Shown here one piece after another: positions 1 to 64,000 of a stretch of DNA of 64,000 bases. The stretch is from positions 62,001 through 126,000 of the forward strand of contig CANNZV010001117.1 in assembly GCA_947561585.1 (NCBI GenBank), written 5' to 3'. Source of the DNA: Caprella mutica (lineage: Eukaryota > Arthropoda > Malacostraca > Amphipoda > Caprellidae). A model generated the notes under the pieces. That model did no database searches and was not told where the DNA came from. It saw nothing but the letters and a program-made list of their open reading frames with translations. The position numbers and the translations under genes are program-made. Each line of letters opens with the position of its first letter. Within the stretch, counting starts at the first letter, position 1.

Positions 1-440
1 GCCAATAGTTTAATGTTGATAGAATTGAATCTCCATGACAGTTACTCGACTGATGCGGTCACACTGTGCGAGTAGCTACACTGCAGAAGTGGCTAGGCCA
101 ACTGGCACCGTCTTTAGTTTGCCGCTCAGTCTCAGTCATGCTGTGAGTAGAGGAGGTCTGTACCAAATAACTCATTAGTTTAGGAAAGTTATTTCACTGC
201 GAGCTTTGTACAGTAACTGTGCACAAACTGCACATCCTGTTGCTAACAATGCACAGAGAAAGTGCCACCGTCCGACTGACTGACAGTTTGGTGATTAGAA
301 CGAACATTGTCAGTTTCTCAATTTCATTACGAAAACTGCGTTTCGTAGTGCAATTCTGCCCCAAATGGTGAGTCAGAAGCCAAAATAATATAGCGTTTTG
401 GGGGACGCTTTCAAACCTTAGCAAATCGCGCGATCTGCCG
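1..440. repeat. Dispersed repeat, copy 1 (partner at 54.13-54.44 kb)
   Basis: About 370 bases here resemble 54,130-54,440 in the same orientation. Shared strings include CATGCTGTGAG, GCACATCCT, TGCTAACAAT and AAAACTGCGTTTC-type stretches, with many substitutions between copies. No convincing coding potential is seen; the minus-strand ORF over 194-610 is accidental-looking. The identity of the element is not recognised. It may be the end of a larger family that also includes the TGACGTCA-rich DNA at 840-870 and 51-54 kb. Confidence 0.6.
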
Positions 441-1510
441 GCAGTGATCAGGCGGCTAACATAGCCCATGGAAGCCGTTACAATCGTGTTAGCTTCTAGT
501 GTAGATTTAGAAACGAGGGAGAGTACACGTGTGTGCGTCGCTCTCAGACCTGACTGAGTAAGTTGAGTAACGATTCTCGTTAGCACAACAGCTGATGTTA
601 ACTTACACATTATTCTTCAAAATACTTTAGGTATCTGATCATTTTGCTCAATAATTTTCTCATCTATGGACATTTAACTGATGTAAGAAGATTAATTGAT
701 GAATATTTAGGCAACAGATGCAATGTTAATGACTTAAATAAGCGTTTGGAGGAGCGTTTGCTAGATGCTTGCACCCTCCCTCGTTTCTCAAACGTCACTG
801 GCCATGTGCGAATGCTCCCTGTACTGTCAGTCTGTTGCTAGGGTGACGTCATATGTGTGCTGTGACGTCACCACACGACATAGCGGAACAACAACAAGAC
901 GCCAAGGAAGCTGTTTTGACTGAAGCGAAGAGAGACAAGGAAGCTCACTTGACTAATTGCTAACAACAAGGTGTTAACACGATGGTTCCGCTTATACGTT
1001 GTTGGTTTAGCCGTTACACCGCTTCCTTAGTACTATAACTTCCTTGTCAGTGATAATCAAGACATGATCAGGGTAGGGTGTGTTATAATGAGCTGGCCCA
1101 TCGAGCTCGTTGCGAGGCCACCCGAATGGTGGAGCGTATGAGTTGTCAGCACCGTGACTTGTGAGCCGTCGCGCGATAAAACTTTTTTTTATGATGTTTT
1201 CATACAATTTTTGCAAATGAAATTCTTGATAAGTATTATAATTTTGCACTGAGAACGAATTTTTAATGAATTCCATTATGAATTTAATAATTAATGAATA
1301 TTATATCGCATAGCATCACACAGCAGAATAGTTTTAAATATATACACATAGTGAGTTGCTCTTACGGAACTTTGACATTTTTCTCACAATGCATACTTTG
1401 TATTAACACCTAATTATTATTTGAATACCTAACTTATTATCATTAATATAGTAGAAATGCAACATTTGTGCATAACATAATAGCTTTAATTTGACTCCCG
1501 TTACCATTAT
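441..1510. other. Non-coding DNA, no gene seen
   Basis: No supportable gene. There are two TGACGTCA palindromes at 844-851 and 863-870. A 65-codon ATG ORF on the plus strand (644-841) has no recognisable motif and lies in repeat-like DNA, so it is not called as a gene. Confidence 0.5.
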
Positions 1511-1522
1511 TTAAGTATACTG

Positions 1523-1711
1523 TAGGGTGAATTACGAATTATCGGTCAGTTTCATATCTTCGGTCATATAAGATAAAACTATATTACAATTGTTATTTAA
1601 ATTTTATTGTAGATACCAACTAAAATAGAATTTAGCTAAATAACAATTGCAATATAGTTTTATCTTATATGACCGAAGATATGAAACTGCCCGATAATTC
1701 GTAATTTTCCC
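1523..1711. mobile_element. Palindromic MITE-like element, family A copy 1
   Basis: Two arms of about 75 bp are near-perfect reverse complements around a loop of about 40 bp. The outer end reads GGGTGAATTACGAATTATCG at the left, and its complement lies at the right. The same terminal sequence recurs at 4,575 and 4,730. There is no coding capacity, so this is a non-autonomous foldback or MITE-type element. The superfamily cannot be assigned because the target duplication is unclear. Confidence 0.8.
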
Positions 1712-4318
1712 AGATGTAAATATTCATTTTCCAATATTGATTTCAAAAGAGGTAAAAATATATAACGCGTGTTATTGTAAGGAAAACACTAGTGGGTAAC
1801 ATTATTATAACCATCATATATTATTATTATCAACAGAGTTTAATATAGGTATATCAATTTGCCTATGTTCAAAGTTACCGCCACCTGTATTTAAATAATA
1901 TAGCGCGTGGGTTAGTCACTCATAACATCTTGCGATTGAAGTGTTTACATCTTATAATTAATTAGATAACATTCATTAGAGCAAGCCATGACGATATTTG
2001 ATATGGGTATAGTTGTGAATAAAGATAGATGTCAAGAAAGAGCAGTAAAACCCTCGCAAATCATATACTCAAGGCGGAGCGAGCTGTGCAGCATACCCCT
2101 CCTCACTACGTCACTATAGCTACTAAGGGTTTGGATCCTTCGACTCAGCGTCCTGCAATCGCTGAATCAATGTCTCCCTCTCCTATATTATTACTATTTC
2201 TCTGGGTTCTACCCTTCGTGGTGAATCCCTAGGGAAATATCTAGGTATTTCGATCATGAACTATTTTAAGAATTTAGGGTTATATGGAGAATACGAACCT
2301 ACGATATACAATTAATTATTTACCTATTATTAGGTTTTCAAAGACATAGCAATTGAAATTCATTTACATCAATTATTGACTAGAACTAATATCTTCTAAA
2401 TTACGTGCAAAACTAAACGAATCAGCTCAGTATTCTATGCCCTTCTTTTTCACGGAGAAATTTCGTTGTAAAGTAAGAGGTGATAAAGCATGAATTGATT
2501 GATATTAAACGTAGGTAGAATTTTTTAATCTTAATTTAGAATGTATTGACAATTGCAATGAAAATAAAAATGTGTCTTGAATTTTAAAGATTGCTAGGAT
2601 ACCAAGTCCAAAGACAATATTGTCTTTGCTAAGTCTATCTAGAACGAGTGCAGGTTAACTGTCGTGGTCAGATGAAGAATTTTAGGGGATGAAATTAGAC
2701 TCCTTGGCATTTATATCAAGAACACTGACTCTGGTGAGAAGTGCAGTGATGAGAAGATATTTTTTGAATCTAAAAATAAATTCAAAGAAAATGAACTAAA
2801 TTCTCTCTGGTAATTACCAAGTTTATTGTATAGAACCAAATATTACCAGAGTATTTGATTAGAAATTTAAAATAAACATTTTCTCAAACCTACAGATTGT
2901 CAGTATCGTAGGATTTGATGCCTGATCGTATTCACTTTCAAAGGAGATTCAAACCTGCCATAATAGGAGACAGGACAAAATAGTTGTAGATCCTGATCGA
3001 TGTGAATTCGACGCACATTTGGTGATGCTGAAATGATCCACATTCAAGTGGCCAGGTAGAAACAAGAATTGATTGAAAACAAGGTGAAAGGAAAACTATT
3101 CGATCCAAAGGCGTTTGAATTTATTAAATCAAAAGAGTCAAATTTTTAGTTTTGAACGAAGACTGACAACTCAAGTTAGGATTTGCATTATGATTATGAA
3201 TACGGATAGGATAAACCGTGAACGATGTAAAGAGAAGATGAGTTAAAGAAAAACTTTTACCATCACTATATTTTATAAATTTTAGAAGCTTAAGCTCGCC
3301 AGATTAGTCTTTTAAACTTAAAAGTAGGATTAAATCAATTTTCGGAATTATGAACAATATAGTTGTTGGGTAATTCAAAAAGGATAACAACTAAGCGATA
3401 TCAATAAATATATTAACCATTCTAGAGACCAACCGTCAGAAAAGTTTTTGATTCCAATCTAAAAATTACTTCATGATAAAACACAAGTTTCTACATTAAC
3501 AAGGACAAAGAAATTAGTGATCAATTTTATTTCAGATTTCATAAAAAAGCTAAGGTAAAGACGCATCGGGTAGAGCCATCATCAGTATTTTGTGTAGAAT
3601 CCACGAGCATCGAGACCGCTTGAAGGCATGATTAATAGTCATCGTCTTATTGAATTTTTTTTAAATTTCTTCAGTATAAGGATTGTAGGAATAGTGTTCT
3701 AAAAATATTTTCTCCCGATACTATAGCGGCTTCCCCCATACCCAAATAAGTCTTGTTTTCAATGAATAAAAATATCTTTTTAATACGTAGTATTACTTAT
3801 GAAATCGGTAGTTTGATTTAAAAAGCTATATTAATTTCATTCCCCATAACTGCGATATGCGTGGTTACTTGAATTGAAATATCTCCTAGCTACAAATTAT
3901 TGTTCTACGTTAAAGTTGATTTGAGAGCCGTTTCTTCATAGTTTACCTTTTAATAGTTTAATACCTGAGCATTTATTATTAGATCAAATATTTCTAGGCG
4001 ACTCAATATGAAAAATGTCTACCCAAGAGGATATCACAGTCATTTCGGCCACTAACCAAAAATTTGAACGTACGAGTCATCAATTCGTTCTTCTTCCACT
4101 TGCCAAATCTGAATGTACAGGTATTATAAAAGAAGACGTGTTACATACGAGATGACACAAACGGTTTATTAAAAAAGATTATGCAGAATGAGTAATATTT
4201 AAAATCATTTATAGAATGATTAATGATCAATTACTAGAAAGAAACAAGGATTGTTAGGTGCAGCTCCACTTCATGAATAAATGACTTTTATAAAATCGAA
4301 AACTATGTAATTCTATAA
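1712..4318. other. AT-rich intergenic DNA, no gene seen
   Basis: About 2.6 kb of AT-rich sequence in which I find no supported exon, RNA gene or repeat. The only ORF over 60 codons (2,029-2,232) has no motif. Short stretches around 2.6-3.6 kb have a decayed-coding feel, with purine-rich open runs broken by stops, but no family is recognised. Confidence 0.5.
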
Positions 4319-4437
4319 TTCGAGCAATTGTTCATTCGAGCAATTGTTCGTTCGAGAAATTGTTTTTCGAGCAATTGTTCATTCGAGCAATTGTTTTCGA
4401 GCAATTGTCTTTCGAGAAATTGTTTTCGAGCAATTTA
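4319..4437 (+). repeat. Short minisatellite of TTCGAGCAATTGTT units
   Basis: Eight or nine imperfect units of about 13-18 bp with the core TTCGAGCAATTG or TTCGAGAAATTG. CAATTG is itself a palindrome. The 85-codon ORF that begins here is a by-product of the repeat. Confidence 0.85.
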
Positions 4438-4503
4438 CCTAGAACCTCGCAAACTACATCAAAAATGAAAATTGAAAAAATAAGTAGAATTTCTCGCTGT
4501 ATT

Positions 4504-4793
4504 GGTAAGTTACGAATTAACGGTCAGTATAAAAATGTGAGAGAATTTGTAAAGAGAAAATTCAGTTATAATTTGAGTAGGGTAAATTACGAATCATCGG
4601 TCAGTACTACATCTTAGGTAATATAAGAAAAGACGATAGAAAAATTATTATCATTAGATAGGACTGTGTAATAATCATTTTTGAATCGTGTTTTCTTATA
4701 TGACCGAAGATGTAGTACTGACCGATGATTCGTAACTTACCCTACTCAAATTATAACTGAATTTTCTCTTTACAAATTCTCTCGCATTTTTTT
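4504..4793. mobile_element. Long palindromic element, family A copy 2
   Basis: The left arm (about 4,530-4,630) and right arm (about 4,683-4,793) are reverse complements over about 100 bp. The centre of each arm carries the family-A end GGTAAATTACGAATCATCGG. Unlike copy 1, the palindrome extends outward through a further 45 bp (GAGAATTTGTAAAGAGAAAA). A partial third end (GTAAGTTACGAATTAACGG) lies at 4,505-4,523. The structure suggests nested or inverted insertion of two copies. Confidence 0.8.
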
Positions 4794-5497
4794 GAATATA
4801 TTTTAACTCATTTCATTCAGAACTAATTATTATATTTCTTTTAGAATCAGCTACATGATTTCATTTGGAATTGTTCATTTATTATAAGATTTCGTTCAAA
4901 TTGAGGCAGTTATACAAAACTTACGTCATTTCATTTAACCCAATCAGTATCTACTCAATATCCAATGTAACTGAAGTTTTACATGATATGTAAAATTGAA
5001 TTATAAGAAACTAATGATTGTGACATTTTTTCAATCAATTGAATATTTTCAAAAGTTTATACATGATTACCTGACTATTTTTCTTCCATTTTACAAATAC
5101 GCATAACTGTGATAATATGCATTTAAAATCATAGATCCTGAAAATATTAAAGGTGAGAGAAGTATTGAATTTTTGTTATTATTACTATTATTACTGTTAC
5201 TATTTCATTCAGTTTCTTCTATGATATTCGTAATGTATATGCTGTTAAATGCATATTGTCACAACCCTACCCATAACTCACAACTAATACGAATTATTAA
5301 GAACCCATGAAATCTCATAAAGCTCCCGAAATTATTAGAGGAATTATACATATACATACATTATGGGGCATTATGACAACTTCTATCCCTAGTAATAATA
5401 AGGTTAAAGCCAAACCTTTCCCGATATCATATCTTGTAAATTATGTATTCTTTAACTTGAAGAAAAAGTATAAATACTATTTTCATCTCCAAACAGG
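4794..5497. other. AT-rich DNA upstream of the founder exon
   Basis: No gene is seen. It holds a short GTTATTATTACTATTATTACTG microsatellite near 5,175-5,200. A possible splice acceptor (TTTTCATCTCCAAACAG, ending 5,497) lies 40 bases before the ATG at 5,538, so a 5' non-coding exon could begin at 5,498. No TATA box stands out. Confidence 0.4.
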
Positions 5498-5537
5498 ATC
5501 TACTCTTACAAGACGAAGTGAACACGAGTGAAAAAGA

Positions 5538-6056
5538 ATGGACCGGAAACCGCCAAGGAAACAAGAGACGGATAGTAGTGTCAACCGAGCTAGCCCAATG
5601 AAATTCAAAGAAATCGTGAAAAATAAAATTGACAAGTTGAAACGGCAATTTGATTTGAAAACGAATAATAAAACTGGAAAAGGATATGAGGCAGAAAGTG
5701 AAAGGGAATTGGCAAAAATAGAAAAGTATTCATTGGACAAGAAAGAAGAAGAAAAGGAAGAAGAACCAAAAAAGAGGTTCAAAAGACAGACAGCTATTAA
5801 GTGTAGAGGAGAATATAAGGAATCAAGAAATGAATGTGATTTAATGAGAAAAAGGAAGGAAGATGAAAGAAAACATTCATCAGTTCACAAAGCAATAATC
5901 GAAAGGGAAGAATACATACACAAAGATGAGGAATGGAGGAGGAAAGGGGGAGCAGTTGCCGGCCCACCTCCCCCGAAACCAATGGGGATGCAGCGGTCGG
6001 ATTACCTAGAAGAAATCGCGCCCCTGACAGAGGACTGGGGTCATGAAGATGACACG
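5538..6056 (+). CDS. Founder-locus first coding exon (charged, module-ending)
   Basis: The exon is an open 173-codon segment from ATG 5,538 (context AAAGAATGG; an in-frame TGA lies 7 bases upstream) to a donor at ACG|GTATGT. The protein is strongly charged and rich in Lys, Glu and Arg, with a probable helical or coiled-coil stretch around residues 45-130. The last 40 residues are a diverged copy of the array module: a GGAVAGPPPPKP start and an APLTEDWGHEDDT end, against AGAVGGQPRSAP and APMTADWGHDDDS in the array. The exon ends in phase 0, matching all array exons, and its intron is clearly related to the array introns. It is probably the N-terminus of the family's ancestral gene. Without splicing the frame continues 30 codons to a TAA at 6,147. 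Function unknown. Confidence 0.6.
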
Positions 6057-6189
6057 GTATGTACACTAGTATACAATATATTTTGTATATTTGACAAAAT
6101 CATTTTGTTTTCTCACAAAAGTCAAAACTATGATGTTATGAATGAGTAAGGGGTTATAAAACTAAGCGGGTTATATGCAATATTTGCAG

Positions 6190-6309
6190 GCGGGAGCAGT
6201 CGGCGGCCAACCTCGCTCGGCGGCACCAGAGAGTCTGGACTGGTCGGGAGCCAGAGAAGGGACCGCGCCCCTGACGTGGGCTCCAGGTCAAGAAGAAGAT
6301 GAAAAGTAA
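6190..6309 (+). CDS. Founder-locus second module exon, ending in a stop
   Basis: This follows the acceptor TATTTGCAG after a 133-nt intron from 6,057. It encodes 39 residues of the module (AGAVGGQPRSAAPESL at the start, TAPLTWAPGQEEDEK at the end) and runs into TAA at 6,307-6,309, where array exons would have a donor. It is therefore a candidate terminal exon, giving a two-exon protein of about 212 residues with the exon at 5,538. A weak alternative donor at 6,306 (AAAA|GTAAAA) would break the phase. Confidence 0.5.
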   Translation, partial: AGAVGGQPRSAAPESLDWSGAREGTAPLTWAPGQEEDEK

Positions 6310-6394
6310 AACTATTTAAAAGGCTCAGATTTACTAGTACACTACCTGTTGATCATTCATTAATAATAAAATTAATATAATAAGTTTAGTATTA

Positions 6395-6495
6395 TAATTG
6401 TTTATGTTAATGCATATACAATATATTACGTCCATTTGACAAAATTATTTTGTTTTCTCTCAAAAGTCAAAACTATGATTTTATGAATTAGTAAT
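6395..6495 (+). pseudogene. Decayed array-intron fragment
   Basis: The sequence is recognisably the array intron: ACAATATATTACGTCCATTTGACAAAATTATTTTGTTTTCTC followed by CAAAAGTCAAAACTATGATTTTATGAAT. No intact exon precedes it. It shows that the founder locus once held at least a third unit. Confidence 0.7.
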
Positions 6496-6702
6496 ACTAG
6501 TTCAGTACCTGTTATTGAAATTAAATTTAATGGAAAAGATTGAAACTCAACGTGAAATCCATACTATTAAAAGGTTATTTAAATTCACCCTTGAATGTTT
6601 CTTTTTCTATCTAACCATAATATGGATAAAAAACCCTTCCTTTTTCGGTTTTAATAACCTCTTGATAATATGAATCTAAAATTAATTATATTCAAAAGCA
6701 AG
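6496..6702. other. Intergenic, no gene seen
   Basis: AT-rich DNA between the decayed unit and the left end of the 3.2-kb TIR element. Nothing further is supportable. Confidence 0.4.
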
Positions 6703-7261
6703 TAGGGTCGGGAGGGGCGAATCTTGCGCACTAAAAACTTTTGGGTTTTGCAACTTAGTTTTTACAGATAGACTATTAATATTTGACATGAAGAACCGCA
6801 ATAAGGCCTTTTATACACCATCCAAAGGAAAAAAAATTAGCATTTGTATAATGTGAGTTATTGACGAAAGTAGTGCGCAATTGAAATTGTCCTTGATGGG
6901 GCGATTCTTGCGCGCGAGAGGGGCGAATATCTGCGCACTCTTTAATTCCTTTCCATAGTGAAAAATAGCACTATTGAGTGTCTAGATACTTACTATTAAA
7001 GTAATTCCAATGTGTTTAAAAGCATAAACAATCATATGATTCAAATTAAAAAACTTGAGACAAACTTTTTTCGACCTGTTTACGTCAAGTTTGTAGAATG
7101 TATGTGTGACGTCATGAATGTTGCTTTCTATTCAGGATTAATTTATGCTTGTAATATTAGTTTATCTGAAGTATGACACTATTATATTTACTTATTATGT
7201 AACTATAAATATAATAAATAACTAGATGACGGGCACTCATAGAGCGCATACTTTTGCCACC

Positions 7262-7750
7262 GCTTACAAATGACCTTGACCGTAAACCTGTTCACTCCCA
7301 AAATATAAACAAATGATTCCTGAATATTGAAGCATCGTCCCGCCCAATTTCAGACAATTTGGTTGAATTCTTTTGTGTTATAAATGACCTTGACCTTTAT
7401 TTTTACCTGATTACTCACAAAATCTAATAAATTGGTTCCTGCTTGGATAATTACCAACCGTCGACCAAATTTCAGTTACTTTGATTGAATACATTTTGCG
7501 TTATAAGTCAACTTGACCTTTAACCTGACCGCTTCCAAAAACTTATCAAACCGTTCCTAGATATTGACCAATCGTTCCATCAAATTTCAGACAAATTGAT
7601 TCAAAACTTTTGAATTATTGAGTTATAAATGACCTTGAGCTTTGACCGGATAACTCCCAAAATTTTACCAGATGGTTCCTGGAGATTAGTCAATCGATCG
7701 TCTTACCAAATTCAAAGTAATTTGATCGAAGACTTTTTGAGTTATGTGAG
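7262..7750 (+). repeat. Degenerate tandem repeat, about 120 bp x 4
   Basis: Four diverged units share ATGACCTTGACC (or AACTTGACC), ACTCCCAAAA, TGGTTCCTG, CCAAATTTCAG and TTGAGTTAT in the same order. The repeat lies inside the 3.2-kb TIR element and has no coding capacity. Confidence 0.8.
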
Positions 7751-8299
7751 CAACAAGATGACAAACAAAAATATGTCGCCCAAAAGATAACCTTACGCAA
7801 TCTATGAAAGTAATAATTCTTTTTAGATGTCAAATATAGCATATATAACCAATTTAGCATACATATCTAAAACGTTATTCAAAATACTGTTACACTTAGA
7901 TATTTTCACTTTATGTCTCTGAAATTACGATAATAAGAATATAGAAGCAAATGGGTTTTTCGTACATACATCTATTAGGTTACGTGGAATATTCACTTGC
8001 CATTGTAAGGTCGGGGAGATACCCAGGACAAGAGAGGGTCCATGTGTACTGAATCCCCTAGACCTAAAGGTTAGTCGTTGAACTCTTCCAGTCTTTCAAT
8101 TCTTTCAAGAGAGATAAAAATGTATCAGAATTTGAGAGTATAATGATACTATGAAGGTAGTAAAATTTCATCCAGAGTTGTGTCCCTAGCCTTGTAATAG
8201 GTAGAACATTCCACAACAATATTATGAGGTCATGTTTCTGGGCGAAGACCAGATCGTCGGCAAGTATTATTGTTTTACTGTTTTAGGACCAAATGTTCC

Positions 8300-9160
8300 C
8301 AGGAGAGAAGAAGTTTCAATCGGGTTATTAACAATAGCTTTTGACATTCTCTTTCAAAGAGGAAGAGTTCTTTGGTCTTTCTACAAGAAGGTAGGTTGAC
8401 CCATCTAATTCCTTTGGTGTTTTTCAAAGACCAACGGTTCAGGTTCTGCGCCAGAAGATCTCTGCTACGTCCTTTTCTATGAAATCATCAGTTTCATTGT
8501 CAATGTTCGTTGTCATCAGTTTCGCTGAAAACGCCCAATTTCTTTGCGACAGAATCTTGGCAATTGACGTGATCACCACTCATGTGTCTTGTTTAAGTAT
8601 TAAAAAAGTTCACCATCTTGTTGGAAGATAAATGATTGATTTTTGAAGTGTTTTTTTTTTTCATCAATCCAATAGCTGGAACCACAATACTGTTAAAAGA
8701 GGATTGATCTTAGGCCGTTCTCCACGAAAATCAGAGGAGACTCCCAAGTTTTCGAGATAGGGGAAATCTTGGATATCTTCTGATCATGAATATTGAATTG
8801 GGTTGGCTTCAATAATGAAGAGTTTCTCGTTAAAAAAAGCTATTTCATACCTTGTCGTGTCCGCTTTAAGCTCTCAAGTCTCTTTTGCTTTTTAAGAAGT
8901 GTGATGACTTAGGGTTCTCTCATTTTGTAGGAAGACAACTGAAGATCCTTCGTGATGATGGTTCTAATTGAAGTCTGGATCACATTCATGTATTTAGCTA
9001 TATTTTAAATTTTTTCAAGTATTTCTTCGAGTTTTCAACATTGCACAAACCTTCTTAGACATTTTCTTTATTCGAACAAGTACTCCCACTTCTAGGACAA
9101 TCCTCAGAAGTGACAAGGTCAACGAAGCTACTATTCACAACATGGTGCAATGTCGATTTG
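8300..9160 (-). pseudogene. Decayed mariner-family transposase
   Basis: Read on the minus strand from about 9,080 downward, the translation shows a broken helix-turn-helix region resembling mariner (KYMNVIQTSIRTIITKDLQL, then SSYKMREP and LLKKQKRLE). The first catalytic block follows as NEKLFIIEAN, where families have D-E-K-L-F, and then ESPLIFVENGLR. Several stops and frame changes interrupt it. The block with the remaining catalytic acids is not recognisable. The family is known to cut and paste at TA sites; this copy cannot be active. Confidence 0.65.
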
Positions 9161-9951
9161 CAACTTTTAAAAGCATAATGATATCAGGGTTGGGTTTCCC
9201 TGTACGATGGTTTAAGTTTAACCCTGTCATTTTAGACCTGATATTTTCGATTTTATTAAAAAGAACCGAATAATAAGATTATATAACTATACTTAATAAA
9301 AACGCAAATGATAAACATGTATAGTGCTGTTTGAAAAAAAAAAGACTAATTAATGACTTTAAATTCACCCTGATTTACAATTTCATATTTCGACCTATTA
9401 TCTGAAATATATGTGGAATGTGTATGTTCTTAGTTGAAAGTGAAGAAATACACATATAGAGAGAGAGTAATATTAAGCATTAAAAACTGTTTCATGGCCT
9501 AAAATAAATTTCTATAGTGCGCAATATTCGCCCCGCCATGCAAAATATGGTGGGGCGAATAGTTGCGCACGGAAAAACTCCGCTAAATAAAAAATTTAGA
9601 AGTCTAGAACCTTGTAATTTTAACTGAGGCAACTTGAGTCAATGATCATCATGCACTAAAAACTTCAGGTCATTATCTGTGATAGAAATTTTTTTATGAC
9701 AAATTTATTTTTTAGGGTAATTCGGTAAAATGAATTTTCGACTAGGTACTTTTCATATGGTCTTAAATGTGATTTATTTCAACTATGAATAAATGCCTGT
9801 AAGCTGTTTTAATTTTATACTGAGGTACTACATATTTGAGCCAGTCTATGACTATTTTTGTTATTGGGCTAGCACATTCATAGCCCTTTAAACATGTGGT
9901 GCGCAAGATTCGCCCCATGTGCTGCTGCGCGAGATTCGCCCCTCCCGACCC

Positions 9952-10424
9952 TATGTATTATGGATAAACATTTTCTGATTAAACAAAAAAATCTCTAAAG
10001 CCAAAATATGAATTTAAATTTTTAAATAATTAGTGTCAATATTATTGTACCCCGTAAGCATGATACTGCAACAAATGATATTTTTCTTTAGATATGTAAT
10101 TCTAAATAAAAGTGTGACACACGGACAGACGGACGCGGCTCATATTATAGTATAGATTGGTGTAACCCGTATCAATGATACTGCCTCAAATTAATAGTTC
10201 TTCCTTTTGATTTGTGTTTCTTTTATTTCCACCAGCTGTATATGAGGCGCTGTTGATATGTTTGTATAACCCATTTTTTCTGTTTTTGATTTTTTCGGTA
10301 TTTTATGATATTTTTTTGAATCGGAATTTTCTGCATTTCGGATTTTGGTTTTCTTGATTCTAGCTTTTTGCCGTTATTTTTTCCACACAGACATACAAAT
10401 AAAGATAAGGAAAATATTTATGAG
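9952..10424. other. Intergenic, no gene seen
   Basis: AT-rich DNA with a GTGTGACACACGGACAGACGGACGCGGCTC motif around 10,110-10,140 that recurs in shorter form at 10,450 and 35,175. No gene. Confidence 0.4.
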
Positions 10425-10696
10425 GGTAATAGAATTTGTGTTAACAAAAGTGTGACACGGATGTGGCTCTTTTTAAAGTACATATAGAACTACATAGATA
10501 GATATTAGATACGCCTACCATATAATACATGCATGCTCATTTGTCTCACAAAAAATGTTAAAGACCAGTCCAGAAGATTCGACAAAACCGTAACTATTAT
10601 TTGAATGAAGATTTATGATATATGGAATAATTGTGTGTAACTGTACCTACCTAGATGTTTGTAGTTAATCTACTTGTTTATTCTTTATACTGTTTG

Positions 10697-10999
10697 AACC
10701 CTTTCGACGCAGAATTTTTTCTGTCGAATTGAGAAGTATTTTAATATATTTTTCGGAAGATTTGAGTACTAATGGATCGTCAGTAAATGTGTTTATTCAA
10801 TTTTGGGAATATTTGATGTGGTACATGTGTGTACCCTGAGTAACCTGTGTTCCATGAAAATGGGATATATACATTATACAACACACTAGTTTTTCGTCAA
10901 TCAGGGTAATAAATCGACATATTGAACTTAAAATCTTACCCATTTCTATATCGGAGTAAAATGTTAGGACATATGTAACCCAACCGCGTCGAAAGGGTT
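10697..10999. mobile_element. MITE with ACCCTTTCGACGC ends, inserted in cassette copy 1
   Basis: About 300 bp bounded by AACCCTTTCGACGC and its complement GCGTCGAAAGGGTT. The related cassette at 35,450 lacks it, which gives an internal empty site. A relative lies at 36,711-36,941. The ends recall piggyBac-type elements, but no clean TTAA duplication is seen. Confidence 0.75.
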
Positions 11000-11233
11000 A
11001 AAAACCAGAGTTTGGGGGAGGGGGGACAGGAGAGATGAAACACATATATATGTTTTCGCTCAACAAACGGCGTATCGACTAAACTATTAAATCTGTGGCC
11101 TGCCTAATACAAAACGAAGCAGAAAAAATGTCCCATTAAAATATTTTATAACTCAAAGACAATCGATTTTATGAATTTTAATAATTCATATTAAAATCAT
11201 TTTAGTATTTAAACTTTTTTATTTCTATTTCAG

Positions 11234-11273
11234 TTATTCGTCAACAATGCATCTCCCCTCGAACTACGACAGG
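11234..11273 (+). CDS. 40-nt microexon, cassette copy 1
   Basis: A strong acceptor (TTTCTATTTCAG) and consensus donor (GTGAGT) enclose 40 nt. In the frame that stays open into the next exon it reads YSSTMHLPSNYDR, and the ATG in it (context CAACAATG) could be an initiation codon. The paralogue at 35,642-35,681 has AGG in place of that ATG, so it cannot start there. Confidence 0.5.
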
Positions 11274-11424
11274 GTGAGTATTGAGTATTTCAAATAGAAA
11301 AATTAAACCTAAAAATAAAATCAAACTTCCATCTAGGAAATAAATTGATATATGACAGATTCAATTTAAATGAAGGTATCCCATTTTACTGTATTTTAAA
11401 CGTCATTGAAAAATAATTCTACAG

Positions 11425-11592
11425 TCAAACGCTTTGCCATTCGAAAGAGAATTCATGAACCACGGAGCGAATGTAGTATGTGATTTGGTTGACAAATTCA
11501 AATCAGTAAAGTTTGACATAAACGAAGTGGCAACAAGTACGCCAGTAAAAAGAACAAATGTGGAGGGAAAATTAGGGAAACAGCCCACATCT
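11425..11592 (+). CDS. 56-codon exon after the microexon, cassette copy 1
   Basis: The acceptor is AATTCTACAG and the donor is TCT|GTAAGA. The exon is 168 nt, open in phase 0 and continuous with the microexon frame (..NYDR then SNALPFEREFMNHG). Read through the donor it would stop at 11,620-11,622. The product is a mixed polar segment with no recognised domain. It differs from its positional counterpart at 35,992 beyond the first residues, so the two cassettes carry different C-terminal exons. Confidence 0.45.
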
Positions 11593-11622
11593 GTAAGAAT
11601 TAGTATGAACAAATACATTTAA

Positions 11623-12840
11623 ACAATGTTATGAATAATTTATATTAAAAATTACTCAGATTTCATTAAAATAACATATTAACAAAGTATAAACTTTTGA
11701 ATTTAAAAAATTGAATACCAATTTACAAGAACCTTCCAACAGTCACATACTCAGATATAATCTATGACAGCCAGTTGTTTCACATTTACTTTATTAGCTT
11801 CGATACAAAAACATATAACTAACTCTTAAGTGTATTGACAATAATTTAGGGGACGATTCCTAAACATCTGATCCTTTTCATTTGTTAAAAAAAATGGAAA
11901 ACTGACAAACCTCAAATATTGAGACAAAATTTATTTACAAGAAATCATTTTTTTTCTTTCATTTGGATCTCAAAATGATATCCTTTGGATGATAGTCACA
12001 CTTTGCAAGACAATATCGCGCTTTTTTTGCTGTTAGTCCTATTGCCCTCTCCAGGATTTTTCTTAGCATCTCCAAAATTGTATACGAAATTTCTCATTGT
12101 TGTTTATCATTTCCTGTATGTTGTTCTTATTTGTAATATACACAGATGGATTTAAGATATTCTTACAAGAAGAAATCATTTGGTGTTAGATTGTGTGATA
12201 AGTTGATCCAAACTCTTCAATGATTGACAAAGAAATTCTGAAATATTTTTTTAGATATCGTTGGCAACTATAGTGCAAGTTTTATTCGTGATCATTGTCG
12301 AATTATTTAAAACCAAGTGGAAGCCAATAGTAAGGGCATTGTGCCACACTACGTTAGCATTGAGTGGAAACGTAGGTTTTTTTATTTGTTCTTCGAATCT
12401 TCAAAATTGTGAGATAAGTTAAATAAACCTGTTAGTGTTGCACAAGCAAATAACATATAACAACTAAAGAACAGTATCAAATTCAGACTTTCACCTGAAA
12501 TTCTGAAGAAGGTGACGAGACCGTAAAAAGAGCAAGACATAATCTAGCAAATTGTGTCTTCCATGCATAGGATATATTAATAGCCAAATGAAAAAAGAAC
12601 TCATAAATGTTCTTATTTCAATGAATTTGGTACTACTACTTTGGTTCAATAATTTTCGCTTTATTACCACATGAAAAGATCATGTATTTATGAGTCACCC
12701 CGTACTTATGTGTTTCATGAGTTTAAATGTGTTAAATTACCCTTCGTTAAAATAATTGGACAAATTTCAGAAGATCTTTAGCATTACACTGTAATACTGA
12801 AATTCTTTCACACTTTTGAGACACAGAGTATATCAAAATT
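11623..12840. other. Intergenic DNA before the array, no gene seen
   Basis: About 1.2 kb of AT-rich DNA with no supported exon or repeat. If the array is transcribed as an independent gene, its promoter and first exon should lie here or upstream. I see no clear candidate except a short open stretch beginning ATG 12,841 that runs through the acceptor of unit 1. Confidence 0.4.
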
Positions 12841-12897
12841 ATGGATGATTATTTGAAGAGCAAGGGAACCGACAGAAAAAAAATTATTTATTTGCAG

Positions 12898-15800
12898 GCG
12901 GGAGCAGTCGGTGGCCAACCTCGCTCAGCACCAGAGAGGCTGCGAGGGTCGGGAGCCGAGAAAGGGACCGCGCCCATGACAGCGGACTGCGGTCATGATG
13001 ATGACAGTGTATGTACACTAGTATACAATTTATTTTGTACATTTGACAAAATCATTTTGTTTTCTCACAAAAGTCAAAACTATGATTTTATGAATGAGTA
13101 AGGGTTATAAAACTAAGCGGGTAATATGCAATTTTTGCAGGCGGGAGCAGTCGGTGGCCAACCTCGCTCAGCACCAGAGAGGCTGCGAGGGTCGGGAGCC
13201 GGAGAAGGGACCGCGCCCATGACAGCGGACTGCGATCATGATGATGACAGTGTATGTACACTAGTATACAATATATTTTGTACATTTGACAAAATCATTT
13301 TGTTTTCTCGCAAAAGTCAAAACTATGATTTTATGAATGAGTAAGGGTTATAAAACTAAGCGGGTAATATGCAATTTTTGCAGGCGGGAGCAGACGGTGG
13401 CCAACCTCGCTCAGCACCAGAGAGGCTGCGAGGGTCGGGAGCCGGAGAAGGGACCGCGCCCATGACAGCGGACTGGGGTCATGATGATGAGGATGACAGT
13501 GTATGTACAGTAGTATACAATATATTTTGTGCATTTGACAAAATCATTTTGTTTTTTTACAAAAGTCAAAACTATGATTCTATGAATGAGTAAGAGGTTA
13601 TAAAACTAAGCAGGTTATATGCAATTTTTGCAGGCAGGAGCAGTCGGTGGCCAACCTCGCTCAGCACCAGAGAGGTGGGTCGGGAGCCGGAGAAGGGACC
13701 GCGCCCATGACAGCGGACTGGGGTCATGATGATGAGGATGACAGTGTATGTACAGTAGTATACAATATATTTTGTGCACTTGACAAAATCATTTTGTTTT
13801 TTTACAAAAGTCAAAACTATGATTCTATGAATGAGTAAGGGGTTACAAAACTTAGCAGGTTATATGCAATTTTTGCAGGCAGGAGCAGTCGGTGGCCAAC
13901 CTCGCTCAGCACCAGAGAGTTTGCGAGGGTCGGGAGCCGGAGAAGAGACCGCGCCCATGACAGCGGACTGGGGTCATGATGATGAGAATGACAGTGTATG
14001 TACAGTAGTATACAATATATTTTGTGCATTTGACAAAATCATTTTGTTTTCTTACAAAAGTCAAAACTATGATTCTATGAATGAGTAAGGGGTTATAAAA
14101 CTAAGCGGGTTATATGCAATTTTTGCAGGCGGGAGCAGTCGGTGGCCAACCTCGCTCAGCACCAGAGAGGCTGCGAGGGTCGGGAGCCGGAGAAGAGACC
14201 GCGCCCATGACAGCGGACTGCGGTCATGATGATGACAGTGTATGTACACTAGTATACAATATATTTTGTACATTTGACAAAATCATTTTGTTTTCTCACA
14301 AAAGTCAAAACTATGATTTTATGAATGAGTAAGGGTTATAAAACTAAGTGGGTAATATGCAATTTTTGCAGACGGGAGCAGTCGGTGGCCAACCTCGCTC
14401 AGCACCAGAGAGGCTGCGAGGGTCGGGAGCCGGAGAAGGGACCGCGCCCATGACAGCGGACTGGGGTCATGATGATGAGGATGACATTGTATGTACAGAA
14501 GTATACAATATATTTTGTGCATTTGACAAAATCATTTTGTTTTCTTACAAAAGTCAAAACTATGATTCTATGAATGAGTAAGGGGTTATAAAACTAAGCG
14601 GGTTATATGCAATTTTTGCAGGCAGGAGCAGTCGGTGGCCAACCTCGCTCAGCACCAGAGAGTTTGCGAAGGTCGGGAGCCGGAGAAGGGACCGCGCCCA
14701 TGACAGCGGACTGGGGTCATGATGATGACAGTGTATGTACACTAGTTTACAATATATTTTGTACATTTGACAAAATCATTTTGTTTTCTCACAAAAATCA
14801 AAACTATGATTATATGAATGAGTAAGGGGTTACAAAACTTAGCAGGTTATATGCAATTTTTTCAGGCAGGAGCAGTCGGTGGCCAACCTCGCTCAGCACC
14901 AGAGAGTTTGCGAGGGTCGGGAGCCGGAGAAGGGACCGCGCCCATGACAGCGGACTGGGGTCATGATGATGAGGATGACAGTGTATGTACAGAAGTATAC
15001 AATATATTTTGTGCATTTTACAAAATCATTTTGTTTTCTTACAAAAGTCAAAACTATGATTCTATGAATGAGTAATAGGTTATAAAACTAAGCGGGTTAT
15101 ATGCAATTTTTGCAGGCAGGAGCAGTCGGTGGCCAACCTCGCTCAGCACCAGAGAGTTTGCGAAGGTCGGGAGCCGGAGAAGGGACTGCGCCCATGACAG
15201 CGGACTGGGGTCATGATGATGACAGTGTATGTACACTAGTTTACAATATATTTTTTACATTTGACCAAATCATTTTGTTTTCTCACAAAAGTCAAAACTA
15301 TGATTTTATGAATGAGTAAGGGTTATAAAACTAAGCGGGTAATATGCAATTTTTGCAGGCGGGAGCAGTCGGTGGCCAACCTCGCTCAGCACCAGAGAGG
15401 CTGCGAGGGTCGGGAGCCGGAGAAGGGACCGCGCCCATGACAGCGGACTGGGGTCATGATGATGAGGATGACAGTGTATGTACAGTAGTATACAATATAT
15501 TTTGTGCATTTGACAAAATCATTTTGTTTTCTTACAAAAGTCAAAACTATGATTCTATGAATGAGTAAGAGGTTATAAAACTAAGCGGGTTATATGCAAT
15601 TTTTGCAGGCAGGAGCACTCGGTGGCCAACATCGCTCAGCACCAGAGAGTTTGCGAAGGTCGGGAGCCGGAGAAGGGACTGCGCCCATGACAGCGGACTG
15701 GGGTCATGATGATGACAGTGTATGTACACTAGTTTACAATATATTTTTTACATTTGACCAAATCATTTTGTTTTCTCACAAAAGTCAAAACTATGATTTT

Positions 15801-18800
15801 ATGAATGAGTAAGGGTTATAAAACTAAGCGGGTAATATGCAATTTTTGCAGGCGGGAGCAGTCGGTGGCCAACCTCGCTCAGCACCAGAGAGGCTGCGAG
15901 GGTCGGGAGCCGGAGAAGGGACCGCGCCCATGACAGCGGACTGCGGTCATGATGATGACAGTGTATGTACACTAGTATACAATATATTTTGTACATTTGA
16001 CAAAATCATTTTGTTTTCTCACAAAAGTCAAAACTATGATTTTATGAATGAGTAAGGGTTATAAAACTAAGCGGGTAATATGCAATTTTTGCAGGCGGGA
16101 GCAGTCGGTGGCCAACCTCGCTCAGCACCAGAGAGGCTGCGAGGGTCGGGAGCCGGAGAAGGGACCGCGCCCATGACAGCGGACTGGGGTCATGATGATG
16201 AGGATGACAGTGTATATACAGTAGTATACAATATATTTTGTGCATTTGACAAAATCACTTTGTTTTCTTACAAAAGTCAAAACTATGATTCTATGAATGA
16301 GTAATGGGTTATAAAACTAAGCGGGTTATATGCAGTTTTTGCAGGCAGGAGCTGTCTGTGGCCAACCTCGCTCAGCACCAGAGAGGCTGCGAGGGTCGGG
16401 AGCCGGAGAAGAGACCGCGCCCATGACAGCGGACTGGGGTCATGATGATGAGGATGACAGTGTATGTACAGTAGTATACAACATATTTTGTGCATTTGAC
16501 AAAATCATTTTGTTTTCTTACAAAAGTCAAAACTATGATTCTATGAATGAGTAAGGGGTTATAAAACTAAGCGGGTTATATGCAATTTTTGCAGGCAGGA
16601 GCAGTCTGTGGCCAACCTCGCTCAGCACCAGAGAGGCTGCGAGGGTCGGGAGCCGGAGAAGGGACCGCGCCCATGATAGCGGACTGGGGTCATGATGATG
16701 AGGATGACAGTGTATGTACAGTAGTATACAACATATTTTGTGCATTTGACAAAATCATTTTGCTTTCTTACAAAAGTCAAAACTATGATTCTATGAATGA
16801 GTAAGGGGTTATAAAACTAAGCGGGTTATATGCAATTTTTGCAGGCAATAGCAGTCGGTGGCCAACCTCGCTCAGCACCAGAGAGGCTGTGAGAGTCGGG
16901 AGCCAAGAAAGGGACCGCGCCCATGACAGCGGACTGCGATCATGATGATGACAGTGTATGTACACTAGTATACAATATATTTCGTACATTTGACAAAATC
17001 ATTTTGTTTTCTTACAAAAGTCAAAACTATGATTCTATGAAGGAGTAAGGGGTTATAAAACTAAGCGGGTTATATGCAATTTTTGCAGGCGGGAGCAGTC
17101 GGTGGCCAGCCTCGCTTGGCATCAGAGAGACTGTGTTTTTTGGTAGCCGGAAGAGAGGTCGTGCCCATGACAGCGGACTGGGGTCATGATGATGATGATG
17201 ACAGTGTATGTAAACTAGTATACAATATATTTTGTACATTTGACAAAATCATTTTGTTTTCTCACAAAAGTCAAAACTATGATTTTATGAATGAGTAAGG
17301 GTTATAAAACTAAGCGGGTAATATGCAATTTTTGCAGGCGGGAGCAGTCGGTGGCCAACCACGCTCAGCACCAGAGAGGCTGCGAGGGTCGGGAGCCGGA
17401 GAAGGGACTGCGCCAATGACAGCGGACTGGGGTCATGATGATGAGGATTACAGTGTATGTACAGAAGTATACAATATATTTTGTGCATTTTACAAAATCA
17501 TTTTGTTTTCTTACAAAAGTCAAAACTATGATTCTATGAATGAGTAAGAGGTTATAAAACTAAGCGGGTTATATGCAATTTTTGCAGGCAGGAGCAGTCG
17601 GTGGCCAACCTCGCTCAGCACCAGAGAGTTTGCGAAGGTCGGGAGCCGGAGAAGGGACTGCGCCCATGACAGCGGACTGGGGTCATGATGATGACAGTGT
17701 ATGTACACTAGTTTACAATATATTTTTTACATTTGACCAAATCATTTTGTTTTCTCACAAAAGTCAAAACTATGATTTTATGAATGAGTAAGGGTTATAA
17801 AACTAAGCGGGTAATATGCAATTTTTGCAGGCGGGAGCAGTCGGTGGCCAACCTCGCTCAGCACCAGAGAGGCTGCGAGGGTCGGGAGCCGGAGAAGGGA
17901 CCGCGCCCATGACAGCGGACTGGGGTCATGATGATGAGGATGACAGTGTATGTACAGTAGTATACAATATATTTTGTGCATTTGACAAAATCATTTTGTT
18001 TTTTTACAAAAGTCAAAACTATGATTCTATGAATGAGTAAGAGGTTATAAAACTAAGCAGGTTATATGCAATTTTTGCAGGCAGGAGCAGTCGGTGGCCA
18101 ACCTCGCTCAGCACCAGAGAGGTGGGTCGGGAGCCGGAGAAGGGACCGCGCCCATGACAGCGGACTGGGGTCATGATGATGAGGATGACAGTGTATGTAC
18201 AGTAGTATACAATATATTTTGTGCACTTGACAAAATCATTTTGTTTTTTTACAAAAGTCAAAACTATGATTATATGAATGAGTAAGGGGTTACAAAACTT
18301 AGCAGGTTATATGCAATTTTTTCAGGCAGGAGCAGTCGGTGGCCAACCTCGCTCAGCACCAGAGAGTTTGCGAGGGTCGGGTACCGGAAAAGGGACCGCG
18401 CCCATGACAGCGGACTTGGGTCATGATGATGAGGATGACAGTGTATGTACAGTAGTATACAATATATTTTGTGCATTTGACAAAATCATTTTGTTTTCTT
18501 ACAAAAGTCAAAACTATGATTCTATGAATGAGTAAGGGGTTATAAAACTAAGCGGGTTATATGCAATTTTTGCAGGCGGGAGCAGTCGGTGGCCAACCTC
18601 GCTCAGCACCAGAGAGGCTGCGAGGGTCGGGAGCCGGAGAAGAGACCGCGCCCATGACAGCGGACTGCGGTCATGATGATGACAGTGTATGTACACTAGT
18701 TTACAATATATTTTGTACATTTGACAAAATCATTTTGTTTTCTCACAAAAGTCAAAACTATGATTTTATGAATGAGTAAGGGTTATAAAACTAAGCGGGT

Positions 18801-21800
18801 AATATGCAATTTTTGCAGGCGGGAGCAGTCGGTGGCCAACCTCACTCAGCACCAGAGAGGCTGCGAGGGTCGGGAGCCGGAGAAGGGACCGCGCCCATGA
18901 CAGCGGACTGGGGTCATGATGATGAGGATGACAGTGTATGTACAGAAGTATACAATATATTTTGTGCATTTTACAAAATCATTTTGTTTGCTTACAAAAG
19001 TCAAAACTATGATTCTATGAATGAGTAAGAGGTTATAAAACTAAGCGGGTTATATGCAATTTTTGCAGGCAGGAGCAGTCGGTGGCCAACATCGCTCTGC
19101 ACCAGAGAGTTTGCGAAGGTCGGGAGCCGGAGAAGGGACTGCGCCCATGACAGCGGACTGGGGTCATGATGATGACAGTGTATGTACACTAGTTTACAAT
19201 ATATTTTTTACATTTGACCAAATCATTTTGTTTTCTCACAAAAGTCAAAACTATGATTTTATGAATGAGTAAGGGTTATAAAACTAAGCGGGTAATATGC
19301 AATTTTTGCAGGCGGGAGCAGTCGGTGGCCAACCTCGCTCAGCACCAGAGAGGCTGCGAGGGTCGGGAGCTGGAGAAGGGACCGCGCCCATGACAGCGGA
19401 CTGCGGTCATGATGATGACAGTGTATGTACACTAGTATACAATATATTTTGTACATTTGACAAAATCATTTTGTTTTCTCACAAAAGTCAAAACTATGAT
19501 TTTATGAATGAGTAAGGGTTATAAAACTAAGCGGGTAATATGCAATTTTTGCAGGCGGGAGCAGTCGGTGGCCAACCTCGCTCAGCACCAGAGAGGCTGC
19601 GAGGGTCGGGAGCCGGAGAAGGGACCGCGCCCATGACAGCGGACTGGGGTCATGATGATGAGGATGACAGTGTATATACAGTAGTATACAATATATTTTG
19701 TGCATTTGACAAAATCACTTTGTTTTCTTACAAAAGTCAAAACTATGATTCTATGAATGAGTAAGGGGTTATAAAACTAAGCGGGTTATATGCAGTTTTT
19801 GCAGGCAGGAGCTGTCTGTGGCCAACCTCGCTCAGCACCAGAGAGGCTGCGAGGGTCGGGAGCCGGAGAAGAGACCGCGCCCATGACAGCGGACTGGGGT
19901 CATGATGATGAGGATGACAGTGTATGTACAGTAGTATACAACATATTTTGTGCATTTGACAAAATCATTTTGTTTTCTTACAAAAGTCAAAACTATGATT
20001 CTATGAATGAGTAAGGGGTTATAAAACTAAGCGGGTTATATGCAATTTTTGCAGGCAGGAGCAGTCTGTGGCCAACCTCGCTCAGCACCAGAGAGGCTGC
20101 GAGGGTCGGGAGCCGGAGAAGGGACCGCGCCCATGATAGCGGACTGGGGTCATGATGATGAGGATGACAGTGTATGTACAGTAGTATACAACATATTTTG
20201 TGCATTTGACAAAATCATTTTGCTTTCTTACAAAAGTCAAAACTATGATTCTATGAATGAGTAAGGGGTTATAAAACTAAGCGGGTTATATGCAATTTTT
20301 GCAGGCAGGAGCAGTCGGTGGCCAACCTCGCTCAGCACCAGAGAGGCTGCGAGAGTCGGGAGCCAAGAAAGGGACCGCGCCCATGACAGCGGACTGCGAT
20401 CATGATGATGACAGTGTATGTACACTAGTATACAATATATTTCGTACATTTGACAAAATCATTTTGTTTTCTTACAAAAGTCAAAACTATGATTCTATGA
20501 ATGAGTAAGGGGTTATAAAACTAAGCGGGTTATATGCAATTTTTGCAGGCGGGAGCAGTCGGTGGCCAGCCTCGCTTGGCATCAGAGAGACTGTGTTTTT
20601 TGGTAGCCGGAAGAGAGGTCGTGCCCATGACAGCGGACTGGGGTCATGATGATGATGATGACAGTGTATGTAAACTAGTATACAATATATTTTGTACATT
20701 TGACAAAATCATTTTGTTTTCTCACAAAAGTCAAAACTATGATTTTATGAATGAGTAAGGGTTATAAAACTAAGCGGGTAATATGCAATTTTTGCAGGCG
20801 GGAGCAGTCGGTGGCCAACCACGCTCAGCACCAGAGAGGCTGCGAGGGTCGGGAGCCGGAGAAGGGACTGCGCCAATGACAGCGGACTGGGGTCATGATG
20901 ATGAGGATTACAGTGTATGTACAGTAGTATACAATATATTTTGTGCATTTGACAAAATCATTTTGTTTTCTTACAAAAGTCAAAACTATGATTCTATGAA
21001 TGAGTAAGGGGTTATAAAACTAAGCGGGTAATATGCAATTTTTGCAGGCGGGAGCAGTCGGTGGCCAACCTCGCTCAGCACCAGAGAGGCTGCGAGGGTC
21101 GGGAGCCGGAGAAGGGACCGCGCCCATGACAGCGGACTGGGGTCATGATGATGACAGTGTATGTACACTAGTATACAATATATTTTGTACATTTGACAAA
21201 ATCATTTTGTTTTCTCACAAAAGTCAAAACTATGATTTTATGAATGAGTAAGGGTTAAAAAACTAAGCGGGTAATATGCAATTTTTGCAGGCGGGAGCAG
21301 TCGGTGGCCAACCTCGCTCAGCACCAGAGAGTTTGCGAAGGTCGGGAGCCGGAGAAGGGACCGCGCCCATGACAGCGGACTGGGGTCATGATGATGACAG
21401 TGTATGAACACTAGTATACAATATATTTTGTACATTTGACAAAATCATTTTGTTTTCTCACAAAAGTCAAAACTATGATTTTATGAATGAGTAAGTGTTA
21501 AAAAACTAAGCGGGTAATATGCAATTTTTGCAGGCGGGAGCAGTCGGTGGCCAACCTCGCACAGCACCAGAGAGTTTGCGAAGGTCGGGAGCCGGAGAAG
21601 GGACCGCGCCCATGACAGCGGACTGGGGTCATGATGATGAGGATGACAGTGTATGTACAGTAGTATACAATATATTTTGTGCATTTGACAAAATCATTTT
21701 GTTTTCTTACAAAAGTCAAAACTATGATTCTATGAATGAGTAAGGGTTAATAAAACTAAGTGGGTTATATGCAATTTTAGCAGGCGGGAGCAGTCGGTGG

Positions 21801-24800
21801 CCAACCTCGCTCAGCACCAGTTAGGCAGCGAGGGTCGGGAGCCGGAGAAGAGACCGCGCCCATGACAGCGGACTGCGGTCATGATGATGACAGTGTATGT
21901 ACACTAGTATACAATATATTTTGTACATTTGACAAAATCATTTTGTTTTCTCACAAAAGTCAAAACTATGATTTTATGAATGAGTAAGGGTTATAAAACT
22001 AAGCGGGTAATATGCAATTTTTGCAGGCGGGAGCAGTCGGTGGCCAACCACGCTCAGCACCAGAGAGGCTGCGAGGGTCGGGAGCCGGAGAAGGGACTGC
22101 GCCAATGACAGCGGACTGGGGTCATGATGATGAGGATTACAGTGTATGTACAGTAGTATACAATATATTTTGTGCATTTGACAAAATCATTTTGTTTTCT
22201 TACAAAAGTCAAAACTATGATTCTATGAATGAGTAAGGGTTATAAAACTAAGCGGGTAATATGCAATTTTTGCAGGCGGGAGCAGTCGGTGGCCAACCTC
22301 GCTCAGCACCAGAGAGGCTGCGAGGGTCGGGAGCCGGAGAAGGGACCGCGCCCATGACAGCGGACTGGGGTCATGATGATGAGGATGACAGTGTATGTAC
22401 AGAAGTATACAATATATTTTGTGCATTTGACAAAATCATTTTGTTTTCTTACAAAAGTCAAAACTATGATTCTATGAATGAGTAAGGGGTTATAAAACTA
22501 AGCGGGTTATATGCAATTTTTGCAGGCAGGAGCAGTCGGTGGCCAACCTCGCTCAGCACCAGAGAGTTTGCGAAGGTCGGGAGCCGGAGAAGGGACCGCG
22601 CCCATGACAGCGGACTGGGGTCATGATGATATCAGTGTATGTACACTAGTATACAATATATTTTGTACATTTGACAAAATCATTTTGTTTTCTCACAAAA
22701 GTCAAAACTATGATTTTATGAATGAGTAAGGGTTAAAAAACTAAGCGGGTAATATGCAATTTTTGCAGGCGGGAGCAGTCGGTGGTCAACCTCGCTCAGC
22801 ACCAGAGAGTTTGCGAAGGTCGGGAGCCGGAGAAGGGACCGCGCCCATGACAGCGGACTGGGGTCATGATGATGAGGATGACAGTGTATGTACAGTAGTA
22901 TACAATATATTTTGTGCATTTGATGAAATCATTTTGTTTTCTTACAAAAGTCAAAACTATGATTCTATGAATGAGTAAGGGTTAATAAAACTAAGTGGGT
23001 TATATGCAATTTTTGCAGGCGGGAGCAGTCGGTGGCCAACCTCGCTCAGCACCAGTTAGGCAGCGAGGGTCGGGAGCCGGAGAAGAGACCGCGCCCATGA
23101 CAGCGGACTGCGGTCATGATGATGACAGTGTATGTACACTAGTATACAATATATTTTGTATATTTGACAAAATCATTTTGTTTTCTTACAAAAGTCAAAA
23201 CTATGATTCTCTGAATGAGTAAGGGGTTATAAAACTAAGCGGGTTATATGCAATTTTTGCAGGCAGGAGCAGTCGGTGGCCAACCTCGCTCAGCACCAGA
23301 GAGTTTGCGAAGGTCGGGAGCCGGAGAAGGGACCGCGCCCATGACAGCGGACTGGGGTCATGATGATGACAGTGTATGTACACTAGTATACAATATATTT
23401 TGTACATTTGACAAAATCATTTTGTTTACTCACAAAAGTCAAAACTATGATTTTATGAATGAGTAAGGGTTAAAAAACTAAGCGGGTAATATGCAATTTT
23501 TGCAGGCGGGAGCAGTCGGTGGCCAACCTCGCTCAGCACCAGAGAGTTTGCGAAGGTCGGGAGCCGGAGAAGGGACCGCGCCCATGACAGCGGACTGGGG
23601 TCATGATGATGACAGTGTATGTACACTAGTATACAATATATTTTGTACATTTGACAAAATCATTTTGTTTTCTCACAAAAGTCAAAACTATGATTTTATG
23701 AATGAGTAAGGGTTAAAAAACTAAGCGGGTAATATGCAATTTTTGCAGGCGGGAGCAGTCGGTGGCCAACCTCGCTCAGCACCAGAGAGTTTGCGAAGGT
23801 CGGGAGCCGGAGAAGGGACCGCGCCCATGACAGCGGACTGGGGTCATGATGATGAGGATGACAGTGTATGTACAGTAGTATACAATATATTTTTTGCATT
23901 TGACAAAATCATTTTGTTTTCTTACAAAAGTCAAAACTATGATTCTATGAATGAGTAAGGGTTAATAAAACTAAGTGGGTTATATGCAATTTTTGCAGGC
24001 GGGAGCAGTCGGTGGCCAACCTCGCTCAGCACCAGTTAGGCAGCGAGGGTCGGGAACCGGAGAAGAGACCGCGCCCATGACAGCGGACTGCGGTCATGAT
24101 GATGACAGTGTATGTACACTAGTATACAATATATTTTGTACATTTGACAAAATCATTTTGTTTTCTCACAAAAGTCAAAACTATGATTTTATGAACGAGT
24201 AAGGGTTATAAAACTAAGCGGGTAATATGCAATTTTTGCAGGCGGGAGCAGTCGGTGGCCAACCACGCTCAGCACCAGAGAGGCTGCGAGGGTCGGGAGC
24301 CGGAGAAGGGACTGCGCCAATGACAGCGGACTGGGGTCATGATGATGAGGATTACAGTGTATGTACAGTAGTATACAATATATTTTGTGCATTTGACAAA
24401 ATCATTTTGTTTTCTTACAAAAGTCAAAACTATGATTCTATGAATGAGTAAGGGTTATAAAACTAAGCGGGTAATATGCAATTTTTGCAGGCGGGAGCAG
24501 TCGGTGGCCAACCTCGCTCAGCACCAGAGAGGCTGCGAGGGTCGGGAGCCGGATAAGGGACCGCGCCCATGACAGCGGACTGGGGTCATGATGATGAGGA
24601 TGACAGTGTATGTACAGAAGTATACAATATATTTTGTGCATTTGACAAAATCATTTTGTTTTCTTACAAAAGTCAAAACTATGATTCTATGAATGAGTAA
24701 GGGGTTATAAAACTAAGCGGGTTATATGCAATTTTTGCAGGCAGGAGCAGTCGGTGGCCAACCTCGCTCAGCACCAGAGATTTTGCGAAGGTCGGGAGCC

Positions 24801-27800
24801 GGAGAAGGGACCGCGCCCATGACAGCGGACTGGGGTCATGATGATGACAGTGTATGTCCACTAGTATACAATATATTTTGTACATTTGACAAAATCATTT
24901 TGTTTTCTCACAAAAGTCAAAACTATGATTTTATGAATGAGTAAGGGTTAAAAAACTAAGCGGGTAATATGCAATTTTTGCAGGCGGGAGCAGTCGGTGG
25001 CCAACCTCGCTCAGCACCAGAGAGTTTGCGAAGGTCGGGAGCCGGAGAAGGGACCGCGCCCATGACAGCGGACTGGGGTCATGATGATGAGGATGACAGT
25101 GTATGTACAGTAGTATACAATATATTTTGTGCATTTGACAAAATCATTTTGTTTTCTTACAAAAGTCAAAACTATGATTCTATGAATGAGTAAGGGTTAA
25201 TAAAACTAAGTGGGTTATATGCAATTTTTGCAGGCGGGAGCAGTCGGTGGCCAACCTCGCTCAGCACCAGTTAGGCAGCGAGGGTCGGGAGCCGGAAAAG
25301 AGACCGCGCCCATGACAGCGGACTGGGGTCATGATGATGAGGATGACAGTGTATGTACAGTAGTATACAATATATTTTGTGCATTTGACAAAATCATTTT
25401 GTTTTCTTACAAAAGTCAAAACTATGATTCTATGAATGAGTAAGGGGTAATAAAACTAAGCGGGTTATATGCAATTTTTGCAGGCGGGAGCAGTCGGTGG
25501 CCAACCTCGCTCAGCACCAGAGAGGCCGCGAGGGTCGGGAGCCGGAGAAGAGACCGCGCCCATGACAGCGGACTGCGGTCATGATGATGACAGTGTATGT
25601 ACACTAGTATACAATATATTTTGTACATTTGACAAAATCATTCTGTTTCTCACAAAAGTCAAAACTATGATTTTATGAATGAGTAAGGGTTATAAAACTA
25701 AGCGGGTAATATGCAATTCTTGCAGGCGGGAGCAGTCGGTGGCCAACCTCGCTCAGCACCAGAGAGGCTGCGAGGGTCGGGAGCCGGAGAAGGGACCGCG
25801 CCCATGACAGCGGACTGGGGTCATGATGATGAGGATGACAGTGTATGTACAGTAGTATACAATATATTTTGTGCATTTGACAAAATCATTTTGTTTTCGT
25901 ACAAAAGTCAAAACTATGATTCTATGAATGAGTAAGGGGTTATAAAACTAAGCGGGTTATATGCAATTTTTGCAGGCGGGAGTAGTCGGTGGCCAACCTC
26001 GCTCAGCACCAGAGAGGCTGCGAGGGTCGGGAGCCGGAGAAGAGACCGCGCCCATGACAGCGGACTGCGGTCATGATGATGACAGTGTATGTACACTAGT
26101 ATACAATATATTTTGTACATTTGACAAAATCATTTTGTTTTCTCACAAAAGTCAAAACTATGATTTTATGAATGAGTAAGGGTTATAAAACTAAGCGGGT
26201 AATATGCAATTTTTGCAGGCGGGAGCAGTCGGTGGCCAACCTCGCTCAGCACCAGAGAGGCTGCGAGGGTCGGGAGCCGGAGAAGGGACCGCGCCCATGA
26301 CAGCGGACTGGGGTCATGATGATGAGGATGACATTGTATGTACAGAAGTATACAATATATTTTGTGCATTTGACAAAATCATTTTGTTTTCTTACAAAAG
26401 TCAAAACTATGATTCTATGAATGAGTAAGGGGTTATAAAACTAAGCGGGTTATATGCAATTTTTGCAGGCAGGAGCAGTCGGTGGCCAACCTCGCTCAGC
26501 ACCAGAGAGTTTGCGAAGGTCGGGAGCCGGAGAAGGGACCGCGCCCATGACAGCGGACTGGGGTCATGATGATGACAGTGTATGTACACTAGTTTACAAT
26601 ATATTTTGTACATATGACAAAATCATTTTGTTTTCTCACAAAAATCAAAACTATGATTATATGAATGAGTAAGGGGTTACAAAACTTAGCAGGTTATATG
26701 CAATTTTTTCAGGCAGGAGCAGTCGGTGGCCAACCTCGCTCAGCACCAGAGAGTTTGCGAGGGTCGGGAACCGGAGAAGGGACCGCGCCCATGACAGCGG
26801 ACTGGGGTCATGATGATGAGGATGACAGTGTATGTACAGTAGTATACAATATATTTTGTGCATTTGACAAAATCATTTTGTTTTCTTACAAAAGTCAAAA
26901 CTATGATTCTATGAATGAGTAAGGGGTTATAAAACTAAGCGGGTTATATGCAATTTTTGCAGGCGGGAGCAGTCGGTGGCCAACCTCGCTCAGCACCAGA
27001 GAGGCTGCGAGGGTCGGGAGCCGGAGAAGAGACCGCGCCCATGACAGCGGACTGCGGTCATGATGATGACAGTGTATGTACACTAGTATACAATATATTT
27101 TGTACATTTGACAAAATCATTTTGTTTTCTCACAAAAGTCAAAACTATGATTTTATGAATGAGTAAGGGTTATAAAACTAAGCGGGTAATATGCAATTTT
27201 TGCAGGCGCGAGCAGTCGGTGGCCAACCTCACTCAGCACCAGAGAGGCTGCGAGGGTCGGGAGCCGGAGAAGGGACCGCGCCCATGACAGCGGACTGGGG
27301 TCATGATGATGAGGATGACAGTGTATGTACAGAAGTATACAATATATTTTGTGCATTTTACAAAATCATTTTGTTTTCTTACAAAAGTCAAAACTACGAT
27401 TCTATGAATGAGTAAGAGGTTATAAAACTAAGCGGGTTATATGCAATTTTTGCAGGCAGGAGCAGTCGGTGGCCAACCTCGCTCAGCACCAGAGAGTTTG
27501 CGAAGGTCGGGAGCCGGAGAAGGGACTGCGCCCATGACAGCGGACTGGGGTCATGATGATGACAGTGTATGTACACTAGTTTACAATATATTTTTTACAT
27601 TTGACCAAATCATTTTGTTTTCTCACAAAAGTCAAAACTATGATTTTATGAATGAGTAAGGGTTATAAAACTAAGCGGGTAATATGCAATTTTTGCAGGC
27701 GGGAGCAGTCGGTGGCCAACCTCGCTCAGCACCAGAGAGGCTGCGAGGGTCGGGAGCCGGAGAAGGGACCGCGCCCATGACAGCGGACTGGGGTCATGAT

Positions 27801-30800
27801 GATGAGGATGACAGTGTATGTACAGTAGTATACAATATATTTTGTGCATTTGACAAAATCATTTTGTTTTTTTACAAAAGTCAAAACTATGATTCTATGA
27901 ATGAGTAAGAGGTTATAAAACTTAGCAGGTTATATGCAATTTTTTCAGGCAGGAGCAGTCGGTGGCCAACCTCGCTCAGCACCAGAGAGTTTGCGAGGGT
28001 CGGGAACCGGAGAAGGGACCGCGCCCATGACAGCGGACTTGGGTCATGATGATGAGGATGACAGTGTATGTACAGTAGTATACAATATATTTTGTGCATT
28101 TGACAAAATCATTTTGTTTTCTTACAAAAGTCAAAACTATGATTCTATGAATGAGTAAGGGGTTATAAAACTAAGCGGGTTATATGCAATTTTTGCAGGC
28201 GGGAGCAGTCGGTGGCCAACCTCGCTCAGCACCAGAGAGGCTGCGAGGGTCGGGAGCCGGAGAAGAGACCGCGCCCATGACAGCGGACTGCGGTCATGAT
28301 GATGACAGTGTATGTACACTAGTATACAATATATTTTGTACATTTGACAAAATCATTTTGTTTTCTCACAAAAGTCAAAACTATGATTTTATGAATGAGT
28401 AAGGGTTATAAAACTAAGCGGGTAATATGCAATTTTTGCAGGCGGGAGCAGTCGGTGGCCAACCTCACTCAGCACCAGAGAGGCTGCGAGGGTCGGGAGC
28501 CGGAGAAGGGACCGCGCCCATGACAGCGGACTGGGGTCATGATGATGAGGATGACAGTGTATGTACAGAAGTATACAATATATTTTGTGCATTTTACAAA
28601 ATCATTTTGTTTTCTTACAAAAGTCAAAACTATGATTCTATGAATGAGTAAGAGGTTATAAAACTAAGCGGGTTATATGCAATTTTTGCAGGCAGGAGCA
28701 GTCGGTGGCCAACCTCGCTCAGCACCAGAGAGTTTGCGAAGGTCGGGAGCCGGAGAAGGGACTGCGCCCATGACAGCGGACTGGGGTCATGATGATGACA
28801 GTGTATGTACACTAGTTTACAATATATTTTTTACATTTGACCAAATCATTTTGTTTTCTCACAAAAGTCAAAACTATGATTTTATGAATGAGTAAGGGTT
28901 ATAAAACTAAGCGGGTAATATGCAATTTTTGCAGGCGGGAGCAGTCGGTGGCCAACCTCGCTCAGCACCAGAGAGGCTGCGAGGGTCGAGAGCCGGAGAA
29001 GGGACCGCGCCCATGACAGCGGACTGCGGTCATGATGATGACAGTGTATGTACACTAGTATACAATATATTTTGTACATTTGACAAAATCATTTTGTTTT
29101 CTCACAAAAGTCAAAACTATGATTTTATGAATGAGTAAGGGTTATAAAACTAAGCGGGTAATATGCAATTTTTGCAGGCGGGAGCAGTCGGTGGCCAACC
29201 TCGCTCAGCACCAGAGAGGCTGCGAGGGTCGGGAGCCGGAGAAGGGACCGCGCCCATGACAGCGGACTGGGGTCATGATGATGAGGATGACAGTGTATAT
29301 ACAGTAGTATACAATATATTTTGTGCATTTGACAAAATCACTTTGTTTTCTTACAAAAGTCAAAACTATGATTCTATGAATGAGTAAGGGGTTATAAAAC
29401 TAAGCGGGTTATATGCAGTTTTTGCAGGGAGGAGCTGTCTGTGGCCAACCTCGCTCAGCACCAGAGAGGCTGCGAGGGTCGGGAGCCGGAGAAGAGACCG
29501 CGCCCATGACAGCGGACTGGGGTCATGATGATGAGGATGACAGTGTATGTACAGTAGTATACAACATATTTTGTGCATTTGACAAAATCATTTTGTTTTC
29601 TTACAAAAGTCAAAACTATGATTCTATGAATGAGTAAGGGGTTATAAAACTAAGCGGGTTATATGCAATTTTTGCAGGCGGGAGCAGTCGGTGGCCAACC
29701 TCACTCAGCACCAGAGAGGCTGCGAGGGTCGGGAGCCGGAGAAGGGACCGCGCCCATGACAGCGGACTGGGGTCATGATGATGAGGATGACAGTGTATGT
29801 ACAGTAGTATACAACATATTTTGTGCATTTGACAAAATCATTTTGTTTTCTCACAAAAGTCAAAACTATGATTTTATGAATGAGTAAGGGTTATAAAACT
29901 AAGCGGGTAATATGCAATTTTTGCAGGCGGGAGCAGTCGGTGGCCAACCTCACTCAGCACCAGAGAGGCTGCGAGGGTCGGGAGCCGGAGAAGGGACCGC
30001 GCCCATGACAGCGGACTGGGGTCATGATGATGAGGATGACAGTGTATGTACAGAAGTATACAATATATTTTGTGCATTTTACAAAATCATTTTGTTTTCT
30101 TACAAAAGTCAAAACTATGATTCTATGAATGAGTAAGAGGTTATAAAACTAAGCGGGTTATATGCAATTTTTGCAGGCAGGAGCAGTCGGTGGCCAACCT
30201 CGCTCAGCACCAGAGAGTTTGCGAAGGTCGGGAGCCGGAGAAGGGACTGCGCCCATGACAGCGGACTGGGGTCATGATGATGACAGTGTATGTACACTAG
30301 TTTACAATATATTTTTTACATTTGACCAAATCATTTTGTTTTCTCACAAAAGTCAAAACTATGATTTTATGAATGAGTAAGGGTTATAAAACTAAGCGGG
30401 TAATATGCAATTTTTGCAGGCGGGAGCAGTCGGTGGCCAACCTCGCTCAGCACCAGAGAGGCTGCGAGGGTCGGGAGCCGGAGAAGGGACCGCGCCCATG
30501 ACAGCGGACTGCGGTCATGATGATGACAGTGTATGTACACTAGTATACAATATATTTTGTACATTTGACAAAATCATTTTGTTTTCTCACAAAAGTCAAA
30601 ACTATGATTTTATGAATGAGTAAGGGTTATAAAACTAAGCGGGTAATATGCAATTTTTGCAGGCGGAGCAGTCGGTGGCCAACCTCGCTCAGCACCAGAG
30701 AGGCTGCGAGGGTCGGGAGCCGGAGAAGGGACCGCGCCCATGACAGCGGACTGGGGTCATGATGATGAGGATGACAGTGTATATACAGTAGTATACAATA

Positions 30801-33800
30801 TATTTTGTGCATTTGACAAAATCACTTTGTTTTCTTACAAAAGTCAAAACTATGATTCTATGAATGAGTAAGGGGTTATAAAACTAAGCGGGTTATATGC
30901 AGTTTTTGCAGGCAGGAGCTGTCTGTGGCCAACCTCGCTCAGCACCAGAGAGGCTGCGAGGGTCGGGAGCCGGAGAAGAGACCGCGCCCATGACAGCGGA
31001 CTGGGGTCATGATGATGAGGATGACAGTGTATGTACAGTAGTATACAACATATTTTGTGCATTTGACAAAATCATTTTGTTTTCTTACAAAAGTCAAAAC
31101 TATGATTCTATGAATGAGTAAGGGGTTATAAAACTAAGCGGGTTATATGCAATTTTTGCAGGCAGGAGCAGTCTGTGGCCAACCTCGCTCAGCACCAGAG
31201 AGGCTGCGAGGGTCGGGAGCCGGAGAAGGGACCGCGCCCATGATAGCGGACTGGGGTCATGATGATGAGGATGACAGTGTATGTACAGTAGTATACAACA
31301 TATTTTGTGCATTTGACAAAATCATTTTGTTTTCTTACAAAAGTCAAAACTATGATTCTATGAATGAGTAAGGGGTTATAAAACTAAGCGGGTTATATGC
31401 AATTTTTGCAGGCAGGAGCAGTCGGTGGCCAACCTCGCTCAGCACCAGAGAGGCTGCGAGAGTCGGGAGCCAAGAAAGGGACCGCGCCCATGACAGCGGA
31501 CTGCGATCATGATGATGACAGTGTATGTACACTAGTATACAATATATTTCGTACATTTGACAAAATCATTTTGTTTTCTTACAAAAGTCAAAACTATGAT
31601 TCTATGAATGAGTAAGGGGTTATAAAACTAAGCGGGTTATATGCAATTTTTGCAGGCGGGAGCAGTCGGTGGCCAGCCTCGCTTGGCATCAGAGAGACTG
31701 TGTTTTTTGGTAGCCGGAAGAGAGGTCGTGCCCATGACAGCGGACTGGGGTCATGATGATGATGATGACAGTGTATGTAAACTAGTATACAATATATTTT
31801 GTACATTTGACAAAATCATTTTGTTTTCTCACAAAAGTCAAAACTATGATTTTATGAATGAGTAAGGGTTATAAAACTAAGCGGGTAATATGCAATTTTT
31901 GCAGGCGGGAGCAGTCGGTGGCCAACCACGCTCAGCACCAGAGAGGCTGCGAGGGTCGGGAGCCGGAGAAGGGACTGCGCCAATGACAGCGGACTGGGGT
32001 CATGATGATGAGGATTACAGTGTATGTACAGTAGTATACAATATATTTTGTGCATTTGACAAAATCATTTTGTTTTCTTACAAAAGTCAAAACTATGATT
32101 CTATGAATGAGTAAGGGGTTATAAAACTAAGCGGGTAATATGCAATTTTTGCAGGCGGGAGCAGTCGGTGGCCAACCTCGCTCAGCACCAGAGAGGCTGC
32201 GAGGGTCGGGAGCCGGAGAAGGGACCGCGCCCATGACAGCGGACTGGGGTCATGATGATGACAGTGTATGTACACTAGTATACAATATATTTTGTACATT
32301 TGACAAAATCATTTTGTTTTCTCACAAAAGTCAAAACTATGATTTTATGAATGAGTAAGGGTTAAAAAACTAAGCGGGTAATATGCAATTTTTGCAGGCG
32401 GGAGCAGTCGGTGGCCAACCTCGCTCAGCACCAGAGAGTTTGCGAAGGTCGGGAGCCGGAGAAGGGACCGCGCCCATGACAGCGGACTGGGGTCATGATG
32501 ATGACAGTGTATGTACACTAGTATACAATATATTTTGTACATTTGACAAAATCATTTTGTTTTCTCACAAAAGTCAAAACTATGATTTTATGAATGAGTA
32601 AGGGTTAAAAAACTAAGCGGGTAATATGCAATTTTTGCAGGCGGGAGCAGTCGGTGGCCAACCTCGCACAGCACCAGAGAGTTTGCGAAGGTCGGAAGCC
32701 GGAGAAGGGACCGCGCCCATGACAGCGGACTGGGGTCATGATGATGAGGATGACAGTGTATGTACAGTAGTATACAATATATTTTGTGCATTTGACAAAA
32801 TCATTTTGTTTTCTTACAAAAGTCAAAACTATGATTTTATGAATGAGTAAGGGTTAAAAAACTAAGCGGGTAATATGCAATTTTTGCAGGCGGGAGCAGT
32901 CGGTGGCCAACCTCGCTCAGCACCAGAGAGTTTGCGAAGGTCGGGAGCCGGAGAAGGGACCGCGCCCATGAGAGCGGACTGGGGTCATGAGGATGACAGT
33001 GTATGTACAGTAGTATACAATATATTTTGTGCATTTGATAAAATCATTTTGTTTTCTTACAAAAGTCAAAACTATGATTCTATGAATGAGTAAGGGGTTA
33101 TAAAACTAAGCGGGTTATATGCAATTTTTGCAGGCGGGAGCAGTCGGTGGCCAACCTCGCTCAGCACCAGAGAGGCTGCGAGCGTCGGGAGCCGGAGAAG
33201 GGACCGCGCCCATGACAGCGGACTGGGGTCATGATGATGAGGATGACAGTGTATGTACAGAAGTATACAATATATTTTGTGCATTTGACAAAATCATTTT
33301 GTTTTCTTACAAAAGTCAAAACTATGATTCTATGAATGAGTAAGGGGTTATAAAACTAAGCGGGTTATATGCCATTTTTGCAGGCAGGAGCAGTCGGTGG
33401 CCAACCTCGCTCAGCACCAGAGAGTTTGCGAAGGTCGGGAGCCGGAGAAGGGACCGCGCCCATGACAGCGGACTGGGGTCATGATGATGACAGTGTATGT
33501 ACACTAGTATACAATATATTTTGTACATTTGACAAAATCATTTTGTTTTCTCACAAAAGTCAAAACTATGATTTTATGAATGAGTAAGGGTTAAAAAACT
33601 AAGCGGGTAATATGCAATTTTTGCAGGCGGGAGCAGTCGGTGGCCAACCTCGCTCAGCACCAGAGAGTTTACGAAGGTCGGGAGCCGGAGAAGGGACCGC
33701 GCCCATGACAGCGGACTGGGGTCATGATGATGAGGATGACAGTGTATGTACAGTAGTATACAATATATTTTGTGCATTTGACAAAATCATTTTGTTTTCT

Positions 33801-34987
33801 TACAAAAGTCAAAACTATGATTCTATGAATGAGTAAGGGTTAATAAAACTAAGCGGGTTATATGCAATTTTTGCAGGCAGGAGCAGTCTGTGGCCAACCT
33901 CGCTCAGCACCAGAGAGGCTGCGAGGGTCGGGAGCCGGAGAAGGGACCGCGCCCATGATAGCGGACTGGGGTCATTATGATGAGGATGACAGTGTATGTA
34001 CAGTAGTATACAACATATTTTGTGCATTTGACAAAATCATTTTGTTTTCTTACAAAAGTCAAAACTATGATTCTATGAATGAGTAAGGGGTTATAAAACT
34101 AAGCGGGTTATATGCAATTTTTGCAGGCAGGAGCAGTCGGTGGCCAACCTCGCTCAGCACCAGAGAGGCTGCGAGAGTCGGGAGCCAAGAAAGGGACCGC
34201 GCCCATGACAGCGGACTGCGATCATGATGATGACAGTGTATGTACACTAGTATACAATATATTTCGTACATTTGACAAAATCATTTTGTTTTCTTACAAA
34301 AGTAAAACTATGATTCTATGAATGAGTAAGGGGTTATAAAACTAAGCGGGTTATATGCAATTTTTGCAGGCGGGAGCAGTCGGTGGCCAACATCGCTCAG
34401 CACCAGAGAGGCTGCGAGGGTCGGGAGCCGGAGAAGGGACCGAGCCCATGACAGCGGACTGGGGTCATGATGATGATGATGACAGTGTATGTACAGTAGT
34501 ATACAATATATTTTGTGCATTTGACAAAATCATTTTGTTTTATTACAAAAGTCAAAACTATGATTCTATGAATGAGTAAGGGGTTATAAAACTAAGCGGG
34601 TTATATGCAATTTTTTACAGGCGGGAGCAGTCGGTGGCCAGCCTCGCTTGGCATCAGAGAGACTGTGTTTTTTGGTAGCCGGAAGAGAGGTCGTGCCCAT
34701 GACAGCGGACTGGGGTCATGATGATGAGGATGACAGTGTATGTACAGTAGTATACAATATATTTTGTGCATTTGACAAAATCACTTTGTTTTCTTACAAA
34801 AGTCAAAACTATGATTCTATGAATGAGTAAGGGGTTATAAAACTAAGCGGGTTATATGCAGTTTTTGCAGGCGGGAGCTGTCTGTGGCCAACCTCGCTCA
34901 GCACCAGAGAGGCTGCGAGGGTCGGGAGCCGGAGAAGGGACCGCGCCCATGACAGCGGACTGGGGTCATGATGATGAGGATGACAGT
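12898..34987 (+). CDS. Putative giant repeat protein encoded by ~90 symmetric phase-0 exons
   Basis: Each unit has a branch-like ACTAAG, a TTTTTGCAG acceptor, an open exon and a GTATGT-type donor. Exons are 111 nt (37 codons) or 117 nt (39 codons) and start and end in phase 0, so the reading frame survives any exon number. The consensus module begins AGAVGGQPRSAPERLRGSG and ends GTAPMTADWGHDD(ED)DS. The first half is basic and Gly/Pro/Ala-rich; the end is acidic with an invariant HDD. There is no signal peptide, membrane segment or cysteine framework within the array itself. If all exons were joined the product would be about 3,400 residues of low-complexity repeat. By my reading 85 of 90 exons are intact. 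No known family is recognised. The alternative is an untranscribed macrosatellite derived from one exon-intron unit. RNA evidence would decide. Confidence 0.45.
13634..13745 (+). pseudogene. Array unit 4: module exon with 5-nt deletion
   Basis: AGAGAGGTGGGTCGGG replaces AGAGAGGCTGCGAGGGTCGGG, giving a 112-nt exon that shifts the frame if included. Unit 22 carries the identical deletion, so the two share a duplication history. Confidence 0.85.
16845..16955 (+). pseudogene. Array unit 17: module exon with in-frame TGA
   Basis: The exon starts GCAATAGCA instead of GCGGGAGCA and changes CTG CGA to CTG TGA at 16,890-16,892. Its higher-order partner, unit 31 (20,305), keeps CGA, so this nonsense change is younger than the 3.46-kb duplication. 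Confidence 0.85.
17089..17205 (+). CDS. Array unit 18: divergent module (CFLV type)
   Basis: Residues 10-25 differ strongly from the consensus: RLASERLCFLVAGREVV replaces RSAPERLRGSGAGEGTA. This introduces Cys and a short hydrophobic stretch while keeping frame, length, HDDDDDS end and splice sites. Identical or near-identical copies occur as units 32 (20,549), 77 (31,656) and 89 (34,621), marking higher-order blocks. Confidence 0.6.
18081..18192 (+). pseudogene. Array unit 22: module exon with 5-nt deletion
   Basis: Same 5-nt deletion as unit 4, 4,447 bases (18 units) away. The spacing to unit 23 is 245 rather than 250, as the deletion predicts. Confidence 0.85.
24491..24607 (+). pseudogene. 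Array unit 48: module exon with in-frame TAA
   Basis: GGA GAA is changed to GGA TAA (24,554-24,556) by a single substitution. Splice sites are intact. Confidence 0.85.
30663..30778 (+). pseudogene. Array unit 73: module exon with 1-nt deletion
   Basis: The exon begins GCGGAGCAG instead of GCGGGAGCAG. The 1-nt loss also explains why the offset to the paralogous block changes from 11,108 to 11,107 at this point. The frame is lost downstream if the exon is included. Confidence 0.85.
34621..34737 (+). CDS. Array unit 89: CFLV-type module with altered acceptor
   Basis: This is the fourth copy of the divergent module. Its acceptor is TTTTTTACAG rather than TTTTTGCAG, and the following intron is the TACAGTAG (type B) form instead of the TAAACTAG form of the other three copies. 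It is therefore a recombinant between unit types. Confidence 0.6.
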
Positions 34988-35120
34988 GTATGTACAGTAG
35001 TATACAACATATTTTGTGCATTTGACAAAATCATTATGTTTTCTTACAAAAGTCAAAACTATGATTCTATGAATGAGTAAGGGGTTATAAAACTAAGCGG
35101 GTTATATGCAATTTTTGCAG

Positions 35121-35150
35121 GCAGGAGCCTGTTGCAGGCAATTATTTATG
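35121..35150 (+). pseudogene. Truncated last array unit (unit 91) and array edge
   Basis: After a normal acceptor only GCAGGAGC of the module remains. The sequence then changes to CTGTTGCAGGCAATTATTTATGGGG and enters the 3' cassette, whose homologue starts near 10,418. This is the right-hand breakpoint of the array. Confidence 0.85.
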
Positions 35151-35780
35151 GGGATGATAGAATTTGTGTTAACAAAAGTGTGATACGGCCGAACGTGTCA
35201 CACTTATTATAGTATATATTTTATAGTCTGATTATAGTATAGAACTACATAGATAGACATTAGATAAGGCTACCATATAATACATGCATGCTCATTTGTC
35301 TCACAAAAAAATGAATAAAGACAAGTCCAGAAGATTCGACAAATCCGTAACTATTATTTGAATGAAGATTTATGATATGTGGAATAATTGTGTGTAAATG
35401 TACCTACCTAGATATTTGTAGTTAATCTACTTACTTATTCTTCATACTGTTGCAAAAATCAGAGTTTGGGGGGAGGGCGGGGGGCGGGGCTCAGCAAACG
35501 GCGTATCGACTAAACTATTAAATCTGTGGCCTGCCTAATACAAAACGAAGCAGAAAAAAACTCAAAGACAATCGAATTTATGAATTTTAATAATTCATAT
35601 TAAAATCATTTTAGTTTTGAACTTTTCTATTTCTATTTCAGTTATTCGTCAACAAGGCATCTCCTCTCGAACTACGACAGAGTGAGTATTGAGTATTTCA
35701 AATAGAAAAATTAAACCCAAAAATCAAATCAAACTTCAATCTAGGAAATTAATTGATAAATATATGACAGATACGATTTA
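35150..35780 (+). repeat. 3' cassette, copy 2
   Basis: Paralogue of 10,425-11,340 without the 300-bp MITE. It contains a GGGGGGAGGGCGGGGGGCGGGG run at about 35,466-35,487 and the 40-nt microexon. Confidence 0.9.
35642..35681 (+). CDS. 40-nt microexon, cassette copy 2
   Basis: Acceptor TTTCTATTTCAG and donor GTGAGT as in copy 1. In the frame continuous with the next exon it reads YSSTRHLLSNYDR. Because it is 40 nt long, it cannot be joined in this frame directly to a phase-0 array exon. If joined in phase 0 it reads LFVNKASPLELRQ and changes the frame of the following exon. A further possible 25-nt copy (35,820-35,844, ..CGAACAAAGGCAGA|GTAGGG) follows. Confidence 0.45.
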
Positions 35781-35991
35781 AATGAAATGTGAAAATCTAT
35801 AATTTTTGTACAATTTTAGAACTCTCTGCTCGAACAAAGGCAGAGTAGGGTTTTAAACCCTACCTTTTGGTTTAAAATATAAACCAAAATATTCAGTCGA
35901 ATTTTCATCCAGGATATTTATTGATTTATTTCATTTCGATTAAAAGAAATGTATTTTTTATCGTATTTTAACACCATTGTTCATTTTACAG

Positions 35992-36099
35992 TCAGAAGTA
36001 ACGGATACTCAAGAAAACTATTCGAAAGAATACACATACTTCAAACCGAGTAAATCAGACGGTTTTGTCTATCAATTGAGAAAATTTCCAAAGTATTGA
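35992..36099 (+). CDS. Candidate terminal exon (SEVTDTQE type, 35 residues)
   Basis: After acceptor TTCATTTTACAG the exon reads SEVTDTQENYSKEY and stays open for 35 codons to TGA 36,097-36,099, ending YQLRKFPKY. It can follow a phase-0 array exon directly, or follow the microexon in its alternative frame. The start (first 8 codons) and the upstream 140 bases of intron are duplicated at 45,592, where the continuation differs. This supports it as a real exon with a divergent C-terminus. Function unknown. Confidence 0.5.
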   Translation, partial: SEVTDTQENYSKEYTYFKPSKSDGFVYQLRKFPKY

Positions 36100-37849
36100 G
36101 GCAAAACAACTGATTTGTTTTTAGAATTATCAATTTAACTACTTTTAAGTAATACCTGCAACTCATTACTTAGGTAGGGACAAAATCAAACAATTCATAT
36201 AGGTCAAAACAAATCAAATTTGATTTGATTCAACTAATCCTTTCTCTGTGTGGAAGGTTTTATATGTAGTAGTTTTTAAATTTTGTTAGCTAATAAGAAT
36301 TAGAAATCTAAAGTTTCCTTGAAGGTTCCAATTGAAATCATCTTATGGCAATTTAATAATTCTATTTATTGCTCCTTTTTTCAGGAGCATTTAAATGTTA
36401 CTTTCAAGTTCTTAACAGACATTAAATATAATCTAAGAAAAAAAATATTGCTATACAATTTTTGAGTTATTAAAATATCTGTTTATTAACAAATTATTTT
36501 ATAGTGATTAAATTAATCTTAGATTTTTTAAATTTATGCTTGCAAGGAAACCTGGACTTTTATGTAAATTATATTTATGACTATTAATTGAATATTAATT
36601 GGTTTGTATTTTCTTGCATTGTTCAAGATCAGATAATTGGCCATTTTTTTATTTTAAGTTAGTTTAATTGAAGAGTTGAATGAGTAACTGGTCTAGGTGT
36701 TAAAATGTCAACCCTTTCACGCCGACTTTTTTTCCTGAGTACATTATGAGTAATAATGTATTTCTTCAATAGTATTTATGAACTTGTACCTTATTTTAAT
36801 CTATTGATAGTGTTTATTTCAAAATTGTGATAGGACAATAGGTCCCACCAGATGTGTACATACAGACTATTGGGACGATATATCTCAATAGAATATGAAT
36901 GTTACTAGTTGGACATATTAGCCCATTCGGCGCGAAAGGGTATTACTAATTAATTAAACTTAAAAGTGGTTTCAATGTGACTGCATTTAGATTACTTCTT
37001 GTTAGAATGGAGTACTAATTGATTCTTAATTAGTCTTTTTATTTAATCTAATCATAATTATTTTCACAAATAACTCACTTCTACAGGGTATAGATCAGTA
37101 TTGTATCTTCTTACTTTACGCATAGACCACAATTCTCTTTCAACAATTCAATTTCTACATTTTAAGTTATTTATTTATTATTATTGGCCAATATCTAACA
37201 AGCCATCTCCACATTATCCACTTTTTCGAATATGTTGATATGTCTTCAGATCGTACAGTCCTCTTGCTACCTGAACGACCCTAGTTAAAATTTAAACTTG
37301 TGCCTTCCTTTTTCTATTTAATCACATTTATCTATATAGTCAATAATTTGTAAAAGGAATAGTTATTTGAATGCTTTTAAAACCTGGAAATAAATCTATT
37401 TAATTTATAGTGTTTGTCTAATACCAATATATTATGTGTTTGAACTTACTTCAATGTTCGTTTTCTGAACATTTGCGCAAAACTATTTTCACCAACCATC
37501 AATAAAATCGTTATAACATTTACAAAAATCATTGAATCTTTATGAAAATTTAATTGCAGATGGAAAAGTCAGTAATTATTAAGATATACTTATTTAAATT
37601 TATGTTTTGTTTTTTTGCACCCCTGTCTAGTGGATAAATTCCACGTAAATGCTGAATCTTGCTATCTAGTGTTATCAATTGTGCTCGTCTCTTTTCTTAG
37701 TTACAGTTTTTAGAAGTTGACCGGTTTCAAATAGTAGTTTTTATGTATCAATGATTTGATTCGTTGTTATGTATTTAACAGAAACACATACGTCTTATCC
37801 AATTAAAATGCTTATGATTAAGTAATGGATAAAGATGAAGAAAGCTTTA
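36100..37849. other. AT-rich intergenic DNA with segmental duplication
   Basis: No gene. About 150 bases at 37,620-37,780 (CTAGTGGATAAATTCCA..., CTTAGTTACAGTTTTTAGAAGTTGA..., TAGTTTTTATG) resemble 48,855-49,050, part of a wider duplication between 35.6-37.8 kb and 45.4-49.1 kb. A MITE at 36,711-36,941 is listed separately. Confidence 0.5.
36711..36941. mobile_element. MITE with ACCCTTTC...GAAAGGGT ends
   Basis: ACCCTTTCACGCCGA at the left faces TTCGGCGCGAAAGGGT at the right (about 15 bp, a few mismatches). It shares TGTGTACAT and weak internal similarity with the element at 10,697-10,999. Confidence 0.65.
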
Positions 37850-38662
37850 CGTACCGGCTTCCTACGACCAATCTGGCCTTTCGCCGCCGTAGGAAAATTT
37901 TGGATGGCGGCCTAGAGCTATTACACGTATTTGAACGGCCGTAGGCAATTGGCTCGGTTTGGCTCAGTTTGTGGTGGAGGAAACTTCTTTTGTCGACGAC
38001 AATCTCGTTTCGATTGTTCTATTACAAAATTCCCAAAGTGGTTCGCTGTGATCATATGAACCAGAGGTAAGTTCACAGCGAATCCCTCTTGATTCGTGGC
38101 ATTTTCTAGTATTTTCAGTAGTTATATTTTCTTTTATTACCAGAGCTTTCAATGTAGTTATTCATTTAAAAACAAAGAAATTATAAAATAAATAAATAAG
38201 AAATGCGGTTCGTGGATCTTAGTTAATTTTCAGTTTAGGTTCATGAACCACTGCAGTTTATAGCTTGCTTCCATTGTGACATCTCTAGTGTGAGATTCAG
38301 TCCCAGAGACCCAGACTGATGTGATGAGCTATTACATGCAACGTCCTAGGCTGGCATAGTGTGGATTCTAGAACCCATATTACACATACCGGCTTCCAAC
38401 GGCTTCAAAATTTTCATACCGGCTTCAAAATTTTGGATGACTTTCTATAACTATTAGACGTATTTGAACGGCCGTAGGAAGAAGGTTCAGTTTGGTTCTG
38501 AATATTTCAATTCAGATATTTATCTTTAAATATGGCAACTCTGTCAAAGCGATGATATATAACACGCTACGGCTGTACAGCGGATTATAGTCCTGGCGAA
38601 ATTTCATGATTTGGACGTATGCTAGCGCCGTAAGCCAAATTGGCCGTATGAAGCTGGTACGT
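37850..38662. mobile_element. 0.8-kb non-autonomous TIR element
   Basis: The left end CGTACCGGCTTCCTACGACC faces the complement of CGTACCAGCTTCATACGGCC at the right end, with about 26 of 30 bases paired. Internal subterminal motifs (GTATTTGAACGGCCGTAGG at 37,927 and 38,459; ACCGGCTTC at 38,389 and 38,418) repeat the end sequence. There is no coding region. Confidence 0.7.
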
Positions 38663-39584
38663 GCAATGGGGAAATTAAAGACTGCTTTAAAATTTGCTCT
38701 GATGATTACAATGAGGTACTGCACTCTAATGTAGCTACATCACCCGCAAACTGGTGTCACAGGTACATTTGGCCTCTTAACTTTTTTATTTGGGCAGTTA
38801 TGAAGTTTAAGCTTAGGCAATGTTTGAACTATATCAATACCGATAATATCCTGTGAAATGTCGTCAATTAAATGAAATTTAAATTAATAAAGATCATTTT
38901 TATTTATGCTATGCTAACTGTAACATTTCCGGCTTTTTGAATTTTGTTATGTTGATTTTGATCCGCTATGGTTCTGTTATGTAAACTGTAATGATGTAAT
39001 GATTGTTTAACAACATCATTGATGACCTATTCTAAGAAGCTGCTTCATCTCCAGATGAGGCTCATCTCTACGTGTAGCGAATTTGGATGACTATCCACTT
39101 TTATCTATTTCCCAATAAGAACATACTGGATGTTTGGAAGACTACTATGGCATCCCAGTATTAACAACTGGAATAGATCCTCTTTCAGAGAATATGGGAA
39201 ATGCCCCTGGAAGTTTATCTACCGTTTGCGCTATCTATGGAAGGATCAGCCTTATGATTGGGAAAAAATCAGGAGGTGACGCTACCCATTTGGCAACAAC
39301 TTACATAGGAAAGAGAGTAGATACCTTCAGGAAAGCAATATGCCAAAATATTCCTTCGATGAACTCTACAACACTCATCTTCTTCGACCAATTCACAGAA
39401 AAAGACCAGACTGTGAGATTATCTTAAATGGAATATACAGGGGGATCAGACCAGGTGTAGACAAATTTTAACGTTTAATTTTAAAACGTGAATATTATCC
39501 ATCTATTTACACTATCGGAAGCTCATTATATGCACTAACTGTTACATTTTACTTTCAGAGGTATTTCTAAATATTAATTTAGTT
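38663..39584. other. Intergenic, one unassigned open stretch
   Basis: An open frame at 39,122-39,427 has no ATG near its start and ends QFTEKDQTVRLS. It may be a decayed transposon piece but no family is recognised. Nothing else is supportable. Confidence 0.35.
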
Positions 39585-39895
39585 ATGAGCTCTGTAGCAT
39601 CGACAATTTAGGAACTGTTTGAATCAGGACAGTCCCCGGGTCAAATATGCAAGCTTTTGAAGGGTCGTGCAAGTAGATCTGGTGTTTACAAGGCTCTGAA
39701 GCGTTTCAGAGAGACAGGTTCGACCCTCCCAAAGGTCAGAAGCACTCCAGATCGCAAGGTTAGGACCTCTAAGCTCATCAAAATTACCCGTGAGAAAAAC
39801 AGGAGGAATCCTGAAAGAAGCGTCAGGAAATTGGCATCAGCGTCTGAAAAAGTGTTCATATGATTGCAGCGTCTAATCCGTGACCTTTATGAAGT
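39585..39895 (+). pseudogene. Mariner-family transposase N-terminal fragment
   Basis: After ATG 39,586 (followed by an in-frame TAG) the frame carries a paired-type DNA-binding region: ELFESGQSPGQICKLLKG, then GVYKALKRFRETGSTLPKVR, the linker RSTPDRKVRTSKLIKIT and the start of a second helix-turn-helix (NPERSVRKLASASE). It ends at a TGA and then switches to unrelated reverse-transcriptase-like sequence near 39,890. No catalytic domain is present. The fragment is joined to the LINE remnant downstream. Confidence 0.7.
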
Positions 39896-39988
39896 GGGTT
39901 TGGATGTTAACCGAGAGAAGTGAGAACTGATTTTGCTCAAAGAATCAATCATTACGAGGAATATTTGAGGGATTTATAGCAGGATTAA

Positions 39989-40611
39989 GGGGAGCTTTTC
40001 GAAAATGAGGTTTTTCTTTGTTTACCGTTTGATGTTTCTGAAACTTGGAAGGTATATGTAAAAACAAATTCTAAGACATTTTTGCTCCTATGATTTTTCC
40101 AAAAAATTTGATATTTTAAGATTTTTGAGTTATTTTTGTATCATTTTCAAAACCTATCTTCTCTCACAATTTTTGACTGATATTTCTGCTTTATGCTTCA
40201 TAACATAGCTAAAAGGTATGAAAAAATTTCTTCGAAGTAGAGATATGAAGTAGGAGAAAAATGGCTTTAAAGTTTTAGGGTTCTGAAGTTTGAAAAAGAG
40301 TTTTGCCTACTGATAACAGCATACCCAGTGTGACATTATTGGCTACACTCAACTTCATTGTGAAGGGGTACTTTTGAACTGTGGAAACATCTCTTCCCTC
40401 CATTCCATTGAATAACTATTAGTCTTTAGGTTGGGAACTTATTAAGCCTGAAACGCTCTGAACGTATCTGTGTAGAACGTTTGTACGTACTTCTGTACGA
40501 CTTCTTTGCAACTCTGTTTTCACAGTCTTGTAGAGATATGTATATAGATTAATATCAGACAAAAAAAAAACGAAAAATGATATTTTTACCGTTTCTTTTG
40601 AAAAGCTCCCC
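39989..40611. mobile_element. piggyBac-like MITE with TTAA duplication inside the LINE remnant
   Basis: The element begins GGGGAGCTTTTCGAAAA and ends TTTTGAAAAGCTCCCC, flanked on both sides by TTAA (39,985-39,988 and 40,612-40,615). The homologous LINE copy on the minus strand near 63,570 has the site unfilled. It is 623 bp with no coding capacity. TTAA duplications are diagnostic of the piggyBac superfamily in established knowledge. Confidence 0.9.
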
Positions 40612-40692
40612 TTAAAGAGTAATTTCAGTGGAAGATTCAAACTTGTTGGGAGCAGCACTCATGGAGATAGATAGACATACTGGCAGGAACAG

Positions 40693-41305
40693 GACAAAAT
40701 CCCCCTTTGGACAAAATCCCTCTCCGGACAGAACTCCCTCTGGATGCAGACAGATAGATTTTAATAAGTTTAGAAGGGATGTTGTTTACAAACAAAGTAT
40801 CAATAAGATGATGACTTTTCAGTTAAGATGCGCATGATAGCAGCATTATATTTTGTTCCTCCTGACGATGTTGAAACTATAATTTACACGTTATCTGATC
40901 TAATCCCAGAAGGAGGAGTTTAATGTTGAATTATTTTGAGCATGTTTATATTAGGAAGCAATATCGTAGGCAACATTCCAAGGATCATTAATTGTGGAAC
41001 ACCAACTGCAGAACTAATGACCATCTTCCTCGAACTATTAACATCGTCGAAGCTTGGCACAGACTGTTTTCCTCATTGTGTGGTTGTTCACATCCACATA
41101 TTTGGAAGGTCTTTGACTAACTTAAAACAGAAATTAAATATCAGGACTGCCGGGTGGGGTGGTTCAACATAGCTCTGGTTATGAGCCTCAACCACACAGA
41201 AAAAAGCGAATAAGAAGGCTACGGCCCAATATGAAAAATATTCCCACCAACTTAATTAAAGACCCAAGGGGGATTTTGTCCGTAGCGGGATTTTGTCATA
41301 GGCCC
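40693..41305. mobile_element. TIR element with GGACAAAATCCC ends, inserted in the LINE remnant
   Basis: The left end has GGACAAAATCCCCCTTTGGACAAAATCCC. The right end has GGGGGATTTTGTCCGTAGCGGGATTTTGTC, its complement in the same spacing. LINE sequence resumes with ATACAGGCAG, which resembles ATACTGGCAG before the left end, so a target duplication of about 8-10 bp (one mismatch) is likely. That size would suit hAT or P-type elements. It contains only a short unassigned ORF (40,936-41,172). Confidence 0.75.
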
Positions 41306-42562
41306 CATACAGGCAGCTGTTTCTGAGAAGAGGCAGGATTTGGAAAGGCTTTTGTCAAGGTTGAAACTGATTGAGAACCATCAAGCCTTGCCTAAGCTTC
41401 AATATATCTTCCATGCTTCGCCAACTTACAGAAATAGTGAGGATCTTTCTTAGTTCGACAGTGTCATTGTATGAGTTCTTTCGATGGTGACCAACTTTTT
41501 GTTTGAGGGAAACTCACTTGTGCAGGCATCGTTGCCTGTACGGTTTGAGGGTTAGGAATGATGATGTATAAGAACATTGCGCTACCAGCATTCATTTCTT
41601 CCCTCCATGCTACCGAGGATTAGGTTAGATCCATTCTGTGCAGAACACAGATTGGGGATGACCGAAAGCTTGGAGCAGCAGTGGAGAAATGGCAAAGTGA
41701 GGGTTTCGCCTTGACTGAGGGAGCTATTGAGATTCGCCACAGGTCATGAGATGAACCTAAGTCGGTAGCCACTGTGGTCAGACAGCTCGAGGAGGCTGAT
41801 CAGTTGTCTAGGGTACGTTTGCTGGCATTTACATGTAGAGAGTGGACTTTGGCTACATGCGGTTACAGTTCCCGAGTCTTTTCGGGTTGCGAACGCGCTG
41901 CGTGTTGGTGCAGACATCTGTGTGCCACGCTTGTGCCGATGCAGCAAGAGGGTGGATTCAAGGGGGATTCACAGTCTATCATGTCACTACAGTAATGGAC
42001 GCCATCCGAGACAAGCATCTTTGAATGATGTTTATTAGGAAAGCTTTGATTTCGGCTGGTATCTCTTCTGTGCTCTAGCATTTGGGGGTTGATAGAGTTG
42101 ATGGTAAGCGGCCTGATGGTATCTCAGTCTTACCTTTTACATGCAACATGTGTAGACACTTACGCAGCGTCTCACCTGATAGACTCTGATTTGTCACCTG
42201 GTAGCGCAGCCAAGGAGGCGGAGGGGAGGAAGCGACGCTAATATGGGGCTCTTGTCATTCGATATCAGGTCGAACACATAGCGGTGGAAACGTCAGATAG
42301 CTCAGGTGAAACGACAGGCGCACTCCTCGCTGAAATCGGCCGTCGCTTTACCAAAGTCACTGATGATGCGAAAGAGACCTTTTGGTTAGAGCAGAGGGTT
42401 GGTTTGACAGTTCAGAGGGGCAATGCTTTCAGTATCCTGACGTCGGTCAAGAAGAAGTATGATGACCGTAGATTGGGTAATGCCCTGTTCAGGCACCTCA
42501 CAGTCGGTTGGAGGCCACTACCAATGCCGATGTCCGGAGCCATGGTCGTAGAGCAGATATAG

Positions 42563-42960
42563 ACTGGAACAAATTCTCAATAAAGATCAATCTGCATTAC
42601 CATTAGGCTTGCAACATAATTTCACAGAGTGGCTTCTTCGTTCTAATTATTATAATCATATATGTGTTTTAAATGTTCTTTAACTAGATTTCTTATATAG
42701 CTGTGTTTTGGAGAGTTTCTCATTTTGAACATTACTTAAGTTTTCAAATAAATTTAACCATGTCAAATTTTTACTGAAAATTTCACAATTGTATATAATT
42801 ACCACTGATGATTGATTTTTAATAATCCAAAACGTTTGATTTATTTAAGAAAAAAAAATGAATTTTTTTTAAATGATTATTTTTCCAATAGTTCTACTTT
42901 TGATCGTAGACTTTAGTCCTGTAATATGTGATTGACTCATTTTATTCCTGAAGCCAGGAG
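42563..42960 (+). repeat. Segmental duplicate of 45,130-45,385
   Basis: About 250 bases from 42,660 (AACTAGATTTCTTATATAGCTG, TTTCTCATTTT, GAAAATTTCACAATTGTATATA, CACTGATGATTGATTTTTAATA) match 45,130-45,385 in order with scattered changes. No gene is seen. Confidence 0.75.
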
Positions 42961-42962
42961 AG

Positions 42963-43247
42963 GACTTTCAACTAATAAACTATTCCTACGAAAGCTTAGT
43001 TTTTTTTATTAGAGAGCTTATTAGACAAATAAGCCCTTATTAAAGCTTATTTTCGTTGCGCGTCAGTGTGTGCTTATATAATATGAGGCCTCTGTGCTAA
43101 GAGAATTAAGAACGGAGATGCGCTCAGTGAGTATATATAGGTTTGGAGGTCGCATGCTTTGTTTGGAAAAGTGGTACCAGAAGTGGATTAGGGGGCGGTG
43201 CCTAACCCCAACGTACCGCCGTGGCCAATCGATACCAAGAAATTCTA
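42963..43247 (+). promoter_or_regulatory. TATA-bearing dispersed repeat, copy 1
   Basis: One of three copies (others near 47,001-47,276 and 50,836-51,312). All contain AATAAACT or TATAAACT-like starts, GCGCGTCAGTGTGTGCT-like strings, GGCACCTCTGTGCTAAGAGAAT and a TATATATAGG box (43,132-43,141) followed by TTTGGAGGT. The strong TATA box and GC-rich downstream part suggest a mobile promoter, for example an LTR or the 5' region of an element, placed 310 bases before the ORF at 43,449. This is inference. Confidence 0.5.
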
Positions 43248-43448
43248 GTACTGAAAGTAGCTACCAGCTATCACGCTGTATAAAAATTAGGAGAGTAGCT
43301 CGAACTGGTATGCGAAAAAAGAATAAATATGAACCGACCAATAGCGTTGCAGATGAAATAGTGGAGCGTTACGTCAGAGGCGGGAAAATTAAAAAATGTT
43401 AACTGTTCTCTATCGAAAAAGGTATGTTTAAACTTAATAAAGTTTAAC

Positions 43449-43772
43449 ATGGACACCAACACAACTAGTGTTGAAAGAGATCTCTTTGGTAAGAACCTCT
43501 TGACGATGAGAGAGAATTTAACGAGGAAGGCGAACGATACATTGGACTTTCACAAGATTACTGTGCATCCCCTTTACGTTCACTTCCGAATTACAAGTGA
43601 AAATTCCATACTTGGTCTAACAGGAACTATAGACTTTACGAAGAAATCTATTAATATTATGCTCGAGTATATTGACTTAACGCTGAATGAATTCATTGTC
43701 CTGCACTTCACTAACATCATGTACATATTAAACCAATGTTTCCGAGACATATCTATAAAATTGCTAATCTAA
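43449..43772 (+). CDS. Hypothetical 107-residue protein
   Basis: An ATG ORF with a good start context (TTTAACATGG) and balanced amino-acid use. The second half is hydrophobic (FIVLHFTNIMYILNQCF) but not a clear membrane helix. No family is recognised. A TATA-like box lies about 310 bases upstream in a dispersed repeat. It could be a small lineage-specific gene or a remnant; there is no paralogue in the window to test conservation. Confidence 0.35.
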   Translation: MDTNTTSVERDLFGKNLLTMRENLTRKANDTLDFHKITVHPLYVHFRITSENSILGLTGTIDFTKKSINIMLEYIDLTLNEFIVLHFTNIMYILNQCFRDISIKLLI

Positions 43773-43955
43773 CATTCAGATATGAATGCTTTGAATGAAT
43801 TCATGAACAAAGTTAGTGAAATACCTCAACTAAAAGTATTTTGCTGGTTTAGAAGTCTTGTAAATGTATTTAATAATTTTAATTAATAAATATATTTAAT
43901 AATTTACAGTTATGTATTATTACATAAGGGTTTTAAGAATTCAAAAATAATAAAT

Positions 43956-45003
43956 TTATTCAAAATGTCCCCCCTTGTTTTTAATAACAGCCTCAAATCT
44001 CCTCCGAACTCCTACTGCGGCACGCAACTGTTCTTGTGAAATTTCCTTCCAAGATCTCTGGAGCGAACGCTTTAAATCATCCACACTGCAATGGAATTTA
44101 CCACAGGCCTTTGATTCAAGAATGGACCATACCGAAAAGTCCATAGGATTAACATCTGGGGAGCAGGGAGGCCACATTTCTTTGGACCAAAACCTTGGAA
44201 GATGGTCATGGCACCAGTTTTGAGTGTCATTTGCAGTATGTGAAGTCGCGCGCGCCGTCTTGCTGAAATGTCCATAGAGTGTCATTACCGAAGTGATCCT
44301 TAGCTGACTCCAACATTGGCGTCAAAATATTCTCAATATAACATTTAGCATTGATTTTGGCGCCTTGTTCCACAGAAATTAAAGAAGATCTCCAAGTTTC
44401 TGAAACGGCGGCCCAGACCATTTCTGAAGCAGGTTTCATGGATCTGTGGACAGTTTTTTGGTTGTGTGGGATGTCTTTTGCACTTTTACCAATTATTCAG
44501 TCATTCCTCCGGTTGTGAGCCATTTCCACTGTGAAATTTTTTTCGTCTGACCAAACAATTTCACCAGCTGTGCCAGACTTCAATTCTCTCAGAAGTACTT
44601 TGCTTCTCTCCAATCTCTTTCTTTACAGCTTCTGACAGAGTCTGTCTCTTTTGGAGGGTGAAAGAAGACATCTTTAGGTCTTCTTTGACAACTCTTCTCA
44701 TTGTTCTGGGACTCACATCAGCTGTTTTGGCTAACAATCGTATTGACCTTTTCGGGTTCCTCATGATCTTCTCTCGGGCACATTTTATCAGTTGTTTGGT
44801 TCGTTGTGAGCGTGGTCTACCACTTCATGGACGATCAGTCAAGTCTCCTCTCTCATTAAAACGCTTCACACACTTCCAAACAGTCGATCTCGCTATTGAG
44901 AGAGTCTTTGAAATGACGGAATCTGACTTCCCGGCACGGTGTAGAGCAATAATGGCTTCTCTTTTGTCTGACATTTTTGAATTGACTAATTTTTTGTAAA
45001 AAA
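43956..45003 (-). pseudogene. Broken mariner/Tc1-type transposase
   Basis: Read from about 45,000 down, the pieces run: an N-terminal helix-turn-helix (SDKREAIIALHRAGKS), RNPKRSIRLLAKTADVSPRT (44,764-44,561), the first catalytic block WSDEKNFTVEMAHNRR (about 44,560-44,515), and the second block with FQQDGAR (44,227-44,260). The final block is WPPCSPDVNPMDFSVWSIL, with the last catalytic Asp inside it. The pieces lie in different frames, so at least three frameshifts separate them. Family knowledge: a DDE/D cut-and-paste transposase. This copy is inactive but nearly full length. Confidence 0.8.
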
Positions 45004-45129
45004 TAACACTGCCACGTCATAATGTAGTGTCTCTACTATAGTTCAAACCCTATCACCTACTGAGGAACTTATTTTTAAGAATTATATTAATGTTTGAAAA
45101 TTTGCTTCCAAACTTACGCCCTACCCAGT

Positions 45130-45385
45130 ATATTTTTAATGTTTTAACTAGAGTTCTTTTATAACTGTATTTTAAGGCCTATGTTTTAATAAAGTTTCTC
45201 ATTTTAAGCTTTTTCAGATAAATTTTTACCAGGTCATATTTTTACAGAAAATTTCACAATAATTGTATATAGCTGCCACTGATGATGGATTTTTAATAGT
45301 CCGAAAAGTTTGATTTGTTACAAAAAAATTTAAACATTTCAAATGATTTTTATTTTTTCAATAGTTCTCCTTTTTATCATTAGAA
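45130..45385 (+). repeat. Segmental duplicate of 42,660-42,910
   Basis: See the partner entry. The transposase remnant lies between the two copies. Confidence 0.75.
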
Positions 45386-45591
45386 TTAAGATTCCCAAGG
45401 AACAAACCAATTTCCAGTATTCAATATCCTAATTTTGACTAAGCAAAGGCAGAGTAGGCTTTTCACATAGAAAATACAAACCTAGAAATTCATTTAAATT
45501 TTCATCCAGGCAATTTATTGATTCATTTCATTTAGATTTAAAGAAATGTATTTTCTATCGTATTTCAAACACCATTGTTTTTATTTTACAG

Positions 45592-45648
45592 TCAGAAGTA
45601 ACGGATACTCAAGAAACCAATCTTAAATATTACTCTCGCTTCGGATAG
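45592..45648 (+). CDS. Third SEVTDTQE-type terminal exon (shortened)
   Basis: After acceptor TTATTTTACAG the exon reads SEVTDTQETNLKYYSRFG and stops at TAG 45,646-45,648. The first 26 bases and about 140 bases of upstream intron match 35,850-36,018. The preceding region has a decayed microexon (GACTAAGCAAAGGCAGA|GTAGGC, to about 45,449). It may be functional or a relic. The shared N-terminus with a different C-terminus resembles alternative last exons. Confidence 0.4.
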   Translation, partial: SEVTDTQETNLKYYSRFG

Positions 45649-46340
45649 AGTCAATCAGACGCTTGGATAGTTCGAAAGAAGAACGATGAAGCGAGAGCAT
45701 GAAACTTCTTTTGACGAATCATAAGGATTTATATTTATTTTGTTCATTATATTTTTTTATATTTTTTATAAAAAGATATTAAATAAGAGGTTTTGCTGTA
45801 TAGTAAGTCATGAAAATTTTGAATTTCAAAAATAAAAAGCAATTTACTAGAAACTTCCAATAGCGTTGCTTACATTATTTCCAGAACGTTCCAGAACAAT
45901 CTTCATGAACGTTTATAAGATGTCTGTTTATCTTCAGAAATAAGCTAAAAATAAATGAATTTGTGCTTTATATAAAATATACTAACAAAAGAAGTACTTT
46001 CAGAGTTATAATTAATAATATTACTCGCAGATATACTAAAGTTTTTTGCACAACGTTAGTGAAATCACAACAAGATGACGTCAATGGCTCGTGCAAATCT
46101 TGTGCTATTTGTCACTAGATGGCGCTGTTTCATAATAAATTAAATTTTCTTTTCATTAATAAGTGTTATTTAGATGAATAGAGTATGAAATCCTACATGA
46201 TTAAATATGTTGATTCCATAAAAACATTAACAAATGATTGATTTTACCCGCACCCACCTTTAAATGATTTGTAATAAGTTTGTAATTTTTTGCCCAAGAT
46301 CCTTTAGTTTTAAATTTGGTGTAATTAGTTAATATATTTC
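45649..46340. other. AT-rich DNA, no gene seen
   Basis: No supported feature apart from one TGACGTCA (46,076-46,083). Confidence 0.4.
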
Positions 46341-46363
46341 TATATTTTCATCGTTTCAGCCCA

Positions 46364-46482
46364 GTTACCAGCAAACCAAATATATTTCTTTCTTGTGCTG
46401 GGAACGCATGCATGTACACAACTGAGAACTGCATGCATGTGCAGAGAACACCAATGGTAGAACCTGTGTACCATCGGACACG
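46364..46482 (+). pseudogene. Paralogue of the Cys-rich exon start (46 kb copy)
   Basis: Acceptor TTTTCATCGTTTCAG is followed by CCCAGTTACCAGCAAACC. In one frame it reads QLPANQIYFFLVLGTHACT and on to a TAG. This aligns with PLGASQMCF at 49,190, and the intron upstream also matches (CCAAGATC.., TTTAGTTT.AAATT). It has GCATGCATGT and GCATGCATGTG direct repeats at about 46,407 and 46,431. It is probably a diverged or broken copy. Confidence 0.45.
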
Positions 46483-47000
46483 TAGGGAATAAGTAAGAAT
46501 CAGTTTATAGCTCAACTAATGGATGTGAACGCTGTTATTTTGCCAACATCAAATGAGATGTTAGAAAAATTAAAGAAAATGATTGTAACTGGTAATAGAA
46601 ATGAGATGATTATTGAACCAAGAAAAATATTATCCGAAATCTACATAGATTTAAAATCAGTTCCGACGAAAATATTTTATTCACGGTGATGGAAGGTAAT
46701 GTTCAGAGTGCTGAGCTGAGAGCACAAGACTGACAGAAGTGCAAGACATACAATTTAGTGCTCAGCTCTCTCGAAAACCTACATCACTAGTGGATACATA
46801 ATTTCAAGACGCATGTTCTAGAAATATTTTATCCGGATAAAATATGTTTTAAATATCTTAGAAAATTAGTAATTTGAAATGTTAAAAATTATTAAATATC
46901 TTTCTACCTACAAGTTGCCATATTTTGAAGGCTATGCAAAAGTAAGTAACTGAAAATGAACCTTTCCATTCAAACATTTAAAATTTTCAGAGTTTATTCA
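46483..47000. other. Intergenic, no gene seen
   Basis: AT-rich DNA. A short open run from ATG 46,519 ends at a TGA near 46,690 (MDVNAVILPTSNEMLEKLKK at its start). It is low-complexity-free and exon-like, but has no family or clear donor and is not called. Confidence 0.35.
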
Positions 47001-47276
47001 TTTTCAACTAATAAACTTTTTCCTATGAAAGCTTGGTAATTTTATACCCCTAATTAGAGCCTATTTGCATAGCGCGTCAGTGTGTGCTAATGGCACCTCT
47101 GTGCTAAGAGAATTTGACAGGGAGGTACGCTCACTCTCCTCGTTCAACGTCTACCAGCTTACTGCACAACGAGTATATATAGGTTTGGAGGTAGCAAGCT
47201 TATTATGAAAACTGGTGCCAGAAGTAGATTTAGGGGCGGTGCCTAACCTCTGACGTAACGCTGTGGCCAATCAGTG
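47001..47276 (+). promoter_or_regulatory. TATA-bearing dispersed repeat, copy 2
   Basis: Matches copy 1 through GGCACCTCTGTGCTAAGAGAAT, a TATATATAGG box at 47,174-47,183, TTTGGAGGTAGCAAGC and GGGGCGGTGCCTAAC. It has an insertion of CTACCAGCTTACTGC-type sequence shared with copy 3. A short palindrome (ATCGATTCGATG / CATCGAATCGA) follows at 47,333-47,362. Confidence 0.5.
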
Positions 47277-47299
47277 TCAACCCTATAAACAACGTACAT

Positions 47300-49180
47300 A
47301 CGTATATTCGATTTCTTTTCGATAGCTGGGATATCGATTCGATGAATTGCTCCATCGAATCGACAGACTGATGTTTATAGGGAAGAAGTTCTAGTCCTAG
47401 AGTAATGATATTAAGTAGAGAGAGCTAGTTGAGCTTTATTCTATTTCAGCACAGTCCATTGAAATATAGATGTTTCACTGCTAAGTCTCTGTAATGAACT
47501 GTAATTCAAATGTGTATATAACTACGTATTTATTTCTACACAAAGCTCTAAAATAACATTTCTTCTAAGCGTTTTGAATTTCTATAATTGCTTACTTCCC
47601 GTCGGTAACCAACCCTCAGAAAACCGTTTATACCATCTAACCAAATTGTATGTTTCTATATCCCCATGTGTTTGTATCTAAAGTAGGCCTATCTGTTTGA
47701 TTTTCTGATTGTACCCTCATAGGCCTAAGTTTTAGTCTCTCCTGCCTAAACACTTGTTTTAAGTCAGAATTGGCGTGACACTAGCTGGGGTAGGACATAA
47801 TCATATACTGTTCTACCCTCTATTCTATTCTAACCATATTTGCCAAACTGTGTATTTTTATATTTGTGCCTATAATAAAATTGAACCGGTCATTACCCGC
47901 TTTCATTTCCTGTGTAATTGATAGACATTGATTAGATCAGTTACTGAATTATGGAAATAAAGAATAAACAATTAGTTCTGAAGGGATAAATTCACGTATA
48001 TTCAAATTAAAATTTGAAAGTCTAGTGTCAATTCTCAAACCCAAGAAGTGATCGTAACATCTCAACCAAATCTGAAAATTTAGAGGAACAGATTATCAGA
48101 TGCATTAATTTCAGCCCTGGTTTTGAGTAAGTTTAATTAATTAAAATCTTTAACCATGTGAATGTTTTGAGAAGCTTTCAATAGTAGGTATAGTAATGGA
48201 CTAATAAATTTCAAAAATCTCTATGAAAGGCTTAAGAATGGCTATGAAAATAGTACAATCATCGTGCAAATATGCTCTCAACACAACGAATGTATTATTT
48301 TGATACTCCTGAGCTAATGTTTTAATTTTGATTAGTACTTTAAATTTTCCTCTCTTTAACTTTTTCATTACATCGTCATCAGTTTGTTGTTCTGCACACT
48401 TCATGATTGATTAATGACCTGGCAAGGGGGCGACCCGCCCCTCTAAATACACTATAACATCTAATATTTTCAATTTCCGTGATATTTTCCATTTATTACT
48501 TCAATTACTGATAAAGGTGTAATGCAGGGCGTGCCTCCCCCATTACCCCATTTCTTGCTATAATGAAGTGTATTGCTGAGTTCAATAAATCTTTATGCCC
48601 TAGTTTTCATTTAGTTTTATTAACTTGGTATGTATCATCTATGATACACATTTATTATATATATAGTAATAATTTTTTTGCGCCGCTATTCTGGGAAAGA
48701 CCCACCTCAATGAATCTATGAATGGAGAAAAATATTCTGACACAAATTTTTGTTGTAGCATACCTCCCATTGTACTATCTAGTTATTTTTGAAATGTAAT
48801 TAACCTAAATATTTCATTGCTTTAGTAATTAAAAGATCCGTAGAAATAGCATCTATAGTGGATATATTCCAATTAACTGTCGAATCTATCATATTGCCAG
48901 TACCTCTAGTCGTTAGACGGTTAGAGTTATCAACTTATCACCGGTGCTTGTCTCTCTTAATTACATTTCTTAGAAATTGATCGCACTTTCAATTGGTAGT
49001 TTATATGCATCCATAATTTATTCATGGAATCACGTTCTATCACATTTCTTTTTAACGTCAGCAATGCGAGATTTGGTTCCGAAACTGAAATTAAAGCCCG
49101 TATTAATTTCTTTATAATTTTCTGCCAAGATCAATTAGTTTCAAATTTATTAAATGAATGAATTTATTATATATTTTTTC
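47300..49180. other. AT-rich DNA; second half duplicates 37.6-37.8 kb
   Basis: No supported gene. A 67-codon minus-strand ATG ORF (48,404-48,201, starting MKCAEQQTDDDVMKKL) has plausible composition but no motif or context and is left uncalled. 48,855-49,050 is a diverged copy of 37,620-37,780. Confidence 0.4.
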
Positions 49181-49188
49181 TTTTCAGC

Positions 49189-49361
49189 CCCTTTAGGAGC
49201 AAGCCAGATGTGCTTCTACGGGGGCGATGATCTCAGATGGCAATGCTGGAACTTGTGTCAAAATTTCAACTTAGTGTTCAGATGTATCAATAAACTAAGA
49301 CAGCTGCCCAATATCATACATCATATCATACACGAATGTGTTAGAAGTTTTTACAGAAAAA
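49189..49361 (+). CDS. Cys-rich exon of an unknown gene
   Basis: Strong acceptor (TATTTTTTCTTTTCAG) and consensus donor (GTGAGT at 49,362). The only open frame reads PLGASQMCFYGGDDLRWQCW, then NLCQNFNLVFRCINKLRQL and IIHECVRSFYRK, with five cysteines in 57 residues and a helical second half. A diverged paralogue of its start lies at 46,364. The exon ends in phase 1. No family is recognised; a secreted Cys-rich protein is possible, but no signal peptide exon is seen. Confidence 0.45.
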
Positions 49362-49524
49362 GTGAGTATTACATCTTGCGTTGGAAGTTCTATTATTTCT
49401 GTTTATGCTGCTCCAATTAGCGTATAGTAGTTATTATATATCTATGACAAATCAGAAAATTTAATGTATCATCATTTATAAAATGCAGACACAAAACCTG
49501 AATTTTTCTTAATTTTAATTTCCA

Positions 49525-49723
49525 GAAAGTAGTCTTCATTTCCGAAGACTCAATTGATGTCTTTGATCTACTAGCGAAAGAACTTTCAATTATTTCGTCA
49601 AAAAAGACCAAAAGAATAGATTCCGTGGCAGCCATCTCGGGCAAGAACCTGATAGTTATCGAATCGAAAAGATGTCCTCCTCTGGAAATATATGCCTTTA
49701 CAATCTCGGTCCTTCATCTCGTG
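49525..49723 (+). CDS. Exon of an unknown gene (66 open codons)
   Basis: Acceptor TTAATTTCCAG and donor CGT|GTGAGT. From phase 0 it is open throughout: KVVFISEDSIDVFDLLAKEL, then SKKTKRIDSVAAISGKNLIV and PPLEIYAFTISVLHL. This looks like an ordinary alpha/beta protein segment rather than chance. The preceding Cys-rich exon ends in phase 1, which would put this exon into a frame with a stop after 10 codons. Either they belong to different transcripts or one exon is missing or mutated. Confidence 0.45.
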
Positions 49724-50070
49724 TGAGTTTTAATTAATTTCCAATTCAAGTTTTGGGAGTAGATTGGTAATATATTACAAAGTTAAGTGTTAATGGTTAA
49801 TAATCAGAGATACCAAGATATTTATGGTTCAGAGTCGTACCCGAACTCTGTGATATTACACTTATAAGTTGAGCAAATTGCACACTTGGAATATTTATGA
49901 ATATCTACTATTTGCCTGTTACCAGTTTTTTCAATATCTTCAACTATCAGTTAATTAAATAAGTATTTATTTATATACAGATAGATCCTTTATTAAATCC
50001 TTTGAATATATGCACAGTCTTTACAGTTTTCAAATTACGATTTTGAATCTACATTTTTCTTATTTACAGA

Positions 50071-50165
50071 AATATTTTCTAAAAAAGGATGAGGAGAAAA
50101 AAATTAAATTGTGGGATCTTGCAGATGCTCCTGGTTACATTTTAAAGAATGTTGTTGAATGTTGA
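50071..50165 (+). CDS. Possible terminal exon KYFLKKDEEKK...
   Basis: Acceptor TTCTTATTTACAG precedes an open phase-0 stretch of 31 codons (KYFLKKDEEKKIKLWDLADA, ending NVVEC) to TGA 50,163-50,165. Joining to the previous exon by the consensus donor gives a different phase and a stop after two more codons. Joining by CTC|GTGTGA gives the long frame. Weak support. Confidence 0.3.
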
Positions 50166-50499
50166 TGCGGAGGGTGCGTACCACAGTTAATAGAAATAGA
50201 CTGTGGTGCGTACAGAGAAAATTGAAGTAATTTAGAGAAGCAAGTCGAAGAAAGACTATTTCGGAGATCGACAGTGTAAAGCTAAGCAATCGGAAAAGGA
50301 GTGCCACTTCTCAACTGTAAGTTAGATATTACCTTGTTTTGCAAACTCGTAATTATACTGAATTTGGATAATATTTTTTTGTACAGTTTACTCAATTTTT
50401 AATATTTTATAACATTGATTGCTTTGAATTTAAAGTAATTTATTACAATACATGATTGGAATATATTTACTATATATTAAGTATATTTATCTCTTTCAG

Positions 50500-50551
50500 G
50501 TTCAAGAAGATTTCCACTGGATGAATTATCCAATTTTTCAATACTTTTAAG
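50500..50551 (+). CDS. Possible short terminal exon
   Basis: Acceptor TTTATCTCTTTCAG is followed by GTTCAAGAAGATTTCCACTG, encoding VQEDFHWMNYPIFQYF before TAA. A GTAAGT donor at 50,319 upstream could feed it. Too short for confidence. Confidence 0.25.
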
Positions 50552-50835
50552 CTTCTAAAAAATAACGTTTAACTACTGAAATCTCAGTCTGAACAGAAGT
50601 GTCAACAATAAGATGACTTCGTAGTCTGAAATCCTGATGTGCACAATCCGAAATTGATTCTGCGTATGCTAACTGAAGAAAAAGGGACTAAGAGTCCATT
50701 TATTTTCCGAATAGTGAAGCTGTGAAAAAAAAACCGCACGGCGTATTTCTTTTAGACTTTATTTCTGTATCTCTTCAAACTATTAAAGTGAATTGTCTGA
50801 TTAAAACATTCATATTATTGGCGTTTTTTATTTGC

Positions 50836-51312
50836 AAGTTCTTTTAACTTATAAACTATTCCTGTGAAAGTTACGTTTTTGTATGTCCCCTTATCAGTGG
50901 CGCGCGTCTATAGATTAAATGGAGCCTCTGTGTTATGAGAATAAGGTTACGCGCACATCTTAAAGAGTTACTGTGGGATTGCAGGCAGGCATGAAAAGGA
51001 GGCTCTTACACCACAACCCTGAAGTTAAGGCAGTACCGCTTACTCAGTGCCATTAGGCGGGATCGGCGCGCGAGTCGTCCCCACACTAAATTAAGGTTAT
51101 GGATATTAACTGATAACGCTACCACCCTCCTCATCCGAGGTCTACCAGCTTACTGCCCACTGAGACTCGAGTAAACACTATGTAAATAATATAATATATA
51201 GGACAATGCCCATGGACTATGGAGGTAGCATGGCTTGCAAGAAAAAGTTAAAGTCAGAAATTGGCGCATGGGAGGTTCCTGACCCCTAAAGCACTCCTGC
51301 GGCCAGTCGGTC
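50836..51312 (+). promoter_or_regulatory. TATA-bearing dispersed repeat, copy 3 (with insertion)
   Basis: It shares TTATAAACTATTCCTGTGAAAG, GGAGCCTCTGTGTTATGAGAAT, GTCTACCAGCTTACTGC and a weaker TATATAGG box near 51,198 with copies 1 and 2. About 150 extra bases (50,975-51,120) have no counterpart in the other copies. Confidence 0.45.
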
Positions 51313-51359
51313 TGTGATCACTCAGTGCTAAAGCCCGTATTATACTGGACTTGGAAGTA

Positions 51360-54129
51360 GAGAATTTTGGGTGACGTCACGACTAACACGTGACGTCACC
51401 CGTCACGTGCGTGCACTCTCTCTCGCTACAGAAACAACACTGTATCAATGACTGTATAATATAGTAACGGAACCGTCAGCTCTGAGAAGCGTTTCAGAAG
51501 ATCTTTCTACCTCTTTTCACGGGAGTGCTTGCCACGGTGGTAGCCACAGTTTCTTTTATTTTGTTCTCTAGCTCCGCCCCTTTCATCTAAATGGGAGTGC
51601 TGAACTACCGCACAGTACATTAAATAGAAACTAGATTAGAATCCACAGCATACCGAAATAAAGATTTTGGGAATTCTGGGTAGTGACGTTAAATAAAATG
51701 CCGTATATTTTTCATTGAAGCCCACTAAGAGATTTAAAATTGTCAGTGGTTAATAATTTATTCCCTTTGTTTATTGGTCAGGGCTGTTTGAGTTTGGTCA
51801 TGGCTTTTCGATCTAGTTCGGGGATCAGCGATAGAATCTTGTAAAATGATTGGTCAGTGGATTAACCTGTTGGAACTACCTACATTTTTTGTCCAAAATT
51901 GAAGTTTGTCTGTTTCACTTCAAAACTCGAAACAATTTGAGAAGAATAACCGAATGTTAATTTAATTTATCCTCAGAGTAAGACTAGATGTATATTTGAC
52001 TTAAAATTTATTGAACTCATTTGAAGTATATACATTTATCAGGATCCCGTGATATCTCGATCCACTGATTGGTCCAAAAATTTGTGACGTCACGCACCGT
52101 TACTTTTAAAAACAAACAATTGGGCTAGCTTCATAATGTTTATGAGTTGTGACTCACTCAAGGACTCACTTTAGCAGAATGCATGGAAGGGAGAGGTTGT
52201 ACCATTGTACTTGTGATACGCATTTAATTTAGTTGTGCTTACTGTATAGGTCGGTAGTTACCAGAGGTGGGTAGCGCTACTTTGATAAGCAGCGGCGCTG
52301 CTGCTATCTGCTGTATATCTGCGCTACAGCTACGTTAAAAAAAAACAGTGGCGCTGCCGCTACGGGAAAATTTAGCTACAGCGCTACTTTTGAAAAATTG
52401 ATCAAATATATTATAAAATTGATTTCATTATTATTATGGCCACTCACACTCGTACAGTGAAGTAATTTATATGTGATCCCAAGAATAACATAACTAGCAA
52501 GAGTAAGGTCATATACAAAGTAGCTACGAGAAGTAAGTTTTCCTTGATCAAAAGAGATCTCTGAGAAACCCATTTGAAACCAGTGATGCAGTTTTTATTA
52601 GAGTGTCGTCTAAGAAAACTTCTAAAAAAAAACCACTGTACAATACTGAAATTTATCGCCTATATGTTTCAGCTGTTACCAGGCCTTTTTCGATGGATGC
52701 ACATGATATATCAATGTTACTATAGGGGAGAAGTATCTTGAGACTGATACCAAACTGTACTCTTCGCAGGTTCATGCTCCAGTTAACGCTTGTTCAAGTC
52801 ATATTAATTGCATCTCTTACGTAAATAGTGATCAATTAATAGTTAAAAGATAAAATATTATTGAGCAAAATGATCCGATAAAGTATTTTGTAAAATAATG
52901 TGAGTATTAATCAGCTGGTGACGGCGAGTCATGGCAAGATAACGGAACTGTTGGCTAAACGTTCACTTCACGAATTCCATCTACTGGAACTTCCTTGAAG
53001 TTTAGCCAAATGCACGGAAGGGAGAAGATGTGCGTATGCGCCGCTCCTATTACAGTTGTAGACTTGTAGTAAAGGTCAATAGATTCAAAATATAAATTAT
53101 AAAATTTACGGGTATAGCCCAGACTCATATGCGAATATCTCTTATTTACTAATAGCGTTGATGGTGAGACTGAAGCATGATGTAAGTGGAGGGGGGGAAA
53201 TTATTGCTGTTACTAGCGAAAATTCATAAGAGTGGAAACTGAATAAGACTGAATGTTTACAACTACTGGGAATATATTAAATTAAAATTAGACAACCGCG
53301 TGCGTGACCGTATTTACAAATATTATCACTACCTACACTTTATAATCTATATTTATAAGATGCTGTAACTACATTTCTTTAGCCATAATTGAATTTTGCC
53401 TGCCTGAAAACTGAAATTTTAATATTTGCCTTTAAATTTGTAGAACTCATCAGAGGTCTATATAGTAATTAACTCGCTAGGCCAACTCGCACGTTTACTC
53501 CCAACAAGACCTTTACACTCGTCATAATCACGAGACACCTCGAACTCCTGATTGGTTCAAAATACAGACGTCACGAAACATTACCTGTAATATTATAAAG
53601 TCACGTGCACGCTACAAGCTGAATGGCGCGGAATTGATGTTGTTAATTCCACTCGCAGTGTGAAAAATCTGTCTCTTCAAACTAATACCAAACAACATTA
53701 ATGGTGCTTCGCTCCACTTGTAGTCTGCACGTACCCTAACTCACAATTGGGCTACTTCACTAATTTGGAGACTTGTGCTGCAAACAAATTTTTGACCTGA
53801 CATGCAAATACTACAGCATAACATCCTTTTTAGACAGATTTGAATTTGTACTAACAAGGAAATCTAGTTGATGCAAGTAGTGAAACTGTCAAAAACTATT
53901 TGAGTTAACACGTGGTGACGTCACCCTTCGTGATAGTCCGTGGACCGACAATTGGAACCTATATAATTGTATTATTAGCGGTTTTTTTATCAGAATCTAC
54001 CTTATTAACGTAATGGAAGACCTTTGCTACTGTTATAACTAGTATAACTAGGGTAAATAAAAAATATAATATAATCTAAAACGCTATGAAAACGACCCAA
54101 TGGTTTACTAGCTACTTATACTTCAGTAT
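51360..54129. repeat. Repeat-rich DNA with TGACGTCA palindromes
   Basis: No gene is supported. 51,890-52,230 and 53,400-53,790 share an ordered set of strings: AATTTGTAGAACTCAT/AAATTTATTGAACTCAT, GATTGGTCCAAAAAT/GATTGGTTCAAAATA and GACGTCACG. TGACGTCA palindromes occur at 51,372, 51,391, 52,085 and 53,916. At 52,264 CAGAGGTGGGTAGCGCTACTTT begins a stretch rich in AGCGCTAC that resembles a hAT transposon end; its other end is not found. Confidence 0.5.
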
Positions 54130-54440
54130 GGTCAGGAGTCGGTCACTGCTCACTGTCTCAGTTCTATAACTTCTTAATTAGTCTTCTTTGGCTCGCCGCT
54201 CAGACCTCTGTGTACATCATGCTGTGAGAAGAGGAAGTCTATGCCAAATAGCTGTAGAATAGTTATATCGCTGGGAGCCTTGTACAATGTACACTGCACA
54301 GTAACATTGCACATCCTCTTATTGCTAACAATCCACTGAATAAGTGCCACGGTCCAACAGTGTAGTGATTAGATCGAACACTCTCAATTTCAGTGCGAAA
54401 ACAGCGTTTCTTAGTGTAGCATGGAGGGAAGAAGTGAATG
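54130..54440 (+). repeat. Dispersed repeat, copy 2 (partner at 1-370)
   Basis: CATCATGCTGTGAGAAGAGGAAGTCT, CGCTGGGAGCCTTGTACAAT and GTGCCACGGTCC align with the copy at the window start. The element is unidentified. Confidence 0.6.
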
Positions 54441-54559
54441 AGGGTAGCGCAATGTCCTTAGAAATCCTGATTCCTAACCCCCCAAACCGTACGGCGAAGA
54501 CGCCTGCACAAGCGAGTCTCTCTCAAACTTGACATTGGTTACCATCGAAAGAGCTGATA

Positions 54560-54650
54560 ATAAATAAGATTGAACTTTTTGTCAATACTGTTTATTATGT
54601 GTAAGACAATGGTGATATCTGAAACACAATCAAGCTTACTTGGCCGTTGT
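54560..54650 (+). repeat. Dispersed repeat, empty-site copy for the 62.5-kb insertion
   Basis: AATAAATAAGATTGAACTTTTTGTCAATACTGTTTATTATGTGTAAGACAATGGTGATA matches the sequence on both sides of the 488-bp insertion at 62,523-63,010. It supplies the uninterrupted form of the site. Confidence 0.85.
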
Positions 54651-55200
54651 GGTGGTAATCGTCGCACAGGGCAATTACATGGTGAATCTGATGTTGCATT
54701 CATCAACGAATATGTTGGCTTCGATCACTTCACCTACTTGTGGAAAGTTGTCAGGGATCATTCCAAGAGAGAATGATCGGTTATTATTACGTTTATATGA
54801 ACTACTAAGTACTAGCATTAGTGTTATTGCTGTCAATTAACAATGATGAGGAATTTTTCTCTGCTTTTGTTACAACCGAATAAAATACTTTTTCAAGTAT
54901 CTTGTTTTTTGATCAGAGTTTCCTAGTAGCTCTAATTGAATCTCTTGGCCGTCGATACATCTGATAAGTACGTCTCTAAAGCCCCGTCCAGACGGTCAAA
55001 TTTATTTAGAGAAGTGACAAACTTAATGACAAGCTAAATGACAAACTTATCGTCAGTTTTCAAGGAGTGTCTACACGGTCAAATTTTCTCTCCAAAAGTT
55101 TGAGGTTCACTGGCGTCAGTTTCGTCAAAATTAATGTTATATATCGTGAAAATAAAAATTATATAACTTGGTATGTACATTTTTTAAATTTAGAACATTA
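54651..55200. other. Intergenic, possible hAT end
   Basis: No gene. GCCCCGTCCAGACGGTCAAATTT at about 54,981 and GTCTACACGGTCAAATTTTC at 55,069 are similar 20-mers in direct order, as in subterminal repeats of a DNA element. No partner end is found. Confidence 0.35.
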
Positions 55201-55312
55201 AGAAAAGTTCCATCTTTCCGATCGGAATCTTTTGACTTTCTATTCGAAAAGAACTGTTCTTTCCGATGAAGAATGTAATTTAACTCACTCATACCTTTCC
55301 GATCTAACTGTA

Positions 55313-55905
55313 CAATCTTTCCGATCGGAATGTACCATCTTTCCGATCGGAATGTACCATCTTTCCGATCGGAATGTACCATCTTTCCGATCGGAATGTA
55401 CCATCTTTCCGATTGGAATTGTTCCAAATCTTACCGATGGAGAAAATAAAATCGCTCACTTTCCGACCGGAATGTACCATCTTTCCGATTGGAATTGTTC
55501 CAAATCTTACCGATGGAGAAAATAAAATCGCTCACTTTCCGACCGGAATGTACCATCTTTCCGATCGGAATGCACCATCTTTCCGATCGGAATATACCAT
55601 CTTTCCGATTAGAATATACCATCTTTCCGATCGGAATACACCATCTTTCCGATCGGAATACACCATCTTTCCGATCGGAATACACCATCTTTCCGATCGG
55701 AATATACCATCTTTCCGATCGGAATATACCATCTTTCCGATCGGAATATACAATCTTTCCGATCGGAATATACAATCTTTCCGATCGGAATATACAATCT
55801 TTCCGATCGGAATATACAATCTTTCCGGTCGGAATATACAATCTTTCCGATTAGAATATACCATCTTTCCGATCGGGAAGTACCATCTTTCCGATCGGAA
55901 TGTTT
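55313..55905. repeat. 22-bp minisatellite built on the palindrome TTCCGATCGGAA
   Basis: About 25 units of ATCTTTCCGATCGGAATATACC-type sequence. Each holds the perfect 12-bp palindrome TTCCGATCGGAA or a one-base variant. Two adjacent 76-bp inserts (GATTGGAATTGTTCC... at 55,411 and 55,487) interrupt it. Isolated relatives lie at 55,213, 55,990 and 56,016. Because 66 bases is a multiple of three, long ORFs occur on both strands (up to 218 codons); these are artefacts. It ends about 170 bases before the first ORF of the DIRS-like element. Confidence 0.95.
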
Positions 55906-56078
55906 CTAACTTTCTGACGAGATTGAATCGTTCTCACAAATCGGGAATAAACACAACTATTGCTTATATAACTATTATAAAAGGCTATCTTTCCGATAGG
56001 AAAGTCTTATTTTTCGATCGGAAAGAATAATTCTTCATTTATCTGAACTGATGAGCTATTCATCCACAGGTACCCATC

Positions 56079-56696
56079 ATGGCTGATCAAGGACAGAAGC
56101 GTTGTACCTCTTGCAAACGTGAAATCAATGTGAATGACCCACACACAGAGTGTTTAGGTCATAATAATTCTTGCTTCAAGAATTACTCTTATGATCCTTC
56201 CAACTGTGATGCTTGCCAACAAGTCCTCGCAAGTTACAAAGCAGATAACAGAGTAGCTAAAACTACTTTGGCAGATCGGATCGGATCTATGCGTCGCTCT
56301 ATCCGCCAGGCCATGAAAACGGGTAAGCCTCTTCCAGAAGAAGTAATCGAGCGCTTTCAGGCGTCAGGAGGCAAAGAAGTCTTCCTCGACAGGGCAAAAC
56401 ATCTTGATCCCAGACCTTGCGTTTCTCGCAATCCGCCGAACATTCCTGATTCTCCTACCCATTCTGCAACACCTCAACATAGTGTACCGCCGGCAGATAT
56501 TGCAGAGCTAAATTCTGACGCTCTTCACCAGGAACCTAGTTTAACTATCGACATCCAACAACCTGTCGCAGGCCGCTCCACTGATATAGTCCATTCACGC
56601 CCTGTGAAATCTTTATCATTTGAGCCTACAGAAGCTAACTCTGAAAGCTCTGACTCAGATTCCAATTCCTCAAACAGCTCAGATGAGTCTGCTTAA
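56079..56696 (+). CDS. DIRS-like ORF1, zinc-binding gag-like protein
   Basis: 205 codons from ATG 56,079. Residues Cys9, Cys12, His22, Cys25, His28, Cys32, Cys43 and Cys46 form a Cys/His cluster of the kind found at the N-terminus of DIRS-type ORF1 proteins. The C-terminus is Ser/Asp-rich (SESSDSDSNSSNSSDESA). It is probably a nucleic-acid-binding structural protein of the element's particle. The ORF is intact. The next ORF starts 24 bases downstream in the same frame, after one stop. Confidence 0.7.
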   Translation: MADQGQKRCTSCKREINVNDPHTECLGHNNSCFKNYSYDPSNCDACQQVLASYKADNRVAKTTLADRIGSMRRSIRQAMKTGKPLPEEVIERFQASGGKEVFLDRAKHLDPRPCVSRNPPNIPDSPTHSATPQHSVPPADIAELNSDALHQEPSLTIDIQQPVAGRSTDIVHSRPVKSLSFEPTEANSESSDSDSNSSNSSDESA

Positions 56697-56720
56697 AATT
56701 CCAAGCGCCACCGCCGAAAT

Positions 56721-58385
56721 ATGAGCAAAAAGAATAATCCTTCTAAGAAAAGGAAACGCTCCTCTTCATCAAATTCTTCTACGCATCACCGAAAAGGTTC
56801 CAAAACTAATAAATCTATTGAAAATGTATTGAAAAGATTTATGACCGATTCAGCTAAACGTCATGATAAAATGAATGTCTCCATAGATAATCGTTTCTCA
56901 ATGACGGATACTCGTTTCAAACTGTTTGAGTCTAAAGTTTCGGGTATGTTTGAATCGTTTACCAAGAAGTTGGAAGCTTGGGCCCATCCGGAACAGGAGG
57001 CCTCAGCAGAACATCAAGAGTTTGGATATGATGAATTTCATCCTGAAGAAGAGGTCGAAGGTCAAGGTTACGACCCTTTCAATCCAGAACTTGATTATCC
57101 TCCATCAAGCCCATTTACTCAACAGGATTCTCAGGCAGAAGCTAATCCTACTAGTTCTGAACTTTATTTCTATCCCGAGTCCTGCACTCTCTACGAAGAC
57201 CGCATATGTATAGGGGAACATATTATCATGGTGGATTCTGGGGAATTGGAGTATACCATGCACAATGGCACAGAAGTTTTCAGGCCTATTATCAACACAG
57301 AAGCAGTTAAAGCTTTGGTAGAAGAATCCAGCCTGGTCGTTAAAAGAAAGGATCTTAAAGATACGCGTCAAGAGCACTTCAAGACCATATCACGAGTTGT
57401 AAATACTTCTAGTTATGCCCATTTAGGTCTCCACTCAAGCGACTCGCTTCCTCTCACCCTAACTGCAAGCAAGCCATCTAGGTTCCTTGAAGCTATCAAA
57501 GAGACTCTAGATACGTCACCTTCCCGAGCATTCAAAGGCCCGCCTTTCACCCTTCTTCCAGCTGAGGATTCCGAATCTCAAAGCAAACTCTTAGCTTTTG
57601 CCGCAGCTCCGAAGTTAGGTAAAGATTGTCACAAGTTACAAGGTCTTTTATCAGGAAAAACCAAAGAGGTTCCAGAGTTGATTCGTAGTAAAGACTACGA
57701 GATTCGTCAGATTATAGCTACTCTCATTCTTGTGCATGAATCAGCTAAATACTCGAGTAATATCACGACAGACGTCATACTTAGGCGTATGGCTAGAGAT
57801 TCTTCGTCTGAGTTGGTGGAACAACATGTGAAATTAGTAGAAAGACTAAATAATAGCAGCATTATCCCTGCTACTCAGTCACTCATCACTCACTTCATCT
57901 CCCAGGCAAAGCAGGTCCGTTATGAAGCCAGAAGCAAAGCAGTAGCTGACACTAAACCTTTTAGCGTCAGAGCATCCCTAAGGGAAGGGGGTTATTTCTC
58001 AATCGGGCTCTTTGATGAAGATGCCATCCGCATAGCAGAGGATTGTGCGAAAAATGCACCTACTGTCGTCAATCTATTTCCTCCCACCTATTCTCACACC
58101 CACCAACCTTACTCACACCCGAAGCACCCCAGAGGGCGCGGGCAGACTTCCTATACACAGCGAGCTCCATTTAAAGGCCATGCAAACGTTACCTTTCGAG
58201 GTAGAGGGCGTGGAGCTTCTGCAACTAGAGATCAACAAAAGGGCAGAGGAATGCATAGGGGAAATTTTCGCGGGATCCCCACGTCAATTCCCTATAACAC
58301 CACAACTTATAACAGAGGTACCGTCAGAGGTAATCTCAGAAATAGAGGTTCGGCAAACCAGCAGAACCGATATCAATCACAATGA
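56721..58385 (+). CDS. DIRS-like ORF2, gag-like protein
   Basis: 554 codons. The N-terminus has a Lys/Arg cluster (KKRKRSSSS, a likely nuclear localisation signal) and a helical stretch to about residue 95. An acidic Pro/Glu region follows to about 150, then a globular middle (about 160-445). The C-terminus is Arg/Gly-rich (GRGRG, QQKGRGMHRGNFRG) and likely binds RNA. It is in the same frame as ORF1 after one stop, so the two may have been a single gag split by a TAA, or separate. It overlaps the start of the RT-bearing open frame. Confidence 0.65.
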   Translation: MSKKNNPSKKRKRSSSSNSSTHHRKGSKTNKSIENVLKRFMTDSAKRHDKMNVSIDNRFSMTDTRFKLFESKVSGMFESFTKKLEAWAHPEQEASAEHQEFGYDEFHPEEEVEGQGYDPFNPELDYPPSSPFTQQDSQAEANPTSSELYFYPESCTLYEDRICIGEHIIMVDSGELEYTMHNGTEVFRPIINTEAVKALVEESSLVVKRKDLKDTRQEHFKTISRVVNTSSYAHLGLHSSDSLPLTLTASKPSRFLEAIKETLDTSPSRAFKGPPFTLLPAEDSESQSKLLAFAAAPKLGKDCHKLQGLLSGKTKEVPELIRSKDYEIRQIIATLILVHESAKYSSNITTDVILRRMARDSSSELVEQHVKLVERLNNSSIIPATQSLITHFISQAKQVRYEARSKAVADTKPFSVRASLREGGYFSIGLFDEDAIRIAEDCAKNAPTVVNLFPPTYSHTHQPYSHPKHPRGRGQTSYTQRAPFKGHANVTFRGRGRGASATRDQQKGRGMHRGNFRGIPTSIPYNTTTYNRGTVRGNLRNRGSANQQNRYQSQ

Positions 58386-60216
58386 CTTACCGATTCCTTT
58401 CGGTCTAAGGAATCAACTCCACTTTTGGCGGTTCGCGTCTCCTATGACGCAAAAGATTATTCAAAAAGGACTGTCATGGAAGTGGAGCCCCAAACCTCCC
58501 TCCCTCCAACTGCCACCTTCTTCAACGTGCAAAGGAAACATCACCCCTCACATCAAAAAGTTAATCGATCGCGGGGTCATATTTCCAGCTCCGTTTCAAC
58601 CTTGCTACCCAAGTCGCATCTTCTTAGTACCAAAATCTACAGGGGGGGGGGGGGGGGGAAAGACTTATCATAGACCTGTCTTCACTGAACAAATACATTC
58701 ATTGCCCTACGTTCAAAATGCAAGATGTAACCAAAATCAAAAATTCCATCCCGAAACAAGCTCTTTTCACGTCAATCGACATATCAGACGCATTCCACCA
58801 CATACCAATTCACCCTCGCTTCCAAAAGTATCTGGCTTTCACCCACGACCAACAGCTCTTCTTCTTTCAGGGAATGCCCTTCGGTTTAAATCTAGGCCCT
58901 TTGATATTTACAAAAGTAATAACAGAAGTTTCATGCGAGTGCACAATCTCAAGATCACGGCATCAGTTTACATAGACGATTGGTTACTATGGAACACATC
59001 CCTCTTGCAGCTTCAAGCCAACACCCTATTAACCACAGACTTGCTCTCACATCTGGGGTTCACCATAAATTGGACAAAATCCCAACTTCTCCCCTCGAAA
59101 ACTATTACCTACCTAGGAGTTCTGTGGAACGGTGCAGATTACACTGTAGCACCAAGCAATCACAACATCAACAAAGCCTTGCAACAGGTAAGGACAACGC
59201 TGTCCAAACCCTACATCAACAAGAAGAGCTACCAAACCCTTCTTGGAACGCTAAACTTCATTGCTCCCTTTATAAATCAGGGCAAATTCCATCTGAGGCA
59301 AATCATTCTCTCAGCTCCGAAATTCAAAGTCCAAAAGAAAGTTTTGTTATCTCCGAATTTCCGAAGCCAGCTAAAATGGTGGATGATCAGAGCCAACCTA
59401 GCCTGCCCAGCTCCGATCTCAGTACCTCCACCATGGATAACAATTTGGACAGATGCCTCCAGCACAGGATGGGGGGGAGCATGTTCCCTAGGGAGAACAG
59501 CCTGGGGAGAATGGTCTCCCTACGAAAGACAATTGCACATCAACGCGCAGGAATGTCTTGCAGTCCTCAAGTGCCTTCAGCAGTTCAAGCCTCCAGTACT
59601 GACGACTATTCTCATCAGGACAGACAACTCTGTCATAGTATCTCTGATAAACAAACGGGGATCAAACGAAAGCCACAGGCTCAACCGCCTGCTTCTCCCT
59701 CTCTTACAATTGTGCGCCAACCTGCAGTGGGTTCTAATAGCCAGACATATTCCGGGTCATTTGAACTCCTGGGCAGATTCACTGTCCAGGAACCACATAA
59801 TTCGGGCAGAATGGACACTGACAGCACAATCTTTCCAGAACGCCACAAAACATTGCCAGCCGGAAGTGGATCTTTTTGCGCATCCCGGCAATGCACAACT
59901 CCCGATCTTCGGCTGTGTCTTTCACCATCCTCTGGCCACAGTAGTAGACGCTCTGTCGGCAGACTGGAATCGTTGGGAAGCGCTTTACCTCTTTCCCCCA
60001 ATAGATCTCATTCCTCTTTGTCTTCAAAAGCTAGAAAACTTCCTCGGAAAAGGAGTATTCATCGCCCCTTACCTCCCGTCGGCAGCCTGGTGGCCCGCCC
60101 TCATCACCCGCTGCGAACTGTTAGACGAGGAATTAGAAATTTTCCAGGTGGTACGGGATACAAAAGTTTGGCTAAAAGACGCGACGTCACTAGTTTTTCG
60201 CGCCTTCAACTTCTAA
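58386..60216 (+). pseudogene. DIRS-like reverse transcriptase-RNase H, frameshifted
   Basis: The N-terminal part (LPIPFGLRNQLHFWRF, GVIFPAPFQPCYPSRIFLVP) is in one frame up to a run of 17 G at 58,642-58,658. The palm start (FTSIDISDAFHHIPIH, GMPFGLNLGP) is in another frame. From about 58,925 the original frame resumes with the catalytic YIDDW at 58,969-58,983. RNase H follows: TDASSTGWGG near 59,450, AQECLAVLK, RTDNSVIVSL and ADSLSR near 59,780. The rest, with VDLFAHPGN, the DALSADWNRWEAL stretch and a proline-rich FPPIDLIP, matches the domain after RNase H in DIRS elements. Two opposite frameshifts make this copy non-functional unless the G run is a sequencing error. Confidence 0.75.
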
Positions 60217-61184
60217 CAAAAATTTACACCTCAAAGTTTTCCCAATCAGTAGCAACTGCTCTTGTAGCCACCCATAGAACTTCAACCTCTTCCCAGTATC
60301 AGAATTGTTGGAAAGATTTCCAAAAGTGGCTTACAGAACAACCTGCGGGTCGAATCTCAAAAGATACCGTATTGAAATACTTAATTCACTTGGGGACAGA
60401 AAGGAATTTAAACCCTAAGACTATCCTCGTCTATCGCAAAGCTCTACACTTACCGTTGCTACATGGCTTTAATATAAATACGAAGGATCAGGAATTTTCA
60501 CTCCTTTCCAGAGCTCAATTTATCTGCAATCCCCCAAAACAACGTTTTGTCCCTACCTGGGACCCAAACCTTGTACTATCTATGCTTGAACTTCCCCAAT
60601 TCCAGAATAGTGTCGCTTCGCCTTCGGACCTATTGGCTAAGACAATATTTCTAGTAGCTTTAGCCACTGGCAACAGAGTGGGGGAGTTATCAGCACTTTC
60701 TAGATGTTCGGCCTCTTTCTCGCAAGAACTCTCCGAAGTAGTGATACCTGTCAAACAGGGCTTCCTATACAAAAACCAGTCTATGTTCAGGACTCCTCCT
60801 AATATAGTCATACCAGCACTCTATGAAGAAAATGAGGAGTTGCCTCACACTCTTTGCCCGGTCCAAGCATTGAAACAATGGTTGGATTTATCTGCTGCCT
60901 GGAAATCAGATGCGGTTTTTCTCAATCCCAATTCCTTCAAACCTATGAACAAGAGTGCCATTGCACAATCACTCGTCAGGACTATAAACTTAGCCATTCC
61001 TGGCGTATTTGCTAAAGCACATGATGTTAGGAAAATAAGTGCATCGATCGCATGGACTAGGGGTGTTTCTCCTTTTGAAATTACTAAGCGCCTATTCTGG
61101 GCATCTTCCTCTACGTTCATTGCAAAATACTTAGTCCCTCTCAAGTCAAGAGCACACAGATGTGTAGCTGCAGGATCTATTTAA
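58980..61184 (+). CDS. DIRS-like tyrosine recombinase (ORF open over 734 codons)
   Basis: Only the C-terminal part, from about 60,200, looks like the real protein; the upstream 1.2 kb overlaps the RT-RNase H frame and is probably open by chance or forms a short overlap. The recombinase shows an N-terminal helical SAM-like region (SQYQNCWKDFQKWL). The catalytic residues are visible: Arg in ATGNRVGELS (60,675), His and Arg in AHDVRK (61,020 and 61,029), Trp in RLFWASS (61,098) and nucleophile Tyr in IAKYLVP (61,128). A complete R-H-x-x-R-W-Y set suggests it could still be functional. Role: integrates the circular DNA copy of the element. Confidence 0.8.
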   Translation: MVTMEHIPLAASSQHPINHRLALTSGVHHKLDKIPTSPLENYYLPRSSVERCRLHCSTKQSQHQQSLATGKDNAVQTLHQQEELPNPSWNAKLHCSLYKSGQIPSEANHSLSSEIQSPKESFVISEFPKPAKMVDDQSQPSLPSSDLSTSTMDNNLDRCLQHRMGGSMFPRENSLGRMVSLRKTIAHQRAGMSCSPQVPSAVQASSTDDYSHQDRQLCHSISDKQTGIKRKPQAQPPASPSLTIVRQPAVGSNSQTYSGSFELLGRFTVQEPHNSGRMDTDSTIFPERHKTLPAGSGSFCASRQCTTPDLRLCLSPSSGHSSRRSVGRLESLGSALPLSPNRSHSSLSSKARKLPRKRSIHRPLPPVGSLVARPHHPLRTVRRGIRNFPGGTGYKSLAKRRDVTSFSRLQLLTKIYTSKFSQSVATALVATHRTSTSSQYQNCWKDFQKWLTEQPAGRISKDTVLKYLIHLGTERNLNPKTILVYRKALHLPLLHGFNINTKDQEFSLLSRAQFICNPPKQRFVPTWDPNLVLSMLELPQFQNSVASPSDLLAKTIFLVALATGNRVGELSALSRCSASFSQELSEVVIPVKQGFLYKNQSMFRTPPNIVIPALYEENEELPHTLCPVQALKQWLDLSAAWKSDAVFLNPNSFKPMNKSAIAQSLVRTINLAIPGVFAKAHDVRKISASIAWTRGVSPFEITKRLFWASSSTFIAKYLVPLKSRAHRCVAAGSI

Positions 61185-61660
61185 TACCTCTAGCGATTAT
61201 ATGAGAGAACCGCCATATTACTCATAGTTATTATATTTAAGCATCTTTAGTAGATACTATCTCTTTTCGTTTTACATATTCATAAGATTTAATTTCTTTC
61301 CTATTTTGTTCCTTTTTCGTGAATTGTACTGATGTATTTTCAAACATGTCAGATATTATGGTCCTCTATGTTCCATGTTAGCTATCAGAATATTGTTAGC
61401 TCTATATTTTTATTTTGTGCTGATATACAGTAATTATTTCTCATGTTACCAAAGGATGTAGATCTCAATACACATTAAGTTACCAAACAACCATTTCATT
61501 ATAAACTTTTTCCATTTAAAGCACCTTCACTAGGATAAACAATAAGAGTTGGGAAGGGTTTTTAAAAAACTCGTATAAGTTTCCTAAGCTCTTTCACGCA
61601 GGCTATTAGTCTGCCTTCCACATACTGTGCTCGAGTTTTACTCTGCGCTACGCAGTGACT
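61185..61660. other. Non-coding 3' region of the DIRS-like element
   Basis: AT-rich untranslated DNA after the recombinase stop. No gene. Confidence 0.5.
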
Positions 61661-61666
61661 CGTTAT

Positions 61667-62066
61667 CCTAAAGCTAACGTACCGAGGTAAATACTCTGCT
61701 ACAGAATACCACTCTTGCATTAAAGTGCTATTTCTGTAGCTGTATTAATTTTACTGAGGTACGTTAGTGTCCCTACCTCCTCCCTCCAGACTAATATCAC
61801 TTATAAAATTTTAAATCCACTGTTGCTTCGGAACTGGTTTGATCTCTCCTACGTACCCTCTATATATAGCCTGCGGGACGGGAGACATGTCCAGACCGGA
61901 AAGACTAATAGGAAACATTATCGGAAACTTTTTTTTTTGTCTTTCCAGTTCCTCTTAGTTTTTTAAACCACCCAACTACCACATGGTGAGGATATCCTAA
62001 AGCTAACGTACCTCAGTAAATACAGCTACAGAAATAGCTCTTTAATGCAAGAGTGGTAATATTAAC
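61667..62066. repeat. Nested inverted and direct repeats at the DIRS-like 3' end
   Basis: TATCCTAAAGCTAACGTACC occurs at 61,667 and again at 61,990. Between them, TTTACTGAGGTACGTTAG (61,751-61,768) is the complement of the second copy, and about 55 bases around ACTCTTGCATTAAAG...CTGTAGCTGTATTA pair with 61,998-62,058. So one arm is present twice in direct order and once inverted, forming a hairpin. DIRS elements are known to carry inverted terminal repeats and an internal complementary region; this arrangement fits but the left terminal repeat is not found. Confidence 0.7.
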
Positions 62067-62480
62067 TCTCGCAACCCTTAGATTTTCTTGTCTGACAGCT
62101 AGAGTTTTTATGGCCGCTTGTACATCATCAAGATATTTGTCTAAAAGGCTGCCTAACTGGATAGTAACTGGATGAGCGGCGCCTGTGGTCCTGGTATACC
62201 TGTTGCATTTGCATATTCATTCCATCTGATCTTGAAATATGACAATTCCTCATTTGAACCACCTGAAGAGACTGAAGTTCTCTTAACACTCAACTTTGTG
62301 TATATGTGGCGTTGTAGGTACATTTTGTACTGTGTGCGTTACACAGTAAGCTGTGATGGGAGCGGCAACAATGTGATTGCTGAGATCGAGTGTAGAATAT
62401 TCGCAGCCGGGGATGGGGCATTGTACAATAGGCATTTGCAATTGACATATATCTTCACTTTGACATTGATATTATCATAA
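62067..62480 (+). other. Unassigned open stretch before the retro-insertion
   Basis: An ATG ORF of 102 codons (62,172-62,480, start MSGACGPGIPVAFAYSFHLI) has five cysteines and no recognised domain. It stops at the edge of the dispersed repeat. There is no splice, promoter or paralogue support, so I do not call a gene. Confidence 0.3.
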
Positions 62481-62522
62481 ATAAGATTGCACTTTTTGTC
62501 AATACTGTTTATTATGTGTAAG

Positions 62523-63010
62523 CCCCCAGGGGCTCTATCATGACGCTGTCTGTGGTGAATGGAAGAGAAGAGGAGTGGCGTCTCTTGGGCCCCGAACTTT
62601 TGTAATTTAGATTATGGATTGTCTTTTTTTATTTTTACCAATTTTATCATTTTTTAACGCTATTTGCAGTTTTAGAGGATAGCGCTAGGGTTATGCTCTT
62701 CAACTACGAGGTTTAGATTTTGTGTTAGGTAGGCTTCATTTACAATCACCTATTCATTTTCCTCTTCCATCCGTGAGTGCAGCCACCGGTGCTTCTACCC
62801 ATCCTCACATTCCTTAGTAAGTGACTGCATTCAAGAAGTAGCTTTTCCGTATCCATGAGCATTGTCACCGACGGTGGTAAGTGACTTTGTTCATGGAGCC
62901 ACTTTTCTCTCTGATTGCTTCTTCAATCCCTTGTACTTAATTTCCTTTTGACGACAGCGATATGGCCTTTGCATGGTCCCGAAGCAGACGTTAAACCCCT
63001 ACTAAATTAA
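62523..63010 (+). mobile_element. 488-bp retro-insertion with 14-bp target duplication (SINE or truncated LINE)
   Basis: TTATTATGTGTAAG occurs at 62,509-62,522 and 63,011-63,024, exactly flanking the insert. The flanking DNA joined across the insert matches the uninterrupted copy at 54,565-54,620. The insert begins CCCCCAGGGGCTC and ends GTCCCGAAGCAGACGTTAAACCCCTACTAAATTAA, with no long ORF. A long variable target duplication and an AT-rich 3' end point to target-primed reverse transcription. No RNA polymerase III box is clear, so a 5'-truncated LINE is equally likely. Confidence 0.9.
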
Positions 63011-63024
63011 TTATTATGTGTAAG

Positions 63025-63349
63025 ACAATGATAATACCCGAGATACAATCAATCATGAAATAAAATATGTAATATATTGAACAGAATGTTTTCCTCTAAG
63101 ACTAACATGTAAAATTGTAATTGGTTAATAGATATAAATAAAAGAACATGATATATAATAATAAAGTGTAACTGAATCCTAAGTATTAAATAAAGAGCTT
63201 AGAAGAAATGAGGTAACGCTCTCACTAACAAATTGACAAAGAGTGCTGTGGTCACTGGTTAACATTTTTCCTATACACAAATATACCTAGATGACTTGAA
63301 AGGAGACAGTCTAACGATTATACAATACTACATAATCCTCTAGATACAA
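63025..63349. other. AT-rich DNA, no gene seen
   Basis: Continuation of the dispersed repeat (ACAATGATAATACCCGAGATACAATC) followed by AT-rich DNA. Confidence 0.4.
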
Positions 63350-63672
63350 TGACTCTGTCGAAGTGTGAAAGATCATCACTAGTTCTGTAAGCTGGTGAAG
63401 CACGGTGGATATATTGGAACTTAGGCAACACAAAACAGTTCTTGAGTAAAGCAAAAGCTTTATGGTTCTCAATCGGTTTCAACCTTGACGAAAGCTGCCG
63501 GTATGCCCCTCTCCATGAGTGGTGCTCCTAGCTAGTTTAAATCTTCCACTGAAATGATTCCTAATCCTGGCATCAACCCCTCTAAAAGATTCCCCGTAAT
63601 GATGGATTCTTCCTCAAAATGATTCAGCAAAATCGGTTCACACTTCTCTCGGTTAACATCCAAACCCACATC
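63350..63672 (-). pseudogene. LINE reverse-transcriptase-type fragment
   Basis: On the minus strand the sequence parallels the plus-strand remnant at 39,895-41,460 without its two insertions: VGLDVNREKCEPILLNHFEE, then the LGAPL-like block, PSPAYRTSDDLS-like and LPKFQYIHRA strings. Stops interrupt it. It provides the uninterrupted reference for the insertions near 39,989 and 40,693. Confidence 0.55.
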
Positions 63673-63783
63673 ATCAAGGTTATTTGATTAGACACTGCAA
63701 GCAAGTGAACACCTTTTCATGTGAACTCCGATTGTTCCGTCATAGAGATACCAGACATTCAACTCAGTGTCTGGTCAACTCGT

Positions 63784-64000
63784 TCAACTCATCAATTTCC
63801 AAAGAGTATTATCAAGTTCAGGGTGTAACAAGACATAATAGTGAACTTGGATTTTAACTAGTTTTAAATGTTCGTCGTTTCCACCATTTTCAAATTTCAC
63901 AACATCCAACACGTTACTTAATGTGCAAATACTCAGATTAACTCTAAACAACCTGGCAAGGGCGAGTGGTACCATATCCACAATGTCAACATCAAAGTCT
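63784..64000 (-). CDS. Partial open reading frame at the window edge
   Basis: On the minus strand the frame is open from the window edge to a stop at 63,784: DFDVDIVDMVPLALARLFRV, then KFENGGNDEHLKLVKIQVHY and ending WKLMS. Amino-acid use is protein-like. No family is recognised and the beginning lies outside the window. It may be a real exon or part of a repeat. Confidence 0.3.
   Translation of the reverse strand, partial: DFDVDIVDMVPLALARLFRVNLSICTLSNVLDVVKFENGGNDEHLKLVKIQVHYYVLLHPELDNTLWKLMS

What the first reader, a model, noticed from the sequence alone, without database searches (positions are those of the whole stretch)
12898..34987. About 90 tandem, symmetric, phase-0 exon-intron units: a possible giant self-similar gene
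Seen: 90 head-to-tail units, each with acceptor, 111- or 117-nt open module and GTATGT-type donor; indels within modules are almost all multiples of three; 85 of 90 exons keep the frame. Inference: the module could be spliced in any number, giving repeat proteins of hundreds to about 3,400 residues and easy copy-number evolution. I recognise no known family with this module.
Basis: partly seen in the sequence, partly recalled or inferred. Interest (0 to 1): 0.95.

Follow-up and report, generated by a model that had tools for sequence, protein, structure and literature searches.

The report
Ninety-copy tandem array of one exon
A single exon with its intron has been copied about ninety times in a row next to the gene it seems to come from; similar arrays occur inside some known repeat-protein genes, but this one drifts like unconstrained DNA and may well not make a giant protein.

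Summary
In detail: 90 head-to-tail units at 12898-35120, each a 111- or 117-nt exon (63.7% GC; three lengths differ) plus a 131-134-nt intron (27.9% GC). GT...AG is intact in 90 of 90, and 85 of 90 exons are open in frame.

The likely source lies in the window. A four-exon gene model (A-B-C-D, 5538-11622, 291 codons with stop) carries the module twice: at the end of exon A and as exon B, 244 bp apart. The array exon is a hybrid, B-like in front and A-like behind; array introns average 94% identity to intron A-B. Unequal crossing-over between A and B, then block duplication, explains it.

The "giant gene" reading is weak: 51 nonsynonymous, 17 synonymous, 2 nonsense of 70 distinct exon substitutions, a neutral ratio; one antisense frame is also open in 85 of 90; the multiple-of-three indel is one change shared by 38 units; full inclusion stops at residue 144; exon A's unique part has no second copy, and the array's last exon is cut after about 10 nt.

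The architecture is a known kind. Transcription and organism could not be tested.

The parts
5538..6056 (+). Exon A of the source gene model (start codon at 5538; an in-frame TGA lies just upstream). Its last 111 nt (5946-6056) are a divergent copy of the module, ending at a GTATGT donor, phase 0.
   Evidence: Stop-to-stop frame of 205 codons at 5532-6149 (running into the intron), the longest of 4,361 frames in 1-12800 and 35201-55100; frames of the 22-bp repeat and the DIRS-like element are longer. Tail 69% identical on average to the array exons.
6057..6189 (+). Intron A-B, 133 nt; apparent source of the array introns
   Evidence: 94.3% mean identity to the 90 array introns
6190..6305 (+). 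Exon B, 116 nt, leaves in phase 2 at GTAAAA; if that donor is not used the frame stops at TAA 6307-6309. Second divergent module copy.
   Evidence: 75.6% mean identity to the array exons; exit phase fits exon C
6415..6494 (+). Relic of the module intron downstream of exon B
   Evidence: Over 80 bp: 91% identical to the first array intron, 90% to intron A-B, 87.5% to the last array intron
11234..11273 (+). Exon C, 40 nt
   Evidence: TTTCAG before, GTGAGT after; entered in phase 2 it reads YSSTMHLPSNYDR
11425..11622 (+). Exon D, terminal exon, 65 codons and stop
   Evidence: Frame 0 open; the other two frames hold several stops
12898..35120 (+). Array of 90 exon-intron units: exons 111/117 nt (112 in two, 116 in one), introns 131-134 nt, phase-0 arrangement
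13634..13745 (+). Unit 4 exon, 5-nt deletion, out of frame (same lesion in unit 22, 18081-18192)
   Evidence: a fully spliced array stops here, at residue 144
16845..16955 (+). Unit 17 exon, in-frame stop
24491..24607 (+). Unit 48 exon, in-frame stop
30663..30778 (+). Unit 73 exon, 1-nt deletion (coordinates worked out from the unit lengths)
   Evidence: (gap sequence printed)
35121..35135 (+). Broken right end: about 10 nt of a further module exon, then a junction
35136..35786 (+). Second copy of part of the B-C intron and the start of the C-D intron, with exon C' at 35642-35681
   Evidence: Pairs with 10408-11374 (pieces of 83% and 88% identity); C' frame kept
35992..36099 (+). Terminal exon D' (SEVTDTQE...RKFPKY*); a third, shortened copy starts at 45592

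Best explanation
The array is a recent tandem amplification of one internal exon plus its intron, derived from the A-B-C-D gene beside it. Shown by sequence: exon A's tail and exon B are two homologous modules 244 bp apart, separated by the intron that the array repeats; the array exon is B-like in its first two thirds and mostly A-like in its last third; blocks of units are near-identical copies of each other. Inferred: an unequal crossover inside a short stretch that A and B share made the hybrid, symmetric phase-0 exon; further unequal exchange between the nearly identical units raised the number to 90, in a duplicate gene copy that lost its exon A and most of its exit exon. Most of the units stay open because they are young and homogenised, not because a long repeat protein is now selected. 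Most likely the array is now a drifting, satellite-like by-product of a once coding exon, possibly transcribed, not a working giant gene. I put the origin at about 0.85 and the 'not a working giant gene' part at about 0.6.
For: Chimera: of the columns where exons A and B differ and the array consensus matches one of them, the first 84 alignment columns are 20 B: 2 A and the rest 9 A: 2 B. Array introns average 94.3% identity to intron A-B. The A-tail to B offset is 244 bp, the array period 242-251. Neutral pattern: 70 distinct exon substitutions = 51 N, 17 S, 2 nonsense; expected fractions under four mutation models 0.68-0.71, 0.25-0.28, 0.036-0.056. Exons vary at more sites than introns (odds ratio 1.86, p = 0.021). 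One antisense frame is open in 85 of 90. Growth by blocks: 9 (partly overlapping) block pairs of 4-11 units at 0.24-0.91% divergence; neighbours no more alike than distant units. Broken ends: no second copy of exon A's unique part, and left flank 11623-12890 matches nothing else in the window; the right end runs into the homologue of the B-C intron.
Against: Splice sites are intact in 90 of 90. Units with stops are fewer than a rough neutral draw predicts (2 seen, 13-18 expected), though not significantly (P 0.07-0.18). The N:S interval is wide (S fraction 0.15-0.37), so weak constraint or diversifying selection is not excluded. The antisense control is not independent of the sense sequence. 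Exon A could splice straight into the array in phase 0. Greater exon than intron variation is also reported for expressed repeat genes (spider silk, as told in PMC2576457). No transcript data; the gene model itself rests on motifs and frames.
Confidence: 0.55

Rival explanations
1. One reading: a working gene that makes large repeat proteins. The array is spliced, from exon A or an unseen 5' exon, the five broken exons are skipped or end the message early, and copy number varies between individuals.
For: 85 of 90 exons open and phase 0, GT-AG 90 of 90. Exon A's donor is phase 0 and fits; the units belong to a neighbouring gene model with a coherent frame. Similar genes exist.
Against: Neutral N:S; first break at unit 4, so full inclusion stops at residue 144; array exit phase 0 does not fit the D' frame, which needs entry into C' in phase 2. 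No 5' exon recognised at the array, though only homology to exon A was looked for, and promoters were not looked for with a suitable model.
Confidence: 0.25
2. The array is transcribed and spliced, but as a source of alternative internal exons or of non-coding RNA: exon A joins one or a few modules, then ends at the short frame in the broken last unit (35121-35183) or through C'.
For: Phase fits from A to array; the partial last exon has a 20-codon frame to a stop and an AATAAA at 35314; array to C' to D' also runs 33 codons, out of the D' frame, before a stop.
Against: The gene model A-B-C-D ends at D, 1.3 kb before the array, so transcription would have to run on; no expression data.
Confidence: 0.15
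3. The array was dropped in as a unit, for example by a mobile element or an extrachromosomal circle; a 10-bp repeat AATTATTTAT lies on both sides.
For: Left copy 12882-12891, just before the first exon; right copy 35140-35149, 11 nt past the TRF end of the array.
Against: In the windows of the random control the match counted 9 nt (one base was cut off); 40 of 4,000 random pairs share 9 nt or more and 21 share 10 or more, some of these from overlapping draws. No exact inverted match of 13 nt or more between 11601-12900 and 35111-37000, one of 12. The left flank does not match the left side of the 10408 copy.
Confidence: 0.04
4. The intron is a mobile intron (introner) that spread, which would explain introns more alike than exons between A and the array.
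For: Intron identity 94% against exon A-tail identity 69%.
Against: The gap is mostly explained by the exon being a hybrid: the array is B-like, not A-like, over most of its length. With most of the array masked, the intron sequence was seen in this window only downstream of exons A and B and at the array's two unmasked ends.
Confidence: 0.01

Closest known systems
Schistosoma mansoni polymorphic mucins, SmPoMuc (PMC2576457; passages seen)
   Same: One exon (exon 2) with its flanking introns occurs as genomic tandem repeats, up to about 20; concerted evolution and recombination among repeats.
   Different: Repeat unit about 1 kb rather than 250 bp, fewer copies, transcripts known. Sequence relation not tested.
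Spider flagelliform-type modular silk genes (as described in the discussion of PMC2576457; the original paper recalled, not read)
   Same: Genomic repeats of exons and introns; introns more homogenised than exons.
   Different: Exons there said to evolve under purifying selection; here the within-array pattern is neutral.
NBPF/Olduvai repeats (PMC9584774, passages seen) and other human genes with an array wholly inside them, DMBT and LPA (PMC2588610, passages seen)
   Same: Repeat unit carries exons (and introns in NBPF), tandem; NBPF has higher-order blocks.
   Different: Units about 1.5-1.6 kb in NBPF; established genes.
Chicken BG genes (PMC5938342; passages seen, parts of the abstract among them)
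   Same: Many short exons in a row (about 27-38, mostly of 21 nt) encode a repeat tail; unequal crossing-over among BG genes makes hybrid genes.
   Different: Exons with a split codon, coiled-coil heptads, expressed; here phase 0, 37 or 39 residues, no expression known.
Gene-derived satellite DNA (general knowledge, no paper read)
   Same: Tandem array with higher-order blocks and neutral drift.
   Different: Here the unit keeps a complete exon-intron anatomy.

Membership tests
Gene with an intragenic tandem exon-intron array (SmPoMuc / modular silk / NBPF type) | Head-to-tail repeats, each with exon(s) and intron sequence | tested here: met
   90 units
Gene with an intragenic tandem exon-intron array (SmPoMuc / modular silk / NBPF type) | Repeated exons symmetric in phase, frame kept on joining | tested here: inconclusive
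   85 of 90 kept; 5 broken, the first at unit 4
Gene with an intragenic tandem exon-intron array (SmPoMuc / modular silk / NBPF type) | Array lies between a 5' start exon and a 3' exon compatible in phase | tested here: inconclusive
   No copy of exon A's unique part at the array; the D' frame needs phase-2 entry into C', the array leaves in phase 0. Splicing from the upstream exon A, an unrecognised 5' exon, or an end in the broken last unit is not excluded
Gene with an intragenic tandem exon-intron array (SmPoMuc / modular silk / NBPF type) | Transcribed and spliced | not testable with these tools
   No RNA data held
Gene with an intragenic tandem exon-intron array (SmPoMuc / modular silk / NBPF type) | Coding constraint on the repeat | tested here: inconclusive
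   51 N: 17 S: 2 X of 70 distinct substitutions, no sign of constraint, but the interval is wide and stop-bearing units are somewhat few (P 0.07-0.18)
Gene-derived satellite array | Higher-order block duplications, homogenised units | tested here: met
Gene-derived satellite array | No coding constraint, no protein product | tested here: inconclusive
   No constraint seen; product not testable
NBPF/Olduvai proteins proper | Module matches the family's domain model | tested here: not met
   No Pfam family reaches its cut-off for three joined modules; that Pfam holds an Olduvai model is recalled
SmPoMuc or silk proteins proper | Sequence homology of module or flanking exons | not tested
   No direct comparison made; general searches found nothing

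The most novel reading that the evidence does not exclude
The locus is a live length-and-composition generator. About 90 interchangeable phase-0 exons with nearly identical splice sites are joined in varying number from exon A's start, broken modules being skipped, so that one locus gives a spread of repeat-protein lengths between cells and individuals while unequal crossover keeps resetting the count.
Probability: 0.1. Interest if true: 0.8.

Novelty: new member of a known kind. Interest (0 to 1): 0.42.

Why it matters
It is an unusually clear case of how an internal exon can multiply: likely source exons and expanded hybrid product lie within about 30 kb. That lets one test how new repeat proteins start, and how often such arrays are drift rather than function. 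It also warns that an open frame in 85 of 90 copies is not by itself evidence of coding when the copies are young.

Tried and rejected
Protein look-ups found nothing for exon A+B (161 candidates, none at E <= 0.001) or for 12 joined intact modules (only the 7,997 candidates sharing most words were scored, none at E <= 0.01). As a control, the same database gives 71 hits for the integrase part of the window's DIRS-like element, so it holds sequence of that eukaryotic kind (inference); it need not hold this genome. Pfam: none for A+B at E <= 0.1; only weak sub-cut-off matches for three joined modules and none for D and D' at E <= 1. Rfam and tRNA (bacterial settings): none. DNA patterns in viral contigs (two) and prokaryote contigs (one), and 503 bases of the array against plasmids and phages: none; those tools warn that records of the window's own genome may be left out. 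The papers library holds no text with any of three module peptides.

I first read 'introns 94%, exon A tail 69%' as possible positive selection or a mobile intron; the hybrid origin of the exon removes most of that. I first took exon B's TAA as the gene's end; the phase-2 donor just before it gives a better model through C and D. Notebook entry 2 calls the stretch shared by A and B 14 nt; by the alignment printed it is 12. Three apparent substitutions at columns 108-110 were gap-placement artefacts and were dropped (73 became 70).

Structure predictions without an alignment were of low confidence (exon A mean pLDDT 64.8, pTM 0.22, mostly helices; one module 68.1, pTM 0.13, no secondary structure assigned), so no fold search was made. 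The promoter scan uses a bacterial model and says nothing here.
Full report
What is there. TRF reports one array at 12891-35128. Parsing gives 90 units: exons of 117 nt in 49 units, 111 in 38, 112 in 2 and 116 in 1; introns 131-134 nt. Exons are 63.7% GC, introns 27.9%; mean pairwise identity is 92.9% for exons and 95.5% for introns, and 72 of 90 full units are distinct. GT and AG are intact in 90 of 90. The consensus module reads AGAVGGQPRSAPERLRGSGAGEGTAPMTADWGHDDEDDS (for example unit 11), and the consensus intron carries stops in all three frames.

Where it came from. At 5538-6056 a start codon opens a 173-codon exon (A) whose last 111 nt resemble the module. A 133-nt intron follows, then exon B at 6190. 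The intron averages 94.3% identity to the array introns, exon A's tail 69.2% and exon B 75.6% to the array exons. resolves the contrast: where A and B differ and the consensus matches one of them, the first 84 alignment columns favour B 20 to 2 and the remaining columns favour A 9 to 2 (the cut at 84 was set in the script before its result was seen). The switch lies around a 12-nt stretch that A and B share (CGCGCCCCTGAC). So the founder exon is B in front and A behind, which is what an unequal exchange between exon A's tail and exon B would leave: a new exon with B's acceptor and A's phase-0 donor. The A-to-B offset, 244 bp, is the array period. The counts come from a consensus and one alignment; the direction of change is inferred.

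The source gene model. Exon B can leave at GTAAAA (6306) in phase 2. Exon C (11234-11273, 40 nt) then restores phase 0 into exon D (11425-11622), which is open for 65 codons only in that frame. The whole reads 291 codons, the stop being the last. Downstream of the array C' and D' repeat this pattern (35642-35681, 35992-36099), and a third, shortened D'-like exon lies at 45592. D and D' themselves do not resemble each other in the tblastn. The model rests on splice motifs and frames, not transcripts. No family was found for it.

How the array grew. Neighbouring units are no more alike than distant ones (mean 13.4 differences at lag 1; the lowest values among lags 1-59 were 9.4 at lag 45 and 10.1 at lag 59), and nine partly overlapping pairs of blocks of 4-11 units differ by 0.24-0.91%, the longest being units 25-35 and 70-80. 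Two subtypes exist: 111-nt exons mostly with 132-nt introns, 117-nt exons mostly with 133-nt introns, with 7 and 7 units of the crossed types. This is the usual mark of unequal crossing-over of blocks, with some exchange inside units (inference).

Is it coding now? Of 70 distinct exon substitutions, 51 are nonsynonymous, 17 synonymous and 2 nonsense by consensus context; neutral expectations under four mutation models are 68-71%, 25-28% and 3.6-5.6%. One of the two nonsense changes is a real stop in only 1 of its 5 carriers. Exons vary at more sites than introns (p = 0.021). There are three distinct exon indels (6, 5, 1 nt; in 38, 2 and 1 units) against four in introns, all 1 nt (in 37, 1, 1 and 1 units). 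One antisense frame is open in 85 of 90 exons as well; it is a control for openness, though not independent of the sense sequence. Against this: stops hit 2 units where 13-18 would be expected if nonsense status were dealt out at random among variants, P 0.07-0.18, so some past selection is possible. A message of all 90 exons would stop at residue 144; runs of intact modules are 3, 12, 4, 25, 24 and 17.

The ends. The left end follows 1.27 kb of sequence (11623-12890) that matches nothing else in the window at E <= 0.01, and there is no second copy of exon A's unique 136 residues at E <= 5. The right end keeps about 10 nt of one more exon and then enters sequence homologous to the B-C intron of the source gene (10408 onward pairs with 35136 onward). 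So the second gene copy seems to have lost its phase-2 exit exon. A 10-bp repeat AATTATTTAT lies at 12882-12891 and 35140-35149, which could mark an insertion but is weak: 40 of 4,000 random pairs do as well as the 9 nt that the control's windows held.

Comparison. Tandem exon-plus-intron repeats inside genes are known: SmPoMuc exon 2 with flanking introns (PMC2576457, passages), which also describes modular spider silk with introns more homogenised than exons; NBPF, DMBT and LPA (PMC9584774 and PMC2588610, passages); chicken BG with rows of 21-nt exons (PMC5938342, passages). I also saw passages of PMC2812944 on internal tandem repeats in human paralogues, which is less close. The present array is compact and long in copy number, but of that kind in anatomy. 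Whether it is a working gene like those is open, and the evidence leans against. In eight paper searches (listings only, apart from the five papers named) I saw no report of this module; that is not a claim that none exists.

Limits. The organism is not known to me; spliceosomal-type introns, a DIRS-like element and transposase-like pieces point to an animal or other eukaryote (inference). The own-genome search did not complete in nine tries. Copy number depends on the assembly, which I could not check.

Noticed in passing
56055-61184: DIRS-like retroelement (name by inference): a frame at 58036-60216 with RNase H and weak reverse transcriptase matches and a frame at 58923-61184 with a tyrosine-recombinase match; the best relative in a protein search is 65% identical over the integrase part.
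   Followed up: partly
6703-6730 and 9926-9953: Inverted 28-bp match (96%), perhaps the ends of a DNA transposon about 3.25 kb long, sitting in the inferred B-C intron.
   Followed up: no
49188-50166: Three exon-like stretches with good splice motifs that read as one short protein ending in a stop; no Pfam family above cut-off.
   Followed up: partly
4531-4791 and 1530-1706: Fold-back palindromes, 89% and 88% self-complementary, partly alike.
   Followed up: no
55295-55903: 22-bp tandem repeat, 26.8 copies (CTTTCCGATCGGAATGTACCAT), with open frames on both strands.
   Followed up: no
45471-45664: Third copy of the intron end and start of the D' terminal exon, with an early stop.
   Followed up: partly
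array units starting at 17089, 20549, 31656 and 34621: A divergent module subtype (...PRLASERLCFLVAGREVVPMTADWG...) with many changes in its middle, still in frame, in four units.
   Followed up: partly
39612-39863, 43956-44824: Transposase-like fragments, perhaps mariner/Tc1: a PAX-type DNA-binding match above its cut-off at 39612, DDE_3 and helix-turn-helix matches below cut-off near 44 kb.
   Followed up: no
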